Positions 1-64,000 of a stretch of DNA of 64,000 nucleotides are shown piece by piece. Both the position numbers and the translations under genes were made by a program. Location: positions 1,048,695-1,112,694 of the forward strand of contig NC_009051.1 of assembly GCF_000015825.1 (NCBI RefSeq), given 5' to 3'. Source of the stretch: Methanoculleus marisnigri JR1. Lineage in GTDB: Archaea; Halobacteriota; Methanomicrobia; Methanomicrobiales; Methanoculleaceae. Each line of letters starts with the position of its first letter. Within the stretch, counting starts at the first letter, position 1. The notes beneath the pieces are model-generated. The model was not told where the DNA came from, searched no databases, and saw only the letters and a program-made list of their open reading frames with translations.

Positions 1-686
1 GGGTCATTCCGGAGGTCGATGCCCTCCTTCTTCCTGAACTCGTCGGCCAGGTAGTCGACGACCCTCGTATCGAAGTCGTCGCCGCCGAGGCGGTTGTTGC
101 CTGCGGTCGACTTGACCTCGAAGACGCCGTCGCCGAGCTGGAGGATCGAGACGTCGAACGTCCCGCCGCCGAGATCGTAGACGAGCACCGTGGAGTCGCC
201 TTCCCTGTCGATGCCGTAGGCGAGCGCGCTCGCGGTCGGCTCGTTGATGATCCGGAGCACCTCGAGGCCGGCGATCGTCCCTGCGTCCTTCGTTGCCTGC
301 CGTTGAGCGTCGTTGAAGTAGGCGGGCACCGTGATGACGGCTTTCGCGATCTTCTCGCCGAGATACTCCTCCGCGTCCAGCTTCATCTTCTGGAGGATCA
401 TCGCGGAGATCTCCTGCGGGGTGTAGGTCTTGTCCCCGATGGTGACCTTCTCGTTCGTGCCCATCCTGCGCTTGATCGACTGGACGGTGCGGTTCGGGTT
501 CGTGATCGCCTGCCTCTTCGCGACGTTGCCGACCAGCCGCTCGCCCTCCTTGGAGAACGCTACGACCGACGGGGTGGTTCTGCCGCCTTCGGCGTTGGCG
601 ATGACCGTCGCCCGCCCGCCTTCCATGATTGCCATGCACGAGTTGGTTGTCCCAAGATCGATACCCAGAACTTTTTCCGAAACCAT
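1..686 (-). CDS. dnaK: DnaK (Hsp70) chaperone, N-terminal part; C-terminus lies beyond the window
   Basis: ATP-dependent cytosolic Hsp70 chaperone working with GrpE and DnaJ. The reverse strand from 686 gives [17 protein letters not shown], the Hsp70 phosphate-1 loop. The reading continues through [15 protein letters not shown], the [14 protein letters not shown] region and the [12 protein letters not shown] phosphate-2 motif, ending near EGIDLRND at the window edge. About 228 residues of a roughly 610-residue protein are present, covering most of subdomains I and II of the ATPase domain. The start is supported by a GGAGG Shine-Dalgarno (SD) sequence lying inside the end of grpE. grpE ends only 4 bases upstream, so the two are co-transcribed. 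Confidence 0.98.
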
Positions 687-690
687 TCTG

Positions 691-1200
691 TTATTCCTCC
701 ATTCCTTTAGATACTACGACTTTTGCGCATCTGATGACCTTGTCCTGCATACAGTATCCGCGGACGGCCTCGTCGATCACGGTTCCTTCCCCGGCGTCCG
801 AAGGGACGTAGGCGATCGCCTCGTGCCGTTCGGGGTCGAAGGGAAGGTTCCGGCATTCGATGGGTGTGATGCCGTGCCGTTCGAGGATGGTCATGAAGAG
901 TTTCTTGATCTGCTCCATCCCTTCCGGGAGGCCTGCACCCTCGGCTCTCTCCGCCCGCTCGAAGTTGTCTACGACCTCGAGCAACTCCACCGCGAAATTC
1001 TCGATGGCGAACGTCGTACGGGCGTCGAGTTCCCGGTCCATTCTTTTGCGGTAGTTGTCGAAATCCGCCGCAAGGCGCAGATAACGGCTGTTAAGGTCGT
1101 CATATGCATTCTGCAGCTCTTCAAGCGCCGGAGATGCTGCATCCGCCTCGTTTGCGAGATTCTGTTGCTTCTCGTTTGGTTCGGATGTATCCTCCTTCAT
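691..1200 (-). CDS. grpE: GrpE nucleotide exchange factor
   Basis: Nucleotide exchange factor for DnaK. The protein is about 169 aa from the ATG at 1200 (MKEDTSEPN). An in-frame TTG at 1218 is a less likely start. It has a charged, Gln/Asn-rich N-terminus, then a long helix ([29 protein letters not shown]) typical of the GrpE dimerisation coiled coil. The C-terminal beta domain ends with the family signature [20 protein letters not shown] (archaeal and bacterial GrpE usually end G(Y/W)xxxxRxxRxAxVxV). It is the first gene of a grpE-dnaK operon and is divergent from purH. Confidence 0.97.
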
Positions 1201-1218
1201 ACGCCTAACCTGCTTCAA

Positions 1219-1501
1219 AACGATGTAATGGAGTTGTTCGTTTATTTATTGTAATGTGGTTCTATATAATATTAACTCTGACTGCAGAAATCTGCCTCCG
1301 GTGACATCCCGGATTTCCGATTGGACATCCGTTCGCCGGTATTCTTCCCCCGGTATCCGGATCCGCGCGAGGTGCAGCGCCCTCCTCGCCGGTCATGCCG
1401 GCGTTCCCCATGGCAGGGCCTGCGGTTTTCCTGCCGTGGAAATCGCGGCCGGTTCTGCGGGCAGCGCCAGATATATCTCTCTACCCCTCTCATGTGTACC
1501 C
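1219..1501. promoter_or_regulatory. Divergent grpE / purH promoter region
   Basis: Gene-free interval between divergent genes. Near grpE there is an AT-rich stretch (about 1231-1275, including TATATAATATT). On the purH side, AGATATATC at about 1470-1479 lies 26-30 bases before the purH ATG at 1502, the usual archaeal TATA-to-start spacing, so purH mRNA is probably leaderless or nearly so. No CIRCE-like element is obvious ahead of the heat-shock genes. Confidence 0.6.
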
Positions 1502-2986
1502 ATGAAGTGGGCACTGCTGTCTGTCTGGGACAAGGCAGGCATCGTCGATCTCGCAAAGGTGCTTATCGAGCACGATTACGGGATCCTGAGTTCCGGCGGC
1601 ACCGGGGCCGAACTCGCGCGGGCGGGGATTTCGTTCACCGACGTCTCCGCCTACACGGGCTTTCCCGAAATGATGCACGGTCGGGTCAAGACCCTCCACC
1701 CGAAGATCCACGGGGGGATCCTCGGCCGCCGCGGCATCGACGATGCCGTGATGCAGGAGCACGGCATCGAGCCGATCGACCTCGTGGTGGTGAACCTCTA
1801 CCCCTTCGAGGCGATGAGCGGCAAGGGCCTCTCTCTTGAGGAGATCATCGAGTACATCGATATCGGTGGCCCGGCGATGGTGCGTGCGGCGGCGAAGAAC
1901 CATAAGCACGTCGCGGTCGTCGCGGATCCCGGCGACTACGGGATGGTCGCGGACGCCGTCCGGCGGGGCGGGTTCTCTCCTGAAGAGCGGTTGAACCTCG
2001 CGGCAAAGGCGTTCGCCAGGACGGCCGCCTACGACGCCGCGATCACGAACCACCTTACCGGCATCGACCGGCCGTTCCCCGACGTCTTCACCGTCCAGTT
2101 CAGGAACGGCAGGACGCTCCGCTACGGCGAGAACCCGCACCAGGCGGCTGCCGTCTACGGCGATGCCGGCATAGCGGGAGAAGAGACGCTCCAGGGCAAG
2201 GAGATGTCCTACAACAATTACCTCGATGTCCACGCCGCGGTCGGCCTGCTCCGGGAGTTCGAGGAGTGCGCTGTGGTCATCGTCAAGCACAACAACCCCT
2301 GCGGCGTGGCGACCGGCGAGAGCCCCCTCGAGACCTACATCGCCGCCCGGGAAGTCGACCCGGTCTCGGCCTACGGCTCGATCGTCGCGATGAACCGCGA
2401 GGTGGGGGCGGACGTCGCCCGGGAACTGACGGGGACGTTCGTCGAGGTCGTGGTCGCCCCGTCGTTTACGGCGGAAGCCCTCGAGATCATGAAGGCGAAG
2501 GAGAACATGCGGGTGCTCCGGCTGCCCGGGCCGGTGGCGCAGCCCGAGATACGGAGCATCGACGGCGGCGTCCTGGTCCAGCGGACAGAGCCCTACCGCG
2601 AGGACTGGCGGGTCGTGAGCGAGCGAGAGCCCACCGCCCACGAGATGCGGGCGATGCAGCTCGCCTGGAAGGTCTGCCGGCACACGAAGAGCAACGCCAT
2701 CATCTTTGCAGACGAGGACGCCGTCATCGGGATCGGCGCCGGGCAGATGAACCGGGTCGAGTCGGCGGAGATCGCGGTCAGAAAGTCCCGGAGACCCCTT
2801 GCCGGGTCGGCGGTCGCATCGGACGCCTTCCTGCCGTTCCCCGACACAATGGAGGTCGCGGCGGCGGCGGGCGCGACGGCGCTCGTCCAGCCGGGCGGCT
2901 CGATCCGGGATCAGGAGGTCATCGAGGCGGCGAACCGGCTCAACATCGCGATGATCTTCACCGGCGTCCGGCACTTCCGGCACTGA
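1502..2986 (+). CDS. purH: Bifunctional PurH: AICAR formyltransferase / IMP cyclohydrolase
   Basis: Catalyses the last two steps of IMP synthesis: formylation of AICAR and cyclisation of FAICAR. The protein is 494 aa, normal for the two-domain enzyme. The N-terminal MGS-like cyclohydrolase domain begins KWALLSVWDKAGIVDLAK and contains GFPEMMHGRVKTLHPKIHGG. The formyltransferase domain carries the catalytic KHNNPCG motif (Lys262-His263). Start choice: the ATG at 1502 gives the canonical N-terminus and sits one TATA distance from AGATATATC. The frame is open upstream to 1256, but that extension has no homology I recognise. A T7 run follows the stop. Confidence 0.97.
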   Translation: MKWALLSVWDKAGIVDLAKVLIEHDYGILSSGGTGAELARAGISFTDVSAYTGFPEMMHGRVKTLHPKIHGGILGRRGIDDAVMQEHGIEPIDLVVVNLYPFEAMSGKGLSLEEIIEYIDIGGPAMVRAAAKNHKHVAVVADPGDYGMVADAVRRGGFSPEERLNLAAKAFARTAAYDAAITNHLTGIDRPFPDVFTVQFRNGRTLRYGENPHQAAAVYGDAGIAGEETLQGKEMSYNNYLDVHAAVGLLREFEECAVVIVKHNNPCGVATGESPLETYIAAREVDPVSAYGSIVAMNREVGADVARELTGTFVEVVVAPSFTAEALEIMKAKENMRVLRLPGPVAQPEIRSIDGGVLVQRTEPYREDWRVVSEREPTAHEMRAMQLAWKVCRHTKSNAIIFADEDAVIGIGAGQMNRVESAEIAVRKSRRPLAGSAVASDAFLPFPDTMEVAAAAGATALVQPGGSIRDQEVIEAANRLNIAMIFTGVRHFRH

Positions 2987-2999
2987 GGGGCCGGCCCTG

Positions 3000-3014
3000 A
3001 TATCTCTTTTTTTG
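3000..3014 (+). terminator. Poly-T terminator after purH
   Basis: TATCTCTTTTTTTG begins about 14 bases after the purH stop, with T7 at 3007-3013. There is no strong hairpin. U-tract termination without a stem is common in archaea. The same TAT(C/T)TCTTTTTTTG string follows the symporter gene at about 12901. Confidence 0.6.
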
Positions 3015-3071
3015 TCGGGTTTTCGGCTCTGTAGTAAGTGGTGTCCTGTATCATCACCTCCACACCGTTAG

Positions 3072-3149
3072 CTCACGCGAAGCCGCGAAGTCAGTGTCGT
3101 TGTCAGCAACCCCTACCTCCCCTTCGCGCCCTTCGCGGCTTCGCGTGAG
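3072..3149. repeat. Perfect 19-bp inverted repeat flanking a 40-bp spacer
   Basis: CTCACGCGAAGCCGCGAAG at 3072-3090 is exactly reverse-complementary to 3131-3149. It lies between purH and the 51-bp tandem array. The arms are themselves built from GCGAAG-type units. A diverged relative of the left arm and its upstream flank sits at 4709-4778, so this looks like one member of a dispersed intergenic element. Function unknown. Confidence 0.85.
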
Positions 3150-3179
3150 TTTGCATCGCCTCGCACCTTGCGGTGCTCC

Positions 3180-3458
3180 AGCTCCGGCCCTTCGGCCCGT
3201 CGCCATTCGAAAATGCTTCGCGTTGTCTCAAGCTCCGGCCCTTCGGCCCGTCGCCATTCGAAAATGCTTCGCGTTGTCTCCAGCTCCGGCCCTTCGGCCC
3301 GTCGCCATTCGAAAATGCTTCGCGTTGTCTCCAGCTCCGGCCCTTCGGCCCGTCGCCATTCGAAAATGCTTCGCGTTGTCTCCAGCTCCGGCCCTTCGGC
3401 CCGTCGCCATTCGAAAATGCTTCGCGTTGTCTCCAGCTCCGGCCCTTCGGCCCGTCGC
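3180..3458. repeat. 51-bp tandem repeat, five full copies plus a partial sixth
   Basis: Units start at 3180, 3231, 3282, 3333 and 3384, and a truncated copy starts at 3435. The copies differ by only one or two bases. Each unit contains GGCCCTTCGGCC (a TTCG-type hairpin) and CATTCGAAAATG (a second short hairpin). Because 51 is a multiple of 3, both strands appear open in several frames. I regard this as non-coding: the peptide is a pure repeat, no SD fits, and the array ends 10 bases before the TATA box of the next gene. It fills most of the 513-bp gap between purH and the DUF4013 gene. Confidence 0.95.
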
Positions 3459-3499
3459 TCCCAAAATCTTATATCCCCCGCCCCCTCTCCACGGCTGAT

Positions 3500-4198
3500 A
3501 TGCGTATGGACTACGCGAGACTCCTCTCGGGAGCGCTCCGCTACGCAAAAGACGCTCTCTTTGGCGAGTGGGGGCGGTGGGTGCTCCTGGTACTCCTCTC
3601 GCTCGTCCAGACGTTCACCCTCTTTTTACTCCCGTTCTACAACGGCTACATCGTGCGGGTGCTCTCCGGCCGGACGCCCGCTCCCGAAGTCGACGACTGG
3701 GGGAGGCTCTTTCTTGACGGGTGGAAGCTGAACATCATCAATCTTATTTACCTGATCCCGGTCATCGTGGTCCTGGCCGTCTTCGGCGGGATTGCGGTCA
3801 TCTCCGCCGTAGCGGCACGGGGGCTCGACAACCCGGACGTATGGGCCTCGGCCGTCGCCGCCGCCGTCACCGGGATCGCGATTGCGGCTCTCGTCCGGGC
3901 CGTCATATCGTTTATCTCCCTGATCGCCGTCGTGCGGTTCGCCCACACCGGAAGCCTCCTCCAGGCGTTCAACATCGTGGCGATCGTCTCGCAGATCGGG
4001 CGGATCGGGTGGGGCGCCTGGATCGCCGCGGTCGTCGTCATCCTCCTCATCGGCCTCGCGTATACGGCCGCGACCACCCTCATCGCCACGCTGCCCGTCC
4101 TCGGGTGGATCGTCAACCTCTTCTTGGGGGTGGTCTACGGCATCTTCCGCGCCCGCTACCTCGCGGCGGCCTATGAGAGTGTTCCGGCGGCGGGATGA
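3500..4198 (+). CDS. DUF4013 family membrane protein (copy 1)
   Basis: A 232-aa integral membrane protein of the archaeal DUF4013 family. Function unknown. After a short amphipathic N-terminus (MRMDYARLLSGALRYAKDALFGEWGRW) come four to six hydrophobic segments. Family features include GYIVRVLSGRTPAPEVDDWG and the C-terminal RARYLAAAYES. Start: the ATG at 3500 lies 26-32 bases from CTTATATC (about 3468), so the transcript is leaderless. The frame is open upstream only because the tandem repeat has no stops. It is first in a run of four paralogues (copies at 5009, 5848 and 6666). Confidence 0.85.
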   Translation: MRMDYARLLSGALRYAKDALFGEWGRWVLLVLLSLVQTFTLFLLPFYNGYIVRVLSGRTPAPEVDDWGRLFLDGWKLNIINLIYLIPVIVVLAVFGGIAVISAVAARGLDNPDVWASAVAAAVTGIAIAALVRAVISFISLIAVVRFAHTGSLLQAFNIVAIVSQIGRIGWGAWIAAVVVILLIGLAYTAATTLIATLPVLGWIVNLFLGVVYGIFRARYLAAAYESVPAAG

Positions 4199-4426
4199 CG
4201 CGGGGACTCCTTTTCCTCTTGCCTGTATCGCCGTCCCGGTGCCGTGACCCCGGGAGTTCCAGGATGCCTCTGACAATGTCCAGAAGGCAGCGGTCAATGC
4301 ATACGTGACGGATCACGTTCAAGGAAAATACCCGTGGCTTGATTGGAACTCTTTCAGGATAGCCGCTTAATGAGAACAAATGTTACATGAAAATGGTTAA
4401 ATTATGGTTCGCTAAACTACCCGATT

Positions 4427-4609
4427 ATGTCCAATGGCGGAATGGATACATATAGTTACAAGGGCTGGCTGGTATCAGACAGTTTCTTGAAACGTGCACT
4501 AGCAGTATTTGGGTACAATTTCGTCGCAGGTCTGATAATCTGGGTGGGCTTATTCATCATCTTCATGCTTTTCGGAGTGGTGGCTGCATTGGTATTTGGA
4601 ACGTACTAA
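4427..4609 (+). CDS. Small single-pass membrane protein, hypothetical
   Basis: A 60-aa ORF: short polar N-terminus containing SYKGWLVSDSFLKRA, then one long hydrophobic helix (about residues 28-57). The composition is clearly more AT-rich than its neighbours, with a possible TATA (TTAAATTATGG, about 4397-4407) about 25 bases upstream. An internal ATG at 4442 preceded by GGCGGA is an alternative start. It lies between two DUF4013 genes in the same direction. I do not recognise a function. The soluble-then-helix plan and the promoter make it likely to be a real gene. Confidence 0.6.
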   Translation: MSNGGMDTYSYKGWLVSDSFLKRALAVFGYNFVAGLIIWVGLFIIFMLFGVVAALVFGTY

Positions 4610-5008
4610 CTGCTCTTATTTTTATAATGAGTAACCCTTTTTCGGGTATCCTCGAACGGGTCTTCCCGACGAGGCCGTGGTCACCGGGATCGGCGCTCTT
4701 CTGCCGAGTTTCCGGCTTGATAGTAAGTAATGTCTTGCAGTGCCATCTCCAGACCGTTCGTTCGCACAAAGCCGTGGAACGGAGTTTTTACCGGTGCTCA
4801 TGCCCCGGCCCCCGGCCGCCTGCCGGTGCCGTATTCGCAGTGTATATATGGCCGCGCTGTCCCGGATCGGGAAACCGTTCTGAGCCCGGATTGCCTGATT
4901 CGTGGTGAAATGATCGCTTCATTTCGGCAAAAGAAGGTTGTAAAAAGAGGAATTATGGCAACGCTTTTATACCATACAATCTCACACTAAATCGTGGGTG
5001 AGACACCT
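4610..5008. repeat. Intergenic stretch holding a diverged copy of the 3021-3090 element, plus the copy-2 promoter
   Basis: 4709-4778 aligns over about 70 bases with 3021-3090. Shared landmarks in order are TTTC(C)GGCT, TAGTAAGT, TGTC(C/T)TG, TC(T/A)CC, ACCGTT and (A)AAGCCG. The perfect downstream arm of the 3072-3149 inverted repeat is absent here. The remaining sequence shows no gene. CTTTTATACC at about 4964-4973 is the probable TATA box for the gene at 5009. Confidence 0.6.
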
Positions 5009-5650
5009 ATGGATTATGGAAACATGCTGAGCGATTCGTTCAGCTACGCAAAAGACGCTGTCTGGGGCAAATGGGTTCAGTGGATCCTGCTCGCCATCAG
5101 CACGATCATATTCCCGCTGATCATGGGGTATATGGTCCGCATTTACAGCGGTGTAAAGCCGGCTCCCGAGGTGGGGAACTGGGTAGGGATGTTCATTGAC
5201 GGCCTGAAACTCTTCGTCATCGGGATCATCTACGGCATCCCGCTCTTCGTCATCATGGCCATCTTCTTCGTACCTGCCGCCATGATGAGCGATCCCCTTG
5301 CCGCCCTGGGAACGATGGGTATCGGTCTCCTGCTCGTGCTCGTCGTCGGAATCATCATATCGCTGATCTCGACGATCGGGATGATCCGGTTTGCGCAGAA
5401 GGACAGCATCGGCCAGGCATTCGCCTTCGGCGCCATCCTCGAGCACATCGGAAAGATCGGCTGGGGGAGTTACATCATCGCCATCATCGTCCTCATGGTT
5501 GCCGGGTTTGTCTTCGGTTTCATCGTTGGCATACTGGGCATGATCCCGGTCCTCGGCTGGGTGATCGCGTTCCTCCTGTACCCGGTCTGGGCGATCTTTG
5601 CGGCACGGTACATGACGCTGATCTACGAGAGCGCTCAGGCACCGGCCTGA
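5009..5650 (+). CDS. DUF4013 family membrane protein (copy 2)
   Basis: 213 aa, a paralogue of copies 1 and 4: MDYGNMLSDSFSYAKDAVWGKWVQW, then GYMVRIYSGVKPAPEVGNW, several hydrophobic helices and the C-terminal AARYMTLIYES signature. The ATG at 5009 was chosen over an upstream GTG (4994) because GGTGA at 4997-5001 is a good archaeal SD for it and the N-terminus then matches the paralogues. Its own TATA (about 4965) makes it a separate transcription unit. Function unknown. The family is restricted mainly to archaea, and tandem paralogues are common. Confidence 0.85.
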   Translation: MDYGNMLSDSFSYAKDAVWGKWVQWILLAISTIIFPLIMGYMVRIYSGVKPAPEVGNWVGMFIDGLKLFVIGIIYGIPLFVIMAIFFVPAAMMSDPLAALGTMGIGLLLVLVVGIIISLISTIGMIRFAQKDSIGQAFAFGAILEHIGKIGWGSYIIAIIVLMVAGFVFGFIVGILGMIPVLGWVIAFLLYPVWAIFAARYMTLIYESAQAPA

Positions 5651-5847
5651 ACCCTATTTTCTTTTCGTAATCAAAAGGCACCGCCGGAGAGGTTCCGGGC
5701 GCCCGGGGCACGGCGTACGTGATGCCCGTTGCTGAAACCCGGCTTTATATATGCTGTGCCGTTCCTGTTCCGGTCGAACCGATCTGTGCCGGGATTAGAC
5801 GATTTTTCCGGGTCAAATTCGCCCATTTCTGGAAAGGGATATAGTAT

Positions 5848-6480
5848 ATGGTCGGCAAGTGGATGCAATGGGTCATCCTTGCCGTCCTGGCACTCGTGCA
5901 GACGATCACGGTCTCCCTGATCCCGATGCTTTCCGGCTACGCCGTGCGGGTGCTCGCCGGCAACACACCTGCCCCCGAGATTGACGGGTAGGGCAAGCTC
6001 TTCGTCGACGGATGGAAGATGAATATCATTATGCTGGTCTACATGATCCCGGCAATCCTGGTCTTCCTCGTCCTCGGCGGCCTCAGCGCCCTCGCAGGAA
6101 TGGCAACGACCGACCCGACTGCGGCCGCCGCCGCGATCCTCGGTGCACTGGTAGGAGCCTTCCTCGCCTTACTCGTCGGGCTTGTCATGGCGTTCATCGC
6201 CCTGTTTGCCGTACTCCGCTTCGCCCACACGGACAGCGTCGGTGAGGCATTCAACTTCAGCGCCATCCTTGCACAGATCGGCGCGCTCGGGTGGGGAATC
6301 TGGATCATCGCGGTCATCCTCCTCCTCGTCGTCGCGTTTGTCTACAGCTTCGTGGTCGGCATTCTCGGTGGGATACCCTTCCTCGGCTGGCTCATCGCAC
6401 TCTTCCTCAACGCGGCGTTCGCCATCTTCTCCGCCCGGTACCTTGCCCTAGTATACGCGGAAGCGCCCGCTTCCGCATAA
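5848..6480 (+). pseudogene. DUF4013 family gene (copy 3), 5'-truncated and interrupted by an in-frame TAG
   Basis: The frame from 5848 reads MVGKWMQWVILAVLALVQ, then GYAVRVLAGNTPAPEIDG, then TAG at 5989-5991, then GKLFVDGWKMNIIMLVY and a full C-terminal half ending ARYLALVYAEAPASA. Paralogues have Trp at the stop position (DDWGRLF, GNWVGMF), so TGG to TAG explains it. The first 17 or so residues shared by the other copies (ending YAKDA) are missing and replaced by unrelated sequence. A TATA-like CTTTATATATG survives at about 5744-5754. The downstream part alone could start at ATG 6019 (153 aa). Decay is the simplest reading. Confidence 0.8.
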
Positions 6481-6665
6481 ACTACCCAAACAACCACTCC
6501 TTTTTCGCCGAACCTATCCTTATGCACCTGCACTGAGTCCTTCCGTCAACGGTACCGTCTTCAATCCGTCGGCAGAATCTCGGGGGTATACCGTTTTTTT
6601 CCGAACAAAAACAGCGTGTTTATCCCTATCCCGGGTAATTCTTAACCGAACATGCGGTGATACAC

Positions 6666-7343
6666 ATGGATGTCGTCCGATTAATCAGCGAGTCCTTCGG
6701 TTACGCGAAGGACGCTATCTGGGGGAGATGGGTCCGCTGGCTCCTTCTGCTCGTCAGCACGATCATATTTCCGTTCATGTACGGCTACACGGTGCGGGTC
6801 ATGAGCGGCACAAAGCCCGCCCCGGAACTCGAAGGCTGGATCGGGCTTTTTGTCGACGGCATCAAACTGATCGTCATCACGATCGTCTACGCGATCCCGC
6901 TCATGGTCCTCACCGTCCTTCCCTTCCTGATGTACTTCATCCCGGTCTCAGCGACGGTAACCCCGGCGGGATCCGGCCCCGAACCGCTTCTGAGCCCGGA
7001 GCTGGCCATCTTCGCAGCCCTCGCCATCCTTATCATCTTCATCCTTGCAGCCGTCATCATCGGGATCCTCTCGACGTTTGCGGCGGTCAGGTTCGCCCGG
7101 ACGGGGAAGATGCGCGAGGCCTTCAGGATCCGCACTCTCCTCACCCACATCGGCACGATCGGGTGGATCCGCTGCTTCATCGCCCTCCTCGTCATGATCA
7201 TCGTGATCGCGATCGTGGAGTTCGTTCTTGCCCTGATCCCGCTCATCGGCCCGGTCCTCCTCTTCCTCCTCACGCCGGCGTTCATCATCTTCTCCGCCCG
7301 CTACGTCGCCCTCCTCTACGAGAGCGCCCCGGCGCCGGTATAA
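6666..7343 (+). CDS. DUF4013 family membrane protein (copy 4)
   Basis: 225 aa: MDVVRLISESFGYAKDAIWGRWVRWLLLL, then GYTVRVMSGTKPAPELEGWIGLF, multiple hydrophobic helices, and a C-terminus ending SARYVALLYESAPAPV like the other copies. A near-perfect SD, GGTGAT, lies 4 bases before the ATG. The central region carries an extra, more polar insertion (about residues 97-115, SATVTPAGSGPEP) absent from copies 1 and 2. Function unknown. It ends about 90 bases before the branched-chain amino acid operon but probably belongs to a separate unit. Confidence 0.85.
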   Translation: MDVVRLISESFGYAKDAIWGRWVRWLLLLVSTIIFPFMYGYTVRVMSGTKPAPELEGWIGLFVDGIKLIVITIVYAIPLMVLTVLPFLMYFIPVSATVTPAGSGPEPLLSPELAIFAALAILIIFILAAVIIGILSTFAAVRFARTGKMREAFRIRTLLTHIGTIGWIRCFIALLVMIIVIAIVEFVLALIPLIGPVLLFLLTPAFIIFSARYVALLYESAPAPV

Positions 7344-7432
7344 CCCCCCATTTTGCTCTGCACCAGAATCCCCGACTGCCCAACATTTAAGTAGCGCTGT
7401 CGCCAATTCTCTGACGGTGAATTGCACTATGT

Positions 7433-8944
7433 GTGATTGTTTTATTTGTTGAACCGATTCGCTTTTTTGACACAACCCTACGGGACGGCGAACAGACACC
7501 GGGTGTCTCTCTCACGCCGGCCGGGAAACTTGAGATTGCAACGCACCTCGCCGACGTCGGCGTCCACGTGATTGAAGCAGGCTCAGCCGCCGCGTCCGTC
7601 GGAGAACGCGAGTCGATCCGTGCCATCGCCGATGCCGGGCTTGCCGCCGAGTGCTGCACCTACGTCCGGGCGCTCCCCGGGGATATCGACCTTGCCGCCG
7701 ACGCCGGTGCCGACTCCGTCCACCTCGTCGTCCCGGTGAGCGATCTCCATATCGCGAAAAAACTCCGTAAGACCCGCGAGCAGGTCTCTGAAATGGCCTG
7801 GAGCGCCGTCGAGTACGCGAAAGAGCGCGGTCTCGTCGTCGAACTCTCGGGAGAAGACGCGTCACGCGCCGACCAGGATTTCCTCGCGGAGGTCTTCCGG
7901 GAAGGGGTGGAGCGGGGAGCCGACCGGCTCTGCTTCTGCGACACCGTCGGGCTCCTCACGCCCGAGCGGGCGGCCGCGATCATACCGCCGCTCCTCTTCG
8001 CCCCGCTCTCCATCCACTGCCACGACGACCTCGGGTTCGGGCTCGCGACCACCGTCGCCGCCCTCCGGGCGGGGGCGACCTGTGCCCACGTCACCGTCAA
8101 CGGCCTCGGGGAGCGGGCGGGAAACACCTCCCTCGAAGAACTGGTGATGGCGCTCGAGGTGCTCTACGGGGTCGATACCGGGATCGCGACCGAAGAACTC
8201 TATCCGCTCTCGACCCACGTCGCCCGGCTGACCGGGGTTCCGCTCGCGACCAACAAGCCGATCGTCGGCGAGATGGCCTTCACCCACGAGAGCGGGATCC
8301 ACGCCCACGGGGTGATGCGGGACGCGAGCACCTACGAGCCCCTCCAGCCGGAGCGGGTGGGGAGGCGGCGGCGGATCGTCCTCGGGAAGCACTCGGGGTC
8401 GGCGGCGGTCGAGGCCGCGCTCCACGATATGGGCTACGCCCCGAGCGCTGCACAGCTCAAGGAGATCGTCGACCGGATCAAACGCCTCGGGGACGCCGGG
8501 ATGCGGATAACCGATGCCGACATCATGGCGATCGCCGATACCGTCATGGAGATCGAGTTTACGCCGTGCATCGAACTGCGCCAGTTCACCATCGTCTCGG
8601 GCAGCAACGCGATCCCGACCGCCTCGGTGACGATGCTCGTTCGCGGCGAGGAGATCACCGGCGCCGCCGTCGGGACCGGCCCCGTAGACGCGGCGATCCG
8701 CGCGCTCCAGCGATCGGTTGCGGACGTCGGGAGCGTGCGGCTCGACGAATACAGCGTCGATGCCATAACCGGCGGCACGGACGCCCTCGTCGACGTCTCG
8801 GTGAAACTCAGCAAGGACGGGAAGACCGTGACCTCGCGGGGCGCGAGGACCGACATCATCATGGCAAGCGTCGAAGCAGTTATCGCAGGGATGAACAGAT
8901 TACTCAGGGAAGAGCATGAAGACCGGAGCCAGGACTCTGATTGA
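7433..8944 (+). CDS. cimA: (R)-citramalate synthase / 2-isopropylmalate synthase family
   Basis: A DRE-TIM metallolyase that condenses acetyl-CoA with pyruvate (citramalate, the isoleucine route) or with 2-ketoisovalerate. 503 aa with [19 protein letters not shown] at the N-terminus, the HCHDDLG metal site, [14 protein letters not shown], and a C-terminal regulatory domain ([28 protein letters not shown]). [17 protein letters not shown] and VRALPGDID resemble archaeal CimA (MJ1392 type) more than LeuA. The start is GTG at 7433; no ATG is available in frame. An out-of-frame ATG at 7429 opens a 7-codon ORF across the start. It overlaps ilvB by 29 bases, forming a cimA-ilvB-ilvN operon. Confidence 0.9.
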
Positions 8945-10592
8945 AGCGCTGCAGCGTGAAGGGGTGGATACCATATTCGGCTACCCCGGCGGCGTGGTGT
9001 TGCCGATCTACGATGAACTCTACGATTCGTCGATCCGGCACATACTGGTAAGGCATGAGCAGGCAGCGGCGCACGCAGCCGACGGTTACGCGCGTGCAAG
9101 CGGCCGCGTAGGCGTATGCCTTGCCACCTCCGGCCCCGGCGCGTGCAACCTGGTCACGGGGATCGCGACGGCATATATGGATTCCATTCCGATCGTGGCG
9201 CTCACCGGCCAGGTGCCGACCGCCCTCTTAGGGAACGACGCGTTCCAGGAGTCGGACATCACCGGGATCACGATGCCGGTCACGAAGCACAACTACCTGG
9301 TGAAGGATGCCGGCGACCTCGACCGCGTGGTGCAGGAGGCGTTCTACGTCGCCCGGACCGGCCGGCCCGGTCCGGTGCTGGTCGATATCCCCAAAGACGT
9401 CAGCACGGGCCAGGTGTTGGAGGGAAAGCCCGTCCCCGAGACGGTCTCCCTCCGGGGCTACCAGCCCACCTACCAGGGGCACGTCCGCCAGATCGAGAAG
9501 GCGCTCGACCTGATAGCGACAGCCGAGCGGCCGCTCGTCTACGCCGGCGGCGGGGTGGTTCTCTCCGGAGCGTCGGCCGAACTCCTGGAGTTCGTGGAGG
9601 CGGCCGCCATCCCGGTGACGACGACCCTGATGGGGCTCGGCGCCGTCCCCGGCGACCACCCGCTCTGTCTCGGGATGCTCGGGATGCACGGCACCCAGTC
9701 CGCGAACTACGCGGTGACGGAGTGCGATCTCCTGGTAGCCGTCGGTGTCCGGTTCGACGACCGCGTCACCGGTAAGATAGAGACGTTCGCGCCGAACGCC
9801 GCGGTCATCCACATCGATATCGACCCGGCCGAGATCGGGAAGAACAAGAAAGTCGACGTCCCGATCGTGGGCGACGTGAAGGCCGTTCTCCAGGCGTTTT
9901 TATCCCGGATGCAGAAGCGCGGCGATACGGCGGCCTGGGTCTCCCGGATCGGCGCCTGGAAGGCGCAGTATCCGCTCGGTTACCGCGACGACGACCATCT
10001 CCGCCCGCAGTACGTCGTGGAGCAGCTCTCCGAGATCCTGAAAGGCGAAGGGATCGTCGTGAGCGAGGTCGGGCAGAACCAGATGTGGACCGCGCTCTAC
10101 TACTGCTTCAAGAAGCCGCGGACCTGGATCACCTCGGGCGGTCTCGGGACGATGGGCTACGGGTTTCCGGCGGCCATCGGCGCACATTACGCCCGGCCGG
10201 ATATGCCGGTCGTCGACATCGCCGGCGACGGGAGTTTCCAGATGAACATCCAGGAACTCGGGACGGTGGCGCAGTACAAGATCCCCGTCAAGGTCGTGAT
10301 CCTGAACAACATGTACCTCGGGATGGTGCGGCAGTGGCAGGAACTCTTCTACGACCGTCGCTACTCCTACACCGAACTCCCGCCGGTGGACTTCGTCAAG
10401 ATCGCGAACGCCTACGGGGTCGAGGGGCTCCAGGTCGACGAGAAGGCCGGAGTGCGTGAGGCGCTCGAGACCGCTCTCGCCACCGATGGGCCGTTCGTCC
10501 TGGACTTCCGGGTCGAGCGGGAGGAGAACGTCTTTCCCATGGTTCCCGCGGGTGCTGCGATCAACGAGATGATCGGGGTGCGTCAGCAATGA
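8916..10592 (+). CDS. ilvB: Acetolactate synthase, large (catalytic) subunit
   Basis: Thiamine-diphosphate enzyme making 2-acetolactate or 2-aceto-2-hydroxybutyrate for valine, leucine and isoleucine. 558 aa, standard length. The N-terminal PYR domain has the catalytic Glu in [20 protein letters not shown]. The central FAD-type domain contains [19 protein letters not shown]. The C-terminal PP domain has the GDGSFQMN (from residue 437) and [12 protein letters not shown] metal/ThDP motif. The ATG at 8916 lies inside the end of cimA, and the stop overlaps ilvN by ATGA, so translation is coupled. Confidence 0.97.
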
Positions 10593-11092
10593 AACCGCAT
10601 ACCCTGAGTGTCCTCGTGGAGAACCGGGCAGGTGTCCTGAGCCGGGTCGCCGCGATGTTCTCGCGCCGGGGGTTCAACATCGAGAGCCTGGCCGTCGGGA
10701 CCTGCGAGGAGCCGAACATGAGCCGGATCACGATCGTGGTGAACGGCGACGACGGGATCGTCGAGCAGATGATGAAGCAGACCAACAAGCTCATCGACGT
10801 CATCAAGGTCTCGGACCTGACGAAACGGGAGAGCGTGGAGCGGGAACTCGCCCTCATCAAGGTTGCCGCCGAGACCGGGCCGTCCCGCGCCGAGATCCTC
10901 CAGATCGCCGATATCTTCCGCGCCCAGGTCGTGGACGTCGGGTCGAAGACGCTTGTGCTCCAGGTGACCGGGGATACGGAGAAGATCGATGCGCTGGAGA
11001 AACTCCTGCGCCAGTACGGCATCAAGGAACTCGTCCGCACGGGGAAGATTGCGCTCCTTCGGGGCGCAAAGACCGTAAAGAGTTCCAAATAA
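10589..11092 (+). CDS. ilvN: Acetolactate synthase, small regulatory subunit
   Basis: Regulatory partner of IlvB, conferring activation and usually valine feedback inhibition. 167 aa: an N-terminal ACT domain ([34 protein letters not shown]), then a second ACT-like C-terminal domain ([46 protein letters not shown]). This is the full-length IlvH-type architecture. It starts within the ilvB stop (ATGA) and ends the operon. Confidence 0.96.
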
Positions 11093-11157
11093 CATTCTTT
11101 TCGGTGTGATACCTTCATCGCTCCATCGGGGGAAGGTCACTCCCTCCCCTGCGATTG

Positions 11158-11187
11158 TGTTATATGTTAGCATGCCACACACTAACA
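11158..11187 (+). promoter_or_regulatory. TATA box and 6-bp dyad ahead of the symporter operon
   Basis: TGTTATATGT (11158-11167) lies about 26-30 bases before the ATG at 11192. Overlapping its 3' end is a TGTTAG (11165-11170) / CTAACA (11182-11187) inverted repeat with an 11-base spacer that includes GCATGC. The dyad covers the span from the TATA box to the expected transcription start, the usual position for an archaeal repressor operator. Binding protein unknown. Confidence 0.5.
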
Positions 11188-11191
11188 CAGC

Positions 11192-11299
11192 ATGTTCTTC
11201 GGGCTACCTCTCCAAACGGGAATCATCGTGGGCGCCGCCGTCGCCCTGGTCGTCGTACTGCTCGCTCTCTGGGGTCTCGGGTTCCGGGAGGCCGTTTGA
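11192..11299 (+). CDS. Symporter small accessory peptide (35 aa)
   Basis: MFFGLPLQTGIIVGAAVALVV followed by a second Leu/Ala-rich stretch and a short charged tail, 35 codons in all, a single predicted membrane helix. It ends with TGA directly followed by the ATG of the symporter gene (stop at 11297-11299, start at 11300). The second symporter in this window (63392) is preceded by the same kind of gene (63274, 42 aa, also starting MFG), so the pairing is not accidental. Such peptides are known in methanogens as small accessory proteins of sodium:solute symporters. Role presumed structural or regulatory. Confidence 0.8.
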   Translation: MFFGLPLQTGIIVGAAVALVVVLLALWGLGFREAV

Positions 11300-12883
11300 A
11301 TGGCGGATCTTGCGACGTTCGCTCTGATCGCGCTCTACTTCTTCGTGCTCATCGGCATCGGGAACTGGGCCTCGAAGAAGATTCATAACACCGAGGATTA
11401 CATCCTCGCGGGCAGATCGCTCGGGTTCTGGGTCTTCACGATCCTGATCGTCTGTTCGATCTGCAGCGGGATGACCCTGCTCGGCGTCAGCGGCTTTGGG
11501 TATACGTCCGGCTGGCCCGGGATCTGGGAGCAGATCTTCGTTCCGCTCGCGGCTGCGTTCTGTATCATCTTCTTCGGCGTGAAACTCCAGGCCATCGGGA
11601 AGGAGCGGGGGTACCTGACTGTCCAGGACTACCTCGCCGACCGGTTCGAGAGCCCGCGGGCGCTCCGGGCGCTCTCGGCGGTCTCCGGAATCATCGTCTC
11701 GCTGATCTATCTCGTCGGGCAGTATGCCGCGATCAGCATCGTCATCGTCTGGCTCTTCGGTATCCCGCACTGGCAGGCGCTCCTCATCTCCGGGGTCATC
11801 ATCACCGCCTACACGGTCATCGGGGGGCTTTACGCCGTCTCCTGGACGACCCTCTTCCAGGGCGGCATCCTGATCTTCGGCGTGCTCCTGATGGCGCCGT
11901 TCGTCGTCATGAGCGCCGGGGGGCTTACTCACATCAACTCCGTGCTCGCCGGGATCGACCCGAACTTCGTCGAACCCTGGTATCCGGCTGCCTACGCCTC
12001 TTACGCCTACGCGACGCCGGAGTTCCTGGTCTCGTTCGGCATCCTCCTGATGGTCGGGCTTGCCTGCGCGCCGCACGTCATCAACAACGTCCTCGCGGCA
12101 AAAGAGGCCCGTTACTTCAAGTGGGCGCCGCTCGTTGCGTTCGGGATCTACGCGGTCGTGATGTTCCTCGTCAAGTTCACGGGGTTTGCCGTGCGGTCGC
12201 TCGTCGAGGAGGGAAGGTTGGTGCTCCCGGACGCCGTCAACGCACAGGACTTCGCCTTCATCCTGGGGGTCGAACACGCGATCCCGAACATGGCGTTCTG
12301 GGCGCTCTTTGCGGTGATCGTCCTCGCGGCGGTGATGTCGACGACCGATAGGCTGATGCTCACGGTCGGCACTTCGTTTGCGTGGGATATCTACAAGAAC
12401 ATCTTCCGCCCTGCGGCGACCGACAAAGAGGTGCTCCTCGTCTCGAAGGTCGCGATCGTCTTCGGGGCCGGCGGCACGCTTCTCCTCGCCATCAACCCCC
12501 CGCCGATGCTTGCGTGGCTGATCTGGATGGGTATCGGGGTGATGCTCGCGACGTTCGCGGTTCCGCTGCTTGCCGGGCTCTACTGGCGCGGTGCTACCGG
12601 GGAAGGAGCGATCGCGAGCATGGCGGTCGGACTCGTCGCGGCCGCAGCCTTCGGCTACTGGCACCAGTTCGTATCGCCGCTTCCCATGCACTTCAGCTTC
12701 TTTGCGCTCGTGCTCTCCGCCCTCGCCATGGTCGTCGTCAGCCTCCTCACCGCCCGGAGTTCCGCCGATGTGCTCGACGGCACCCGGACCGGCTGGTTCA
12801 TCCAGTCACCCGAGAGCGCCCCGCGGCCGGGCGCACCGGGGGCGACCCGGCTCGCCGACAAGGACTCGCCCCGCCGGCAGTGA
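11300..12883 (+). CDS. Sodium:solute symporter (SSS) family transporter
   Basis: A 527-aa polytopic membrane transporter with about 13 hydrophobic helices. The SSS family signature region includes NTEDYILAGRSLGFWVFT near the N-terminus, GYLTVQDYLADRFES, YTVIGGLYAVSWTTLFQGGI and AVMSTTDRLMLTVGTSFAWDIYKN. The C-terminal tail after the last helix (about 495-527) is polar and Pro/Arg-rich. Substrate cannot be told from sequence; the relatives include pantothenate, proline and acetate-type carriers. It is translated immediately after the 35-aa accessory peptide and followed by a T7 terminator. Confidence 0.9.
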   Translation: MADLATFALIALYFFVLIGIGNWASKKIHNTEDYILAGRSLGFWVFTILIVCSICSGMTLLGVSGFGYTSGWPGIWEQIFVPLAAAFCIIFFGVKLQAIGKERGYLTVQDYLADRFESPRALRALSAVSGIIVSLIYLVGQYAAISIVIVWLFGIPHWQALLISGVIITAYTVIGGLYAVSWTTLFQGGILIFGVLLMAPFVVMSAGGLTHINSVLAGIDPNFVEPWYPAAYASYAYATPEFLVSFGILLMVGLACAPHVINNVLAAKEARYFKWAPLVAFGIYAVVMFLVKFTGFAVRSLVEEGRLVLPDAVNAQDFAFILGVEHAIPNMAFWALFAVIVLAAVMSTTDRLMLTVGTSFAWDIYKNIFRPAATDKEVLLVSKVAIVFGAGGTLLLAINPPPMLAWLIWMGIGVMLATFAVPLLAGLYWRGATGEGAIASMAVGLVAAAAFGYWHQFVSPLPMHFSFFALVLSALAMVVVSLLTARSSADVLDGTRTGWFIQSPESAPRPGAPGATRLADKDSPRRQ

Positions 12884-12900
12884 CGGCGGAGCAATCCCGG

Positions 12901-12914
12901 TATTTCTTTTTTTG
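12901..12914 (+). terminator. Poly-T terminator after the symporter gene
   Basis: TATTTCTTTTTTTG (T7 at 12907-12913) lies 18-31 bases after the symporter stop. It closely resembles the purH terminator in sequence and spacing. No stable stem precedes it. Confidence 0.55.
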
Positions 12915-13012
12915 CGCCGCGCTGAGTCCGCCCGCCTCTCTTCGTAAAGTCCATATCCATATGAGCGAACACTTAGACTGCTGACATAACTGATGGATCG
13001 TTTGAGGTTGTC

Positions 13013-13804
13013 ATGAAGACCGTCATCTACTATTTTACCGGCACCGGCAACTCCCTTGCCGCTGCAAAGAAGGTCGCCGGGCCCCTCGGGGATACTGAGT
13101 TTGTCCCGATAGCGGCGTTTCGGAATACCACGGACGAGATCATCCCGGACGCCGACCGTGTCGGGATCGTCTGCCCGGTCTACTTCTCCGGGCTCCCGGC
13201 GATGGCGGCATCGTTTGCGGAGCGCCTCGACGTCGCTAAAGCAGACTACGTCTTCTCGGTCGTCACGCACGGGGGAGGCGGAGGCTCTGCGGCTCTCCGG
13301 CAGATCGACGAGATCCTCAAGGAGCGGGCCGGAAGGGGGCTCGATGCGGGGTTCGCGGTGACCATGCCGGGCAACTACATCCTGATGTACGGTTCGCCCG
13401 CGGGGAAGAAGCGGGACCGGCTGCTCGCCGCGGCGGACGCGGAACTCGATGCGATCGCGGGCCGGATCCGGCGGGGGGAGCGGGTGAACCTCCCGTACGC
13501 GCCTCTGACGCGCCTCATCAGGGCCGTCATGTACCCCCGGTTCCGTTCCCGCGTCCACGGGGAAGACCGCAGGTTCACGGTGACCGAAGAGTGTACGTCC
13601 TGCGGTATCTGCGCGAGCATCTGCCCGGCGGAGAACATCGAGATGGTCGACGGCCGGCCGGTCTGGAACCACCGGTGCGAACTCTGCTGCGGGTGCATCC
13701 ACCTCTGCCCGGCCGGGGCGATCCAGGCCGGAAAGGCTACCGAAGGAAGGCAGCGCTACCGGAACCCGTCGGTCGGCATCGCCGAACTGGAGCGCCGGCC
13801 ATGA
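13013..13804 (+). CDS. EFR1-type flavodoxin + 2[4Fe-4S] ferredoxin protein (copy 1)
   Basis: 263 aa. The N-terminal flavodoxin-like domain starts MKTVIYYFTGTGNSLAAAKK with the FMN phosphate loop TGTGNS. The C-terminal bacterial-type ferredoxin has two CxxCxxCxxxCP-type cluster motifs, beginning at Cys194 (CTSCGICASICP) and then CELCCGCIHLCP. Likely a cytosolic low-potential electron carrier. The start is supported by TGAGGTTG ahead of the ATG. It overlaps the next gene by ATGA, and that gene is a paralogue. The first 50 bases of the two genes are identical. Confidence 0.88.
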   Translation: MKTVIYYFTGTGNSLAAAKKVAGPLGDTEFVPIAAFRNTTDEIIPDADRVGIVCPVYFSGLPAMAASFAERLDVAKADYVFSVVTHGGGGGSAALRQIDEILKERAGRGLDAGFAVTMPGNYILMYGSPAGKKRDRLLAAADAELDAIAGRIRRGERVNLPYAPLTRLIRAVMYPRFRSRVHGEDRRFTVTEECTSCGICASICPAENIEMVDGRPVWNHRCELCCGCIHLCPAGAIQAGKATEGRQRYRNPSVGIAELERRP

Positions 13805-14601
13805 AGACCGTCATCTACTATTTTACCGGCACCGGCAACTCCCTTGCCGCGGCGAGGAAGATTGCCGGAGCTCTCGGGGAGACCGAACTCATCCCGATCG
13901 CATCGCTCGCGGACACCCCGGGGACTATCGCCCCGGATGCCGACCGGGTCGGGATCGTCTGCCCGGTCTACGACTGCGGGGTGCCGGTGATGGTCGCCAG
14001 GTTCGCGGAACGGCTCGATCTCTCGCAGGCGGGGTATACGTTTGCGGTCGTCACGATGGGCGGGATAGGGGTCTCGGCGCTCCACCAGTTGAACGGGATA
14101 TTCAACAGACGGCAGAACCGGAGACTCGACGCCGCATTTGCCGTCAAAATGCCCGGCAACTTCCCGCCGCTCATGCGGTCGGTGCCGGGCGAGAAGTGTG
14201 GTAAGACCCTCGGCAGGGCAGACAGACGGCTCGCCGAGATCGCGGAGGCGATCGGGAGCGGCCGTTCGGTCTCCCCGGGGTTCGAGCCCGTCTCCTGGCT
14301 CGTGAACGTCCTGAGTTACGGGCCGTTCGTAAAGGGCACCCGGAACGCTGCAGAGGCCTTCTCCGTCTCGGATGCGTGTACCGGCTGCGGCACCTGCACA
14401 AGGGTCTGCCCGGCGGGCAATCTCACCCTCACCGACGGCCGTCCGGCCTGGGGGCGACGGTGCGAACTCTGCTGTGCCTGCCTCCACTTCTGCCCGACCG
14501 AGGCGATCCAGCTCAACGTGATGCTCGGGACCGAGGGCCGGGGGCGCTACCGGCACCCGGATCTCACGGTTGCGGATATGGTGAGCCAGCGGGGGGAGTG
14601 A
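13801..14601 (+). CDS. EFR1-type flavodoxin + 2[4Fe-4S] ferredoxin protein (copy 2)
   Basis: 266 aa, a tandem paralogue of copy 1 with the same layout: flavodoxin domain with TGTGNS, then CTGCGTCTRVCP and CELCCACLHFCP cluster motifs. It differs strongly in the middle (APDADRVGIVCPVYDCGVPV against IPDADRVGIVCPVYFSGLPA). The ATG lies inside the stop of copy 1. Immediately after its stop, in the same frame, is a decayed ferredoxin/membrane segment (14602-14826), so the cluster was once longer. Confidence 0.88.
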   Translation: MKTVIYYFTGTGNSLAAARKIAGALGETELIPIASLADTPGTIAPDADRVGIVCPVYDCGVPVMVARFAERLDLSQAGYTFAVVTMGGIGVSALHQLNGIFNRRQNRRLDAAFAVKMPGNFPPLMRSVPGEKCGKTLGRADRRLAEIAEAIGSGRSVSPGFEPVSWLVNVLSYGPFVKGTRNAAEAFSVSDACTGCGTCTRVCPAGNLTLTDGRPAWGRRCELCCACLHFCPTEAIQLNVMLGTEGRGRYRHPDLTVADMVSQRGE

Positions 14602-14826
14602 GATTCGCACACGAGGTTTGAGTCATGGCAACTCCCCTGCGGCGGCTGCGTGGACGCCTGCCCGGAAGGGGCCGTCGGCTACGCGTGGAGAGGGAGATGA
14701 CCGTTCACCGCCGTGATCTCGCCGAAGTACACGTTCATCGCGGTCAGCGTGCTGCTCATCCTCGCTGCAGCTGCCGGATGGGCTGCGAGCACCGTGCGGC
14801 GCCGGGCTCATAGAGAAAAGATATAA
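14602..14826 (+). pseudogene. Remnant of a ferredoxin-like protein with a C-terminal membrane helix
   Basis: In the frame continuing past the EFR1 copy 2 stop, the sequence reads LPCGGCVDACPEGAVGYAWRGR, a [4Fe-4S] CxxCxxxCP motif. After a TGA at 14698-14700 the same frame continues with ISPKYTFIAVSVLLILAAAA, a membrane helix, and a basic tail ending in TAA at 14824-14826. No usable start codon or SD is seen for the ferredoxin part. This looks like the 3' end of a membrane-anchored ferredoxin gene with one nonsense mutation. Confidence 0.6.
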
Positions 14827-14852
14827 GCAGCAAGAAACCGTCCACCCCCGGC

Positions 14853-15971
14853 ATGCAACCCTTCACGATCGCCGTTCCGGAGGCTGTCCTCGACGACCTG
14901 CGTCAACGCCTCGCCCGCACCCGCTGGCCCGATGACGGTGGCGGCCGGGGGTACGGCATCGATCTCGCATACATGAAAGACCTCGCCCGTTACTGGGAGC
15001 ACTCCTATGACTGGCGGAGGCACGAGGCGTACCTGAACCGCTTCGCCCAGTTCAGGACGGAGGTCGACGGGGTGGGGATTCATTTCGTCCACGAGCGCGG
15101 GAGGGGACCGGACCCGACGCCGCTCCTCCTGCTCCACGGCTGGCCCGACTCGTTTTATCGGTATCACCGGGTCATCCCGATGCTTGCCGATCCCGCCCGG
15201 TTCGGCGGCGACCCCGATCTCTCGTTCGACGTGGTCGTCCCGTCCATCCCCGGACATGGGTTCTCCGACCGAAAGCCCATGACCACCGACGACACTGCCG
15301 ATCTCTTCGCGGGACTGATGACGGAAGAACTGGGATACGGGAAGTTCGTCGCGGCCGGCGGCGACGCCGGGACCCTGATCGCCCAGGCCCTCGCGGAGCG
15401 CCACGCCGACGCCCTGGTCGGCATCCACCTGACCGATGTCGGCTACCCGGACCAGACGACGGATTTCTCGACCCTCACAGAGCCCGAGATGGCGTTCGCG
15501 AACTACATCCGGGAGTGGTGGATGAACGAAGGCGCCTTCAACATCATCCAGTCGACCAAACCGCAGAGCCTCGCCTACGGCCTGGCCGATTCGCCCGCAG
15601 GCCTCGCGGCCTGGATCATGAGTTTCATGGTCTCGGGCACGACCGGTGAGGAGTTTGAGACGCGCATCGGCCGGGACGAACTGCTCACGAACATCACGAT
15701 CTACTGGGTTACCCGGACGATCGGCTCGTCCGTCCGCCGGTACTACCTTGACGCCCACGCGATCTTGGGCCCCTGGCGGCGCACCCCGGTTCCGGCTGCC
15801 GTCGCCCACCCTCCCCGGGACGCTCCGCTGCCGCGCGAATGGGCCGAGCGCCGGGTCAACCTCAGGCACTTCACCGAACTCCCCCGCGGGGGGCACTTCG
15901 CGGCCTGGGAAGAACCCGAACTTTACGCAAAGGATGTTTTGGATTTCGTCGGAGAACTGCGCAATTCTTAG
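14853..15971 (+). CDS. Epoxide hydrolase, EHN + alpha/beta hydrolase type
   Basis: 372 aa. An N-terminal EHN-type cap (about 1-105, FTIAVPEAVLDDLRQRLARTRWP) is followed by an alpha/beta hydrolase fold with oxyanion motif HGWP (95-98) and nucleophile Asp171 in GGDAG. The general-base His is in LPRGGHFAAWEEPEL near the C-terminus. Hydrolyses epoxides through an ester intermediate, or may act on another small substrate. The family is mainly bacterial and eukaryotic, so acquisition by transfer is plausible. TATA (AAGATATAAG, about 14818) sits about 30 bases from the ATG. A C-terminal fragment of a relative lies at 60926-61072. Confidence 0.85.
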   Translation: MQPFTIAVPEAVLDDLRQRLARTRWPDDGGGRGYGIDLAYMKDLARYWEHSYDWRRHEAYLNRFAQFRTEVDGVGIHFVHERGRGPDPTPLLLLHGWPDSFYRYHRVIPMLADPARFGGDPDLSFDVVVPSIPGHGFSDRKPMTTDDTADLFAGLMTEELGYGKFVAAGGDAGTLIAQALAERHADALVGIHLTDVGYPDQTTDFSTLTEPEMAFANYIREWWMNEGAFNIIQSTKPQSLAYGLADSPAGLAAWIMSFMVSGTTGEEFETRIGRDELLTNITIYWVTRTIGSSVRRYYLDAHAILGPWRRTPVPAAVAHPPRDAPLPREWAERRVNLRHFTELPRGGHFAAWEEPELYAKDVLDFVGELRNS

Positions 15972-16118
15972 GAAGACCCGCCGTGCAGGCCTGACGGCAC
16001 AGCAGAACCCGCGCTCCGCGTTCCCTGCCCGGGAACTCCCGTTTTTCCCTCCAATTTGCGGCGTCTGCGGGGAAACAGATGGTCAACGATATAAGGTTTC
16101 GGCATAAACAGTACGGGC

Positions 16119-17432
16119 GTGAAATCGGCGGTACTGGGTGGCGGCCTCACCGGGATAACGCTGGCCCGCCTGCTCCACGAACAGGGCGACGACGTGACCG
16201 TTCTTGAACGGAACGAGATGATCGGGGGGCTCTGCCGCTCGAGGAAAGAGTTGGGGTTCACGTTCGATGCCGGGGGCTCGCACATCATCTTCTCCCGCGA
16301 CGAGGAGGTCCTCTCCTTCATGCTCTCGGCACTCGGCGAGAACGCCGACCGGCGGGCGCGGAACACGAAGATTCTCTATAAAGGCCGCTACGTCAAATAT
16401 CCCTTCGAGAACGGCCTGTATCAACTCCCTGACGAGGACCGCTTCTTCTGCATAAACGAGTTCGTCAAGAACCTCATCGCCGTCGAGAAAGGCGAAGTCC
16501 CGCCGCCGAAGAACTTTGCCGAATGGATCACCTGCACCTTCGGCCGGGGCATCGCCGAGTGCTACATGCTTCCCTACAACGAAAAGATCTGGAACTACCC
16601 GGCCGACCGGATGTCGCACCACTGGGTGGAGGGGCGCATCCCCCGCCCGCCGGTCGAGGATATCATCAAGTCGGCGATCGGCATCGAGACCGAGGGCTAC
16701 GTCCACCAGGCGGTCTTCTCCTACCCGGTGACGGGCGGGATCGAGGCGCTGGTCAGGGCGATTGCGGAGCCGGTCCTCCCCGCCGTCAGGACCGGGTTTT
16801 CGGTCACTTCCATCCGCGAGGAGGAGGGCGGATTTGTTGTCAGCGACGGCCGCGAGACCGTCCGCGTGGACCGGGTGATCTCGACGATCCCGCTCCAGAA
16901 CCTGCTCCCCTGCCTCTCCGACGTCCCGGCCGACGTGCAGGCGGCCTGCGACGCTCTCCGCTACAACTCGCTCTGCTCGGTCTTCATCGGGCTATCCGGC
17001 GACGTTCCCGATATCTCGTGGCTCTACGTCCCCGACGAGAAGACCGGCCTCTTCAACCGGATATCGTTCCCCTCGAACTACAGCACGGAGGTCGCCCCCC
17101 CCGGCCACTCCTCGATCCTCGCCGAGATCACCTACAACGAGGGCGACGCGGTCTCCCGGATGTCGGACGCCGGGGTCGTCGAGCATACCGTCGGATCGCT
17201 CATCGACGCCGGGTTCATCCCGTCACGGGATGACGTCGTCTACACCGGCGTCGCGCGGGAGAAGTTCGCCTACGTCGTCTACGACACCGAATACCTGAAG
17301 AACATCGCAATCGTCCGGGAGTTCTGCCGGGATCGGGGCATCGACCTCGTCGGCCGGTTCGCAGAGTTCGAGTACCTCAATATGGATGGGTGCATCAGGA
17401 GCGCGATCGATTTCGTGAGGGAATATCCATGA
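16119..17432 (+). CDS. FAD-dependent oxidoreductase, protoporphyrinogen oxidase / UDP-galactopyranose mutase-like
   Basis: 437 aa. The N-terminal Rossmann FAD-binding motif GGGLTGITLARLLHEQG is followed by VLERNEMIGGLCRS and FDAGGSHIIF, the pattern of the amine oxidase/UGM-like family. The C-terminus has GRFAEFEYLNMDGCIRSA, the usual FAD-contacting end (GR...YxNMD). In glycan clusters such proteins act on nucleotide sugars or lipid-linked sugars, and the two glycosyltransferases just downstream support that. GTG start at 16119, leaderless (ATATAAGG at about 16090). The stop overlaps the next gene by ATGA. Confidence 0.82.
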   Translation: MKSAVLGGGLTGITLARLLHEQGDDVTVLERNEMIGGLCRSRKELGFTFDAGGSHIIFSRDEEVLSFMLSALGENADRRARNTKILYKGRYVKYPFENGLYQLPDEDRFFCINEFVKNLIAVEKGEVPPPKNFAEWITCTFGRGIAECYMLPYNEKIWNYPADRMSHHWVEGRIPRPPVEDIIKSAIGIETEGYVHQAVFSYPVTGGIEALVRAIAEPVLPAVRTGFSVTSIREEEGGFVVSDGRETVRVDRVISTIPLQNLLPCLSDVPADVQAACDALRYNSLCSVFIGLSGDVPDISWLYVPDEKTGLFNRISFPSNYSTEVAPPGHSSILAEITYNEGDAVSRMSDAGVVEHTVGSLIDAGFIPSRDDVVYTGVAREKFAYVVYDTEYLKNIAIVREFCRDRGIDLVGRFAEFEYLNMDGCIRSAIDFVREYP

Positions 17433-18406
17433 AAGTCAACTTCTTCGTCGAAGACATGCTCTTCTTCAAGTACATCGGGTGCGCCACTCTGGCAAAGACG
17501 CTCTATAACGCTCTCGTCAGGGAAGAACCCCGCCCGAAGATTGCCTGGAACGCCCATGGCCGTGACTTCGACCTCGTCCACTACCACACCTTCGGCCCTC
17601 TTGCCCTGACGAACAAGAAATACAGTCACGGCGTCAAGGTGCTCACGGCTCACTCGACCCCCCGTCTCAACGCCGGCAACCTCGTCTTCTCCGAGACGGT
17701 GAACCAATTTTACCCGGAAATTTACGGGGGGTTCGACCACATCATCACCATCTCGCCCCTCTGCGAGAGGGAGGTTCACGAGATCGCCCCGGACGTCCCG
17801 ACCACCCTCATCCCGAACGGCGTGAACAGGGAGAAGTTCCAGCCGAACCCGGAAAAACGGGCGGCATTCAGGAAGACGTACGGTATCGGGGAGGACGAGT
17901 GGGTGGTGCTCACCGTCGCCCAGCAGACACCAAGGAAGGGCATCTACGACTTTCTCGCCCTCTCGCACGAACACCCGGACATCAAGTTTGTCTGGGTCGG
18001 CGGGTTCCCGTACGGGAGGCTTTCCCAGGACTACAGCATGATCGAGGAGAAAAAAAGCCGTTGCGGGAAGAACGTCCTCTTCACCGGTTTTGTCGACGAC
18101 ATCACCGCCGCCTACTGCAGCGCCGACGTCTTCTTCATCCCCTCCTACGCAGAGGGGCTCCCGATGGTCATCCTGGAGGCGTTCGCGACCGGCCTGCCGG
18201 TCGTCGCCCGGAGAATTCCTGAGTTCACCGGGAATTTCAGGGATACCGCCCTGTACTTCGATAATACCGAAGAGGCCGGCATGCTGCTCGAGAACCGGGA
18301 TCTGCTCGGACGGCATGCGGCGCTCTCCCGGCCGTTCACAGAGGATTACGACATCAGAACGATTGCGAATCTCCACATTGACCTGTACCGGAAGCTGGCC
18401 GGGTAG
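17429..18406 (+). CDS. Glycosyltransferase family 4 (GT-B)
   Basis: 325 aa. The C-terminal half has the GT-B signature: VVLTVAQQTPRKGIYDFL, then VLFTGFVDDITAAYCSADVFFIPSYAEGLPMVILEAFATGLPVVA, the acidic/glycine-rich GT4 motif with EGLPMVILEA. The N-terminal half (MKVNFFVEDMLFFKYIGCATLAKTL) binds the acceptor. Probably transfers a sugar from an NDP-sugar to a lipid- or protein-linked glycan. Translationally coupled to the FAD oxidoreductase by ATGA. Confidence 0.88.
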   Translation: MKVNFFVEDMLFFKYIGCATLAKTLYNALVREEPRPKIAWNAHGRDFDLVHYHTFGPLALTNKKYSHGVKVLTAHSTPRLNAGNLVFSETVNQFYPEIYGGFDHIITISPLCEREVHEIAPDVPTTLIPNGVNREKFQPNPEKRAAFRKTYGIGEDEWVVLTVAQQTPRKGIYDFLALSHEHPDIKFVWVGGFPYGRLSQDYSMIEEKKSRCGKNVLFTGFVDDITAAYCSADVFFIPSYAEGLPMVILEAFATGLPVVARRIPEFTGNFRDTALYFDNTEEAGMLLENRDLLGRHAALSRPFTEDYDIRTIANLHIDLYRKLAG

Positions 18407-18525
18407 TGCCGGGCTCGCGTTGCTTTTGGGAGGCCGTTCCTCTTCTCCCGTGATGCTGACGGGGAGATCGGCATCACGCTTATAGCAAACCGGCATCAAC
18501 AACTATACCGGGAGTTGATCGAGGG

Positions 18526-19224
18526 ATGATCTCCGTAGTCGTGCCGACCTATAACGAAGAGCAGAACATCGAGCGCTGCCTTGCGTCGCTCGCAGACCAG
18601 ACGGTGCCGCGGGATACCTACGAGATCATCGTCGTCGACGGAGACTCGAAGGACAGGACCCGGGAACTGGCCGAACCCCTTGCGGACAGGGTCTTCATCC
18701 AGACGAGCAAGCGGGTGGGCGGAGCCCGAAACGATGGGGCGATGGCTGCCTCGGGCGATATCATCGCCACGACGGACGCCGACTGCGTCCTCCCCCGGGA
18801 CTGGGTGGAGCGGATCGGGAAGGACTTCGCAGAGAAGGATATCGTGCAGCTCTACGGCACGGTCTACCCGATCGAGGACAGTTTCCGGAACCGGCTCTCT
18901 CTTCTCGGAGCAAACATCTTCTCGCGCCTGGGCTACTACACCCGGACGATCTACTTCACGCTCGGGTGCAACACGGCCTTCGACCGGGAGGCGTTCATCC
19001 GGGCGGGGATGTACCGCTGCATCGATGCCGGGGACGATCTCGAGATCGCGCAGCGGATGCGCAAGCTCGGGAAGGTCCGTCTCGACCCCCGCCTGAAAGT
19101 CGGGTTCTCGATGCGGCGCTACCAGCAGTTCGGGACGCTCAAGTCGCTCTGGGAATGGCTCTACATCGTTCTTCGCGGCGGCGAGGCCAACGGCGCCACC
19201 TACTCGCAGCGGGAGTACAAGTAG
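18526..19224 (+). CDS. Glycosyltransferase family 2 (GT-A)
   Basis: 232 aa: ISVVVPTYNEEQNIERCLASLADQ, then IIVVDGDSKDRT and the metal-binding DTDADCVLPRDW region (TTDADC), a GT-A fold. A polar/amphipathic C-terminal region (MRRYQQFGTLKSLWEWLYIVL) may touch the membrane. A possible TATA (GCTTATAGC, about 18478) and an SD-like GAGGG just before the ATG indicate a separate transcript from the upstream GT4, though it belongs to the same glycan theme. It ends in TAG, showing TAG is a normal stop in this genome. Confidence 0.88.
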   Translation: MISVVVPTYNEEQNIERCLASLADQTVPRDTYEIIVVDGDSKDRTRELAEPLADRVFIQTSKRVGGARNDGAMAASGDIIATTDADCVLPRDWVERIGKDFAEKDIVQLYGTVYPIEDSFRNRLSLLGANIFSRLGYYTRTIYFTLGCNTAFDREAFIRAGMYRCIDAGDDLEIAQRMRKLGKVRLDPRLKVGFSMRRYQQFGTLKSLWEWLYIVLRGGEANGATYSQREYK

Positions 19225-19228
19225 TTCC

Positions 19229-19654
19229 ATGAAGGAGACCGTATCCATCCCGAAAGCCTATTCTGCGGCGGTGCAGCGTTCCGACGCCTGCGAGTTCGCA
19301 CGCCTGCTCGGGCTGGCGGTCACGGCGATCGGGGACGGCCTTGTTAAGGTGGCGATGGCGACCGAGGGCATGAAGAACGCCCACGGCACGACCCACGGGG
19401 GCGCGATCTTCGCCATCGCCGACCACGCGTTCGGCGTCGCCGCGAACATGGAGGGGATCGACCAGATCGCGATCTCCGCTAACATCCGCTACTTCACTGT
19501 CCCCGCGGGGGAGACGCTCGAAGCGGTCGCCTATATGGTCTCGGAGACGGAGAGGACGTCCGTCTACGCCGTCGACGTCTACTCGGGCGACCGGCTGGTC
19601 GCAACGTTCGAGGGCGTCGGGTTCAAGATCGGGGGAACGGCGAAGCGGGAGTGA
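19229..19654 (+). CDS. PaaI family hotdog-fold thioesterase
   Basis: 141 aa, hotdog fold. NAHGTTHGGAIFAIADHAFGVAAN is the classic PaaI/thioesterase loop-helix with the HGG motif and the catalytic acidic residue in the following helix. RYFTVPAGETLEAVAY is the conserved second strand region. Probably hydrolyses aromatic or short acyl-CoA thioesters. It begins 4 bases after the GT2 gene, with no terminator between, so co-transcription is likely although function is unrelated. Confidence 0.85.
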   Translation: MKETVSIPKAYSAAVQRSDACEFARLLGLAVTAIGDGLVKVAMATEGMKNAHGTTHGGAIFAIADHAFGVAANMEGIDQIAISANIRYFTVPAGETLEAVAYMVSETERTSVYAVDVYSGDRLVATFEGVGFKIGGTAKRE

Positions 19655-20092
19655 AAGGGGTGGTTTGATGCGGCAAATGTCCCCGAGCGTGCAGGCTCTA
19701 ATGGGCATTGTACCTCACGGATCTCGTACACGGATTTCCAGTGGATATCGCCATTGGGGGAGGGGCTGACGGGGAGTGCGATGGGCGGAATGCGACCGGT
19801 CGCCAGAGCGGGAGCATGAGCACCGAAGGTGCGAACGCCCGGAGCTCGACCACCGTCAGGTGGGGAGGGGGGAGCATCCCCCCTCCCCTGTCCCCACCCC
19901 CCTGCGTGGCGATATTCCCACGGTCCACTGCATCGGATTTACTCTCGTTTCTACTATCCGAGAAGCATGAGAATGGCTAGACGGAGCGCGGGAATCCCAG
20001 CACCGGGTCATAACCCTCTAGCATAAGAACGCTCGATCCTTCTAACCGCAGCCCCCCAGAGATCCAGCCCGAATTTACCCCCTTCTGTCCCC
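19655..20092. other. Gene-free interval between convergent genes with a very strong hairpin
   Basis: No credible gene. The main structure is a perfect 11-bp stem GGGGAGGGGGG (19862-19872), loop AGCAT, CCCCCCTCCCC (19878-19888). It has no T-run, so a plain intrinsic terminator is not indicated, but its position between the + thioesterase and the - msrA would block read-through both ways. The G-runs could also form a quadruplex. Confidence 0.75.
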
Positions 20093-20587
20093 CTACCACA
20101 CCGTCCGGCACTGCCCGCCGCCGCGTTTCGCGAAGTACTGCTGGTGGTACTCCTCCGCCCGCCAGAACGTCCCCGCGGGCTCGATCGCGGTGACGATGGG
20201 GCGGCGGAACTTTCCTGATTGATCCATCTCCTCCTTCGACGCCCGGGCCTCCGCCTCCTGCTCGGGAGTATGGACAAAGATCACCGACCGGTACTGCGTC
20301 CCGATATCGGGTCCCTGCCGGTTCGGGGTGGTCGGGTCGTGGGCGTCCCAGAACGTGTCGAGGAGCGCCCGGTACGAGACGGTACCGGGGTCGTAGGTCA
20401 CCTGCACGACCTCGGCGTGCCCGGTCCTTCCGGTGCAGACCTCGGGGTAGGTCGGGTTCTCGACGGTGCCGCCCATGAATCCCACCGCGGTCTCCACGAC
20501 GCCCGGCACGCGCCGGAACGCCTCCTCGACGCCCCAGAAACACCCCGCGCCGAACGTGGCGCGCTCGAGGCTCTTCTCCGGTGCCAT
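20093..20587 (-). CDS. msrA: Peptide-methionine (S)-S-oxide reductase MsrA
   Basis: 164 aa. Repairs oxidised methionine using thioredoxin. The catalytic motif [10 protein letters not shown] has Cys16. The [29 protein letters not shown] and GTQYRSVIF blocks are diagnostic. A C-terminal Cys (GGGQCRTVW, about 160) is the likely resolving cysteine. The frame is open a little upstream in other readings, but [19 protein letters not shown] is the natural start. It faces the DUF2148 gene divergently. Confidence 0.96.
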
Positions 20588-20675
20588 GACGGTCCGGCTC
20601 TTTTACGGGTTCGTGGAAAAAGGTATCGCTGCCGTCCGGGCATACCCTTATCTGGGGTCGGGGCCACGTACTCTC

Positions 20676-21227
20676 ATGGTCTTTGAATCAGACGCCGTAG
20701 AGGTGGTCGCCCGGCTGATGGCGCTCTCTGCCCGCACCGCGCCGAAGGCCCGGGGCACCGACGTCATCAAGACGATGATCGTCACCGAAGAGGAGAAGGA
20801 GCGACTCGCCGGGGCGATGCGGGAGTACGGCGAGAAGCACGACGCGGTTTTCTTCATCAGGGACGCGGGCAACGTCGTGGCAAGCGACGCCTGCCTCCTC
20901 GTCGGGTCGCTCTACGCCGACGCCGTGGGCCTCGACTGCGGCGGGTGCGGCTACGCCACCTGTGCGGAGATGCTCGACGCCCAGCGCGAGTTAAACCCGC
21001 CGGCAACGCCGTTCCGGGGCCCGAACTGCATTGTGCGGATGGCGGATCTCGGGATCGCGGTCGGTTCCGCGGTGAAGACCGCGAGCCTCCACAACGTCGA
21101 CAACCGGGTCATGTACACCGCCGGCGTCGGGGCGCTCTCGCTCGGGTGGCTGGAAGGCTGCGGCGTCGCTTACGGCATCCCGCTCCGGGCATCGGGAAAG
21201 GATATCTTCTTTGACCGTACACGCTGA
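20676..21227 (+). CDS. DUF2148 ferredoxin-domain protein
   Basis: 183 aa. The central cysteine motif DCGGCGYATCAEM, together with a later GPNCIVRMADLGIAVGSAVKTAS block, is typical of the archaeal DUF2148 family, predicted to carry an iron-sulfur cluster. Start: ATG at 20676, with CCCTTATC about 26 bases upstream; the frame is open further upstream into the antisense of msrA. It lies 14 bases before the GHMP protein gene, suggesting an operon. Biochemical role unknown. Confidence 0.82.
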   Translation: MVFESDAVEVVARLMALSARTAPKARGTDVIKTMIVTEEEKERLAGAMREYGEKHDAVFFIRDAGNVVASDACLLVGSLYADAVGLDCGGCGYATCAEMLDAQRELNPPATPFRGPNCIVRMADLGIAVGSAVKTASLHNVDNRVMYTAGVGALSLGWLEGCGVAYGIPLRASGKDIFFDRTR

Positions 21228-21241
21228 AACGAAGTGACGAA

Positions 21242-22324
21242 ATGGCTGTTATGAAGATCCGGGGCGGGGACCTCGACCTCGTCGAGTACGAGTTCACCTC
21301 CTTCTCCCCCGGCGAGAATATCCGGCCGTGCGGCCTCAAAAAGGACTACCGGCTCACGCCGGTCTCCGGCACCGTCGCCGCCCGCGCCCCGGCGAGGATT
21401 CACCTCACCGTGCTCGACATGAACCGGTTCTCTCCCGACCATCCCGGGGGAGGCGGCATCGGGTTCGCCATCGGGGTCTACTGCACCGCCGAGGTCGAGT
21501 GCACGCCCTCTGGGATTGAGATCGACTACACCCGCGAACCGATCCTCCGGCACTTCGCGGAGGCTTTCCGGCAGGTCGTCGGGTACGAGGGCGGTTTTAA
21601 GATCCGCGCACGCGATCACCAGTACGAGCACGTCGGGCTCGGGTCGACGAGCACCATCCTGATCGCGGTCGCGAACGCTCTCAACGTCGCCGTGGGCTCG
21701 CCGCTGACCTCTGATGAGCTCCGCCTCCTCCTCGGCTGCAACTTCGTCGAGGAGACGGAGGCCGGGAACGTCGCGTTCGGGTTCGAGACCGGCGTCGGGC
21801 CTGCCGCGAGCAGCCACGGCGGCATGGTGGTGATGGGCGACGAACTGGCGCTCATCTACCGGCACGCCTTCGCCGGGGGCAAAAAGGTCTACATCGCCAT
21901 TCCGGCCTCCGACATCTCGTCGGCGGGGGAGAAGGAGTTCGACCTCCTGATGAACAAGGCCCGGACGCTCGACTACCGCGACCGGGAGCTGAAGTCCTAC
22001 CTCGTCCTGATGGACCTCATCCCCGCGCTGGAACGCGGCGATCTCCGGAAAGCCGGCGAGGTCATCTGGGAGATCGAGTTCCGGGGCTCGAAGCGCGCCG
22101 AGGTGGAGCACCACGGGTTCGAGATCTACCGCTACATGGCGGCGCTCCGGGACGCCGGCCTCGAGTTCGTCGGGATGAGTTCGGTCGGCCCGTCGATCGC
22201 GGTCATCACGGACCTCCCGGAGGAGGCGGTGACGGAGATCCTCGCGAAGGCAGGCCTCCGGGTCGCTATCGCTACCACGGTCGATAACGAGGGGCTGAAG
22301 ATCCACCTGGAAGAGAGGGCGTGA
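21242..22324 (+). CDS. GHMP-fold protein, beta-ribofuranosylaminobenzene 5'-phosphate synthase type (methanopterin pathway)
   Basis: 360 aa. Matches the COG1907 pattern: ARAPARIHLTVLDMN, GGGGIGFAIGVY, YEHVGLGSTSTILIAVANAL (the GHMP ATP/phosphate-loop position) and GFETGVGPAASSHGG. Beta-RFAP synthase joins p-aminobenzoate or 4-hydroxybenzoate with PRPP in tetrahydromethanopterin synthesis. There is an N-terminal extension of about 50 residues (RGGDLDLVEYEFTSF to KKDYRLTPVSG) before the usual SRLHL-like start, so a paralogous GHMP function is possible. It follows the DUF2148 gene in the same direction. Confidence 0.75.
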   Translation: MAVMKIRGGDLDLVEYEFTSFSPGENIRPCGLKKDYRLTPVSGTVAARAPARIHLTVLDMNRFSPDHPGGGGIGFAIGVYCTAEVECTPSGIEIDYTREPILRHFAEAFRQVVGYEGGFKIRARDHQYEHVGLGSTSTILIAVANALNVAVGSPLTSDELRLLLGCNFVEETEAGNVAFGFETGVGPAASSHGGMVVMGDELALIYRHAFAGGKKVYIAIPASDISSAGEKEFDLLMNKARTLDYRDRELKSYLVLMDLIPALERGDLRKAGEVIWEIEFRGSKRAEVEHHGFEIYRYMAALRDAGLEFVGMSSVGPSIAVITDLPEEAVTEILAKAGLRVAIATTVDNEGLKIHLEERA

Positions 22325-22397
22325 GGGGCGGGGCCCCGCCCAAAAGCCTCATTTTAAAAGAACGCCCAGTGGAACTCCTTGTGAGTCCTGCCGGTGC

Positions 22398-23945
22398 TCA
22401 GATACTGTTCTTCCGGTAATCGTACTCCCCGCTCGCGATCCGTTCCATGACGGTCTCGCCGATGGCGGCAAGATGGCTCCCGGCGAAATACCCCGACGAG
22501 ACGCTCGCCCCCCCGGTCGAGGAGAGGAGGTACACCTTCCCCCGGGCGACCCCGAAGACCCGGGCGACCGGGCCTCTCGTTATCCGGACCATCTGCACCT
22601 TGTCGTAGTTCATCACGACGGTCTCGCGGTCGACGGCGCCGTTCACGAACGTGAAGAGGTCGCTATCCGTGCCGAACTCCGTGATCCGGTAGGAGACAGA
22701 GGTCGCGTAGAAGATCGCGAGGATGGCGAGCGCCGTCGCGAGCGGCAGCGCGTACGGGAGGACGAGCCCGGCGATCCCGGCCAGGGCCGCCGTCTCGCGG
22801 TAGAGATAGATCGACGGGTAGGCCGTCGCCAGAACGAGCGCGAGAGAGGCTAACGCGGCCCGGATCAGGAGAACGCTCCTCGCGCCTGCGGGCTGCCGCT
22901 CCCGGCCGTGCTCGGCCACGAACTCCGGCACCAGGTCTTCGAGAAGCCGCTGCTGCGTCGCATCGTCCTTTAAGAGGCAGAGGACGGGGCGGAGACTCTC
23001 CCCGCTCCCGGACGCGAGCCCCACCACCTCCGCCTCGATGCACGACCGGGAAAGGAGCCGGGCCGCGAGCGTCCGCTTTACCCGGACGGCGTTGATCCGC
23101 GAGACGTCAAACGACGTCTTATACGTCCTGATCAGGCCGTGCTCCAGGTATATCGTGTCGCCCCGGCGGTATACCCGGTAGTTGTAGTAATGGAATATCA
23201 GCGAGACCGACGGTGCCAGCTGGACGACGAAGAACATCAGCAGGGAGACCAGCGCCGTACCGCCCGCTCCCGCTCCCGTCACCGTGGAGACGTATACCTG
23301 AACGACGGAGTAGGCCAGGAACGCAAACCCAAAGACCGTCTGGTAGGTCGAGACGCTGAAGAGGCCGTGGACGATCACGTCCGCCGGGGAGAACGTGACC
23401 GGGGGTTCGGCCGGCTCGTCTTCCAAAACGGTCTCGTGGCCGTACAGCCGCTCTGCCATCCCGGCCCGTATCCCCTCCGCCACGTCCTCGCTAAACGTCA
23501 GGACGGCTTCCGGCACCGTGGCGCCGCTGCCCGAGTTGATGTTGACGAGCAGCCTCGATGTCCCGAAGACCCTGTTCAGGATACCCCGGTTGATGTTCAC
23601 CGACGCAACCTTCGCGTAGGGGAGCGTCTTCTTCATCTTGAAGAGGGTGTTCCTCTCCACCACCACGTCCGTCTCGTTGAACTGAATGGTCGTCCGGCTC
23701 CACTGCCGGTAGTTGAAGAGCACCAGCGCGACGAAGAGGAACGCGAGTACGGCCGGTAGAGCACCCCTGCCGAGCTGCGTGGCGAGGACGGCCAGCACCA
23801 CGATCGCCGAGAGCGATCGCTCCGCGATGATGCTCGGGTGGCACCGGATCTTCTCGCCATGGCGAGTTGGGGTATCCGCAGCCGTCCCGGGGCCGGAGCC
23901 CGCATCGCTGCTGCGGTCCTCTGTCTCCCGGTCACTCCCGTTCAT
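22398..23945 (-). CDS. PH domain-containing membrane protein (YdbT-like, bPH2 repeats)
   Basis: 515 aa. Paired N-terminal membrane helices are followed by bacterial PH2 (DUF304) modules: TTIQFNETDVVVERNTLFKMKKTLPYAKVASVNINRG, RGDTIYLEHGLIRTYKTSFDVSRINAVRV and ESGTDSD-like FGTDSDLFTFVNGAVDRETVVMNYDKVQMVRITRGP. The three modules are separated by hydrophobic hairpins, as in Bacillus YdbT. Function unknown; YdbS/YdbT are linked in Bacillus to amylocyclin resistance. The start overlaps the upstream YdbS-like gene by ATGA. Confidence 0.82.
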   Translation of the reverse strand: MNGSDRETEDRSSDAGSGPGTAADTPTRHGEKIRCHPSIIAERSLSAIVVLAVLATQLGRGALPAVLAFLFVALVLFNYRQWSRTTIQFNETDVVVERNTLFKMKKTLPYAKVASVNINRGILNRVFGTSRLLVNINSGSGATVPEAVLTFSEDVAEGIRAGMAERLYGHETVLEDEPAEPPVTFSPADVIVHGLFSVSTYQTVFGFAFLAYSVVQVYVSTVTGAGAGGTALVSLLMFFVVQLAPSVSLIFHYYNYRVYRRGDTIYLEHGLIRTYKTSFDVSRINAVRVKRTLAARLLSRSCIEAEVVGLASGSGESLRPVLCLLKDDATQQRLLEDLVPEFVAEHGRERQPAGARSVLLIRAALASLALVLATAYPSIYLYRETAALAGIAGLVLPYALPLATALAILAIFYATSVSYRITEFGTDSDLFTFVNGAVDRETVVMNYDKVQMVRITRGPVARVFGVARGKVYLLSSTGGASVSSGYFAGSHLAAIGETVMERIASGEYDYRKNSI

Positions 23946-24529
23946 TCGTCTGCAGCCCCCGGCCGGGGGATGGGGGTCGCCGGCATCCTGTCCCGGAGCA
24001 TCCTCCCGACCAGGTTGTTGAGCCGGTCGGCCACCGTCTCCGCCTCGTCAATCTCGAGGTACCTGATGTCCGCCTCGCCCCCTGCAGTGGTTATGGTGAC
24101 GTCCGCGAGGCCGAGCAGGTTGTTTATCGGGCCTCTGGTGATCTCCACCTGGTGCACCCGCTCGATCGGCACCAGGGTGTGGCGGATGAAGAGGACCCCG
24201 CAGCGCACGTCCACCCGGTCTTCGGTGATCCGGTAGCGGTACCGGGCGTAAAAGACCGGCGGAGCCGCGGCTATGTAAACCAGGGCGATCCCCAGGACGA
24301 GCAAGAAGCCGTACCTGATAAGATCGTAGTAGGACCCCAGGAATCCCTCTGCGTAGGTCTTCGTGAGGATGTAGGCCACGAGCAGAACCGCATACCACAT
24401 GGCGTAGTCGATGTACATCGAGAGCATGCACTTCCGGTTCAGCCGGCGGTAACCGTCCGCGCCCGCCCCGGGTTCCGGCGATCCTTCGTCGGCCGGAGCC
24501 TGCCCGTTCACCGGGCCGGGAAACGACAT
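23942..24529 (-). CDS. PH domain-containing membrane protein (YdbS-like)
   Basis: 195 aa. Two membrane helices (about 40-110, AMWYAVLLVAYILTKTY and GFLLVLGIALVYIAAAPPVFY) are followed by one bPH2 domain: YRITEDRVDVRCGVLFIRHTLVPIERVHQVEITRGPINNLLGLADVTITTAGGEADIRYL. The first gene of a two-gene operon with the YdbT-like protein; such pairs form a membrane complex in other organisms. The polar N-terminus (about 1-35) is probably cytoplasmic. Confidence 0.83.
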   Translation of the reverse strand: MSFPGPVNGQAPADEGSPEPGAGADGYRRLNRKCMLSMYIDYAMWYAVLLVAYILTKTYAEGFLGSYYDLIRYGFLLVLGIALVYIAAAPPVFYARYRYRITEDRVDVRCGVLFIRHTLVPIERVHQVEITRGPINNLLGLADVTITTAGGEADIRYLEIDEAETVADRLNNLVGRMLRDRMPATPIPRPGAADE

Positions 24530-24610
24530 GGTTATTCGTTGCCGTTCTGCTCACTTTAACCTATTGTCCGGGACGGTTTGCGTCCCCGCATCGCCGGGAA
24601 CGCTCCGGTG

Positions 24611-24644
24611 GAAAAAAGATAACGACCGACTTCAGAAGTCGGTC
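24611..24644 (-). terminator. Hairpin plus T-run terminator of fae-hps
   Basis: On the minus strand GACCGACTT-CTG-AAGTCGGTC (24644 down to 24624; 9-bp perfect stem, 3-base loop) overlaps the fae-hps stop codon. It is followed by GTTATCTTTTTTCC with T6 at 24617-24612. This is a bacterial-style intrinsic terminator, unusual beside the bare T-runs seen elsewhere in the window. Confidence 0.75.
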
Positions 24645-25813
24645 ATGATGCGGAACTGGTCGATCTCTTCGGTGCTCAGTTCCTCGAGGAACTCTTCGGC
24701 CGCGTGCTGGATGTTCTTGCTCGCGGTGATGGCGCGGCCGACGACCAGGATGTCGGCGCCCGCCTTCCTCGCGTCCTTCACGACGCCCTGCCGGATGCCG
24801 CCCGCGGTCGCGACCAGCAGCCGCTCGCCGCCGGCTTTCTTGATCGCCGGGATGTCTCCCCAGGCGTAGGCGGTATCCTCGACGTCGATGCCGCGGTGGA
24901 GTTCCACGACGTCCGGCTTCACCTTCAGCTGCTTGACCACGGCAACGGGGTCTTTGACGTTGAGCATGTCGATGACGGTGTAGATGCCGGTCTTGCGGGT
25001 GTCCTCGATCGCCTTCTCGATGGTGGAGATGGGCGCGAGGCCGGAGATCACGACGGCGTCGGCGCCGGCGTCGGCGGTCATCCGGGCCTCGAGGTTGCCC
25101 GTGTCGAGGGTCTTGAGGTCGGCGACGATGAACGCGTTCGGGCGGCGTTCGCGGATCTCGGAGATGATCGAGAGGCCGAACTTCTTGATCAGGGGCGTGC
25201 CCGCCTCGATGATCAGGTGGTCGTTCTGGGGCAGTTCGTCGAGAACCCTGTTCATGTGGTTCCTGTCGACGAGGTCCATGGCGACCTGGAGGTACGGCGG
25301 GTCCCAGAGCCGCTGGACCTTGAATCCCATGACCGCGTGGGCCGCCCGGTCCTTCTCGTGCAGGAGCGTCTCGACGTCGGGGAACCGGTCGAGGGCCCGG
25401 CGGAGCGCGAGTTTCATCGCGCCGTAGTTGAACCGGTAGATCTTGTTGTAGTCCTGTGCGGTCGGGTGAACGAAGACGCTCGCCATGATGACGGTGTCCT
25501 CGATGTCGACCCCCTCAAAGACGCCCTCCTCGATCGAGTCGGCGACCGCTTTCGCCACCGCGGCCTGGACGGGCCCGAACATCTGGTTCACCTGGTACTC
25601 TTTCTTTAACGTGACCTTCGGGATGATGAGCGTCGAGGGTTTCGTCGGCAGGTTCGGCCTGACGACCGCGAGGAGCGGTGTGTGTCCCTTCGAGAGCTGC
25701 GAAATGGAGTTCGCAAACGCCTGTCCTACCGCGCCCTCTTTGTTTCCCATTATCAGATCTATGTGCGCAAGTTCTGCGCCGTCTCCAACCAATGCTTCAC
25801 CGATGAGATACAT
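24632..25813 (-). CDS. fae-hps: Bifunctional formaldehyde-activating enzyme / 3-hexulose-6-phosphate synthase
   Basis: 393 aa fusion. The Fae domain (about 1-161) starts MYLIGEALVGDGAELAHIDL with the catalytic His17 and includes GHTPLLAVVRPNLPTKPSTLIIPKVT. It condenses formaldehyde with tetrahydromethanopterin. The Hps domain (about 165-393) is an orotidine-decarboxylase-like barrel (YLQVAMDLVDRNHMNRVLDEL, FIVADLKTLDTGN, LHRGIDVE, VATAGGIRQG) converting hexulose phosphate to ribulose 5-phosphate plus formaldehyde. In methanogens without transketolase this supplies pentoses. TATA-like TTTAATAC lies at about 25850-25860 and GAGGG precedes the ATG. Confidence 0.97.
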   Translation of the reverse strand: MYLIGEALVGDGAELAHIDLIMGNKEGAVGQAFANSISQLSKGHTPLLAVVRPNLPTKPSTLIIPKVTLKKEYQVNQMFGPVQAAVAKAVADSIEEGVFEGVDIEDTVIMASVFVHPTAQDYNKIYRFNYGAMKLALRRALDRFPDVETLLHEKDRAAHAVMGFKVQRLWDPPYLQVAMDLVDRNHMNRVLDELPQNDHLIIEAGTPLIKKFGLSIISEIRERRPNAFIVADLKTLDTGNLEARMTADAGADAVVISGLAPISTIEKAIEDTRKTGIYTVIDMLNVKDPVAVVKQLKVKPDVVELHRGIDVEDTAYAWGDIPAIKKAGGERLLVATAGGIRQGVVKDARKAGADILVVGRAITASKNIQHAAEEFLEELSTEEIDQFRIMTDF

Positions 25814-26050
25814 ATGGATACCCTCAGATAGTGCTGAAATATTGGTGAAACAGGTATTAAAGACCTCCCGGTGGGATCGATACCGTTAAACGCGAAACGC
25901 CCGGTTCGAGAGGGAGGCCCTCTTCGCGTGCTGCCGGTATTAACCGTCCCCGCTGCGGGGTTTTGCGTGCAGAGGTTCCCTGTCGCGCCCCGGCACCGGA
26001 CGTAAATAGCCACAGATTCCCCGGGGTGTCGGATAAGAGTTACAAGAATG

Positions 26051-26204
26051 TGGGGTCGGTGAGATTTGAACTCACGATCGACGGGTCTCTCCGAACATGC
26101 ATCAGTGCTCCAACGGGTCATCATCCGTTCGTCAGGAGACCCATTGTTCATCACGTGCAAAGACCGCTGGAGCCCGTCGCCATTCCGGACTAGGCCACGA
26201 CCCC
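26051..26204 (-). tRNA. tRNA-Trp (CCA) with an 80-nt intron
   Basis: Read on the minus strand: acceptor GGGGTCG pairs with CGACCCC and discriminator A (26051); no encoded CCA. D-arm region TGGCCTAGTCCGGAATGGC; anticodon stem ACGGG/CCCGT; loop CT-CCA-GA with anticodon CCA at 26170-26168; T-arm GTGAG TTCAAAT CTCAC. The intron (26166-26087) lies between positions 37 and 38, the canonical archaeal site, leaving a 74-nt mature tRNA. The intron carries box C/D guide elements (separate entry). Protein-like ORFs over this region are artefacts. Confidence 0.95.
26087..26166 (-). ncRNA. Box C/D guide RNA inside the tRNA-Trp intron, predicted to guide C34 and C39 2'-O-methylation
   Basis: Within the intron, in order: box C GTGATGA (26154-26148), D' CTGA (26135-26132), C' ATGATGA (26124-26118), D CTGA (26105-26102). 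The D' guide GGGTCTC pairs with GAGACCC at the intron/3' exon junction and places tRNA C39 at the fifth base upstream of the box. The D guide TTGGAGC pairs with GCTCCAG in the 5' exon and places C34, the wobble base, at the fifth position. This reproduces the arrangement known for Haloferax pre-tRNA-Trp. Boxes and pairings are read directly; activity is inferred. Confidence 0.88.
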
Positions 26205-26298
26205 CCTGCCCTCTATACGTTTGACGGCCATGAAGTATAAGGATTGCGCCGGAAAAAACCAGTAATCATATAACCGTACCTGCACCCATTTATATAGA

Positions 26299-27999
26299 AT
26301 GGTTGAGGGCAGTTACGCGTGTGGGAACTCGCAGATACCCCTGCTCGGCATCACCATCGGTGAAATGCTGAACCGTATAGCGACGGAGCATCCGGACAGC
26401 GAAGCACTCGTCTCCGTCCACCAGGGTACCCGGTGGACGTATGCGGAGTTTCTCGAGCGCGTCGATACCCTTGCGCGCGCCCTCATGGCGCTCGACGTGG
26501 AGCGCGGGGACCGGGTCGCCATATGGGCGCTGAACTACGCGGAGTGGGTGCTCGTCCAGTTCGCCACGGCAAAGATCGGCGCCATCATGGTGAACATCAA
26601 CCCGGCATACAGGACCTACGAGTTCGAGTACGCCATGAAGCAGTCCGAGGTCCAGACGCTCCTCATCCAGGGGCGGTTCAAGACCTCCGACTACGTCGGG
26701 ATGTTCTACGAGTCCTGCCCGGAGGCGTTCGAGGCAAAGCCCGGCCGGATCAACAGCGACAAGTTCCCGTTCTTAAAGAACGTCGTCTTCCTCGGTGACA
26801 TCCCCTACAACGGGATGTACACCTGGGACGACCTCCTTTCGAAGGCCGAACTCGTTCGTCCCGAAGAACTCCGGGAGCGCGAGGAGTCGCTCAGCTTCGA
26901 CGACGCGGTCAACATCCAGTACACCAGCGGGACGACCGGGTTCCCGAAAGGCGTCGTCCTGACCCACCACAACATCCTGAATAACGGTTTCATCATCGGC
27001 GAAGGGATGAAGTTCACCCACGAAGACCGGCTCTGCATCCCGGTGCCGTTCTACCACTGTTTCGGCATGGTGCTCTCGAACATGGCGAGCGTCACCCACG
27101 GCGCCGCGATGGTGCTGCCTGCGCCGGTCTTCAGCCCCGAAGCGGTCCTCAAAGCCGTCCAGGACGAGAAGTGCACGGCGCTTCACGGGGTGCCGACGAT
27201 GTTCATCGCCGAACTCTCCCACCCGGACTTCGCGAAGTACCGGCTGGATACGCTGCGCACCGGGATCATGGCCGGGTCGCCCTGCCCGACCGAGGTGATG
27301 CGGGAGGTCAACAAGAAGATGAACATGTCCGAGATCGTGATCGTCTACGGGCAGACGGAGACCTCGCCCGGCGTGACGATGACCACCACCGCGGACCCCC
27401 TGGAGCGGCGCGTCTCGACTATCGGCAAGCCCTTCCCCCACACCGAGATCAAGATCATCGACCCGAACACACAGCGGATTGTCCCCCGGGGGGAGACCGG
27501 CGAGATCTGCGCCCGGGGCTACTGCGTGATGCGGTGCTACTACAACAACCCGAACGCTACCCGCGCGACGATCGACGAGAGCCACTGGAACCATACCGGC
27601 GACCTCGGGACGATGGACGAGGAGGATTACGTCAAGATCGTCGGGCGCTTGAAGGATATGGTGATCCGCGGCGGGGAGAACATCTACCCGCGCGAGATCG
27701 AGGAGTACCTCCACAATCACCCAAAAGTCGCCGATGCTTACGTGATCGGCGTCCCGGACCGGAAGTACGGCGAGGAGCTGATGGCGTGGATCAAGACCGA
27801 CAACGGCGCGACCCTCACCGAGGACGAGGTGAAGGAGTTCTGCCGCGGCCGGATCGCGCACTTCAAGATCCCGCGCTACGTCAAGTTCGTCGACGATTTC
27901 CCGATGACGGTCTCGGGCAAGATCATGAAGTTCAAGATGCGCGAGATGGCGATCGAGGAACTCGGGCTCGAGAGCGAGTCGAATATCGAGACCGCGTAA
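26299..27999 (+). CDS. Acyl-CoA synthetase (AMP-binding, fatty-acid CoA ligase family)
   Basis: 566 aa ANL-superfamily ligase, forming acyl-adenylate then acyl-CoA. The phosphate-binding motif [11 protein letters not shown] starts at Tyr208. [16 protein letters not shown] is the A5 motif, [40 protein letters not shown] covers A7-A8, and SGKIMKF contains the catalytic A10 Lys. The N-terminal layout resembles medium/long-chain acyl-CoA synthetases. Start: ATG at 26299, about 30 bases after CATATAAC (about 26266). A T6A4 tract separates it from the convergent dadD. Substrate unknown; in methanogens such enzymes may salvage exogenous acids. Confidence 0.92.
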
Positions 28000-28018
28000 T
28001 CACTTTTTTAAAATAGGG

Positions 28019-29326
28019 TCAGGAGGCCTGCTCCGCCCGGTCGACGAGCGACCGGGCGGCGGCGGCGGCCTCGCGGACGATCTCCTCTTCTCCCGGCACC
28101 TCCCGCTCGTGCATCAGGACTCTTCCCTGACAGAGAACGGTCATGACCGCGCCGCCGTTGCAGGCGTAGACGGCGTTCGAGTCGGCGTGGAAGAGCGGGG
28201 TGTTGCAGGCCGCACGGGTATCGAGGAGGACGATGTCGGCCGGTGCGCCCACGGTCAGGGTGCCGGGGCCGGTGCCGAGCGCCCGGGCGCCTGCCGCGGT
28301 CGCCATGCCGATGGCCTCGCCGGCGGGCAGCAGGGTCGGGGAGTTCCAGGCGAACTTCTGGAGGAGCGCGGCGAACTTCATCTCCTCCATGAGATCCAGG
28401 TTGTTGTTCGAGGAGCAGCCGTCGGTTCCGAGGGCGACGTTCGCCCCGTACTGTCTCAGCCAGTGGTAGGGCATCGCCCGGTTGACGGCGAGTTTCATGT
28501 TGCTTGCGGGGTTGTGGGAGGCGGTGACGCCGCGCTCTCCAAGGAGCCGGCACTCGGCCTCGTCGAGCCAGCAGCAGTGCGCGGCGACCGTCCGGGGGGT
28601 GAGGCAGCCGCACTCGTCGAGGAGGTATGCGGGGCGTTTGCCGAACCGGGCGACGCAGTCGGCGACCTCCTTCTCGGTCTCGGAGAGGTGGACGTGGATG
28701 CCGATATTCTGCTCGGCCGCGTATTCGCCGCACCAGCGGAGCCCCTCGGGGGAGACGGTGTAGACGGAGTGGGGCCCGACGGCCGCTCTGATCCGCGGGT
28801 TATCGAGCGATTTGACGTGGGCGACCAGGGTTTCCGTCGCTTTGATCTCGGCCTCCCGCTTCTCCTCCATCCCGAGGTCGATGAACCCGTAGGCGAACGT
28901 CGCCCGCATGCCCATCTCGTCGGCCGCGGCGGCCGCCCGGTCCATGAAGAAGTACATGTCGTTGAACGCGACGGTGCCGCTCTTGATCATCTCCAGGCAC
29001 GCGAGTCTGGTGCCGGCGTAGACGTCGTCGCCGGTGAGGTGGGCCTCGAGCGGCCAGATCTTCTGCGAGAGCCAGTCCTGCAGCAGCATATCGTCCCCGT
29101 AGCCCCGCAGGAGGGTCATCGCGGCGTGGGTGTGGGTGTTCACCATGCCGGGCATGGCGAGCCGGTCGGAGCCGTCGATGACGATATCGGCGTCGATCGT
29201 CTTCCTCGCGTTCTCTCCAATTCCCGCGATCAGGCCGGTCTCGTCGATCGCGATATCCACAGTCGATCCGTCGATGGTGACCCCGGCGATCAGGGTAGAA
29301 CCTCTGGCAGTAAAGATCTCGTTCAT
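28019..29326 (-). CDS. dadD: 5'-deoxyadenosine deaminase / SAH-MTA deaminase (amidohydrolase)
   Basis: 435 aa amidohydrolase. Deaminates 5'-deoxyadenosine (the radical SAM by-product), S-adenosylhomocysteine and methylthioadenosine. Metal motif MVNTHTHAAM has His65 and His67. Later ligands lie in HVHLSETEKEV, AAHCCWLDEAE and LGTDGCSSNNNLD. Start at ATG 29326, overlapping the upstream mtnP stop (ATGA); the open frame continues upstream only as the antisense reading of mtnP. Pairing with a nucleoside phosphorylase supports a 5-deoxy(methylthio)nucleoside salvage role. Confidence 0.93.
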   Translation of the reverse strand: MNEIFTARGSTLIAGVTIDGSTVDIAIDETGLIAGIGENARKTIDADIVIDGSDRLAMPGMVNTHTHAAMTLLRGYGDDMLLQDWLSQKIWPLEAHLTGDDVYAGTRLACLEMIKSGTVAFNDMYFFMDRAAAAADEMGMRATFAYGFIDLGMEEKREAEIKATETLVAHVKSLDNPRIRAAVGPHSVYTVSPEGLRWCGEYAAEQNIGIHVHLSETEKEVADCVARFGKRPAYLLDECGCLTPRTVAAHCCWLDEAECRLLGERGVTASHNPASNMKLAVNRAMPYHWLRQYGANVALGTDGCSSNNNLDLMEEMKFAALLQKFAWNSPTLLPAGEAIGMATAAGARALGTGPGTLTVGAPADIVLLDTRAACNTPLFHADSNAVYACNGGAVMTVLCQGRVLMHEREVPGEEEIVREAAAAARSLVDRAEQAS

Positions 29327-29994
29327 GCAAGTCGCTCCACAATCTTTTCGAGGATGATCTCGGTCCTCCGGCGGTTCGCCCGGGAGGTCGCGAGGATGTG
29401 CTCGTAGGTCAGGGTCTCTTCCCCGAGGCCGTTCGCGTAGTTGTCCACGGTGCAGACGGCGGCAAACCGCATCCCGAGCTCGAGGGCGAGCGTCGCCTCG
29501 CTTGCAACCGTCATCCCGACGATGTCGGCGACCTTTGCAAGCGCTTTCACCTCGGCGACGGTCTCGATCCGCGGCCCGCGGGTCTGGGCGTAGACGCCGC
29601 CCGTCCGGGCGTCCGGCACCAGTTCGGCGAGGGTGCGGACGAGATCGGCGTCCAGTTCGGGCCGGACGTGGTCGATGGTGCACTCGTGGATGGACGGGAT
29701 GTCGGTGACGCTCAAATAATCGGTGGGGATGACGATCGAGCCCGGCGGGATCTCGTGCTTCAGGGAGCCGGCGGAGCCGAAGGCGACGATCTCGTCCACC
29801 CCGAGGACGGCGAGCGCGGCGAGGCACGCGCGGTAGTTGATCCGGTGCGGGGGAAGGTTGTGCTGGTGGCGCAGGAGGAGCGCGAACTCTCCGGTATGCA
29901 CCTCGGCCTTCCCGTAGGGCGTGGCGACGGTCGTCTTCTCGAGCGGCGGCAGGTCGGCGAAGAGGAGGCTCGTGCCCCCGATGATCCCGAGCAT
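29323..29994 (-). CDS. mtnP: MTA / methylthioinosine phosphorylase family
   Basis: 223 aa. Phosphorolysis of 5'-methylthio(or deoxy)inosine/adenosine. MLGIIGGTS at the N-terminus, RHQHNLPPHRINYRA, GSAGSLKHEIPPGSIVIPTDY, then QTRGPRIETVAEVKALAKVADIVGMTVASEATLALELGMRF (MTAP family ET(x)AE and GMT motifs). Shorter than the usual 250-290 aa, as in archaeal methylthioinosine phosphorylases. With DadD downstream, the probable flow is deamination to the inosine form and then phosphorolysis. Confidence 0.9.
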   Translation of the reverse strand: MLGIIGGTSLLFADLPPLEKTTVATPYGKAEVHTGEFALLLRHQHNLPPHRINYRACLAALAVLGVDEIVAFGSAGSLKHEIPPGSIVIPTDYLSVTDIPSIHECTIDHVRPELDADLVRTLAELVPDARTGGVYAQTRGPRIETVAEVKALAKVADIVGMTVASEATLALELGMRFAAVCTVDNYANGLGEETLTYEHILATSRANRRRTEIILEKIVERLA

Positions 29995-30139
29995 CAGGCC
30001 CGCCCCGCTATACCGGTGTACGCTTCTCCGTGCGACATTCTCGTTAGAGTGTGTGACGTCCTACTGCAAAAGATTCACCTTTGCGCCGCCGCGGGATCGG
30101 TTCAATAAGGATTTACGCCATCGCGATAACCGGAATATC

Positions 30140-31264
30140 ATGGGCTGGTTTGAGGTGGTCGGCGAGGACGCCATCAAGAACGGAACGTGCACGGATATCT
30201 ACTTCCGGCGGGTCGTGGAGGTCATGGAGCGGGACGGCATCAACCCGCACGTCACGATGGAGGTGACGGCGTCGATGCTCCCCGACCCATGGGGGGTCTT
30301 CTGCGGGCTTGACGACGTCATAAAACTGCTCGAAGGCCTTCCGGTGGACGTGGACGCGATGCCGGAGGGCTCGATCTTCTTCAAAAACGAGCCGGTCCTC
30401 CGGGTCTCCGGGCGCTACCGGGACTTCGCGGTCTACGAGACGGCCATCCTCGGGTTCCTCTGCCACGCTTCAGGCGTGGCCTCGGCGGCCGCCCACATGA
30501 AACTGGCCGCGGGGGGCCGGCCGGTCTTCTCCTTCGGCTCGCGCCGCCAGCACCCGGCGATCGCGGCGATGATCGAGCGGGCGGCCTGGATCGGCGGGGT
30601 GGACGGGGCGAGCAACACCTGTGCGCCGGACGGGATCCCGCTCGCGGGGACGATGCCGCACGCGTTCATCATGTGCTACCCGGAGCAGGAGGACGCCTGG
30701 CTCGCGTTCGCCCAGGGTGCCGGCCCGGAGGTGCCGCGGATCATGCTCGCGGACACCTTCTCCGACGAGACGGACGAGGCGGTCCGGGCGGCGGCTTCGG
30801 GGGCGACGGCGGTGCGGCTCGACACCCCGCGGTCGCGCCGGGGGGACATGCGGGCGATCGTCGAGGAGGTGCGCTGGGAGCTCGACGTCAACGGCTACCC
30901 GGACGTGAAGATCTTCCTCTCGGGCGGGCTGTCGCGCGCAGAGGTCGCCGCCTACCGCGATATCGGCGACGCCTTCGGCGTCGGGGGCGCGATCGCGAAC
31001 GCCCCGGTGATCGACTTCGCGTTGGACATCGTGGAGATGAAGGGCCGGCCCTACGCGAAGCGCGGGAAGCGGAGCAGCGCAAAGCAGGTCTACGATCTCG
31101 GCGGCCGGCGCCTCACCCTCCCCGCCCGCACCCCGGCGCCGAAGGGCGCGGTGCCGCTCCTCGCCCCCTGCATCAAGAACGGCACCGCCCTCGTCCGCCC
31201 GAAGATGGAGGATGCGCGGGAACGGGTGCTCTCCCGCCTCCCGGCCCTTGCCGGGGAGGGATAG
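30140..31264 (+). CDS. pncB: Nicotinate phosphoribosyltransferase
   Basis: 374 aa, the short archaeal type. Makes nicotinate mononucleotide from nicotinate and PRPP for NAD salvage. NGTCTDIYFRRVVEVMERDG with the conserved TDIYF start, GFLCHASGVASAAAHMK, FSFGSRRQHPAIAAMIERAAWIGGVDGASN (the SRR-HP substrate motif), and VRLDTPRSRRGD and FLSGGLSRAEVAAYRD for phosphoribosyl binding. The ATG at 30140 gives the standard N-terminus, with a weak TATA (TCAATAAGG, about 30102). The frame is open further upstream as antisense of mtnP. Confidence 0.93.
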   Translation: MGWFEVVGEDAIKNGTCTDIYFRRVVEVMERDGINPHVTMEVTASMLPDPWGVFCGLDDVIKLLEGLPVDVDAMPEGSIFFKNEPVLRVSGRYRDFAVYETAILGFLCHASGVASAAAHMKLAAGGRPVFSFGSRRQHPAIAAMIERAAWIGGVDGASNTCAPDGIPLAGTMPHAFIMCYPEQEDAWLAFAQGAGPEVPRIMLADTFSDETDEAVRAAASGATAVRLDTPRSRRGDMRAIVEEVRWELDVNGYPDVKIFLSGGLSRAEVAAYRDIGDAFGVGGAIANAPVIDFALDIVEMKGRPYAKRGKRSSAKQVYDLGGRRLTLPARTPAPKGAVPLLAPCIKNGTALVRPKMEDARERVLSRLPALAGEG

Positions 31265-31322
31265 GGGGCCGGCCTGCCCCAATCCTTATTATGTGATCAC
31301 GATCAACATTGTAGGGTAACAG

Positions 31323-31394
31323 GGGCCGATAGATCAGGGGTAGATCGCTACCTTGGCATGGTAGAGGCCGCGGGTTCAATTCCCGCTCGGTCCA
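31323..31394 (+). tRNA. tRNA-Ala (GGC)
   Basis: 72 nt. Acceptor GGGCCGA / TCGGTCC with the G3-U70 pair diagnostic of alanine; D-loop region TAGATCAGGGGTAGATC; anticodon stem CTACC/GGTAG, loop TTGGCAT, anticodon GGC; T-arm CGCGG-GTTCAAT-TCCCGC region (stem GCGGG/CCCGC). Discriminator A, no encoded CCA. It marks the left edge of the accessory island (restriction-modification and toxin-antitoxin genes), so it may be an integration site; I found no second copy of its 3' end in the window. Confidence 0.96.
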
Positions 31395-31500
31395 TCTTAT
31401 TTTCAGATTGACTTGATATATGGCAATCCTCAAGATACCTTCATGTTCCGCCTATATCATCAGGTTCAAATAAGAAACATCTAAATCTACATGAAACTTA

Positions 31501-32610
31501 ATGGAAATTAACCGGGGATGTGATACTTTGAACCTCCCTTCGCTCATCAGAGCTGATAGAGACTTCGACGACATTCAGGAGCTGATCCAGTACCTTGAAT
31601 GTGAGCGAGGAGACGACCAGATCAACAGTAATCTCCACATAGTTGCAACGCTGTCGATGTTCCAGAACATCGACCAGTTCGTCGAGAGCCTCAGAAACTT
31701 CCATTTCTCCATCGATGAGAGGGCAGGAAAACTGCTCCTCCTCTCGAAGGAATCCCAGGGTAAACGGATTTATATTTATACGTTCTTCGACGACAGGAAC
31801 AATGTCCCGCTCTTCATCACGGATGCAAAGAAAACCAATGAGATACCTGACATCCTCTTCACTTACATCAACCGTACAAAGGAGATATCAAATCTCTGGA
31901 TAGCCCCTAAGGTGATGAAGGAGATCAAAGATAACCTCGTCCGGGAGTACCCGGATATGATCATAACCTATTTCTCTGCGAAGAGGAGCCCCAACACTGA
32001 TATTCACTCCGAGTTCCGGCCCCATGTCGAGAGAGGCATCCAGTACAGGGGGAACGACGGAAAACACACGCTTGAGGAGATGGAATTCTACTACGGTGTG
32101 CTACCAAAGATTCTTGAGGTCCAGCTCCCGAACGGCATCGCATTCCGCATCGACAATAAGGGAATCATAACACTGCGTCACGGACACTTCGCCGGCATCT
32201 TCAAGATAATCGAGGAAGTTATTTCACGGCTTGAAAACGTGAGAGAGGCAATCGGAGAGTCGGGATATTCCATCAGCAAGGTCGGGTCCCGCAGGCAATT
32301 CTCGAATGCCATTCAGATCCCCTGGTCAATCGATGTGCCGGTGGAGATGCACTACGATGACGTTTCCCGCTTCTGCAAGGCGATACGCAGCGAGGAATGG
32401 AACTTCACTGTACTGGAACAGGTGCTGCTGCCGGGTTCAATGTTCTTCTCCGCCCGGTTGATCGATGAGCACACGGGTTCTCTCCTGGACATCTCGACTA
32501 CCGGCAAGAAGATCGACGTCTACCCGGTAGAGAAAATAGACATCGGAACATCCATGAGGTTTTTCGAGTTTGTGGTCGAGAATATCGATCATATGGCAAC
32601 CGTAGGGTGA
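31501..32610 (+). CDS. Hypothetical protein paired with a PD-(D/E)XK-like gene
   Basis: 369 aa, soluble, charged, no signal or membrane helix; not recognised. It may be two-part: a mixed N-terminal region (about 1-190, with YIYTFFDDRNNVPLFITDAKKTNEIPDIL) and a C-terminal half (about 205-369, VQLPNGIAFRIDNKGIITLRHGHFAGIFKIIEEVISRLENV). GC content is clearly lower than the core genes and many codons end in A/T, indicating transfer. Start: ATG at 31501, just after an AT-rich leader; another ATG at 31491 is blocked by a stop. Its stop overlaps the GGTGAT SD-like element of the next gene, so the two are coupled. Confidence 0.8.
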   Translation: MEINRGCDTLNLPSLIRADRDFDDIQELIQYLECERGDDQINSNLHIVATLSMFQNIDQFVESLRNFHFSIDERAGKLLLLSKESQGKRIYIYTFFDDRNNVPLFITDAKKTNEIPDILFTYINRTKEISNLWIAPKVMKEIKDNLVREYPDMIITYFSAKRSPNTDIHSEFRPHVERGIQYRGNDGKHTLEEMEFYYGVLPKILEVQLPNGIAFRIDNKGIITLRHGHFAGIFKIIEEVISRLENVREAIGESGYSISKVGSRRQFSNAIQIPWSIDVPVEMHYDDVSRFCKAIRSEEWNFTVLEQVLLPGSMFFSARLIDEHTGSLLDISTTGKKIDVYPVEKIDIGTSMRFFEFVVENIDHMATVG

Positions 32611-32686
32611 TATCATCCATATTCCTCGTGAGAAGGAAGACTTTCAGGCGTTCTACAAGCGTTCTCCACCTGAAGTCCGCGAGGAA

Positions 32687-33787
32687 TTGGATAAATTAAA
32701 AGAGAAATATAAAGCATACTCTATACCCTCGGCACGAGAGCGAATCGGTGATGCTCTTGAGGAAGACAAAAAGCACCACACTCTCGTGAAACAATGCGCA
32801 AAATCTTTCGCACAGACCAACCTTTCACAGAGATCCGGATACGAATTTTATTTTGCAGAGCCCCTGATCGAGTTCGGCTCCGCAAAAAAGGGAAATCACA
32901 CTTTCGATCTCTTCCTCTACAACGAAGGCGAAAACCGTGCGATCTTCGTCGAGTGCAAATCCTCGATCACCGATGTAAGAAAGACGTTAAAAGAGGTCGG
33001 ATTATCCCGTGATCTGGTCCTTGAAAAGACGGACTACCTTTCGGATACCATAGACATCGAGCTGGATCCCAACCGGTTCGAGTACGTGCTCTGCATCAAC
33101 GAGAAGGACAAGATGAAGATCATCGAGTCCATGAAGGCACAGGGTCAGAAGCCGCATCCCAAATACGATATCAACCTGATAAAAGTCTGGGTTTATGCCC
33201 CGCGGTCTCAACTGATACAACTTCTCCTCGAATGCTCGCATGAGAATTCGGCATTAAATGAGATGCTGCAGGCGGGTTTCGGCGATCAGGACCTCCACCA
33301 GCAGTATGAACTCCCTTACTGTTACTCGACGAACCCTTACCGGCTCATCCAGCTGGCAATTATCGGGGAATGCTACCGAAAGAACCTGTTCGAAGATGGT
33401 ATCGAAGATCCGAAGATCATCCAGAAAAGCGCAGTGCTCTCGACCTTGATGAATAACGTCTCTCTGGGCGTTTCAGAAGATCAGAAGAAGCGGATGGTGA
33501 TGGAGAAGTTACGAATTGTCCTCGAATACGGGCAGAAGTATCAACTATTCGACGAAGTCGGCGCCGATGCTATCCGGCTCAACTGCCGGGGATCTAAACT
33601 CCGTGCCGTTCTTGAGAATATCGATGCAAAATTTATTGATAGGTGGGTCGATGAGAAAGCCAGCGCAGAGGGAGAGAAACTCGCACTTGAGGACTACCGG
33701 AAGAATGCCATGAGGAATCAATCCACGCTGTCCCAATTTCCCAAAAAAGATGATACCTCCGTTGAAGGAGAGAGATCAGATCCCTGA
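32687..33787 (+). CDS. Predicted PD-(D/E)XK nuclease-like protein; true start probably upstream
   Basis: 366 aa from TTG 32687. Core: FYFAEPLIEFG...HTFDLFLYNEGENRAIFVECKSSI, giving the order E, D, then ExK (VECKS), the PD-(D/E)XK hallmark, followed by a helical C-terminal half. The frame stays open back to 32606 with convincing protein (IPREKEDFQAFYKRSPPEV) and GGTGAT at 32606-32611, so translation probably begins at a non-ATG codon (ATC 32615 or ATT 32621). Paired with the unrecognised gene upstream and convergent with hsdRSM. A restriction or defence nuclease is plausible but unproven. Confidence 0.72.
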   Translation: MDKLKEKYKAYSIPSARERIGDALEEDKKHHTLVKQCAKSFAQTNLSQRSGYEFYFAEPLIEFGSAKKGNHTFDLFLYNEGENRAIFVECKSSITDVRKTLKEVGLSRDLVLEKTDYLSDTIDIELDPNRFEYVLCINEKDKMKIIESMKAQGQKPHPKYDINLIKVWVYAPRSQLIQLLLECSHENSALNEMLQAGFGDQDLHQQYELPYCYSTNPYRLIQLAIIGECYRKNLFEDGIEDPKIIQKSAVLSTLMNNVSLGVSEDQKKRMVMEKLRIVLEYGQKYQLFDEVGADAIRLNCRGSKLRAVLENIDAKFIDRWVDEKASAEGEKLALEDYRKNAMRNQSTLSQFPKKDDTSVEGERSDP

Positions 33788-33937
33788 CTGACTATTAAGC
33801 CTTTTTCGCATCCCATAAGTGAGACCTTATGCCAATCAGACTATCTTCACTCCTGATGGAACAGAAACCCTTCGTATGACTCCTCATCCAGCACGGACTA
33901 TCGTAACTAAAGAGTACTAAGATAGCCCCTTCCATCC

Positions 33938-35455
33938 TTATTTTTCAGACTTTTTGAGCATCTCCTTTAATTCCTCAAGATTCTGCTGGATCTGGCTCTC
34001 TAAAGCCTGGATTTTATCGATGATCACTTCCGGAGGCTCATACTCGACCTCTTCGTATTCTATCTCCTTGTAGCGAGAGATCGAGAGGTCATAGTTATTC
34101 GCCTGGATCTCCTCGACCGGCACATAGAAGCACTTCGCCTTCCGGTCGGTCGGGTTTGTATCCCTCCGCTCCCTGAACCGCTCGATGATGTCAGGGATAT
34201 CGCCCTTACCGTCGATGAATGTCCGCTTGTCGTCGAGCGAGTAACCGTCCGCCTCCATGTCGTAGAACCAGACCTTCCCGGTTTTTCCGCCCTTCACGAA
34301 GATCAGTACGGCGGTCGACACTCCCGCATAGGGCTTGAAGATCCCGGAGGGCATGGAGACGATACCCTCCAGTTGATTCTCCTCAAGGAGCATCCGTCGA
34401 AGCTCCTTATGCGCCCTGGAGCTCCCGAAGAGCACGCCGTCAGGCACGATAACGCCGCACTTCCCACCTATCGTCAGGAGTTGTATCATCCGCTCGACTA
34501 GGAGTAGTTCGGTCTTCGTCGTGCCGAGCGAGAGGCTGTCGTTGATGTCGCTCTTATCGATGCTCCCCTTGAAGGGGGGATTGGCGAGCACGACGGTATA
34601 GCGCTCTTCTTCGGTGTATCGCTTGGAGAGGGTATCTTTGAGCTCGATGTGAGGCGCTTTGATGCCGTGCAGCATCAGGTTCATGAGCGATATCCGGGTC
34701 ATCGTGGAGTCGAAGTCGAATCCGTAGAATGTATCGCTCCAGAGCTTCTCCCAATGCTTCTGATCGGTGATATTGTCGCCGATGAGGTTATGGTATTCTC
34801 CCTCGTCGTCGACCTCCAGAAGGTCGGGACTCGTGTACTTCCGGATGATATGCTCATACGAGTTGATGAGGAAGCCAGCCGTACCGCACGCCGGATCGCA
34901 GATCCGGTCGGTGATGTCAGGATCGACCAGTTCAACGATCATCCGGATGATATGACGCGGGGTGCGGAACTGCCCGTTCTTCCCGGCGGTGGAGAGCTGC
35001 GAGAGAAGGTATTCGTAGATATCGCCCTGAGTGTCGCGGTTCTGCGCCGTGATATTCATCTCGTCGATGAGAGCGACCGCTTCCTGGAGGAGGGAGGGCT
35101 TCGGGATCATAAAGACGGCATCGCGCATCTGTTGAGCAAAGAGTGTCTTCTCACCGTTATGGAGGGACTGGATGAAGGGGAAGACCTTATCGCGGACGTG
35201 TACAAGCATCTGCTCGGCGGGATAGTGCTTCCAGCTTGACCACCGGCACTCCTCATGCTCCTCGAAGACCGACGTATACGGTACTCCCCGCGCTCGCGCT
35301 CGATTCTGTTCGACGCCATCCATATCTTCGAGGCGCTTCATGAAGATGAGGTAGGACATCTGCTCGATGGACTGGAGCGGGTTGGACATTCCTCCGCTCC
35401 AGAAGCGATCCCAGAGGGTGTCGATCTTTGATTTTAGGTCAGAGGCGAGTTTCAT
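33938..35455 (-). CDS. hsdM: Type I restriction-modification system, methyltransferase subunit HsdM
   Basis: 505 aa N6-adenine methyltransferase subunit. HsdM N-terminal helical domain (KSKIDTLWDRFWSGGMSNPLQSIEQMSYLIFMKRLEDMD), SAM motif DPACGT from Asp187, catalytic NPPF at 292-295, and a C-terminal coiled coil (EVIIDKIQALESQIQQNLEELKEML) contacting HsdS. Works with HsdS for methylation and with HsdR for restriction. Last gene of hsdR-hsdS-hsdM. It starts inside the hsdS stop (ATGA). Confidence 0.97.
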   Translation of the reverse strand: MKLASDLKSKIDTLWDRFWSGGMSNPLQSIEQMSYLIFMKRLEDMDGVEQNRARARGVPYTSVFEEHEECRWSSWKHYPAEQMLVHVRDKVFPFIQSLHNGEKTLFAQQMRDAVFMIPKPSLLQEAVALIDEMNITAQNRDTQGDIYEYLLSQLSTAGKNGQFRTPRHIIRMIVELVDPDITDRICDPACGTAGFLINSYEHIIRKYTSPDLLEVDDEGEYHNLIGDNITDQKHWEKLWSDTFYGFDFDSTMTRISLMNLMLHGIKAPHIELKDTLSKRYTEEERYTVVLANPPFKGSIDKSDINDSLSLGTTKTELLLVERMIQLLTIGGKCGVIVPDGVLFGSSRAHKELRRMLLEENQLEGIVSMPSGIFKPYAGVSTAVLIFVKGGKTGKVWFYDMEADGYSLDDKRTFIDGKGDIPDIIERFRERRDTNPTDRKAKCFYVPVEEIQANNYDLSISRYKEIEYEEVEYEPPEVIIDKIQALESQIQQNLEELKEMLKKSEK

Positions 35456-36636
35456 GCTACCAGTTCCCCGGTGAAGGCTTTTGACATTAAATTGTTTAAC
35501 AGAGAAGATTTTTCAACAGCAGATTTGTTTTGGATATCCCTTGTAACCTGAATACTTTGCGCAATTTTGGCAAATCTATTCTGAAGGTCTAAAGGAGGTA
35601 GAATAACATTAAGATCAGAAAGAATCTTCAAATTAATATTACGTTGCGCTGTTTCAGGGGCAGAATCCCATAAAATATTCTTGTAGTGTCTTAACATCAT
35701 TTCTGTAAATATTGGATTCGCTTTATCAGGCATTGGGCTTACTCCAACAACACTATCAGGAAAACAACTATCAAAATCTAAAATAGCGGTATCTCCAATA
35801 TTTGCTGCAATTGCTATAACAATTATCCCTTTTTTGAATAGTTTGCTGATTTTTAGACCCTCATCGTTAAGGGTTTGAGAAAAAGTGGTTAATCTGCCCC
35901 CACTTCGGGAAATGTCTCCGGTTTGAATGAAAGGATAAGATCCACCATAAAAGCGAGGCTCATTTCTCGGCCGATGTGAGAATTTACCTCTTTGGAGCAC
36001 TGCAATTGCATCCAGTTTCACAATATCCCACCCTTTTGGATTCGTCGCTGGGTCTCCAAACATCTCCAGAAACACGTTCTGCATCAGTTTCTGCGTCAGC
36101 GCATCCGCCTCCGCCCGCAGGCGCTGCGTTGCCTCTGTCTTCTCAAGAATGGCGACGATTTTGTACTGAGTTTCGATTGGAGGAAGGGGGATATAAACGT
36201 CTAACAGAGTCTTTGGGTTTACTCTTGGAAGGTTCGCACCTGACGATTTCGCATTAATCATACTCACGAACTCAGGCGTCCGTAAAAAATAGCCCAGGAA
36301 TTCTCTTATTAGCAGGTCGCTGTCCGGCTTAATGGGGATGATATCAGTGCTGCATACGCCAGCAAAATCAGGCAAATATACTTTGTTCAAATATGGCCTT
36401 AATTTACCGTACAATATGTGCTCTTCTGTGAACCCAAATTTGTTGCTCTTTATATCATCGCCAAGTGTTTCGGAAAAACTTACCAGTTGGCCTGTGTTGC
36501 TCTCGATGTTCTCCAGGCCAATATAGTTCTGAAGCTCTCCCCTCATTTCGTCAGGTGAAACTGCTTTATTATCAATTTTTGCGACCTCTTCTAGTTTCAC
36601 CAATCTCCATCCCTCAGGCAACTCCTTCTTCAGCAC
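35452..36636 (-). CDS. hsdS: Type I restriction-modification system, specificity subunit HsdS
   Basis: 394 aa DNA-recognition subunit. Two target-recognition domains: TRD1 (about 1-150, GWRLVKLEEVAKIDNKAVSP ... LPRVNPKTLLDVYIPLPP) and TRD2 (about 200-350, GWDIVKLDAIAVLQRGKFSHRP). They are separated by the conserved coiled-coil spacer (IETQYKIVAILEKTEATQRLRAEADALTQKLMQNVFLEMFGDP), with a second spacer at the C-terminus. The TRD DNA is strikingly AT-rich while the central spacer DNA (about 36030-36185) is GC-rich like hsdR/hsdM, the signature of domain shuffling. Confidence 0.96.
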   Translation of the reverse strand: MLKKELPEGWRLVKLEEVAKIDNKAVSPDEMRGELQNYIGLENIESNTGQLVSFSETLGDDIKSNKFGFTEEHILYGKLRPYLNKVYLPDFAGVCSTDIIPIKPDSDLLIREFLGYFLRTPEFVSMINAKSSGANLPRVNPKTLLDVYIPLPPIETQYKIVAILEKTEATQRLRAEADALTQKLMQNVFLEMFGDPATNPKGWDIVKLDAIAVLQRGKFSHRPRNEPRFYGGSYPFIQTGDISRSGGRLTTFSQTLNDEGLKISKLFKKGIIVIAIAANIGDTAILDFDSCFPDSVVGVSPMPDKANPIFTEMMLRHYKNILWDSAPETAQRNINLKILSDLNVILPPLDLQNRFAKIAQSIQVTRDIQNKSAVEKSSLLNNLMSKAFTGELVA

Positions 36637-36642
36637 TTCTCC

Positions 36643-39480
36643 TTACGCCCCCGCCGCAAACAATTCCCGCTCCAGCCCCTGACAGATGCCGATAAACGCC
36701 TTCAGATCGCCCTCGTCAAACATCGGCATCGGTGCAGTACTCCCAAAATTCGTGAATGGAGCGAGGAATAGATCGTCCATTTCTATACGCCTCTTACGCA
36801 TAAAAACGGTCTGAATCGTCCGGATGAAGTGAAGTTGATCGGCGGTGTAGTGCTTATTGCTCTCGATCATGTAGGTCTGAAACGCCTCTGCTATCTTCTC
36901 CTTAGGATCAGGCGCTTCATAGAGACCGAAGAGCGAGCGGATAAACTCGACCAGCGAGCCATACGGGTGACGCGGCGAGATCTGCAACATCTCTTCGGTG
37001 ACGTTCACTCCCGCCTCCGCCAGCGCCTCTTCGAGATCGTGAAGGTCGGCTTCGGTTATCGGGTCATCCCGGAGAATCTTCTGGATAACCGGGTTATGGT
37101 CGGCCAGCTCCGTCACCCGCTTCTCGACCTTCTCTCTGAATGCCACCACGTACTCCGGAGCATCCTCCTTGAGCGTCCAGAGCGTGCGCTGCTCGATGAT
37201 ATCCCCCATGTCGATGACGATCGGCTCATGCGCCTCCTTCGACATGTACTTCATGAGCGGGGCGATCTCCTCCACCAGCCCGATCGCATCCTCGAATGAC
37301 AGACCCTTCCAGAAGGCATGAGTCAGTACCTCGTCCAGCCGCTCCTCTTTTTCCTTCACAATATTGAGCGTGCGGGGGAGGTGATCGACCATCTCCCCGA
37401 TCTCCGGGGCCAATCGCTCGATCTCCTTCTCGTTGCCCTCCAGCACCGCCAGCCCCAGCCGCTCTGCTTTCACGGTGAAGGATGCCTCTTTGAGGTTCAC
37501 GCCGGTCTGGAAGCGCATGAGGGGCATGATCGTGGTCTTCAGGTTCTCCAGCGGGTCGAGCCCGACATTATCCCAGAGCTTCGGGGAGAGGGCTTTGGCG
37601 ATCTCCCGCTCGTGCTCCCGGACGGTTACCGAGTCCATCGGAAGCGAGCGGATATCCTCTTCGAGCCTCTGCCGGACGATCGCCGCCCGCTCGTCGTCGC
37701 CCTGCTCCAGGAGCCGCTCCAGTTGCTTCAGCCGAAGGAAGAAGATCCGGCTCGTGATGGCTTCGGTCGGCTCGTTCTTCACCCCTTCGGGATTCATATT
37801 CCAGTACTCGAAGTTATTCCAGAAGTCGAAGACCTTGAAGTACTCTTTATGCCCGTCCGGCAGCCATTCCCGGTGTTTGCACGCGCCATCCGACCGCGTC
37901 CCGCGCCCCAGCATCTGCCAGAACTTGATCTTTGAGAAGACGGGTTTGGCGAAGACCAGGTTGCAGACCTCCGGCACATCGATGCCGGTATCGAGCATAT
38001 CCACCGAGATCGCCACGCGGGGGAAGGACTCGTGTTCGAAGTCGTGGATGAGGGCCTCGGCGCGGGGGTCGTCCGAGACGATGATCCGCGCCAGCCGTCC
38101 TTTATATTCGGGATACAGGTCGTCGAACGCCTCATGCAGCCTTCGAGCGTGCTTCTTTGAGATGGCGAAGAAGATCGACTTTGCCGGAAGTGTCCCGGCC
38201 TGATCCATCTGGCATCCCTCCATGAACTCCCGCACGATCGCTTCGGACGTACCTTTGACGGCGACCTTCTTCTCCAGCTCTGTCCCTTCAAAGTTGATCT
38301 CGTACGGGTCGATCCCCTGCTCGATCAGCCGGTTGCGCTCGCTCTCCGTCAGGTCGGAAGGGTGGAGACCTTCGATCTGGAAGTGTGTCTGCGCTCCGAT
38401 GATGCTTTTGCGGAAGTCGACCAGGACGCCGTCCTTCACCGCCTCGTCATACGAGTAAAGCGCGGTCGGCATATTGTCGTTACAGTGGAAGAACCGGAAG
38501 GTGTCCCGGTCGACCAGTTCGGCAGGTGTTGCCGTCAGCCCGATCTGCATGGCGTCCAGGTAGGTGAAGACATCCCGCCACTTGTTGTAGATGCTCCGGT
38601 GCGCCTCGTCGGAGAAGATCAGGTCGAACTCTCCGGGGGAGATGAGGTTCTGCCCGTGCCTGTCCTTCTGGGTGTATATCTCCTGAAATGTCTGGATGGT
38701 AGAGACGTACAGCCGTTTTTCCTTATTGTAGATCCCGTGCAGGATCTTGTCCTTGGCCTCATGGGGGAAGAACTCCAGGAAGCCTTTATTCCACGCCTGA
38801 TCGCGGAGCGCCTTTCGGTCGGCGAGGAAGAGCACTTTCTGCGCCCGGTTCTCCTGGAGGAGGGCATCGATGATTGCCATCGCCACGCGGGTCTTGCCGG
38901 TCCCGGTCGCCATGACGATCAGCCCTTTGCGGTGACCTTTACGGATGTGCTCCAGCACGCGCTTGACGTTCTCGATGCTCTTTGAGCGGTCGACAATGCG
39001 GGTATTGATCTCGATCGATCGGGTGGGATCGATCTTCTGAATCTGGAAACGGAGCCGCTCCAGGTCTTTCTGCGCGTAGAAGCCCTTCAGCAGCCGGAGT
39101 GGGTAGCGCTCCCGATCCCAGAACCAGATCTCATAGCCGTTGGAGAGGAAGATGAAGACGTCTCTCCCGGTCTGCCGCTTGATGTCATCGGCGTACTGCT
39201 CCGCCTGCTTCTGTCCGATGAGCGGATCTTTCGAGGTGCGTTTGGCTTCGATAATGGCGAGCGGCGCGCCCAGGCTATCGAGCAGGAGGTAGTCGACGTA
39301 CTTGCTCTCCAGATCATTCTTCAGTGTCTCAGAGACGGTCTTATAGGAGCGTGCGAGAAAGTCGGATTGCTTGGTATCGACTTCGGGAATGACAGAAGCG
39401 CGGTTCATAACGTCCCAGCCCTGCTCGGCAAGGTAGACGTCGATTTTACTCTTCCGCGTCTGTAATTCGGTTAAGTCCAT
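36643..39480 (-). CDS. hsdR: Type I restriction enzyme HsdR (endonuclease + helicase)
   Basis: 945 aa. The N-terminal PD-(D/E)XK nuclease has Asp63 (KYVDYLLLD) and Glu78-x-Lys80 (IIEAKR). The SF2 translocase has Walker A ATGTGKT (191-197), DEAH at 291-294, GLTATP, and the motif VI LGRGTRSDG. A long helical C-terminal domain (about 600-945) binds the methyltransferase core, including the EcoEI_R_C-like end. All catalytic motifs are intact, so restriction should be active. First gene of the operon; its stop is 6 bases before the hsdS start codon. Confidence 0.97.
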   Translation of the reverse strand: MDLTELQTRKSKIDVYLAEQGWDVMNRASVIPEVDTKQSDFLARSYKTVSETLKNDLESKYVDYLLLDSLGAPLAIIEAKRTSKDPLIGQKQAEQYADDIKRQTGRDVFIFLSNGYEIWFWDRERYPLRLLKGFYAQKDLERLRFQIQKIDPTRSIEINTRIVDRSKSIENVKRVLEHIRKGHRKGLIVMATGTGKTRVAMAIIDALLQENRAQKVLFLADRKALRDQAWNKGFLEFFPHEAKDKILHGIYNKEKRLYVSTIQTFQEIYTQKDRHGQNLISPGEFDLIFSDEAHRSIYNKWRDVFTYLDAMQIGLTATPAELVDRDTFRFFHCNDNMPTALYSYDEAVKDGVLVDFRKSIIGAQTHFQIEGLHPSDLTESERNRLIEQGIDPYEINFEGTELEKKVAVKGTSEAIVREFMEGCQMDQAGTLPAKSIFFAISKKHARRLHEAFDDLYPEYKGRLARIIVSDDPRAEALIHDFEHESFPRVAISVDMLDTGIDVPEVCNLVFAKPVFSKIKFWQMLGRGTRSDGACKHREWLPDGHKEYFKVFDFWNNFEYWNMNPEGVKNEPTEAITSRIFFLRLKQLERLLEQGDDERAAIVRQRLEEDIRSLPMDSVTVREHEREIAKALSPKLWDNVGLDPLENLKTTIMPLMRFQTGVNLKEASFTVKAERLGLAVLEGNEKEIERLAPEIGEMVDHLPRTLNIVKEKEERLDEVLTHAFWKGLSFEDAIGLVEEIAPLMKYMSKEAHEPIVIDMGDIIEQRTLWTLKEDAPEYVVAFREKVEKRVTELADHNPVIQKILRDDPITEADLHDLEEALAEAGVNVTEEMLQISPRHPYGSLVEFIRSLFGLYEAPDPKEKIAEAFQTYMIESNKHYTADQLHFIRTIQTVFMRKRRIEMDDLFLAPFTNFGSTAPMPMFDEGDLKAFIGICQGLERELFAAGA

Positions 39481-39905
39481 ACGATTTCTCCACGCCGGGG
39501 AGAATAGGAGAATAACGAGCCCTATTCATTAGTTAGTAAAAACAGGCGTGTAAATAAGGGTTGTGAAATCTTCGTGACCGATCATCAAAATTGAAGGAAC
39601 TTTACTCGCCATTCTCCCTTGAGATTGGTATTAGGTCTTTTCTCCATCGTGAAAAAGAAATGATCTCAAATGTCTATGAGAGGTATGGCTTGTTATGCCT
39701 TGGAAAATATAGTACCAAGCCCTCTCTACTATTGTATCAGACTGAAGTGGTGTAAAATGTGAGTTTGAGGTTTCTCTACTATTATCCTCTGAATCAAGAA
39801 ATAAACAAATCTCTGGAGAGGGCTTCGACGGAGAACCTTTTTTATTCCTTTTAAAAAGGGTATCTATATATATAGGCGTGATTTATTTTGTGTCAGGGAG
39901 CTCTA
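39481..39905. promoter_or_regulatory. AT-rich divergent interval between hsdR and the PIN-like gene
   Basis: 425 bases without a convincing gene. Near the right end is a strong TATA, CTATATATATAGG (about 39861-39873), about 33 bases before the ATG at 39906, preceded by a CCTTTTT/AAAAAGG hairpin (about 39838-39859). A 10-bp inverted repeat, AAGCCCTCTC (39717-39726) and GAGAGGGCTT (39816-39825), encloses about 90 bases containing two near copies of TCTCTACTATT. hsdR promoter elements should lie at the left end. Confidence 0.5.
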
Positions 39906-42077
39906 ATGAGCAAAACATCTGCAGTAGGAATCAGTTGCCAAAAAGATGAATGTGGGGCAATAGATAATCAGACTTTAATTAAATTGTCTAATTTAACAAG
40001 GGGAAAGATTTTAGATAGAAGGAGGGATGTTAGGAGAAATATTATCTTGACAACCCTAGGTCAATACGACAAAGGTGAGATACTCGATTATCAAGAGTTA
40101 ATCGACAAAATCTATACGCTAACAAAATGTCACTTTGAGAAAGAACAAGTATTAGCCATACTATCAAATTTAGAAGATGAAGATATTGTAGAGAACATTG
40201 GTGAATTTACTTACCGACTTATCACCCAAGTTGACATCCCAGATATAAATGATTCGATAATGCCCGTTTGGAATGAATTCTTTCAAGAATATATATCGAA
40301 TCGTAAGATTAAGTACGACCCACATATCCATAAAAATGCTCAGGTAGCATTCAATGAAATTATTCTAAAGATTATATCTCAGTTTACGATATCAGAACCT
40401 TTTGAGAACCAAGTTGAGTCTATACCTATAGAAAATTTGCAATTGTTAATACATTCTGTTGTTAATAGCTTATTCTTCCCAAAAGACAAATTCAAAGACA
40501 AATTACAAGGATTACTACTTGAATATCTCACTTCTGAAGCATCTGAAAACCAAAACTTATTAGCGCTCATTTATAGTTGTTACGACGCATTGATAAATGT
40601 AAATTTGTTAAAATTAGAGCAGGATTTTAAAAATCTCGACATCAACTTTTCTGACCATGTAATGTTCCTACTTTTGGACACTAATTTCATTATAACACTA
40701 TTAACAAAAACCGATCCGAAACACTCATTGTCAGTTGCCTTAGTAAAACAATGTGCTAAGTCTGAAATACCTTTACTGTATAGTAACTTCACTAAAGCTG
40801 AACTAAACTCGTTAATAAGGTCTGTCCAAACGGAGTTGGCGTCATTAGGTGTTGCAAGTAAGAGATCACCAAGTGACAATCAATTAATTCTGGATTATTT
40901 TAAGCATTATCAAGAATATCGGACCTCTTGGAGTCAATATAGCGCATATCTGGATACATGGGAGTCAGTAATTCAAAAAAATTGGAATATTCAACTTCTT
41001 CCAGATAATATTGCAATAAAGAAAGACAACGCAATATATGAAGTTGTAAAAGTATCTTTGAAGACGTACGATGAAGCAGCACAGAAAGATCGATCTGAAA
41101 ATGGCATTGATAATCACTATAGACAAAAGTCTGAGGAATCTTACAATCACGATGCTTTTTCCGTGTCTTATGTTTTCAGATCTAAATCAAACTTCGAAAA
41201 AGATGGTAACTTTAAACCATATGGGCCGTGGTTCTTAAGTTACGATAACCGTCTTTCGATAATCAACAAAACAACATTAGCGAAATTCAATAAATACGGT
41301 TACGTAATTCAACCTAGGATTTTATTAAACTACCTGCATACGTTTACCAATGTTGCAATAGATGCAAACGAAGAAGAAGAGTTTGCACTTGCATTACTCC
41401 GTTACACGGCGAGAGTAACTTATCCAAAATTGACGTTAGATGAGTATTCTCAGCTTGTTGCGATTAAAATAGGCGTTGGAGAAGATAATTCTACAATCCT
41501 TAAAGAAATATTTCTTCAATCTCCACTGATTGAAGAATTACAGAGAGCTCTTGTGGATAAAGATTCAGGAGCAGCTGATCGCAAAGCAGCAGAGATTTTA
41601 AATTTAGCTAATGTTCAAGAAATGATGGAGAAAATAGGCTTCTCGCAAAAAGAAAAGAGTGATTATGATGAGAAAGTGAATCGATTACAATCTGTGCTTC
41701 GAAGATTAAGAGAAGAAACCAAAATAAAGGATGCCGAGATACAAATTTTACGAAACAACCCGACATATAATTATAATTATTACCAAAGTTTTTCGATTCA
41801 AAACAACGGCAATATAATTAACGTAAGCATGGACTTAGAATTAGATCCCGCTATACGGCAAAAATTTATTGCAATTGTTCAGTTGCTTGAATCCGAAAAA
41901 GCTTATGAATCAGAGTTAATTGAATTGCCCCCTTCAAAAATTGATGGAAAGAATGTTAAAGACTATTTGTGCAAGGTCTCTGAGAAGATCTCGCAATCTC
42001 CAATGACACAGGGGTTAAAGGAGATTTTACCAATAATCTCTTCAACGATTTCAATAATAAATGGCTTCATGTCATAA
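39906..42077 (+). CDS. AT-rich 723-aa protein with a PIN-like nuclease centre, candidate defence gene
   Basis: Layout: winged-helix-like N-terminus (about 1-110, LTRGKILDRRRDVRRNIILTTLGQ), helical region, then a PIN-like core with Asp258 (LLLDTNF), Glu299 (KAELNSL), Asp416 (HDAFSV) and Asp447 (SYDNRL), the usual acidic tetrad but with a long insertion. A coiled coil follows (about 580-620) and then an Asn/Tyr-rich linker and a C-terminal domain. Start: ATG 39906 with GGGAG upstream, rather than GTG 39888. Base composition is far more AT-rich than anything else in the window. Stand-alone, divergent from hsdR. Function inferred only. Confidence 0.75.
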   Translation: MSKTSAVGISCQKDECGAIDNQTLIKLSNLTRGKILDRRRDVRRNIILTTLGQYDKGEILDYQELIDKIYTLTKCHFEKEQVLAILSNLEDEDIVENIGEFTYRLITQVDIPDINDSIMPVWNEFFQEYISNRKIKYDPHIHKNAQVAFNEIILKIISQFTISEPFENQVESIPIENLQLLIHSVVNSLFFPKDKFKDKLQGLLLEYLTSEASENQNLLALIYSCYDALINVNLLKLEQDFKNLDINFSDHVMFLLLDTNFIITLLTKTDPKHSLSVALVKQCAKSEIPLLYSNFTKAELNSLIRSVQTELASLGVASKRSPSDNQLILDYFKHYQEYRTSWSQYSAYLDTWESVIQKNWNIQLLPDNIAIKKDNAIYEVVKVSLKTYDEAAQKDRSENGIDNHYRQKSEESYNHDAFSVSYVFRSKSNFEKDGNFKPYGPWFLSYDNRLSIINKTTLAKFNKYGYVIQPRILLNYLHTFTNVAIDANEEEEFALALLRYTARVTYPKLTLDEYSQLVAIKIGVGEDNSTILKEIFLQSPLIEELQRALVDKDSGAADRKAAEILNLANVQEMMEKIGFSQKEKSDYDEKVNRLQSVLRRLREETKIKDAEIQILRNNPTYNYNYYQSFSIQNNGNIINVSMDLELDPAIRQKFIAIVQLLESEKAYESELIELPPSKIDGKNVKDYLCKVSEKISQSPMTQGLKEILPIISSTISIINGFMS

Positions 42078-42139
42078 TTTACAAAATTTTACTCTTTCCA
42101 TTAATGCCCAATCTCCTTTCCCCAGCCAGATCTTCAATG

Positions 42140-42286
42140 TTAGACCTCGACGGCCTCCCGTGCCATCGCTATCGCCTCATCGACGGTCTCCCCGAAGGTG
42201 ACGCAGCCGGGAAGGGTCGGCACAATAACGGTATACCCGCCTTCCGGCTCTCTTCTGAGGAGGATACGGTAATTCAGACATCTCAT
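42140..42286 (-). pseudogene. hicB: HicB antitoxin, C-terminally truncated (copy a)
   Basis: 48 codons: MRCLNYRILLRREPEGGYTVI then VPTLPGCVTFGETVDEAIAMAREAVEV and stop. This is the HicB partial RNase H fold up to the first helix. The usual continuation (a second helix with IEGLLERGEEIP and an HTH or RHH end) is missing. A second copy at 43781-43921 is cut at the same residue. No hicA follows. Possibly a translated fragment, but not a complete antitoxin. Confidence 0.7.
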
Positions 42287-42464
42287 CGGATTGCACCCCT
42301 GCTCGTGAAGTACGTTACCCGGTGATGCATAAAGGGTATCCGTGCGGGTGTTACCCCGCAGTTGAGAACCCACGAAGAACACATTCACAGACGAGACAAC
42401 CGGCCAAGATCTGTTGGTCAAGTATTGTCACGACAAAGAGAGATGCTATTCTATCGGTGAGATC

Positions 42465-42677
42465 ATGAGGACGTTCACGGCTGTGCTCTACAGGGAAGAG
42501 GATATGTACGTCGCGGAGTGCTCGGAGGTCGGCACCGTCAGCCAGGGCAGGACGGTTGAAGAGGCGGTGGCCAACCTCAAAGAGGCTACGGAGCTGTACT
42601 TAGAAGAATTCCCGCTGGAAGATGGGAGGCGGCCGATCATCACGACGTTCGAGGTGGCCGAGGGTGCCCGGGCTTAA
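42465..42677 (+). CDS. hicB: HicB-type antitoxin
   Basis: 70 aa: MRTFTAVLYREEDMYVAECSEVGTVSQGRTVEEAVANLKEATELYLEEFP, the complete short HicB fold (strand-strand-strand-helix-strand). Antitoxin to the downstream HicA. The ATG at 42465 has GGTGA 4-9 bases upstream. The open frame continues 51 bases upstream without an SD. It overlaps the hicA start by 14 bases. Because that hicA is broken by a frameshift, this antitoxin is now an orphan. Confidence 0.85.
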   Translation: MRTFTAVLYREEDMYVAECSEVGTVSQGRTVEEAVANLKEATELYLEEFPLEDGRRPIITTFEVAEGARA

Positions 42678-42940
42678 ACCCATCTCAGGCGAGGCAGTGA
42701 TAAAGATACTCTCGAAACAGTATGGATTCATCGTAAGCGGGCAATCCGGGAGCCATGTTCGCCTTTCAAAAGAGACGCCCAACGGGAAAGTGCGACTGTC
42801 TGAAAGAAAGGAGTTTGAGCACCGCAAGGTGTGAGGTAGGGACAGTTGTCCCGCTGCACAACGAACTGAAGATCGGTACACTTCGCAGCGTCCTGAAGCT
42901 GGCGAAGATCGATCCTGAGGATTTTGCCCGGTATCTTTGA
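42664..42940 (+). pseudogene. hicA: HicA toxin split by a 46-bp insertion/frameshift
   Basis: From GTG 42664: PGLKPISGEAVIKILSKQYGF, then IVSGQSGSHVRLSKETPNGKV, normal HicA with the catalytic His in GSHVRL. The frame then enters RLSERKEFEHRKV and stops at 42834. The missing end, VGTVVPLHNELKIGTLRSVL and LKLAKIDPEDFARYL, follows in another frame to 42940. About 46 bases (42788-42833 or so) are extra; removing them restores a full HicA. The inserted peptide begins RLS like the segment before it, so a local duplication is possible. Confidence 0.85.
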
Positions 42941-43001
42941 GAGGGCCTTCTCGGCTGGCCGCAGGCCGCGCTGAACCTGTCCTGTATAACAGGTTGAAGT
43001 T

Positions 43002-43256
43002 TTACAACAGATCTCTAATCTCCTCCCGCTCAATCCCGGCCTGCTTGAGGATCTCCAGAAGCGTGCCGGTCGGATGGTCCCGCCCGTGCACCGGGACGAC
43101 GGCCCGGCGCTTTGTCTCCGGGTGATAAAAGAGGTGGTGGCTCCCTTTCACCCTACGTAGCGGTCGGTAGAGGATGAGCCCCTCGATCACCGGCCCCTTC
43201 TTTTTTAGAATCCTGGTAGCGGTCAGACACCCCCTGAACTGTCGGAACTCACTCAT
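43002..43256 (-). CDS. hicA: HicA-like toxin with an altered core
   Basis: 84 aa: MSEFRQFRGCLTATRILKKKG, then PVIEGLILYRPLRRVKGSHHLFYHPETKRRAVVPVHGRDHPTGTLLEILKQAGIEREEIRDLL, the standard HicA C-terminus with GSHH. Between KKKG and KGSHH there are about 8 more residues than in typical HicA. The DNA for this extra part contains a 23-bp stretch shared with 45793-45815. No hicB is next to it. It may be inactive. Divergent from the RelBE-like pair. Confidence 0.65.
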   Translation of the reverse strand: MSEFRQFRGCLTATRILKKKGPVIEGLILYRPLRRVKGSHHLFYHPETKRRAVVPVHGRDHPTGTLLEILKQAGIEREEIRDLL

Positions 43257-43282
43257 CTTTCCCTCGGCACATTCGCGTGCAA

Positions 43283-43311
43283 CATTGTAAATATGATAAG
43301 CACTTACAATG
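43283..43311 (+). promoter_or_regulatory. Inverted repeat operator of the RelBE-like pair
   Basis: CATTGTAA (43283-43290) and TTACAATG (43304-43311), a perfect 8-bp dyad with a 13-base AT-rich spacer, end 5 bases before the antitoxin ATG at 43317. Antitoxins of this class commonly autorepress through such dyads. The AT-rich spacer (ATATGATAAG) may include the TATA box. Confidence 0.65.
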
Positions 43312-43316
43312 CTATC

Positions 43317-43520
43317 ATGGCTGCAACCAAGAGGATTCCCGTCTCGGAAGGGATATGGGCGGAGATCTCCGAGCTGAAGCGCCCCGGCCAGACCTTCGAT
43401 GATCTCCTCTCGCAGATGGTCGAGCAGGAGAAGAAGCGCCGGTTCATCGAGGATATGGACCGCATCGAGGCCGAAGGGGATTTCGTGGAGCTGGAGTTTG
43501 ACGTTCCGGATACTGATTAA
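43317..43520 (+). CDS. RelB-like antitoxin
   Basis: 67 aa: MAATKRIPVSEGIWAEISELK then RPGQTFDDLLSQMVEQEKKRRFIEDMDRIEAEGDFVELEF. The N-terminal basic strand and helix match the small archaeal VapB/RelB-like antitoxins (RPGQTFDDLL is a frequent motif). The acidic C-terminal tail would wrap the toxin. Start at 43317; an in-frame ATG at 43293 lies inside the operator dyad, so it is unlikely. It overlaps the toxin start. Confidence 0.8.
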   Translation: MAATKRIPVSEGIWAEISELKRPGQTFDDLLSQMVEQEKKRRFIEDMDRIEAEGDFVELEFDVPDTD

Positions 43521-43782
43521 CAAAAAGGCCCTTGAGAGTATCCGGAGCCTCAGCGAGAAGAGCCGGCGGATAGTCATGGACAAGCTGAAAACCCTGCAGG
43601 ACGACCCGTATCCCGGCAGCGGTAAGGAGCGCCTGCACGTGCACGGGCGGGAAGATACCTATAGGCTGCATATCAGCCGGACATTCACGGCATTCTATCG
43701 CATCCATGAGCAGGAGCTGGAGGTTCATGTTCTTGCCGTGATGTCGATCGAGCAGGCGCACAAACGGTATGGATGGTTCTGA
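43498..43782 (+). CDS. RelE/ParE-superfamily toxin
   Basis: 94 aa from TTG 43498 (MTFRILINKKALESIRSLSEKS), with RRIVMDKLKTLQDDPYPGSGKERLHVHGREDTYRLHISRTFTAFYRIHEQELEVHVLAVMSIEQAHKRYGWF. The RelE fold signature is the DPYPG loop, YRLHISRTFTAFYRI and the C-terminal strand with AHKRYG. Ribosome-dependent mRNA interferase or related activity. The TTG is used because the frame has no ATG before the conserved region; CTG 43513 is an alternative. The toxin stop abuts the truncated hicB on the other strand. Confidence 0.82.
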   Translation: MTFRILINKKALESIRSLSEKSRRIVMDKLKTLQDDPYPGSGKERLHVHGREDTYRLHISRTFTAFYRIHEQELEVHVLAVMSIEQAHKRYGWF

Positions 43783-43921
43783 CGGCCTCCCGAGCCATCG
43801 CTATCGCCTCGTCGACGATCTCCCCGAAGGTGACGCAGCCAGGAAGGGTCGGCACAATAACAGTATACCCGCCTTCAGGCTCCTTGCGGAGGAGGATACG
43901 GTAATTCAGGCTTCTCATCAT
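43781..43921 (-). pseudogene. hicB: HicB antitoxin, C-terminally truncated (copy b)
   Basis: MMRSLNYRILLRKEPEGGYTV then IVPTLPGCVTFGEIVDEAIAMAREAV, nearly identical to copy a at 42140 and cut at the same residue. The frame then runs on as antisense of the RelE-like toxin. DNA identity to copy a is high over about 150 bp and extends past the start codon (shared GCTCGTGAA at about 43934). Thus a truncated hicB was duplicated around the RelBE-like pair, or two such fragments recombined. Confidence 0.75.
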
Positions 43922-43950
43922 ATTATAACCCCGCTCGTGAATGGTACAGG

Positions 43951-43995
43951 CCCCGATGGGGGCATAGTGGGTATCTGTGCCTGTCCCCATCGGGG
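43951..43995. repeat. 11-bp perfect inverted repeat with self-complementary arms
   Basis: CCCCGATGGGG (43951-43961) and CCCCATCGGGG (43985-43995) with a 23-base spacer. Each arm can also fold on itself (CCCC-GAT-GGGG). It lies just upstream of the truncated hicB (on the minus strand) and upstream of the small gene at 44053. Could be a terminator, an operator or a scar of a mobile element. No T-run follows directly, though CCTTTTTTGG is 6 bases downstream. Confidence 0.8.
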
Positions 43996-44052
43996 GCTAT
44001 CCTTTTTTGGGTCGACGAAAAAGCATATGAAGCATCGAACCAAGCAGGTTGT

Positions 44053-44181
44053 ATGGCAAAGAATCAGCGTGCCGACGTTAAGAACCCCAACAACCCCTCA
44101 CACAAAGCAGCAGTGGACAACAGGGCGAATCAGCTCAACCCGAACAACACGGCCACGAAGTCCGGCAGATCTAAGAAGTGA
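44053..44181 (+). CDS. Small hydrophilic NPNN-repeat protein (42 aa), hypothetical
   Basis: 42 codons beginning MAKNQRADVKNPNNPSHKAA and ending in a basic GRSKK tail. It contains two NPNN(P/T) motifs in a duplicated pattern (KNPNNPSHKAAVDNRANQ and LNPNNTATKSG). Very polar, probably disordered. Small NPNNPA-type proteins of this size are widespread in prokaryotes but uncharacterised. GCATATGAAG about 26-30 bases upstream may be the TATA, and AGGTTG precedes the ATG. Confidence 0.75.
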   Translation: MAKNQRADVKNPNNPSHKAAVDNRANQLNPNNTATKSGRSKK

Positions 44182-44327
44182 TTGCCTGAAAAACGTCCTA
44201 CCTTTCTCCACAATGTGCAGCTTGCCCACACCAAGCCGGGCCTTTACTCCATAGCGGAGCAATCCGCAGATCTCCACATCCTTTATCACCTCCCGCTCCA
44301 ACATCTACTCAAAGTTGAAAGTCGCCT

Positions 44328-44669
44328 ATGCCTGACGATCTCATAGCAATCGTAGAAGAATCCGAGGACGTGAACAGCGCTCTCATCTCCCGGGTGCGCC
44401 TGGAGATACTCTGGGCGCTCTCCGAACTCGGCGAGGACGGGGCCACCGCACGGCAGCTCAAGGCCGGGCTGAACCTGAGCGACGGCGTGCTCTACGCAAA
44501 CCTCAAGAAACTTGTCGAGATGGGGTACCTCCGCTCCGAGAAGGTGACGCTCGAAGGGAAGGAACTGGAGCTCTACGCCATCACCCCGGAAGGACTCGCC
44601 GAGTGGCGGCGCGTCCGGGGCTGGCTCTGCAAACTCCTGGGCTGCGAGGGTGATACCTGTGAACGATAG
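44328..44669 (+). CDS. Winged-helix transcriptional regulator
   Basis: 113 aa. VNSALISRVRLEILWALSELGEDGATARQLKAGLNLSDGVLYANLKKLVEMGYLRSEKVTLEGKELELYAITPEGLAEW is an archaeal wHTH (PadR/ArsR-like) with helix-turn-helix at about 40-65 and a beta wing. It ends with a Cys pair region (LCKLLGCEGDTC). First gene of a three-gene unit with a YwgA-like protein and MazF. Likely autoregulator of the operon. Confidence 0.82.
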   Translation: MPDDLIAIVEESEDVNSALISRVRLEILWALSELGEDGATARQLKAGLNLSDGVLYANLKKLVEMGYLRSEKVTLEGKELELYAITPEGLAEWRRVRGWLCKLLGCEGDTCER

Positions 44670-45189
44670 AAGCAAAGTCATTGCCTGCTTCCGGGAAGCG
44701 GGATTCCGGATGAATACGGATCTGTTCGAGCACCGGCTCATCGCCCAGAAGCTCGTCTACCTGCTGAGGCTGAAGGGCGTCGAGTTCGTGTATCCGTTCC
44801 GCCTCTACGTCCGGGGGCCGTACTCGCCGAACCTTGCGCGGGAGTACTACCAGCACGCCGATGAGTTTTCCCGGTGCGAAACGGAGAGCACGCTCTCTCC
44901 CGCCGAGGCGGATGCCGTTGCCGGGCTCACCGGCCTCTTCGATAAAAGCCCGTCCCTGCTTGAGATCGGGGCGACCTACGGGTACCTGGCCTACGAGATG
45001 CGCCAGCCGCCGGAGCAGGCATACCGGATGGTCCGGAGGATGAAGTCCTTCTACTCAAATGAGCAGATCGTCAAGGGCGTCAACCGGGCAAAGCAGTACC
45101 TCTTCGTCCCCACCGACGAAGAGAAAGCGGCGCTCGACGCCGAGCTAGGGGAGTGGCAGCGGGCCGGTATCCGGTCGATGAGGCATTAG
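44659..45189 (+). CDS. YwgA-like / DUF4065-type protein in a toxin-antitoxin operon
   Basis: About 176 aa from GTG 44659, chosen because GGTGAT lies at 44649-44654; GTG 44650 is an alternative. FEHRLIAQKLVYLLRLKGVEFVYPFRLYVRGPYSPNLAREYYQHAD matches the YwgA-type pattern (QKLVYLL ... YxLYxRGPYS). This is related to the Panacea/DUF4065 domains found in many antitoxins. It overlaps the wHTH gene by 11 bases and is followed 1 base later by mazF, so it is a candidate antitoxin or chaperone for MazF. Confidence 0.7.
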   Translation: MNDRSKVIACFREAGFRMNTDLFEHRLIAQKLVYLLRLKGVEFVYPFRLYVRGPYSPNLAREYYQHADEFSRCETESTLSPAEADAVAGLTGLFDKSPSLLEIGATYGYLAYEMRQPPEQAYRMVRRMKSFYSNEQIVKGVNRAKQYLFVPTDEEKAALDAELGEWQRAGIRSMRH

Positions 45190-45190
45190 G

Positions 45191-45526
45191 ATGGGCCGGA
45201 GCAGGGGCGATATCTGGTTCGTCGATCTCACCGACGCACGGGGGCACGAGCAGAGCGGGCTCCGGCCCGCCGTGGTGCTCGCCGTCTCTTACGGGGGGAT
45301 GACAATCGTGGTTCCGCTCACGACGACTCCGGCGGCTTTTTCGTTCCCGCACACCTACGGCATCGAGAAGAGTTCACAGAACGGGCTCTCCTCCAACAGT
45401 GCGGCGCTGGTCTTCCAGATCGTTGCCCTCTCAGAAGACCGTTTCGTCAAAAAGATCGGGCGATGTTCGGTCGAAGATATGGAAGCGATAAGCGTTCTGT
45501 TGAAGGATCTGTTATTGCTGGAATAA
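45191..45526 (+). CDS. mazF: MazF/PemK family mRNA interferase toxin
   Basis: 111 aa: RGDIWFVDLTDARGHEQSGLRPAVVLAVSYGGMTIVVPLTTTP, with the GDIWxVxL start, the RPAVVL core and the PLT-T loop of MazF. NSAALVFQIVALSEDRFVKKIGRC includes the conserved Q(I/V)xxLx(K/E)xR segment. Expected to cleave mRNA at short motifs. No MazE (AbrB-fold) antitoxin is adjacent. The preceding YwgA-like and wHTH genes take that position. Confidence 0.88.
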   Translation: MGRSRGDIWFVDLTDARGHEQSGLRPAVVLAVSYGGMTIVVPLTTTPAAFSFPHTYGIEKSSQNGLSSNSAALVFQIVALSEDRFVKKIGRCSVEDMEAISVLLKDLLLLE

Positions 45527-45596
45527 CCGGCGGACGATCTCGCTCCAGGAACGCTGAACAGCGTTCTCAAACAGGCAGGGCTGAAAGGATTGAATA

Positions 45597-45817
45597 ATGT
45601 ATCGATTTCTTGTCATCGTCGAGCAGACCGACGGCAACTACTCGGCATACTCCCCGGATCTCGCCGTCGGTGCGTGGCGACCGGAGCGACCCGCGAGGAA
45701 GTGGAAGAGCGGATGCACGAAGCGATTGAGTTCCACATCGAAGGGCTCCGGGAGGATGGGCTCCCTATTCCGCCGTCACGGTCTTCAGCAATCTACGTGG
45801 CGGTCGGTAGAGGATAA
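45597..45817 (+). pseudogene. hicB: HicB antitoxin with a frameshift (copy c)
   Basis: Starts MYRFLVIVEQTDGNYSAYSPD in one frame. After LPDL-equivalent codons near 45660-45670 the HicB reading resumes in another frame as CVATGATREEVEERMHEAIEFHIEGLREDGLPIPPSRSSAIYVAVGRG. The expected PGC turn is damaged. The last 23 bases match a segment inside the HicA-like gene at 43153-43175. It converges on a HicA N-terminal fragment. Confidence 0.75.
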
Positions 45818-45832
45818 CGTCCTCCTGTCACC

Positions 45833-46010
45833 AAACCCCTTCTTTTCCAGAATCTTAACGGCTTTCCGGGCCGTGAGCGCCGGAAGTTCAGGCATGGGCC
45901 TCGACGGTGAGGGTGTATTCCAGGAGCCCTTCCTCGGTGGGGATTTCCTCACCTCTCGCTAGCATGCCCTCAATGTAGAGTTCAATTGCCTCCCGTGCCA
46001 TCATCGGTTC
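45833..46010 (-). pseudogene. Fragmentary hicB-hicA pair (HicB C-terminus, HicA N-terminus)
   Basis: On the minus strand MMAREAIELYIEGMLARGEEI then PTEEGLLEYTLTVEAHA (ending at 45888) is the C-terminal half of a HicB. It is followed after 4 bases by MPELPALTARKAVKILEKKGF (from 45895), the first 21 residues of HicA. The HicA then runs into the convergent hicB end. The HicB part is fused at its N-terminal side to the relic described next. Confidence 0.75.
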
Positions 46011-46608
46011 GGTGAGGAGGGGGTTCGCCGGCAACCGACCCGTGAGCCTGCCGGAGTTTTTCGAGAGGGACGGCGGGAGGGTACCAGGGTTCCAGATCTC
46101 CAGGCGGTCGGAGAAGAGCATCACCTGGACGCTGGCCGGTGTAGTCGCGGTGGGCGACGGCGTTCACGATCGCCTCCGCTGCCACCTCCTTCGGGATCTC
46201 GTAGCGCACCGACGCCTGCGGGCCGGGTAGTGCAGGCGGTCACGGCGTATCCCTCCCGGCAAGCAGGGCACGGCCCCTCTCAGTGATCCGGTACTTCTGG
46301 TTGCTGCTCCGGGGCCTGTCCGGGACGGTCATCTCGATCAACCCTGCCTGCATCATTGGTTTCAGCACGGAGTTCCTGAACTTGGTGCGGTTCGTCCTCC
46401 CTGTAACGTCCATAAGTTCGGAGATCGACGTCTCCGCCACACAGGTGCGCAACACTTCGACTTGGTCCCCACTTAGTCCCAACTTGGTCCCCACCAGGTC
46501 CCTCGTTTGAGCACCTATCACCAGGTCTCGTCCCGGGCGCCACAGAACCTGGACGAACTGCTGGCCGTTCTGCCGGAATTCCGGCGGCGGCAGTCGTCGC
46601 GCTACCAT
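45985..46608 (-). pseudogene. Scrambled COG2865-type (AlbA-2/ATPase-like regulator) gene relic
   Basis: Pieces recognisable on the minus strand: RYEIPKEVAAEAIVNAVAHRDY (from about 46209) and, in another frame, MLFSDRLEIWNPGTLPPSLSK then ANPLLTEP (about 46124-46010), the GHKL-like centre of COG2865 regulators. PPPEFRQNGQQFVQVLWR followed by a wHTH-like end (SELMDVTGRTNRTKFRNSVL) at 46602-46240 is its C-terminal part. The C-terminal part lies upstream of the centre, so the gene is rearranged as well as frameshifted. Confidence 0.65.
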
Positions 46609-46614
46609 ATCGCA

Positions 46615-46989
46615 TCATGTATCCGCCGTCGGCGAGGACCTTGATCGCCCGGCGAACTTCACCGCGCATTGGGCAGTCCCACACGAGGGGAAGAGCGGGG
46701 CGGAGACTGCCTCCCCGCACGCCACCCGCCGGAACGAAACAAGCGGGACGATCCAGGCCCCCGTCCGGGTCCGGATCACCAGCGCTCTGCCTGCCGGATT
46801 CACCGCCGCATACCCCTCGATCGTCAATCCGGTCCCACCTTCATGCCGCTCCCGCACCACCTGAGCCGGGCGGCCGAAGAAGATGAGTGCCCTCACATCC
46901 TCGGGTGTGATCCGGTAACGCTCCGCCTCGACGTGGACGATGAGCCCCCCCGCAGCGGTACAGGCGAGCGTGCCCGGCTCTGGGGTCAT
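46615..46989 (-). CDS. Hypothetical protein, possibly decayed at its C-terminus
   Basis: 124 aa: MTPEPGTLACTAAGGLIVHVEAERYRITPEDVRALIFFGRPAQVV, then GYAAVNPAGRALVIRTRTGAWIVPLVSFRRVACGEAVSAPLF. Short beta-rich, no family recognised. The last 30 residues (CGTAQCAVKFAGRSRSSPTADT) look unlike the rest and may be frameshifted. It overlaps the upstream small gene by ATGA, which supports both being real or formerly real. Confidence 0.45.
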   Translation of the reverse strand: MTPEPGTLACTAAGGLIVHVEAERYRITPEDVRALIFFGRPAQVVRERHEGGTGLTIEGYAAVNPAGRALVIRTRTGAWIVPLVSFRRVACGEAVSAPLFPSCGTAQCAVKFAGRSRSSPTADT

Positions 46990-47243
46990 GGCCGCCCCCG
47001 CTCGACGCTGATCGCGTACTGGTGGTTCCGGGTCCTTCTGACGTTGATCTCCCGCACCGCCCTCCCGTGCCGCCGGATCTCGTCCGCGACCGCTCGCGGG
47101 ACGAGGAAGAGCGGCACCGGGGAGACGTTTATCTCTTCCGGTGAAGATGTACCAGTGGCGGCCTGGCCGACGGTGCGGTCACACTTCAGGTTCGGGCTGC
47201 CGCCGCTGGTTTTCGACTCGGTTCTTCTGGTTTCGTGCTGCAT
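46986..47243 (-). CDS. Hypothetical small basic protein
   Basis: 85 aa from ATG 47243 (MQHETRRTESKTSGGSPNLKC), followed by TSSPEEINVSPVPLFLVPRAVADEIRRHGRAVREINVRRTRNHQYAISVERGRP. Unrecognised. The C-terminal half (about 45-85) is basic and may bind nucleic acid. An ATG at 47282 would extend it. CATTATATAAACG (about 47345-47357) on this strand is a possible, rather distant TATA. Coupled by ATGA to the next gene. Confidence 0.45.
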   Translation of the reverse strand: MQHETRRTESKTSGGSPNLKCDRTVGQAATGTSSPEEINVSPVPLFLVPRAVADEIRRHGRAVREINVRRTRNHQYAISVERGRP

Positions 47244-47596
47244 GGTTCTGTACCTCACGCACCGGGATGGTTCCCGGCGCATGCACCATCCTCGGGAGCC
47301 GGGGGTTAAAAGGGTGAGCCAATGGCTCCGGATTAGACAACGGGCATTATATAAACGTTACTTTGCCGGAAACCACGATCCTGGAGGTACGGGCCGGGAT
47401 CACGGATCCCGGGCAGGATCCGGTTGACGATCGATCCGGGTTTTTCCGGTGAGACGCCACCCGGTCCGGCACTCACTTTGGAGAACCGGATCTCCTATCC
47501 CGGGTTCTGCAAAAGAAGTTGCCGGCCGTTGAGGATCCTGTCCTCCCCGACGGAGAGATCGTGTGCGTACCCGGCGTGGCCTGCACCTTCGCGATG
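47244..47596. other. Interval with no convincing gene
   Basis: Between the small basic protein and hepT. Contains one strong TATA-like element (TTATATAAACG, about 47346-47356) and GC-rich short repeats of GGATCCGG/CCGGGATC type. On the minus strand a short run GYAHDLSVGEDRILNGRQLL (about 47580-47520) looks protein-like but has no start or support. I see nothing else. Confidence 0.4.
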
Positions 47597-47959
47597 CTAC
47601 CCGGTGGAACGGATGCGGTCGACCTCGTCGAGGATGGACCGGATCTCCCGCTTGAGCATGGGGAGATCGTCCTGTATGGTCAGGAATACCGCTTCGTAGT
47701 CCACACCGAAGTAGTGATGGATGATTTTATCCCGCATCCCCGCGGCCTCTCTCCAGGGAGCCCCCGGATAACTCTCGCGCAACTCCGGGGAGATCTTCTT
47801 TGCCGCCTCGCCGATAATGGTCGACATGCGCTCGATCCCGGCGCGTTCCAGCCGGCGGTTCCGGAGGTCCTGCGCCGACGAAATTCCTTTGGAGAAATCC
47901 TCGATGCTTATGATGGCATCAAGGATGTGGCGGAGATATGCGGGGTCCTCCGGCGTCAT
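47597..47959 (-). CDS. hepT: HepT (DUF86) ribonuclease toxin
   Basis: 120 aa HEPN-family RNase toxin. [20 protein letters not shown], then [26 protein letters not shown], then the active-site motif [12 protein letters not shown]: Arg76, His81, Tyr83 (Rx4-6HxY). In known systems it is neutralised when MntA AMPylates the motif tyrosine. It starts inside the end of mntA (41-bp overlap). All catalytic residues are present. Confidence 0.92.
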
Positions 47960-48248
47960 AGATCACCACGGCATCACGGTATATTGCATCGGCAAGGTAA
48001 GGGCTCACGGCGTTCTCGTTGACAAGATCCACGTCTCTCCCGAGAGCACGCCGGAGTTCATCCTCGATTCGAACAAGCTGGAAGAGACTCTTTGTGCGGG
48101 CGAACCTGACCAGGATGTCGATATCACTTGCTGCGCCGGCATCTCCCCGGGCATAGGAGCCGAAGACTGCAATCCAGTCGGCACCGTTCCGGGTGAGTAT
48201 ACGAACGATTGCCTCACGGGACTTCTCCGTTAACCTGCGTTCAGCCAT
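47919..48248 (-). CDS. mntA: MntA nucleotidyltransferase antitoxin
   Basis: 109 aa minimal nucleotidyltransferase: [21 protein letters not shown] with Gly30-Ser31 and the DxD metal pair Asp42/Asp44. Inactivates HepT by AMPylation in characterised systems. Start chosen at ATG 48248 ([10 protein letters not shown]); an in-frame ATG five codons earlier (MRGER) is possible, and the frame is open to 48350. The order mntA then hepT with overlap is typical. Intact module. Confidence 0.92.
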
Positions 48249-48486
48249 TCGCTCGCCCCTCATCCTTATGCTACTGTCAGTATTACCGCGCTCCGTCATC
48301 AGTCTTTTGAAAGGTGAAGCGGTCCGGCCTGGTACAAACGCACCGGACAAAACTCCGGTAATGATTAACGGTCAAAATTACGGGCCGCGGGCAGGATCCG
48401 GAGGTCTTCCTGGCCTGCACAGGCCGCGGCCACCTCGTCGGGATCGTAGCGGAGCCGGACTCTCCTCGCCCTTCTCCAGGAGCCCC

Positions 48487-48632
48487 TTAACAATAGACCC
48501 GGGCGGCCTCTCGTGCCATCGCTGTCGCCTCTTCAACGATCCCCCCGAAGGTGACGCAAGCACGGGCGAGGCTCGGCACGATGACGGTATATCCGCCTTC
48601 CGGAGGAGGATACGATACCGCAAATTCCTCAT
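48487..48632 (-). pseudogene. hicB: HicB antitoxin relic (copy d)
   Basis: MRNLRYRILLRK, then after a small deletion and frameshift EGGYTVIVPSLARACVTFGGI then VEEATAMAREAARVYC and TAA (48487-48489). The same N-terminal block as copies a and b, independently broken; a trace of the second helix (KGLLEKGEES) follows in another frame. No hicA nearby. Confidence 0.75.
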
Positions 48633-48730
48633 TGCAACACCCCCTGCAGGTCATGCCGGCTCAGTGCCTGTTCACAACGGTATATTCCCGAATGATATAT
48701 CCGATCCGTGCGGGCGCCACCTTGCCCGTC

Positions 48731-49120
48731 TTACTCACAGACGAACGGGTTTACGATTTCAAGTGCGCAGATCCCGGAAAAATCACTCCCGTTCCGGGTG
48801 ACGAGCGCGCACTCATGCGTGAGGGTAGTGGCGGCAATGACCGCATCGGGGAGTTTCATCCCGCACGTTCGGCGCAGGTGAACGGCACGGTCGGCAATCC
48901 TATCGGTCAGAGGATATACTTCCGCCGAGCGGATGAAGTCCCGGGCCAGCGCGTATCCCTCCGGGGTATGCTTCTTCCAGCCGAGAAACTCGATCTTCGT
49001 GATGATCGAGATCCGGAACGAAGAGGTGAGCATATCTTCTATCTCGCCCACCCTCTCCGGCGGAATGGCGTCTGCGAGGTACTAGATGAGGATGTTCGTA
49101 TCGAGCAGGTACCGTTTCAT
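48731..49120 (-). pseudogene. vapC: VapC (PIN) toxin with an in-frame TAG at codon 13
   Basis: Reads MKRYLLDTNILI, TAG (49084-49082), YLADAIPPERVGEIEDMLTSS, then ISIITKIEFLGW, KLPDAVIAATTLTHECALVTRNGSDFSGI and the end NPFVCE. All four PIN acidic positions are kept (LLDTN, KIEFLG, LPDAVIAA, TRNGSDF). Only a Tyr-type codon (TAC/TAT) changed to TAG. The body could be re-initiated at ATG about 49030 but would lack the first Asp. Its start overlaps the vapB stop (ATGA). Confidence 0.85.
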
Positions 49121-49326
49121 GTCCGGTTCCACTCGTTCCGCAAGTTTCGGGCCTCGGTTTCCAGGTCGAGATCCCGGTCCCGGTATATGCCCCGGTATCT
49201 CGCGGGCTCGGCAACCCCGATCGGTTCATCTGCAGGCTTTTCGGCGGTCAGGCTCTCCCAGAGATCGATGGGCACGATAACGTCGGTCTTCCTCCCGTCT
49301 GCATCGCAAATGTACTGTACTCCCAT
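49117..49326 (-). CDS. vapB: VapB-type antitoxin
   Basis: 69 aa: MGVQYICDADGRKTDVIVPID then LWESLTAEKPADEPIGVAEPARYRGIYRDRDLDLETEARNLRNEW. The N-terminal VQYICDADGRKTDVIVPID is a Phd/VapB-like start and the acidic-helical tail would bind VapC. An in-frame ATG three codons earlier exists. A TATA-like ACTATAATC lies about 40-50 bases upstream. The partner toxin has a nonsense codon, so this antitoxin may be orphaned. Confidence 0.78.
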   Translation of the reverse strand: MGVQYICDADGRKTDVIVPIDLWESLTAEKPADEPIGVAEPARYRGIYRDRDLDLETEARNLRNEWNRT

Positions 49327-49685
49327 GCCGCACACTCCAGATATGCGTATGTGGGAGTTCCAGGCAGATTATAGTTGCCCTGCCCCGGCGCCCCTCATCG
49401 AGAGGGGCCACGCTCCTGCTCCCTTCGTGACAGGGGGTCTGGGGCCGGAGAGATCGTTATCCTCGCGGAGGTGCGTCGATCAGGCAGGACGACGCTCTCT
49501 TTTCCGGATCGTCGACGACCCTATCCGCAGCCGCCCGACCCCGCGTCCGAATCGGCCGGAGCGGAATAAAGGTCAATACGGTTGAAGGCAGAAACGTTGA
49601 CGCGAGCATCTCCATCGCCGGAACGGTTCGTTTCCCCGGGGCAGCATGGAGATGTTTCCTTGTTTCAGCAGGAACGGTACGAGCC
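49327..49685. other. Gene-free interval at the right edge of the toxin-antitoxin field
   Basis: Contains the probable vapB promoter (about 49366-49376 on the minus strand) and a 7-bp hairpin GCCCCTC-ATCGA-GAGGGGC (49390-49408). The remaining 250 bases have only short shadow frames. No repeat matching the tRNA-Ala 3' end was found here. Confidence 0.5.
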
Positions 49686-50336
49686 ATGGAGATGCATAAG
49701 GAGATTCTCGCCACATTCCCCGGCCTCTCGGTTGCAGAAGGCGATGTCGGGCGGCTGTCGGTTCAGGAGAAGAGTCCGGCCCTAAATGCCCTGAAAGACG
49801 AGACCGTCCGTCTGGCAAGAGAACGGTATACGCTCGAGCGGGTCAAGGATGAACCCCTTTTCAGGGCGTACAGGGACTTCTTCTGGAGGGTGGGCGTCGA
49901 TCCGACCAAGACGCGGCCCGCCTCGGAAGCGCTTGTCCGAAGGATCCTGGGCGGGAAGATGCTCCCGGCGATCAACACCGCGGTGGATGCCTATAATCTG
50001 GCCTCAATTCGCACCGGAATCCCCATTGCGGCGTTCGACGCCGATACCCTGGGCGGGGAGCTCGTTATGAGGTTTGCAGAAGAGGGGGAAGCGTTCCTCG
50101 GCATCGGGATGGCCGCACCCGTCACGCTCCATACGAACCAGGTTATCCTGGCGGATGAGGATGCGATCGTCGCCGTCTACCCGTACCGCGACTCGGATGC
50201 GACAAAGATCACCCTCGCCACAACGACGGTGCACATCGTGGCATGCGGCGTGCCGGAGATTGAGCGGGAGAAGGTGTGTTCGGCATACGACCTGGCTGCT
50301 GCATACCTTCAGGAATACGCTTCAGTCCGGGGATGA
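49686..50336 (+). CDS. B3/B4 (tRNA-synthetase editing-type) domain protein
   Basis: 216 aa COG3382-type protein: a stand-alone B3/4 domain like the editing domain of phenylalanyl-tRNA synthetase beta. RDFFWRVGVDPTKTRPASEALVRRILGGKMLPAINTAVDAYNLASIRTGIPIAAFDADTLGG is the conserved block. Possible role: hydrolysis of misacylated tRNA or a related ester, unproven. ATG at 49686 or 49692. Confidence 0.85.
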   Translation: MEMHKEILATFPGLSVAEGDVGRLSVQEKSPALNALKDETVRLARERYTLERVKDEPLFRAYRDFFWRVGVDPTKTRPASEALVRRILGGKMLPAINTAVDAYNLASIRTGIPIAAFDADTLGGELVMRFAEEGEAFLGIGMAAPVTLHTNQVILADEDAIVAVYPYRDSDATKITLATTTVHIVACGVPEIEREKVCSAYDLAAAYLQEYASVRG

Positions 50337-50390
50337 TTCGGACCAACCGGTTGCCGAAACCTACATGTGGTTCTCCGAATAGGGACGACC

Positions 50391-50783
<393 letters not shown>

Positions 50784-50883
50784 ACTATTCTATTGGAGGC
50801 GGCCCGCTCCTGAACCGGTGCGGCCTCTGATTTTTCACCAGTACTATGAGCCGCCCTCCCGGATCCCAGTAACATAACAAAAT

Positions 50884-50908
50884 CGTTATATAACATATCT
50901 GTTATACA
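50884..50908 (+). promoter_or_regulatory. Palindromic TATA / tandem operator of the ATPase operon
   Basis: Line-centre elements GTTATATAAC (perfect 10-bp palindrome, about 50884-50893) and TGTTATACAAC (about 50898-50908, one mismatch to the same dyad) lie side by side about 36 and 20 bases before the ATG at 50929. The first contains the TATA box. Two similar half-site pairs suggest cooperative repressor binding. Confidence 0.55.
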
Positions 50909-50928
50909 ACACTCTCATTGGGTGCACC

Positions 50929-52116
50929 ATGTTGCCTGTAGGAAGTCCCGCAACGGGAGACGACTTCATCGACCGCGAGCGCGAGACCGCGTTCATCCTG
51001 GACACGATCGAGAAAGACCACGTCATGCTCGTCGCCCCCCGGCGGTTCGGCAAGACCTCGATCATGCGAAAGATCGAAAGAGACCTCGCGAGCAGACACA
51101 AGCCGTGCGTCTTCCTCGAGGTCGAGAGCGTCAACTCGCCGGGAGAGTTCATCACCGATCTCGTTACGGCGCTCGTCGAGTGCGGGGGAGCAAACCACAA
51201 GACCCGGATCTTCTCGGCGCTCGAGAAGGCGTTCGCCCGGCTGCAGGAGAGCGTCGACGAGATTGAGACCCCGGTCTTCAGGGCAAAACTCCGCAGCCGT
51301 CTCCGGGCGGAGTTCTCGGACGACTGGCTCGAGAAGGCGAGGAAACTGGATACGATCTTTGCAGAGATCGACCGCCCGGTCTGCATCATCCTCGACGAGT
51401 TCCCGGTTGCGATACAGAACATGGAGGCCGACGACGCGAGAACGTTCCTGCACTGGTTCCGGCGGCTGCGCCAGGTTTCGGCAGGGGTGAGGTTCATCGT
51501 CGGGGGCTCGGTCAGCATCGACCACGTCGTCTACGGCGTCGGCGGAACCCCGGTCATCAACGACTTCCGGAGGATCGGCATCGGCGGGTTCGAGGAGGAC
51601 GTCGCCCTGTCCGTCGTCGAACGTGTTTTTCAGGATGAAGGGTGGGAGTATTCCCCGGAGACCGGGCGGGCCGTCCTCGATTGCGTGGGCGACCCCTGCA
51701 TCCCCTACTTCCTCATGATCGTCCTCTCCGGCCTGAAGGAGGAGATCGAGATCTCCGGCGGCGCTCCCTCCCCGGCGCTGGTCGATCGGGTTTACAACAA
51801 ACGAATCCTCGGCAGCGAGGGGCGCCACTACTTCGAGCACTACTCGCGCCGTCTCCGGATCACCTACTCCGATCAGGAAGCAAAAGCCGCACGCGCCATC
51901 TTGAGCCGGGTGAGCGCCGCAGAATCCCTGCCCGCGGCCATCGCCTACGATATCTTCAGGCGGAGCACCGCATCGGAGAGCGAAGATGCGTTTTTGGCGC
52001 TGCTGGCGCAGTTGAACCACGATTTTTACGTCGCCATGGATACCCCCGGCGAGCTGCGGTTCTACTCGAAGATGCTCCGGGACTGGTGGAGGATCTACCA
52101 TGCCGGCACCGGGTAA
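50929..52116 (+). CDS. Archaeal ATPase (P-loop, ATPase_2/MNS type), first of a two-ATPase operon
   Basis: 395 aa: GDDFIDRERETAFILDTIEKDHVMLVAPRRFGKTSIMRKI has a Walker A ending in Lys42. CIILDEFPVAIQNM is Walker B with Asp156-Glu157. FIVGGSVSIDHVV is sensor-1-like and RIGIGGFEEDVA is a family block. The C-terminal region (about 290-395) is a winged-helix/PD-(D/E)XK-like position, but I see no clear nuclease motif. It resembles the archaeal ATPase family. The next gene starts inside its end. Confidence 0.82.
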   Translation: MLPVGSPATGDDFIDRERETAFILDTIEKDHVMLVAPRRFGKTSIMRKIERDLASRHKPCVFLEVESVNSPGEFITDLVTALVECGGANHKTRIFSALEKAFARLQESVDEIETPVFRAKLRSRLRAEFSDDWLEKARKLDTIFAEIDRPVCIILDEFPVAIQNMEADDARTFLHWFRRLRQVSAGVRFIVGGSVSIDHVVYGVGGTPVINDFRRIGIGGFEEDVALSVVERVFQDEGWEYSPETGRAVLDCVGDPCIPYFLMIVLSGLKEEIEISGGAPSPALVDRVYNKRILGSEGRHYFEHYSRRLRITYSDQEAKAARAILSRVSAAESLPAAIAYDIFRRSTASESEDAFLALLAQLNHDFYVAMDTPGELRFYSKMLRDWWRIYHAGTG

Positions 52117-53671
52117 CGCAGCCGTCTACCGCTACTTCCCCGGGGCGCTGGATAACGAGACGCTCCAATACCTCCTCGTCGGCCGGGAGAACCTCCTCGG
52201 GGAGATGCTGGAAGACCTGGACCGGGCGTCCCGGAGCGGAACGCCGCGGTTCTTCCTCCTGGTCGGCTCCCGCGGCGCCGGCAAATCCCACCTGCTGAGC
52301 CTGCTCTACCACCGGGTCCGCGACGAGCTCCCCGGGCGAATCATCCCCGTGAAGCTCGCGGAGGAGGAGTACTCGATATTCAGGGCGTCCGACTTCTTCC
52401 TCCGGGTGCTCGAGGAGATGGGGATCGAGACTTCAACGATCACCGCGCTCGACGACGACCCCCTGGTCCGGGACGCCGCGGTCGATACCCTCGCTGAAGC
52501 GGCCGCTGGAAGACAGATCGCGGTGTTCGTCGATAACGTGCACGAACTCTTCAACCAGATGGATAAGGGCGAGATCCGGGCGCTGCGGTCGGTATTCCAG
52601 CGGACGGATCTCTTCTCGATGGTCGCGTCGGCACCGTCGCTCTTCCCCGGGGTTGCGGACCACGACGAGCCGTTCTACAACTTCTTCCGGGTCTTTCACC
52701 TCCGGGGACTCGAAATTGCCGAAGCGAAGGAACTCATGAAGAGGGTCGCACGGCTGGACGGCAACACCGCGTTCGTCGAGAACTTCCCCGATTACGAGCC
52801 CGGCATCGAGGGGCTGCTGCACCTCGCCGGCGGCAGCCCGCGGCTGGCCGTCCAGGCGTATGAGGCCGTCTCTCGATGCGGAACCGGGTGTATGGCGGCG
52901 GTCTTCTTCAGGATGACGGACGAGCAGACGCCCTACTACCGGGAGGTGTTCGGGAGGCTTCCCGGGCAGCGGAGGCTCATCTTCGATACCGTCCTCAGCG
53001 CGGATACCCCCCTTACGCCGAAGGATATCGCGGAGCGTGCCCGGCTGAACCCGGCGACGGTGACCGCGCAGCTCCGGAGGCTGGAGGCGGACGGCTACGT
53101 CGTCTCCCGCCCGATGAGGAAGAGGACGTCGTACGAGGTCCGGGATCGCCTCTTCTGGTTCTGGCGGGCGATGCGCAGACCGGCCGGCCGGGACCGCGTG
53201 GGTGCTCTCATCGAGTTCCTGGAGGCCTGGCACGGGCGGGAGCCGTCGTATGCCGCCGTGACGCGGGCGCAAATGGCGCGGCTTTCGCTCGATCGCGCAC
53301 GGGAGGAACTCCTGAGCGGAAACGAGGCGAACGGCCTCTCCCTGATAGATGAGGCATACGGGCACGCGGAAGACCTGGACCCGGGCACGGTGCGGCGGAT
53401 CACGGCGGGTTTCCTGAAAGGGATTATCAGTGAGGGGCGGGTCGGCGTGATCAAAAGCGCCGTTCGCGGGATCGTCGCGTTCGGGGGCGCCGGGTTCGAG
53501 CGGTTCCTAAAACCGGTCGCGGACGCCGTGGCAATCGTCGAAGCGAACGACACGCGGCTGTATTACTTAAAGTTGCAGCCGGAAGAGAGAGCGGTCGTCG
53601 CCGGGATCGTCCGGGGGATCACGAAGTCGGAGGAGCTGGTGCCGGGGCTCCAGGCCCGGTTGTCGGCGTGA
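52100..53671 (+). CDS. AAA/STAND-like ATPase with winged-helix and helical C-terminal domains
   Basis: 523 aa. RFFLLVGSRGAGKSHLLSLL (Walker A 56-63), IAVFVDNVHELFNQM (Walker B Asp145), SMVASAPSLFPGV (sensor), then GGSPRLAVQAYEA. A winged helix follows (about 312-350, LTPKDIAERARLNPATVTAQLRRLEADGYV), and the C-terminal 150 residues form helical repeat-like segments that may be a sensor. Overlaps the upstream ATPase by 17 bases, so the two are made together. Not matched to a named system. Confidence 0.75.
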   Translation: MPAPGNAAVYRYFPGALDNETLQYLLVGRENLLGEMLEDLDRASRSGTPRFFLLVGSRGAGKSHLLSLLYHRVRDELPGRIIPVKLAEEEYSIFRASDFFLRVLEEMGIETSTITALDDDPLVRDAAVDTLAEAAAGRQIAVFVDNVHELFNQMDKGEIRALRSVFQRTDLFSMVASAPSLFPGVADHDEPFYNFFRVFHLRGLEIAEAKELMKRVARLDGNTAFVENFPDYEPGIEGLLHLAGGSPRLAVQAYEAVSRCGTGCMAAVFFRMTDEQTPYYREVFGRLPGQRRLIFDTVLSADTPLTPKDIAERARLNPATVTAQLRRLEADGYVVSRPMRKRTSYEVRDRLFWFWRAMRRPAGRDRVGALIEFLEAWHGREPSYAAVTRAQMARLSLDRAREELLSGNEANGLSLIDEAYGHAEDLDPGTVRRITAGFLKGIISEGRVGVIKSAVRGIVAFGGAGFERFLKPVADAVAIVEANDTRLYYLKLQPEERAVVAGIVRGITKSEELVPGLQARLSA

Positions 53672-53885
53672 GGGCGTTTGGGGGCGGGCAGGGTGACGGT
53701 GTCGAGGCAGATCCTTCAAAGCAGGTATCCGGCGGGAGAAGCACTTCACGAAGATACGGAAGTGGCTGCCCGCGCCCCCGGCTGCGGCCGGATCCGTATG
53801 GCTCGTGCACCCGGAATTGCTATCCGGTTCTACCTGTTCGAATCGCGCAGAACCGGTTAAATCATTCCCGGATCAACAGTACTGC

Positions 53886-54473
53886 ATGGATCTCTTCGAC
53901 TCGGTCTACCACGGCACGCCCCCCTGGGAGATCGGCCGGCCCCAGAAGGCGTTCGTCGAGCTTGCCCGGGCGGGAGAGGTTACCGGCTCCGTCCTGGACG
54001 TGGGGTGCGGAACGGGGGACCATGTCCTCTTTTTTGCGGAGGAAGGGCATGAGGTGCTCGGGATCGACACCGCCGCTCTTGCGATCCGCAAAGCCGAAGA
54101 GAAGGCTGCCGGAAGAGGGCTGCAGGCGCAGTTTCTCGTCCGGGACGCACTGGACCTCTCCGGGCTTGAGCGGACGTTCGACACCGTCATCGACTCCGGG
54201 TTTTTTCATACCCTCTCCGACGAAGACCGGCCGGTCTTCGTGGATAACCTCGCGGCCGTTCTCGCGCCCGGCGGGAGGTACTTCATGCTCTGCTTTGGCG
54301 ACCAGAATCCCGGCGAATACCCTCTGCCGAGAAGGATCGCGGAGGGAGAGATACGGGATGCCTTCCGGGACGGGTGGCGGATCAACTACATCCGCCCGGC
54401 GATCTTCGAGAACAGCATCCAGCCCGAAGGACACCATGCCTGGCTCGCGTCGATGACCCGGTCCGGGGAATGA
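53886..54473 (+). CDS. Class I SAM-dependent methyltransferase
   Basis: 195 aa. YHGTPPWEIGRPQKAFVELA at the N-terminus, SAM motif I SVLDVGCGTGDHVLF, motif II-like VLGIDTAALAIRKA, then FDTVIDSGFFHTLSDEDR. The PPWEIGRPQ start and HTLSDEDR loop resemble thiopurine-type/tellurite-resistance-like methyltransferases. Substrate unknown. GGTTAAATC about 27 bases upstream implies a leaderless mRNA from ATG 53886. Confidence 0.88.
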   Translation: MDLFDSVYHGTPPWEIGRPQKAFVELARAGEVTGSVLDVGCGTGDHVLFFAEEGHEVLGIDTAALAIRKAEEKAAGRGLQAQFLVRDALDLSGLERTFDTVIDSGFFHTLSDEDRPVFVDNLAAVLAPGGRYFMLCFGDQNPGEYPLPRRIAEGEIRDAFRDGWRINYIRPAIFENSIQPEGHHAWLASMTRSGE

Positions 54474-54533
54474 CGTGAGCGGCTGCCCCGGAACGATTAT
54501 CCCGCAGGAAGCGCTATCTCTCTCGCGAGGATC

Positions 54534-55013
54534 ATGGAGGATATTCCGCTCCGGAGGTTCCTTCCTGGGGACATCGAGGACGTGAGCAGGCTCGTCGTCG
54601 AGACGATAGAAGTTTCGTATGCAAAAAGCTACCCGCGGGAAGCGATAGATTACTTCCTCGAGTACCATACCGTGGAGCAGATCCTTCTGGATGCAACCCG
54701 GGGCTGCACCTTTGTCCTCGCACCCGGCGGCCGGATCGCCGGCACCGGAACCCTGCTCGGCACGACGATCAAACGGGTCTTCGTGCACCCTTCCCGCCAG
54801 CGCAGGGGATACGGCGCCCTCCTGATGCATGCCCTGGAGAGCGAGGCGATCCGCCGCGGCATCGGGAGAGTCGATCTCTCCGCTTCGCTGCCGTCGAAAC
54901 GGTTCTATGACCTGCTCGGGTACGCGACGGAATGCGAGGATTACATCCCCGTCAGAAACGGGAAAAGGCTGGACTACTACACGATGGTCAAGGCCCTGGG
55001 AGAAGGCCGGTAG
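54534..55013 (+). CDS. GNAT family N-acetyltransferase
   Basis: 159 aa. IPLRRFLPGDIEDVSRLVVETI opens the fold. The acetyl-CoA site is KRVFVHPSRQRRGYGALLMHALESEA (R/Q-x-x-G-x-G/A), followed by LSASLPSKRFYDLLGY. Substrate unknown. ATG at 54534. It lies after the methyltransferase in the same direction. Ends in TAG. Confidence 0.9.
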   Translation: MEDIPLRRFLPGDIEDVSRLVVETIEVSYAKSYPREAIDYFLEYHTVEQILLDATRGCTFVLAPGGRIAGTGTLLGTTIKRVFVHPSRQRRGYGALLMHALESEAIRRGIGRVDLSASLPSKRFYDLLGYATECEDYIPVRNGKRLDYYTMVKALGEGR

Positions 55014-55029
55014 GCCGCGTGTTCCGGGG

Positions 55030-55332
55030 CTATTGGCCGCCTTCCGATTGCGTATTGTTCGTCGTATCCCGGGTGAGATACCTGTCGATATGCCGGAAGA
55101 ACTTCCAGTGCAGGAGCAGGTGGACGATTATCAGGGCGGCAAACACGAGACTCGAGTTGTCGTGCATGACAACCCACTGGCTGCGGGGGATGTCGAGGAA
55201 CAGTTCCCATCCGCTGCCCCGCCCGCCTCCGGAAGGCAGGACAAGATAGAGCACGAGTCCCGAAATGACCGAGGGAATGAACGTGATCAGGCATCCGATG
55301 TCGACGAGCGCGTTGATGGCGATCTGCTTCAT
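55030..55332 (-). CDS. DUF4405-like small membrane protein
   Basis: 100 aa from ATG 55332. Two or three hydrophobic segments (LVDIGCLITFIPSVISGLVLYLVLP and SSLVFAALIIVHLLLHWKFF) with histidines in WVVMHDNSSLVF and IVHLLLHWKF. The His-rich helix pattern fits the DUF4405/cytochrome-b-like helix pairs that may bind heme. GGTGA precedes the ATG and the palindromic TATA at 55350-55367 is one promoter distance away. ATG 55347 is an alternative start. Confidence 0.75.
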   Translation of the reverse strand: MKQIAINALVDIGCLITFIPSVISGLVLYLVLPSGGGRGSGWELFLDIPRSQWVVMHDNSSLVFAALIIVHLLLHWKFFRHIDRYLTRDTTNNTQSEGGQ

Positions 55333-55349
55333 GGTCACCCCTGTCATTT

Positions 55350-55367
55350 GCAGGATATATATCCTGC
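55350..55367. promoter_or_regulatory. 18-bp perfect palindrome centred on a TATA box
   Basis: GCAGGATATATATCCTGC is completely self-complementary. It lies between the divergent membrane-protein genes at 55332 (-) and 55441 (+), about 26 bases before the minus-strand ATG. A symmetric TATA box could fire in both directions, or a repressor dimer could cover it. Confidence 0.6.
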
Positions 55368-55440
55368 GCCCCCGGATCTGGTGGACTGATATGTCCGGAG
55401 GTCGATATCTTCAGGCTGCACCGCGTGTGCACGGGACGGC

Positions 55441-55827
55441 GTGATCAAAACGAGCTGGCAGGATTTTGCAATTACCGGCATCACGGTACTCTTCGCGGTC
55501 ATGCTCCTGCCGCAGCTCCGCGACGTGCTGTCGCGCGGCGCCGTGCTGAACTTATTCACGGCGCTCTTCACGAGCATCCTCGGTTACAGCATGGCGCTGG
55601 TCTTCGCCACCCTCGGGCTCTGGATCTCGATGGTCGGCCAGGGGCTCGTTGCGACCGTGTGGATGCTGCTCGCATGCTTTTCGCTGCGGAACGTGCGTAA
55701 CCGCATGTTCCCGCAAGAGTCGCTCGCATCCGTCGCCCTGGATTTCTTTACGGTCTGGGTGCAGGGCGTGGCCTTCACCGTTTCGGGCGGCGTGAAGGAG
55801 ATATTCTCGCGGATCAGCCGGGAATGA
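55441..55827 (+). CDS. Small polytopic membrane protein, hypothetical
   Basis: 128 aa from GTG 55441. Hydrophobic segments: FAITGITVLFAVMLLPQL, LFTALFTSILGYSMALVFATLGLWISMVGQGLVATVWMLLAC, then a basic patch (SLRNVRNRMFP) and a third weaker segment. Not recognised. Divergent from the DUF4405-like gene and possibly controlled by the same palindrome. Confidence 0.6.
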   Translation: MIKTSWQDFAITGITVLFAVMLLPQLRDVLSRGAVLNLFTALFTSILGYSMALVFATLGLWISMVGQGLVATVWMLLACFSLRNVRNRMFPQESLASVALDFFTVWVQGVAFTVSGGVKEIFSRISRE

Positions 55828-55911
55828 CCGGCTCCGGCCCGCATCCCTGCCGGTGAAGGTGGCTCCCGTCGTTTCCGGAAAGGATAACTCCTCGTACGGT
55901 GAGGGCGTAAT

Positions 55912-56226
55912 ATGGAGCGCACCACGTCCGGGGCAGGCCGGTGTACGGCAGGTTCGCCGGAAACGACGGTGAGAGCGGATCGAATGGCTCTCCTCGAGGA
56001 GATCGCCGCGTTCGTCCGTGAGCATAACGAGATCCTTGCCCGATACCATCGCTATTCGATGGACGACCTCAAGCGGATCGAGCAGGAGTGCTGGAGGCTG
56101 CACGACGAGGCGTGCAACAGGGGCGCCTGCGGGAGCGCCGTGGGACTCGTTGAACTTGAGTACCTCATCGGCCGGGCGAAGGAGATGAAGGCGAAAAGAA
56201 TGGAGGAGGAGCGGGGCCCGGGTTGA
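55912..56226 (+). CDS. Small helical hypothetical protein
   Basis: 104 aa from ATG 55912. The conserved-looking part starts at an internal ATG (55984): MALLEEIAAFVREHNEILARY, then HRYSMDDLKRIEQECWRLHDEACNRGACGSAVGLVELEYLIGRAKEMKAKRMEEE, mostly helical and charged, with a Cys pair (ECW, ACNRGAC). If translation starts there, the product is 80 aa. Unrecognised. Confidence 0.5.
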   Translation: MERTTSGAGRCTAGSPETTVRADRMALLEEIAAFVREHNEILARYHRYSMDDLKRIEQECWRLHDEACNRGACGSAVGLVELEYLIGRAKEMKAKRMEEERGPG

Positions 56227-56401
56227 CCTGACGGCTACGTCGAAAGTTACGAAACGGGATCTGCGCCTTCGATGCCGGGCGGTGAATATCCTGCCCGGCT
56301 CGTCCGTCTCTTCGACGCCGGGTATCTTCACACCCGCGGGGACGTAGAGGGTGGCGTCCGGGGCTCCCGCCCCTCTTGAAACAGTCCTGAAGATACCCGG
56401 A

Positions 56402-57001
56402 CTAACCGATCTTTAAGAGGATGGATACCAGGACGAAGAGGAGCAGGCCGTTGATCACGACGATCCCCGCAATGACCATCCCCGGGACGAGGCCCGGCAG
56501 CAGCATGCTGATGCCGAACGCGATCGCCACGACGTTCAAGACCGTCAGGGTGACCAGGAGCCGTTTGAGGATGGGCGGGAGAGGGGCCGGTTCGGCTGCA
56601 GCGTGCAGCATCGGGAGGAACCGCTTCGTGAGGAGAATCGCTCCCCCGGCGATGTTGAGGATCGCGAGGAGCACCCGGATCACGCCGGTCAGGATGCCCG
56701 GAACGATGCAGGAGAAGATCCCCATGGCGGCGAATGCGATCCCGATGACGATCAGCAGCCGTGAGCGTTTGTACTGGCCCATCGGGGTCTCCCCCAGGGC
56801 CAGCATCTGGACGGCCATGATGACGAGCAGCAGGCCGAGCTGGCCGTCCGGGGAGAACGGGAGCATCCCCAGGTTCACCGGGATGAGCAGCAGCCCAAGG
56901 AGCACCAGCAGCACGCCGACCGGGATGACCAGGGCAATCGAGAGGGGGAGGGATGCCTCTTTGAACAGGCCGGTGCCGCCGGTTGTCCGGGGATCGGTCA
57001 C
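56402..57001 (-). CDS. Polytopic membrane protein, paralogue of the upstream gene
   Basis: 199 aa from GTG 57001, with GGAGG 9 bases upstream. About six hydrophobic helices: LSIALVIPVGVLLVLLGLLLI, LGLLLVIMAVQMLALGETPMG, then LLIVIGIAFAAMGIFSCIVPGILTGVIRVLLAILNIAGGAILL. The LGETPMGQYKRS loop parallels GKTPFGDLRRS in the neighbour. Overlaps that gene by GTGA. Function unknown. Confidence 0.75.
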   Translation of the reverse strand: MTDPRTTGGTGLFKEASLPLSIALVIPVGVLLVLLGLLLIPVNLGMLPFSPDGQLGLLLVIMAVQMLALGETPMGQYKRSRLLIVIGIAFAAMGIFSCIVPGILTGVIRVLLAILNIAGGAILLTKRFLPMLHAAAEPAPLPPILKRLLVTLTVLNVVAIAFGISMLLPGLVPGMVIAGIVVINGLLLFVLVSILLKIG

Positions 57002-57630
57002 GCCGATCCCTCCTGCGGATACAACCGGCCGACCTTCTGGATGCACCAGGCAAGGTAGAAGAAGCCGATGCCGTAGATGATGAGGAGGACCGCGGTCTGT
57101 GGGTCGGTGGTGATGCCGGGAAGGAGCGTGACGAGGCCGAGGATTATCGACATCACGTACACGATGATGCAGGCGATCGTCAGGTGCCGGAGTATTCCGG
57201 AGACTTTCAGCCACAGCCGGGCTTTATCTTCGGAGAGGAACAACTGCGCGAGAAGAGCGATCCCCCCCGCAAAGAGGAGTGTGCCGACGAGGATGCGAAC
57301 CGGCCCGGCCAGCAGTCCGGGAACGAAGCAGGCGGCCATCCCGACGACCGCCGTGCAGACCCCGAGAAGGATGACCGCCCACGAACGCCGGAGATCGCCG
57401 AACGGGGTCTTTCCCATCGTGATTACCTGGAACGAGACGATCACGAGAAAAAGCCCGTAGGTGCTGTCCGGGGCATACGGCAGTTCGCCCGCATGAATCC
57501 TGAAGAGCAGCAGGCCGAAGAGGGACATAAATACCCCGAAGACGAGCAGGATGACGACCTCGAGGGAGAGATCGGATTCCGCTCTCGCGACTGGATTGCT
57601 CTCCTCTCCCGGCTGGCTGGAATGTCCCAT
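56998..57630 (-). CDS. Polytopic membrane protein, hypothetical
   Basis: 210 aa with about six hydrophobic helices: LEVVILLVFGVFMSLFGLLLF, YGLFLVIVSFQVITMGKTPFG, WAVILLGVCTAVVGMAACFVPGLLAGPVRILVGTLLFAGGIALL. The same topology and motif spacing as the downstream gene, so a tandem duplication. A proline- and glycine-containing helix in both (CFVPGLLAGPVR, CIVPGILTGVIR) is a shared signature. No family recognised. Confidence 0.75.
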   Translation of the reverse strand: MGHSSQPGEESNPVARAESDLSLEVVILLVFGVFMSLFGLLLFRIHAGELPYAPDSTYGLFLVIVSFQVITMGKTPFGDLRRSWAVILLGVCTAVVGMAACFVPGLLAGPVRILVGTLLFAGGIALLAQLFLSEDKARLWLKVSGILRHLTIACIIVYVMSIILGLVTLLPGITTDPQTAVLLIIYGIGFFYLAWCIQKVGRLYPQEGSA

Positions 57631-57949
57631 AATTGCATCTCCCCGGTTCTATACGGAGACCGACGGATAATTATCGCCGGTTGAGTGAATACCATGATCT
57701 AAATTTATAATTTATTTATACGTTTGTATTCCGTCCCCTGTTGGCTCTGCCGAACCATGAGCGGAACCCGTTCTCGATATATTTGCCGTATTACGGCGCT
57801 GATCCGGCAATGTAGTGGTGGGGCGCGAAAGTTGCCCCGGTTGGCATATTAGGGTTTAATATGATGGCTTTTCTAAATCCGGTGCAGGAGAAGTAATATT
57901 CAAAAGGTATATGCCTAATGGGATGGCATGAAACTGATTGGAGAACATT
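57631..57949. promoter_or_regulatory. AT-rich divergent control region
   Basis: No gene. Contains a TATA-dense segment (TAAATTTATAATTTATTTATACG, about 57698-57721; only partly quoted as a motif), a GGGGC...GCCCC stem around 57822-57838, GGTTTAATATG at about 57854-57864 and AAAGGTATATGCC at about 57904-57916. Likely promoters for both neighbours. Confidence 0.5.
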
Positions 57950-58744
57950 ATGTTCCGACCGCAGGACGATTTTACGTATCTGATGCCGGTCCACTTCGGG
58001 GGCGGCAAATTCGACCCGGAAACCCTGGTCACGCAGAAGGCGACCGCCCTCTCCCTCAGTTTCGAGACCGAGAGAGACCTCCTTGAGAACTACATTCCCG
58101 AGGGGTTCGAACTCCTGGCGCCCGAGGTGCAGGTTGCGTTCAACAAATTCACCGAGATCAACTGGCTGCACGGCGGCCAGTACAACCTGATCAACGTGGC
58201 GGCACCGGTCCGGTTCCACGGGAAGAAGGACGAGCTCGACGGCGCCTACACGCTGGTGGTCTGGGAGAACAAGACCGCACCCATCCTCGGGGGGCGGGAA
58301 CAGACCGGCATCCCGAAGATCTATGCGGATATCGAAGACCTGCACATCGTCCGGCCCCACTTTGCGACGACCGTCAGCTACGAGGGCAACACCTTCCTCA
58401 ACATGGACTTCGAGGCCACGGGATCGATCACCGGGCGGGATCTCGATGCCCTGAAGTCGCAGTTCCTCACCATGAACACCCTCGGGTGGCGGTACATCCC
58501 GAAAGTCGGCGCTCCGGGAGCGGAACTCTCCCAGTTCGTCCTCTACCCCCAGGGCATGGAGGTGGAGACGGCAGAGGTTGGAAAGGGCAGCCTGAAGTGG
58601 ACCGAACTGACCCCGATGCAGAGTCCGGCCCAGTACTACATCGTCAACAGCCTCGCGTCCCTGCCGATAAAACGGGTGACGCAGGCGGTACTGGTCGAGG
58701 GAAGAGCCATCCTTCGCGCGATGGGCGCGAGGGTGATCGAATAA
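57950..58744 (+). CDS. Acetoacetate decarboxylase family protein
   Basis: 264 aa from ATG 57950 (GGAG 6-10 bases upstream). [57 protein letters not shown] matches the ADC active-site region, where the Lys in G(I/F)PK forms the Schiff base. Could decarboxylate acetoacetate or, as for many relatives, act as an aldolase-dehydratase on other keto acids. It sits 11 bases before an SDR gene in the same direction. Confidence 0.82.
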
Positions 58745-58755
58745 AGGCAGGGATC

Positions 58756-59592
58756 ATGGTGGATTCGGATTACTATACGGGCAAGGTCTGCCTCGTCACC
58801 GGTGCGAACTCCGGGATCGGGTATGCGATCAGCGAAGAACTCTTAAAACGGGGAGCCGTCGTCTACATGGCCGGCCGCAGCCGGGAGAAGGTTGCCGCGG
58901 CCGTCGCCCGGCTCTCCGCCTACGGGGATCGGGCACGCCCGCTTGTTGTGGACGTCACGAAGCAGGAGCAGGTGCGGAAAGGTATCGAGGATACGGCGGC
59001 AGAGGCGGGCAGGCTGGATTTCCTCTTCAACAACGCAGGCGTCGGGGGGACCATCCCGTTCGAGGCGGCCACCCTTGAGGACTGGAAGGCGATCATCGAC
59101 ACCAACATCTGGAGCGTCGTCTACGGCGTCCATGCCGCCGTACCGATCATGCTCAAACAGGGGTTCGGGCACGTCGTGAACACCAGTTCGATAGCGGGCA
59201 TCGTTCCGCCCCCGTTCCAGGCGCTCTACTCCCTGACGAAGTACGGCGTCACCGGCCTTACCGAGAGCCTGAAGTACGAGTATGCGGATAAAGGGCTCTA
59301 CTTCTCGACGATCTGCCCGGCAAACATCGCGACCCCGATCTTCAACAAGGGGATCGACGGGCAGGCCCGCGGCGAACTGCGGATCCCCGACGACGCGTAT
59401 CCCGCCGATAAAGCGGCGGCGCTCATCCTTGACCGGGTCGCTGAACATAAGGGGATCATCGTCGTGCCCGAGGAACCCTACACCGACCTCTGGAAGGGGT
59501 ATGTCCTCGGCGCCCCGGAGGTGGAGGAGCGGTTGCAGCAGATGGCACGCGAGCGGCGGGAAGCGTTCGAGAAGGGCGGGACATACTTCTGA
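58756..59592 (+). CDS. Short-chain dehydrogenase/reductase (SDR)
   Basis: 278 aa: cofactor motif CLVTGANSGIGYAISEEL, FLFNNAGVGG (NNAG), catalytic NTSSIAG Ser and YSLTKYG (YxxxK). The YMAGRSREK loop suggests NADP. Paired with the ADC-like protein, suggesting reduction of the same ketone or keto acid. ATG at 58756; a T5 run follows the stop. Confidence 0.92.
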   Translation: MVDSDYYTGKVCLVTGANSGIGYAISEELLKRGAVVYMAGRSREKVAAAVARLSAYGDRARPLVVDVTKQEQVRKGIEDTAAEAGRLDFLFNNAGVGGTIPFEAATLEDWKAIIDTNIWSVVYGVHAAVPIMLKQGFGHVVNTSSIAGIVPPPFQALYSLTKYGVTGLTESLKYEYADKGLYFSTICPANIATPIFNKGIDGQARGELRIPDDAYPADKAAALILDRVAEHKGIIVVPEEPYTDLWKGYVLGAPEVEERLQQMARERREAFEKGGTYF

Positions 59593-59599
59593 TATTCTC

Positions 59600-59604
59600 T
59601 TTTT
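59600..59604 (+). terminator. Short T-run after the ADC-SDR pair
   Basis: GATATTCTCTTTTTGCCCC follows the SDR stop, with T5 at 59600-59604. It resembles the other stemless T-tract terminators in the window. ACTTTTAAGTG at about 59619-59629 then begins the next promoter. Confidence 0.45.
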
Positions 59605-59664
59605 GCCCCGGATTCGGGTACTTTTAAGTGCTGCCGCCCGATCCATCACCCTTGAGGTGGGATC

Positions 59665-60939
59665 ATCGATCAGAATATCCCCGGAGCGATCGTTCCGGAA
59701 CGCGTGGGCCTTGAGCCGGTCGCCGGAGAGTTCACCATGCCCGTCGCGCTCGCGTCTCCCGGCGACGGGACCGGCCGGCTCTTCGTTGCGGACCTCCCGG
59801 GCACCGTCCGGGTCATCGATGGGAACGATCACCGGCCGTTCCTCGACATCACCGACCGGGTCGTCGACCTCCGCACCGGCTACGACGAGCGCGGACTGCT
59901 CGGCCTCGCGTTTCACCCACGGTTCGCGGAGAACGGCAGGTTCTTCGTCTACTATAGCGCCCCGCTCCGGGCCGGTGCGCCGGAGGGCTGGGACCACACG
60001 AGCCGAATATCGGAGTTCTCTGTCTCCACCCCCGACCGGGCGGACCCCGGTTCGGAGCGGGTGATCCTGGAGGTCGACCAGCCGCAGGCGAACCACAACG
60101 GCGGCTCGATCGTCTTCGGCCCCGACGGCTGTCTCTACATCCCGCTCGGCGACGGCGGCGGTGCCCGCGACGTCGGGAGAGGCCACCCGCCGGGGGGAAA
60201 CGGGCAGGATATCACCACGCTGCTCGGGAGCATTCTGCGGATCGATATCGACGGCGCGGAGCCCTATGGCATCCCGGGAGACAACCCCTTCGTCGGAAGA
60301 GAAGGGCGGGACGAGATCTACGCCTACGGCCTCCGCAACCCGTGGAGGATGACGTTCGACGCCGGAGGGGAGCACCGGCTCTTTGCCGCCGATGCCGGGC
60401 AGTACCTCTGGGAGTCGGTGAAGATCATTGTTGCGGGCGGCAACCACGGCTGGAACCTCCGGGAAGGCAACCATGCCTTCGATCCCGAAAACCCCCGCGA
60501 GTCGCCGGCAGACGTGCCCCGGACCGGCCGCCGCGGCGAGCCCCTGATCGATGCGATCATCGAGTACCCGAACGCCAAGCAGCCCGGCGGCATCGGGCAG
60601 GTCGTCATCGGCGGCTACGTCTACCGGGGGAGGGCGATTCCCCGGCTCTTCGGGCGCTACGTCTTTGCGGAGTGGAACCGGGCGGGGGCCGACGGCGAGG
60701 GGATCATCTTCGCCGCGACGCCGCCAAAAGACCCCAACAGGATGTGGGAGTTTGGTGAGGTCGAGGTGGCCGGGAGCCGGACCGTGGGAGCATACGTCCT
60801 CGCGTTCGGGGAGGACGCGGAGCACGAACTCTACGTCCTGACCGCGAAGAGCCGGGGGCCGGCCGGGAAGACGGGGAGGGTCCACCGGATCGTGCCGCCG
60901 CCGGACGATAGGCCCGGGAAAGACGCTAACCCTGCATAA
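59665..60939 (+). CDS. Sugar dehydrogenase-like beta-propeller (GSDH/YliI family), probable non-canonical AUC start
   Basis: About 425 aa. FTMPVALASPGDGTGRLFVADLPGTVRVID, GLLGLAFHPRFAENG, QPQANHNGGSIVFGPDGCLYIPLGDGGG and YGLRNPWRMTFD are hallmarks of PQQ-type glucose/sorbosone dehydrogenases. No signal peptide is seen. The first canonical start is GTG 59704, but homologous protein (DQNIPGAIVPERVGLEPVAG) precedes it, with GAGGTG (59654-59659) five bases before ATC 59665 and a TATA (about 59620). I therefore place the start at the ATC. Cofactor use in a methanogen is uncertain. Confidence 0.85.
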   Translation: MDQNIPGAIVPERVGLEPVAGEFTMPVALASPGDGTGRLFVADLPGTVRVIDGNDHRPFLDITDRVVDLRTGYDERGLLGLAFHPRFAENGRFFVYYSAPLRAGAPEGWDHTSRISEFSVSTPDRADPGSERVILEVDQPQANHNGGSIVFGPDGCLYIPLGDGGGARDVGRGHPPGGNGQDITTLLGSILRIDIDGAEPYGIPGDNPFVGREGRDEIYAYGLRNPWRMTFDAGGEHRLFAADAGQYLWESVKIIVAGGNHGWNLREGNHAFDPENPRESPADVPRTGRRGEPLIDAIIEYPNAKQPGGIGQVVIGGYVYRGRAIPRLFGRYVFAEWNRAGADGEGIIFAATPPKDPNRMWEFGEVEVAGSRTVGAYVLAFGEDAEHELYVLTAKSRGPAGKTGRVHRIVPPPDDRPGKDANPA

Positions 60940-61072
60940 TGGTGCGGAAGAGTGCACGTATACCGTTTGCGAGCAACTCCGGATCTTCCATGGCGCCGAA
61001 GTGGCCGCCGCGTGGGGCGTCAAAGACGCGTTCGACGAGGAGTTCCGACCGGATCTGCTCTGCTTCTTCCAT
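60926..61072 (-). pseudogene. C-terminal fragment of an epoxide hydrolase-like gene
   Basis: 48 codons: MEEAEQIRSELLVERVFDAPR, then GGHFGAMEDPELLANGIRALFRTIMQG and TAG. FDAPRGGHFGAMEDPELLA is the end of an alpha/beta-hydrolase with the catalytic His; compare LPRGGHFAAWEEPEL in the intact gene at 14853. The body of the enzyme is absent upstream. Its 3' end overlaps the end of the propeller gene on the other strand by about 14 bases. Confidence 0.75.
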
Positions 61073-61235
61073 AGATTGCTCACCCTGCGAGCCCTATGAC
61101 GGCCGGGCGGCTATTAACCCATCGGCGAATACTCCCGATGATGTTGCCGGGGGTCCCCTCCCCGGGCGGCCGCCCGGCACCGGAGTCCTGCGGTAGGACT
61201 GGAAATCCGTCTGGTTGAGGCCGGCTGCTCCGCAC

Positions 61236-61727
61236 TTATCGTGCCGGCGCAGCCTGTTTCAGCGACTGCAGGAGTCCGGCAAGGCGTTCCAGGGGCTCGA
61301 TCATCTCTTCCTGCGATCCCGCCTGGAGCATCCCGTCGCGGTCCTCGACCGACTGGAAGATCAGGTGGTCGGTCAGCCTCGTCCTGCCGCCGCCGAGGTC
61401 TTCGAGCGTCTGCGTCTCGAGCAGAACGTGGCCCGGCATGGCCTCGTACTCGAAGGTGTCGACGATCCGCTCCGGCGTAGCCTCGTGGTATACGCCGTGG
61501 AACGCGTAATCGCTGCCCCCGGCATCGCGCTGGACGACACGCCACGTCCCGCCGGGCCTCGCGTCCATCTTCTCGACCGTGGTCGTGACGCTCTCCGGCC
61601 CCCACCACTGCGATACCAGCTCCGGATCCGTGCATGCCCTGAACACGAGGTCCCGCGGGGCATCGAACTCCCGCGAGATGACGACATCCTGTTTTCCCGG
61701 TTCAGCGGTGAGACTTGTTTCTGCCAT
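61236..61727 (-). CDS. SRPBCC / AHSA1-domain protein
   Basis: 163 aa: DVVISREFDAPRDLVFRACTDPELVSQWWGPESVTTTVEKMDARPGGTWRVV, the AHSA1 START-like helix-grip opening. FHGVYHEATPERIVDTFEYEAMPGHVLLETQTLEDLGGGRTRLTDHLIFQS completes the fold. Ligand-binding or stress protein, role unknown. ATG 61727. Confidence 0.9.
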   Translation of the reverse strand: MAETSLTAEPGKQDVVISREFDAPRDLVFRACTDPELVSQWWGPESVTTTVEKMDARPGGTWRVVQRDAGGSDYAFHGVYHEATPERIVDTFEYEAMPGHVLLETQTLEDLGGGRTRLTDHLIFQSVEDRDGMLQAGSQEEMIEPLERLAGLLQSLKQAAPAR

Positions 61728-61913
61728 TGTATCTTCCTCCGATGGTTCCCGGGCTTCATCGGTTCTTCATGAAAAATGTTCCCGTCACGGGTACGCCGGT
61801 GAAGACAACCACGAATGCGGCAAAACCGGGAAATACCTCCTGAGATGCGGCACTTCCGCGGTATGTCCCGGGTGCGGGCAGAGGCTCCCGTCCGGATATG
61901 TGCCTCCTTTCTC

Positions 61914-62873
61914 TCACCAGAACCAGGCCAGCAGGAAGATCGCCGCCAGCAGGAGGCCGTCCTGGAGGACGACGGAGAGGATCATGATCTCGGCACCCAG
62001 CCTCGGCCCGAAGATCGCGGCGTAGAACGACCCGAGCCATCGCAGGTAGGTGACGACGCTGGTGAGCAGGTTCGCCACGAGCAGCGTGATGACGATATCC
62101 CTGCCCGCCATATCCCCCGCCGCAAGCAGCCCGGACGCAAGGCTTGCCGCGGCGACGTACGACCCGAACTTCGCGGCGACGATGGCGAGCCCCTCGGGCG
62201 GTATGGGGAAGAGCCGGCCCGCGCCCTCCAGGTATGCGGCGACGGCGTCGAAGACGCCCGCCTCGATCAGAAACGCCACAATGACGATCGTCGGGATCAT
62301 GATCCCGAGGATGCGGCGGAGGGTCTTCGCGGTCGGTCCGAGAGAGGCCCGCACGGCCTCGCGAACGGACAGTGCCCCTCCGGAAGGTTTCTCCGGCGGC
62401 CCGGACGCCGGAACCTCCGGGAGCAGCACCCTCCCGGCCGCCATGACGATCCCGGTCTTGAGAAACCCGATACCCATCAGAATCGTGAAGTAGATCAGGC
62501 CGAAGGCCCCGAGCAGCGGCACGTAGACCGGGATGAGGTAGCGCCAGTGCATCACGACGGACGGAAAGGAGTTGATGAGCGCCGCGACGACGAGTTGGCG
62601 TCTCCCGATCATCCCCCTGTGGTGGTAGTCGACGAGCATCGCGTCCGCTGCCTGCGGCGAGACGAACGCCAGGAGAAAACTCGCCCCGCACTCGCGGGGG
62701 AGGTGGGAGAACGTCGTGACCGGATAGGCAACGCTCGCGATCCTGTCGGTGACTTTGAGAGCAATCAGGACTTCGGCGATCAGGACGCCGGCGACGACGA
62801 TCGGGACCGTCCGGACCAGAAGGTCGAACGAGAGGCCCAGTGCCGCTGAAACGATCTCCGCCGTGCCGTCCAT
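61914..62873 (-). CDS. Nucleoside-recognition 'gate' domain membrane protein
   Basis: 319 aa, about eight hydrophobic helices. FDLLVRTVPIVVAGVLIAEVLI, GASFLLAFVSPQAADAMLVDYHHRG, ALINSFPSVVMHWRYLIPVYVPLLG and a second half starting LGIMIPTIVIVAFLIEAGVFDAV form two gate-like units. Archaeal homologues are found in methanogens; transport role unknown. The polar loop at about 155-185 (SGPPEKPSGGALS) separates the halves. Confidence 0.82.
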   Translation of the reverse strand: MDGTAEIVSAALGLSFDLLVRTVPIVVAGVLIAEVLIALKVTDRIASVAYPVTTFSHLPRECGASFLLAFVSPQAADAMLVDYHHRGMIGRRQLVVAALINSFPSVVMHWRYLIPVYVPLLGAFGLIYFTILMGIGFLKTGIVMAAGRVLLPEVPASGPPEKPSGGALSVREAVRASLGPTAKTLRRILGIMIPTIVIVAFLIEAGVFDAVAAYLEGAGRLFPIPPEGLAIVAAKFGSYVAAASLASGLLAAGDMAGRDIVITLLVANLLTSVVTYLRWLGSFYAAIFGPRLGAEIMILSVVLQDGLLLAAIFLLAWFW

Positions 62874-63109
62874 GGTTCACCTCGCCTTACGGCGTTCGTC
62901 CCGTCCCGAAACAACATCCGGTACGCCGTTTGCGCATATCACCGTTCTGGATGGCCGCGAGCGGAATCTGCCGATGCTGTTGTGGCCGGTATCATGGTCG
63001 GGGCTCCTGGATGGGAGGAATCCGGCAGCGATGCGATCTCCCTCCGCTTGAGGTGCCAGAAAATCGGATGGTTTAAATACAATGGATCGAGAAGATGTTT
63101 AGGTACTCG

Positions 63110-63205
63110 ATGATTGGCGACCATGTAGAGTCCTATTGCACGTCGGTGCAAAACTGTGCGAACGTGCAGTGCGCGTTTGTGCAGAACGCATTCTTCTTTA
63201 GATAG
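63110..63205 (+). CDS. 31-aa Cys-containing peptide with VQ repeats
   Basis: MIGDHVESYCTSVQN followed by CANVQCAFVQNAFFFR; Cys10, Cys16 and Cys21, with (S/N/F)VQ(N/C) recurring every 6 or 5 residues. Start ATG 63110 has AGGT at 63101 and TTTAAATAC at 63072-63080, an ideal archaeal promoter spacing. The codon pattern creates DNA hairpins such as TTGCAC-GTCG-GTGCAA (63136-63151). Not recognised. Too short to be certain. Confidence 0.55.
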   Translation: MIGDHVESYCTSVQNCANVQCAFVQNAFFFR

Positions 63206-63238
63206 GGAACCGGCCCTTTTGCTGAGTTCCCGTGTAAC

Positions 63239-63257
63239 GTAACGGTTTTTCCGTTAC
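63239..63257 (+). promoter_or_regulatory. 7-bp hairpin in the leader of the second symporter operon
   Basis: GTAACGG-TTTTT-CCGTTAC (63239-63257) is a perfect stem with a 5-base loop, ending 16 bases before the ATG at 63274. AGGTGG lies between it and the start. Could be an operator or a short regulatory stem in the mRNA. Confidence 0.6.
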
Positions 63258-63273
63258 CGCCAGGTGGTTTGTT

Positions 63274-63402
63274 ATGTTCGGCATTACTGATCCCGCGATC
63301 TGGGTTGGGTATCTGCTTGCGCTCGTCTTTACGCTCGCATGCTTAGTGTACGGCCTCTTGAACTGGAACAACGGCGTGGAGGAGCAACGGGATGGCAGTT
63401 GA
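63274..63402 (+). CDS. Symporter small accessory peptide (42 aa)
   Basis: MFGITDPAIWVGYLLALVFTL with the helix continuing to LVYGLL, then a polar NWNNGVEEQRDGS tail, 42 codons. SD AGGTGG at about 63262-63267. The stop overlaps the next gene by 11 bases. Same organisation as the 35-aa peptide at 11192, which supports both as accessory subunits of SSS transporters. Confidence 0.82.
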   Translation: MFGITDPAIWVGYLLALVFTLACLVYGLLNWNNGVEEQRDGS

Positions 63403-64000
63403 TACGGGGCTCTTCGTCGCAATGACGCTGGTATACCTCGTCCTCATCATCGGCCTCGGTTACCTCGGCTACCGCCGGACAAAAGAGAACGACGACTACA
63501 TGGTCGCCGGGAGGAAGATCCATCCCGTGGTTCTCGCCCTCTCCTACGGCGCGACCTTCATCAGCACCTCCGCCATCGTCGGGTTCGGCGGGGTTGCGGC
63601 GCAGCTCGGCATGGGGATGATCTGGCTGACCGTCCTCAATATCGGACTCGGGATCTTCATCGCGTTCGTCTTCTTCGGAAAACGGACCCGCCGGATCGGG
63701 AGCAAGCTCCGTGCCGTGACCTTCCCCGACCTGATGGGGAAGTGCTACGGGTCGCCGTTCATGCAGTATGCCGCGGGAACCGTCATCGTCCTCGGCATGC
63801 CGCTCTACACGGCGGCGATCCTGATCGGCGGCGCCCAGTTCATCACGAGCACGCTGCAGATCCCCTACACCACCGCGCTCCTCGGTTTCGCGGCGATCGT
63901 CGCCCTCTACGTGGTGCTCGGCGGGCTCATCGCCGTTATGTACACCGACGCGCTGCAGGGCGGGATCATGCTCGTCGGGATGACCATCCTCCTCGTGCTC
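63392..64000 (+). CDS. Sodium:solute symporter family protein, N-terminal part, cut by the window end
   Basis: 203 codons present: MAVDTGLFVAMTLVYLVLIIGLGYLGYRRTKENDDYMVAGRKIHPVVLALSYGATFISTSAIVGFGG is the typical SSS start (DDYxVAGR, STSAIVGFGG). KLRAVTFPDLMGKCYGSPFMQYAAG and LYVVLGGLIAVMYTDALQGGIMLVGM follow. GGAGGAG at 63378-63384 is its SD, inside the accessory gene. Substrate unknown. Confidence 0.93.
   Translation, partial: MAVDTGLFVAMTLVYLVLIIGLGYLGYRRTKENDDYMVAGRKIHPVVLALSYGATFISTSAIVGFGGVAAQLGMGMIWLTVLNIGLGIFIAFVFFGKRTRRIGSKLRAVTFPDLMGKCYGSPFMQYAAGTVIVLGMPLYTAAILIGGAQFITSTLQIPYTTALLGFAAIVALYVVLGGLIAVMYTDALQGGIMLVGMTILLVL

Follow-up and report, generated by a model that had tools for sequence, protein, structure and literature searches.

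Candidate single-gene defence protein with a predicted split PIN domain in a variable island of Methanoculleus marisnigri

What might a large, solitary and very AT-rich gene be doing beside a complete type I restriction-modification (R-M) system in an archaeal genome? We examined this question in a window of 64,000 nucleotides from Methanoculleus marisnigri JR1, in which the gene occupies positions 39906–42077 of the forward strand; its product is here referred to as P0001. A preliminary description, made from the letters of this DNA alone, had proposed a new DNA-sensing or RNA-cleaving defence protein with a split, PIN-like catalytic tetrad.

The gene and its island

The P0001 ORF is intact, with an ATG at 39906 and a stop codon at 42077, and encodes a protein of 723 amino acids with winged-helix-like, split-PIN and coiled-coil parts, as delineated from the ORF and its homologues. 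An alternative TTG start at 39888 is possible; the methionine of the ATG is where the alignment with the homologues starts. The gene has a GC content of 0.336 (33.6%) and a GC3 of 0.307; the window as a whole has a GC content of 0.60 and the adjacent hsdR one of 0.58, so the abrupt drop in GC noted earlier at 39906–42077 is real. The gene is foreign and AT-rich, and only one copy was found in its own genome (one contig of 2,478,101 bases was searched). The strong promoter that had been ascribed to it could not be established: judged by eye, TATATATATA (39865–39874, forward strand), ~32 nt before the ATG, is consistent with an archaeal promoter and is a candidate TATA box, and a scan for sigma-70 promoters is uninformative in an archaeon.

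Comparison with congeners placed the gene in a variable island of ~19.5 kb (31395–50873), since in three of them the match to the left flank breaks at exactly 31395 and resumes at 50874 after ~200 bp. The island starts at the exact 3′ end of a tRNA-Ala (GGC) gene (31323–31394, forward strand), besides which the window contains no tRNA gene, and is missing from several congeners. No other genome sampled from the genus yielded a P0001 gene. In one ~96% identical congener (G112), the sequence is kept from 46.8 kb of the window back to ~42154, which is just downstream of the P0001 gene, and the contig ends shortly beyond.

Upstream and divergent from P0001, the neighbouring type I R-M system that had been described was identified as a complete set on the reverse strand, with hsdR (36643–39480) next to P0001, followed by hsdS (35452–36636) and hsdM (33938–35455). 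Downstream, HicB-like ORFs were found, one of them the convergent neighbour of P0001, together with a PemK/MazF toxin gene (45191–45526).

Three other observations were made within the island. The hsdS gene has 41.9% GC and is far AT-richer than hsdM (55.0%) and hsdR (57.9%), which suggests exchange of the specificity gene. Segments of the HicB-like antitoxin gene are repeated at 42149–42309, 43781–43941 and ~48494–48632, with 76–89% identity to each other, and are probably decayed copies. Two adjacent ORFs on the forward strand (31501–32610 and 32687–33787), encoding 369 and 366 aa, could be placed in no family of Pfam, PADLOC or NCBIfam; for the second, the search showed a very weak match to the profile of the HsdR N-terminal nuclease, and the two may possibly form a second uncatalogued defence pair.

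Predicted fold and conserved acids

Residues 241–485 were modelled from four sequences with a pLDDT of 80.7 and a pTM of 0.81, the best two of five models being good and the other three poor. The model has the order of strands and helices of a PIN domain, interrupted by a helical insert at ~313–404. Half 1 (residues 253–312, beta1-alpha-alpha-beta2-alpha; 40662–40841) was delimited by the model, profile-profile comparison and a Pfam PIN_3 match in one homologue, and half 2 (residues 405–480, alpha-beta3-alpha-beta4-alpha; 41118–41345) by the model and motif conservation, while the insert between them (40842–41117), with W342 and Y345 shared by most members of a 12-sequence alignment, was recognised from the alignments and the model. 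The earlier figure of over 100 inserted residues holds for the distance between E299 and D416 (~115), not for the insert proper (~90 residues). This insert and the winged-helix N-terminus are features of the family.

When the 241–485 model was searched against PDB with Foldseek, PIN structures took ranks 1–4, 6, 7 and 10, each as a weak match (E 0.018–0.33), and the first ten matches included VapC20 (three chains), a VapBC complex, AF1683, PAE0151 and the PIN domain of human EST1A (SMG6). No Foldseek match had E ≤ 0.001, the best being 1.8e-2 in PDB and 1.2e-3 among viral structures. The latter, the best match in BFVD, was to the phage "PIN like domain" protein A0A8S5M7Q9 (probability 1.00), which has only 366 aa and gave a modest TM-score of 0.46 by query length; by sequence, P0001 had no match in the phage collection. 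By sequence, no solved homologue of P0001 was detected.

Sequence profiles were in accord with this for half 1. The Pfam PIN_3 score of P0001 itself was sub-threshold (12.2 bits vs the cut-off of 27), that of its homologue L004 reached 27.3 bits against the same cut-off, and the distant relative L019 matched Pfam PIN below the cut-off (E = 7e-4). Profile-profile comparison with PIN proteins was significant for half 1 (P = 2.8e-7) and not for half 2 alone, and the excised PIN domain scored 41 vs 13.8 or less in 100 column-shuffled controls.

The four acids of the preliminary description, D258 (in LLLDTNF; codon 40677–40679), E299 (KAELNS; 40800–40802), D416 (HDAFSV; H415–D416 codons 41148–41153) and D447 (SYDNRL; 41244–41246), lie in the model where beta1 ends, within the helix that follows beta2, at the beginning of the helix behind the insert and directly behind beta3, respectively, which by order of elements are the canonical PIN positions. 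They match the four-acid site (D, E, D, D) of the PIN superfamily; an alignment of the superfamily was too diverse to be scanned for a pattern. As the residues had been chosen from one sequence, their conservation among homologues is a fair test of the proposal, and it came out in its favour: D258, E299 and D416, predicted to be the first three catalytic acids, were retained in 15/15 homologues, and D447, the fourth, in 13/15, with E in one of the remaining two and K in the other. All four were invariant in the nine close homologues. With distant members included (12 sequences, 622 scored columns), the sole fully invariant columns were Met1, D258, E299, H415 and D416, with D447 in 11 of the 12; the four acids ranked 7th, 14th, 6th and 11th, respectively, and the chance that four preset columns all fall in the top 14 is ~1.6e-7 (hand calculation). 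Three further bacterial homologues, outside the search profile, also kept D258, E299 and D416, and two of them D447; in L085, K replaces D447 and D replaces H415. The PIN assignment of fold and active site is thereby well supported, and P0001 is very probably a PIN-type nuclease.

For the rest of the protein, the full-length model was poor (pLDDT 55), and conclusions on fold were limited to the winged helix. Foldseek matches of the full model at residues ~45–106 were best to the cullin WHB and other winged helices, with probabilities as high as 1.00, although the E-values exceeded 0.05 and the sequence evidence was sub-threshold; these matches support the winged-helix-like N-terminus described previously, which we place at residues ~36–106 (40011–40223) from these matches and the secondary structure of the model. 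A helical linker (residues ~115–240; 40248–40625, low confidence) follows, and beyond the PIN domain a helical region is predicted (~487–577; 41364–41636). The coiled coil (~581–616; 41646–41753) and the separate C-terminal segment that had been described were both present, in the low-confidence model only; the latter consists of a beta-hairpin and helices (~628–722; 41787–42071) with no membrane segment by hydropathy. The C-termini vary among relatives: a membrane segment was predicted by hydropathy in none of the nine close homologues, whereas one was predicted in L019, L024, L083, L084 and L085. In L020 (L029:665–2791), a DpnII/MboI-type nuclease domain lies behind the split PIN at the C-terminus, and the fourth acid is E.

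Relatives and their neighbourhoods

Whole-genome searches identified four homologues within the order, at 59–29% identity, and further ones in the phylum. The family is sparse: at E ≤ 0.001 it was found in 5/199 genomes of the order and 10/393 of the phylum, a few of these ten being probable chance hits. Matches in L021, L022, L075, L080 and L081 were judged to be chance or fragment matches and were left out. Distant relatives of the same length were found in archaea (L019 and L020) and bacteria (L024, L083, L084 and L085), so that homologues come from both domains, some at less than 20% identity. One protein with 74% identity to P0001 is encoded on a 3-kb contig labelled Clostridiales (L010), which is likely a misbinned archaeal contig. 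No relatives of P0001 were detected in phages, plasmids or IMG/VR, and a search of the same collections with the distant relatives gave nothing except one weak C-terminal match.

No family covering P0001 was found in PADLOC, Pfam, NCBIfam or PHROG. Against PADLOC-DB 2.0.0, P0001 had no match at E ≤ 1, and its distant relatives showed scattered single-member matches only. At the level of sequence, the family thus appears uncatalogued, with no match to a characterised one.

The context of defence type that had been proposed held in the survey of neighbourhoods, as several homologues lie near R-M, Gabija/AbiE or CARF genes or an integrase. A type II R-M system was found near the homologue in L009, Gabija GajA/GajB and AbiEi near that in L030, and an AAA ATPase with a DUF1016/YhcG nuclease gene in L008; near the homologue in L025 are a C-terminal hsdM fragment, an HNH gene and a small PIN gene. 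In L028, a CARF gene is directly downstream of the homologue. In L083 and L084, a tyrosine integrase and an IrrE-type peptidase gene are nearby, with a ParE-type toxin gene in L083. N6-methylase genes within 10 kb were observed at two loci vs ~0.24 expected (hand calculation), a modest excess. No known defence gene was found near the homologues in L006, L007, L026, L027 and L029, some of which are on short contigs. In the P0001 group the gene is solitary, with no conserved partner gene.

Some of these loci have features of their own. The split-PIN gene of L028 (172–2899) encodes membrane segments and lies directly upstream of a gene of CARF3 type, which suggests a link to cyclic oligonucleotide signalling. 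A two-gene version was seen in L083 (8867–11439) and L084 (8873–11448), where the split-PIN gene overlaps at its start with the gene of a small membrane/coiled-coil protein. Near the homologue in L025, an ORF of 1273 aa (4087–7908) has no Pfam or PADLOC match.

Possible roles and comparison with known systems

The computations describe an intact, solitary gene with a conserved PIN-type active site and a family insert, in a mobile context of defence type. Since this uncatalogued family is often found near virus-defence genes, P0001 is probably a self-contained antiviral toxin: we consider it reasonably likely that it is a single-gene defence effector, a PIN-fold, metal-dependent ribonuclease complete in itself. 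Its proposed part in defence draws on genomic context and precedent.

It is rather unlikely that P0001 instead serves the mobile element as a maintenance or regulatory nuclease that stabilises the element, acts in its competition with other elements or controls its RNA. The tRNA gene at the island edge, the bacterial homologues that adjoin a phage-type integrase along with IrrE and ParE, and the several loci without known defence genes are consistent with such a role; however, an addiction module would need the conserved partner gene that the P0001 group lacks, and the recurrent proximity to unrelated defence systems (R-M of types I and II, Gabija, AbiE and CARF) argues against it.

An action on DNA, as a PIN/FEN-type nuclease whose winged helix would direct it to foreign DNA, appears improbable. 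The best fold matches are to VapC-type RNases and the SMG6/EST1A PIN domain, whereas FEN1-type nucleases matched weakly and lower in the list; the winged-helix N-terminus fits a DNA-directed enzyme, but winged helices mediate protein contacts too. The additional DpnII/MboI nuclease domain of the relative L020 also points towards DNA.

The divergent hsdMSR set and the hsdM fragment near the L025 homologue bring to mind PrrC, and P0001 might be a ribonuclease that guards the type I R-M system: the Hsd complex would keep it inactive, and a virus that disables this complex would release it. The likeness to PrrC/RloC is conceptual, in that an RNase gene adjoins a type I R-M locus: these anticodon nucleases contain an ATPase together with a HEPN nuclease, whereas no P-loop ATPase or HEPN domain was detected in P0001 (Pfam up to E = 1). 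A type I R-M system is absent from the vicinity of most homologues, and the GC content of P0001 differs widely from that of hsdR, which suggests separate acquisition, so that we regard this alternative as very improbable. That the acids resemble a PIN tetrad by chance is hardly credible, as the conservation test, independent homologues and the fold search all agree against it, and the sub-threshold Pfam match of P0001 itself is what speaks for it.

If P0001 is an antiviral ribonuclease, we infer the following course for its catalysis, RNA substrate, self-restraint, trigger and antiviral outcome. D258, E299, D416 and D447 would bind Mg2+/Mn2+ in the PIN domain (253–480), split by the helical insert (313–404). 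In place of a dedicated antitoxin, the winged helix, helical regions and coiled coil of the enzyme, its assembly state, or both, would probably silence it until an infection signal lifts the restraint; self-restraint and sensing are guesses here, because the full-length model is poor. The PIN domain would then cleave host or viral RNA, most likely tRNA or rRNA by analogy with VapC, and growth would halt before the virus finishes its cycle.

More tentatively, the family may represent an uncatalogued archaeal-bacterial class of antitoxin-free immune ribonucleases, with the winged helix as sensor, the insert as a gate to the active site, and C-terminal modules that can be exchanged (a coiled coil, a membrane anchor or a DpnII/MboI nuclease); each protein would by itself both sense and kill. 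Little is known of how archaea resist viruses other than by CRISPR and restriction, and the PIN toxins described so far mostly need a separate antitoxin; with large solitary PIN proteins that share an insert, the restraint and triggering of an RNase within one chain become testable. Annotators, in turn, gain a family so far undescribed by Pfam, NCBIfam, PADLOC and PHROGs.

Among known systems, VapC toxins such as VapC20 share with P0001 the PIN fold and the four-acid site, and are the top PDB fold matches of its model. They differ in being ~130 aa long with a cognate VapB, whereas P0001 has 723 aa, is solitary, is split by an insert and is fused to other domains; instead of the adjacent cognate antitoxin that goes with the small PIN protein of VapBC, it has the divergent hsdR upstream and a convergent HicB-like ORF downstream. 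PDC-S70, a phage-defence candidate of PADLOC, is likewise mostly archaeal with a PIN nuclease domain (PMC12988326); no PDC-S70 match was seen among P0001 or its relatives, with a library whose coverage of the PDC-S70 model is unconfirmed.

The closest published concept appears to be DS-3 of E. coli (DefensePredictor, 2026), a one-protein split-PIN defence system with no antitoxin, proposed to be auto-inhibited, in which defence needs the catalytic residues, with one PIN half at the N-terminus and the other at the C-terminus (PMC13092281). The preliminary description, which recognised no described system of this architecture, was thus right by sequence, and in concept DS-3 is a precedent. P0001 is likewise a single protein with a split PIN and, by gene order, no antitoxin. 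It is set apart from DS-3, as that system is described, by PIN halves that are internal (253–312 and 405–480) and separated by an insert of ~90 residues, with a winged helix at the N-terminus and a coiled coil towards the C-terminus.
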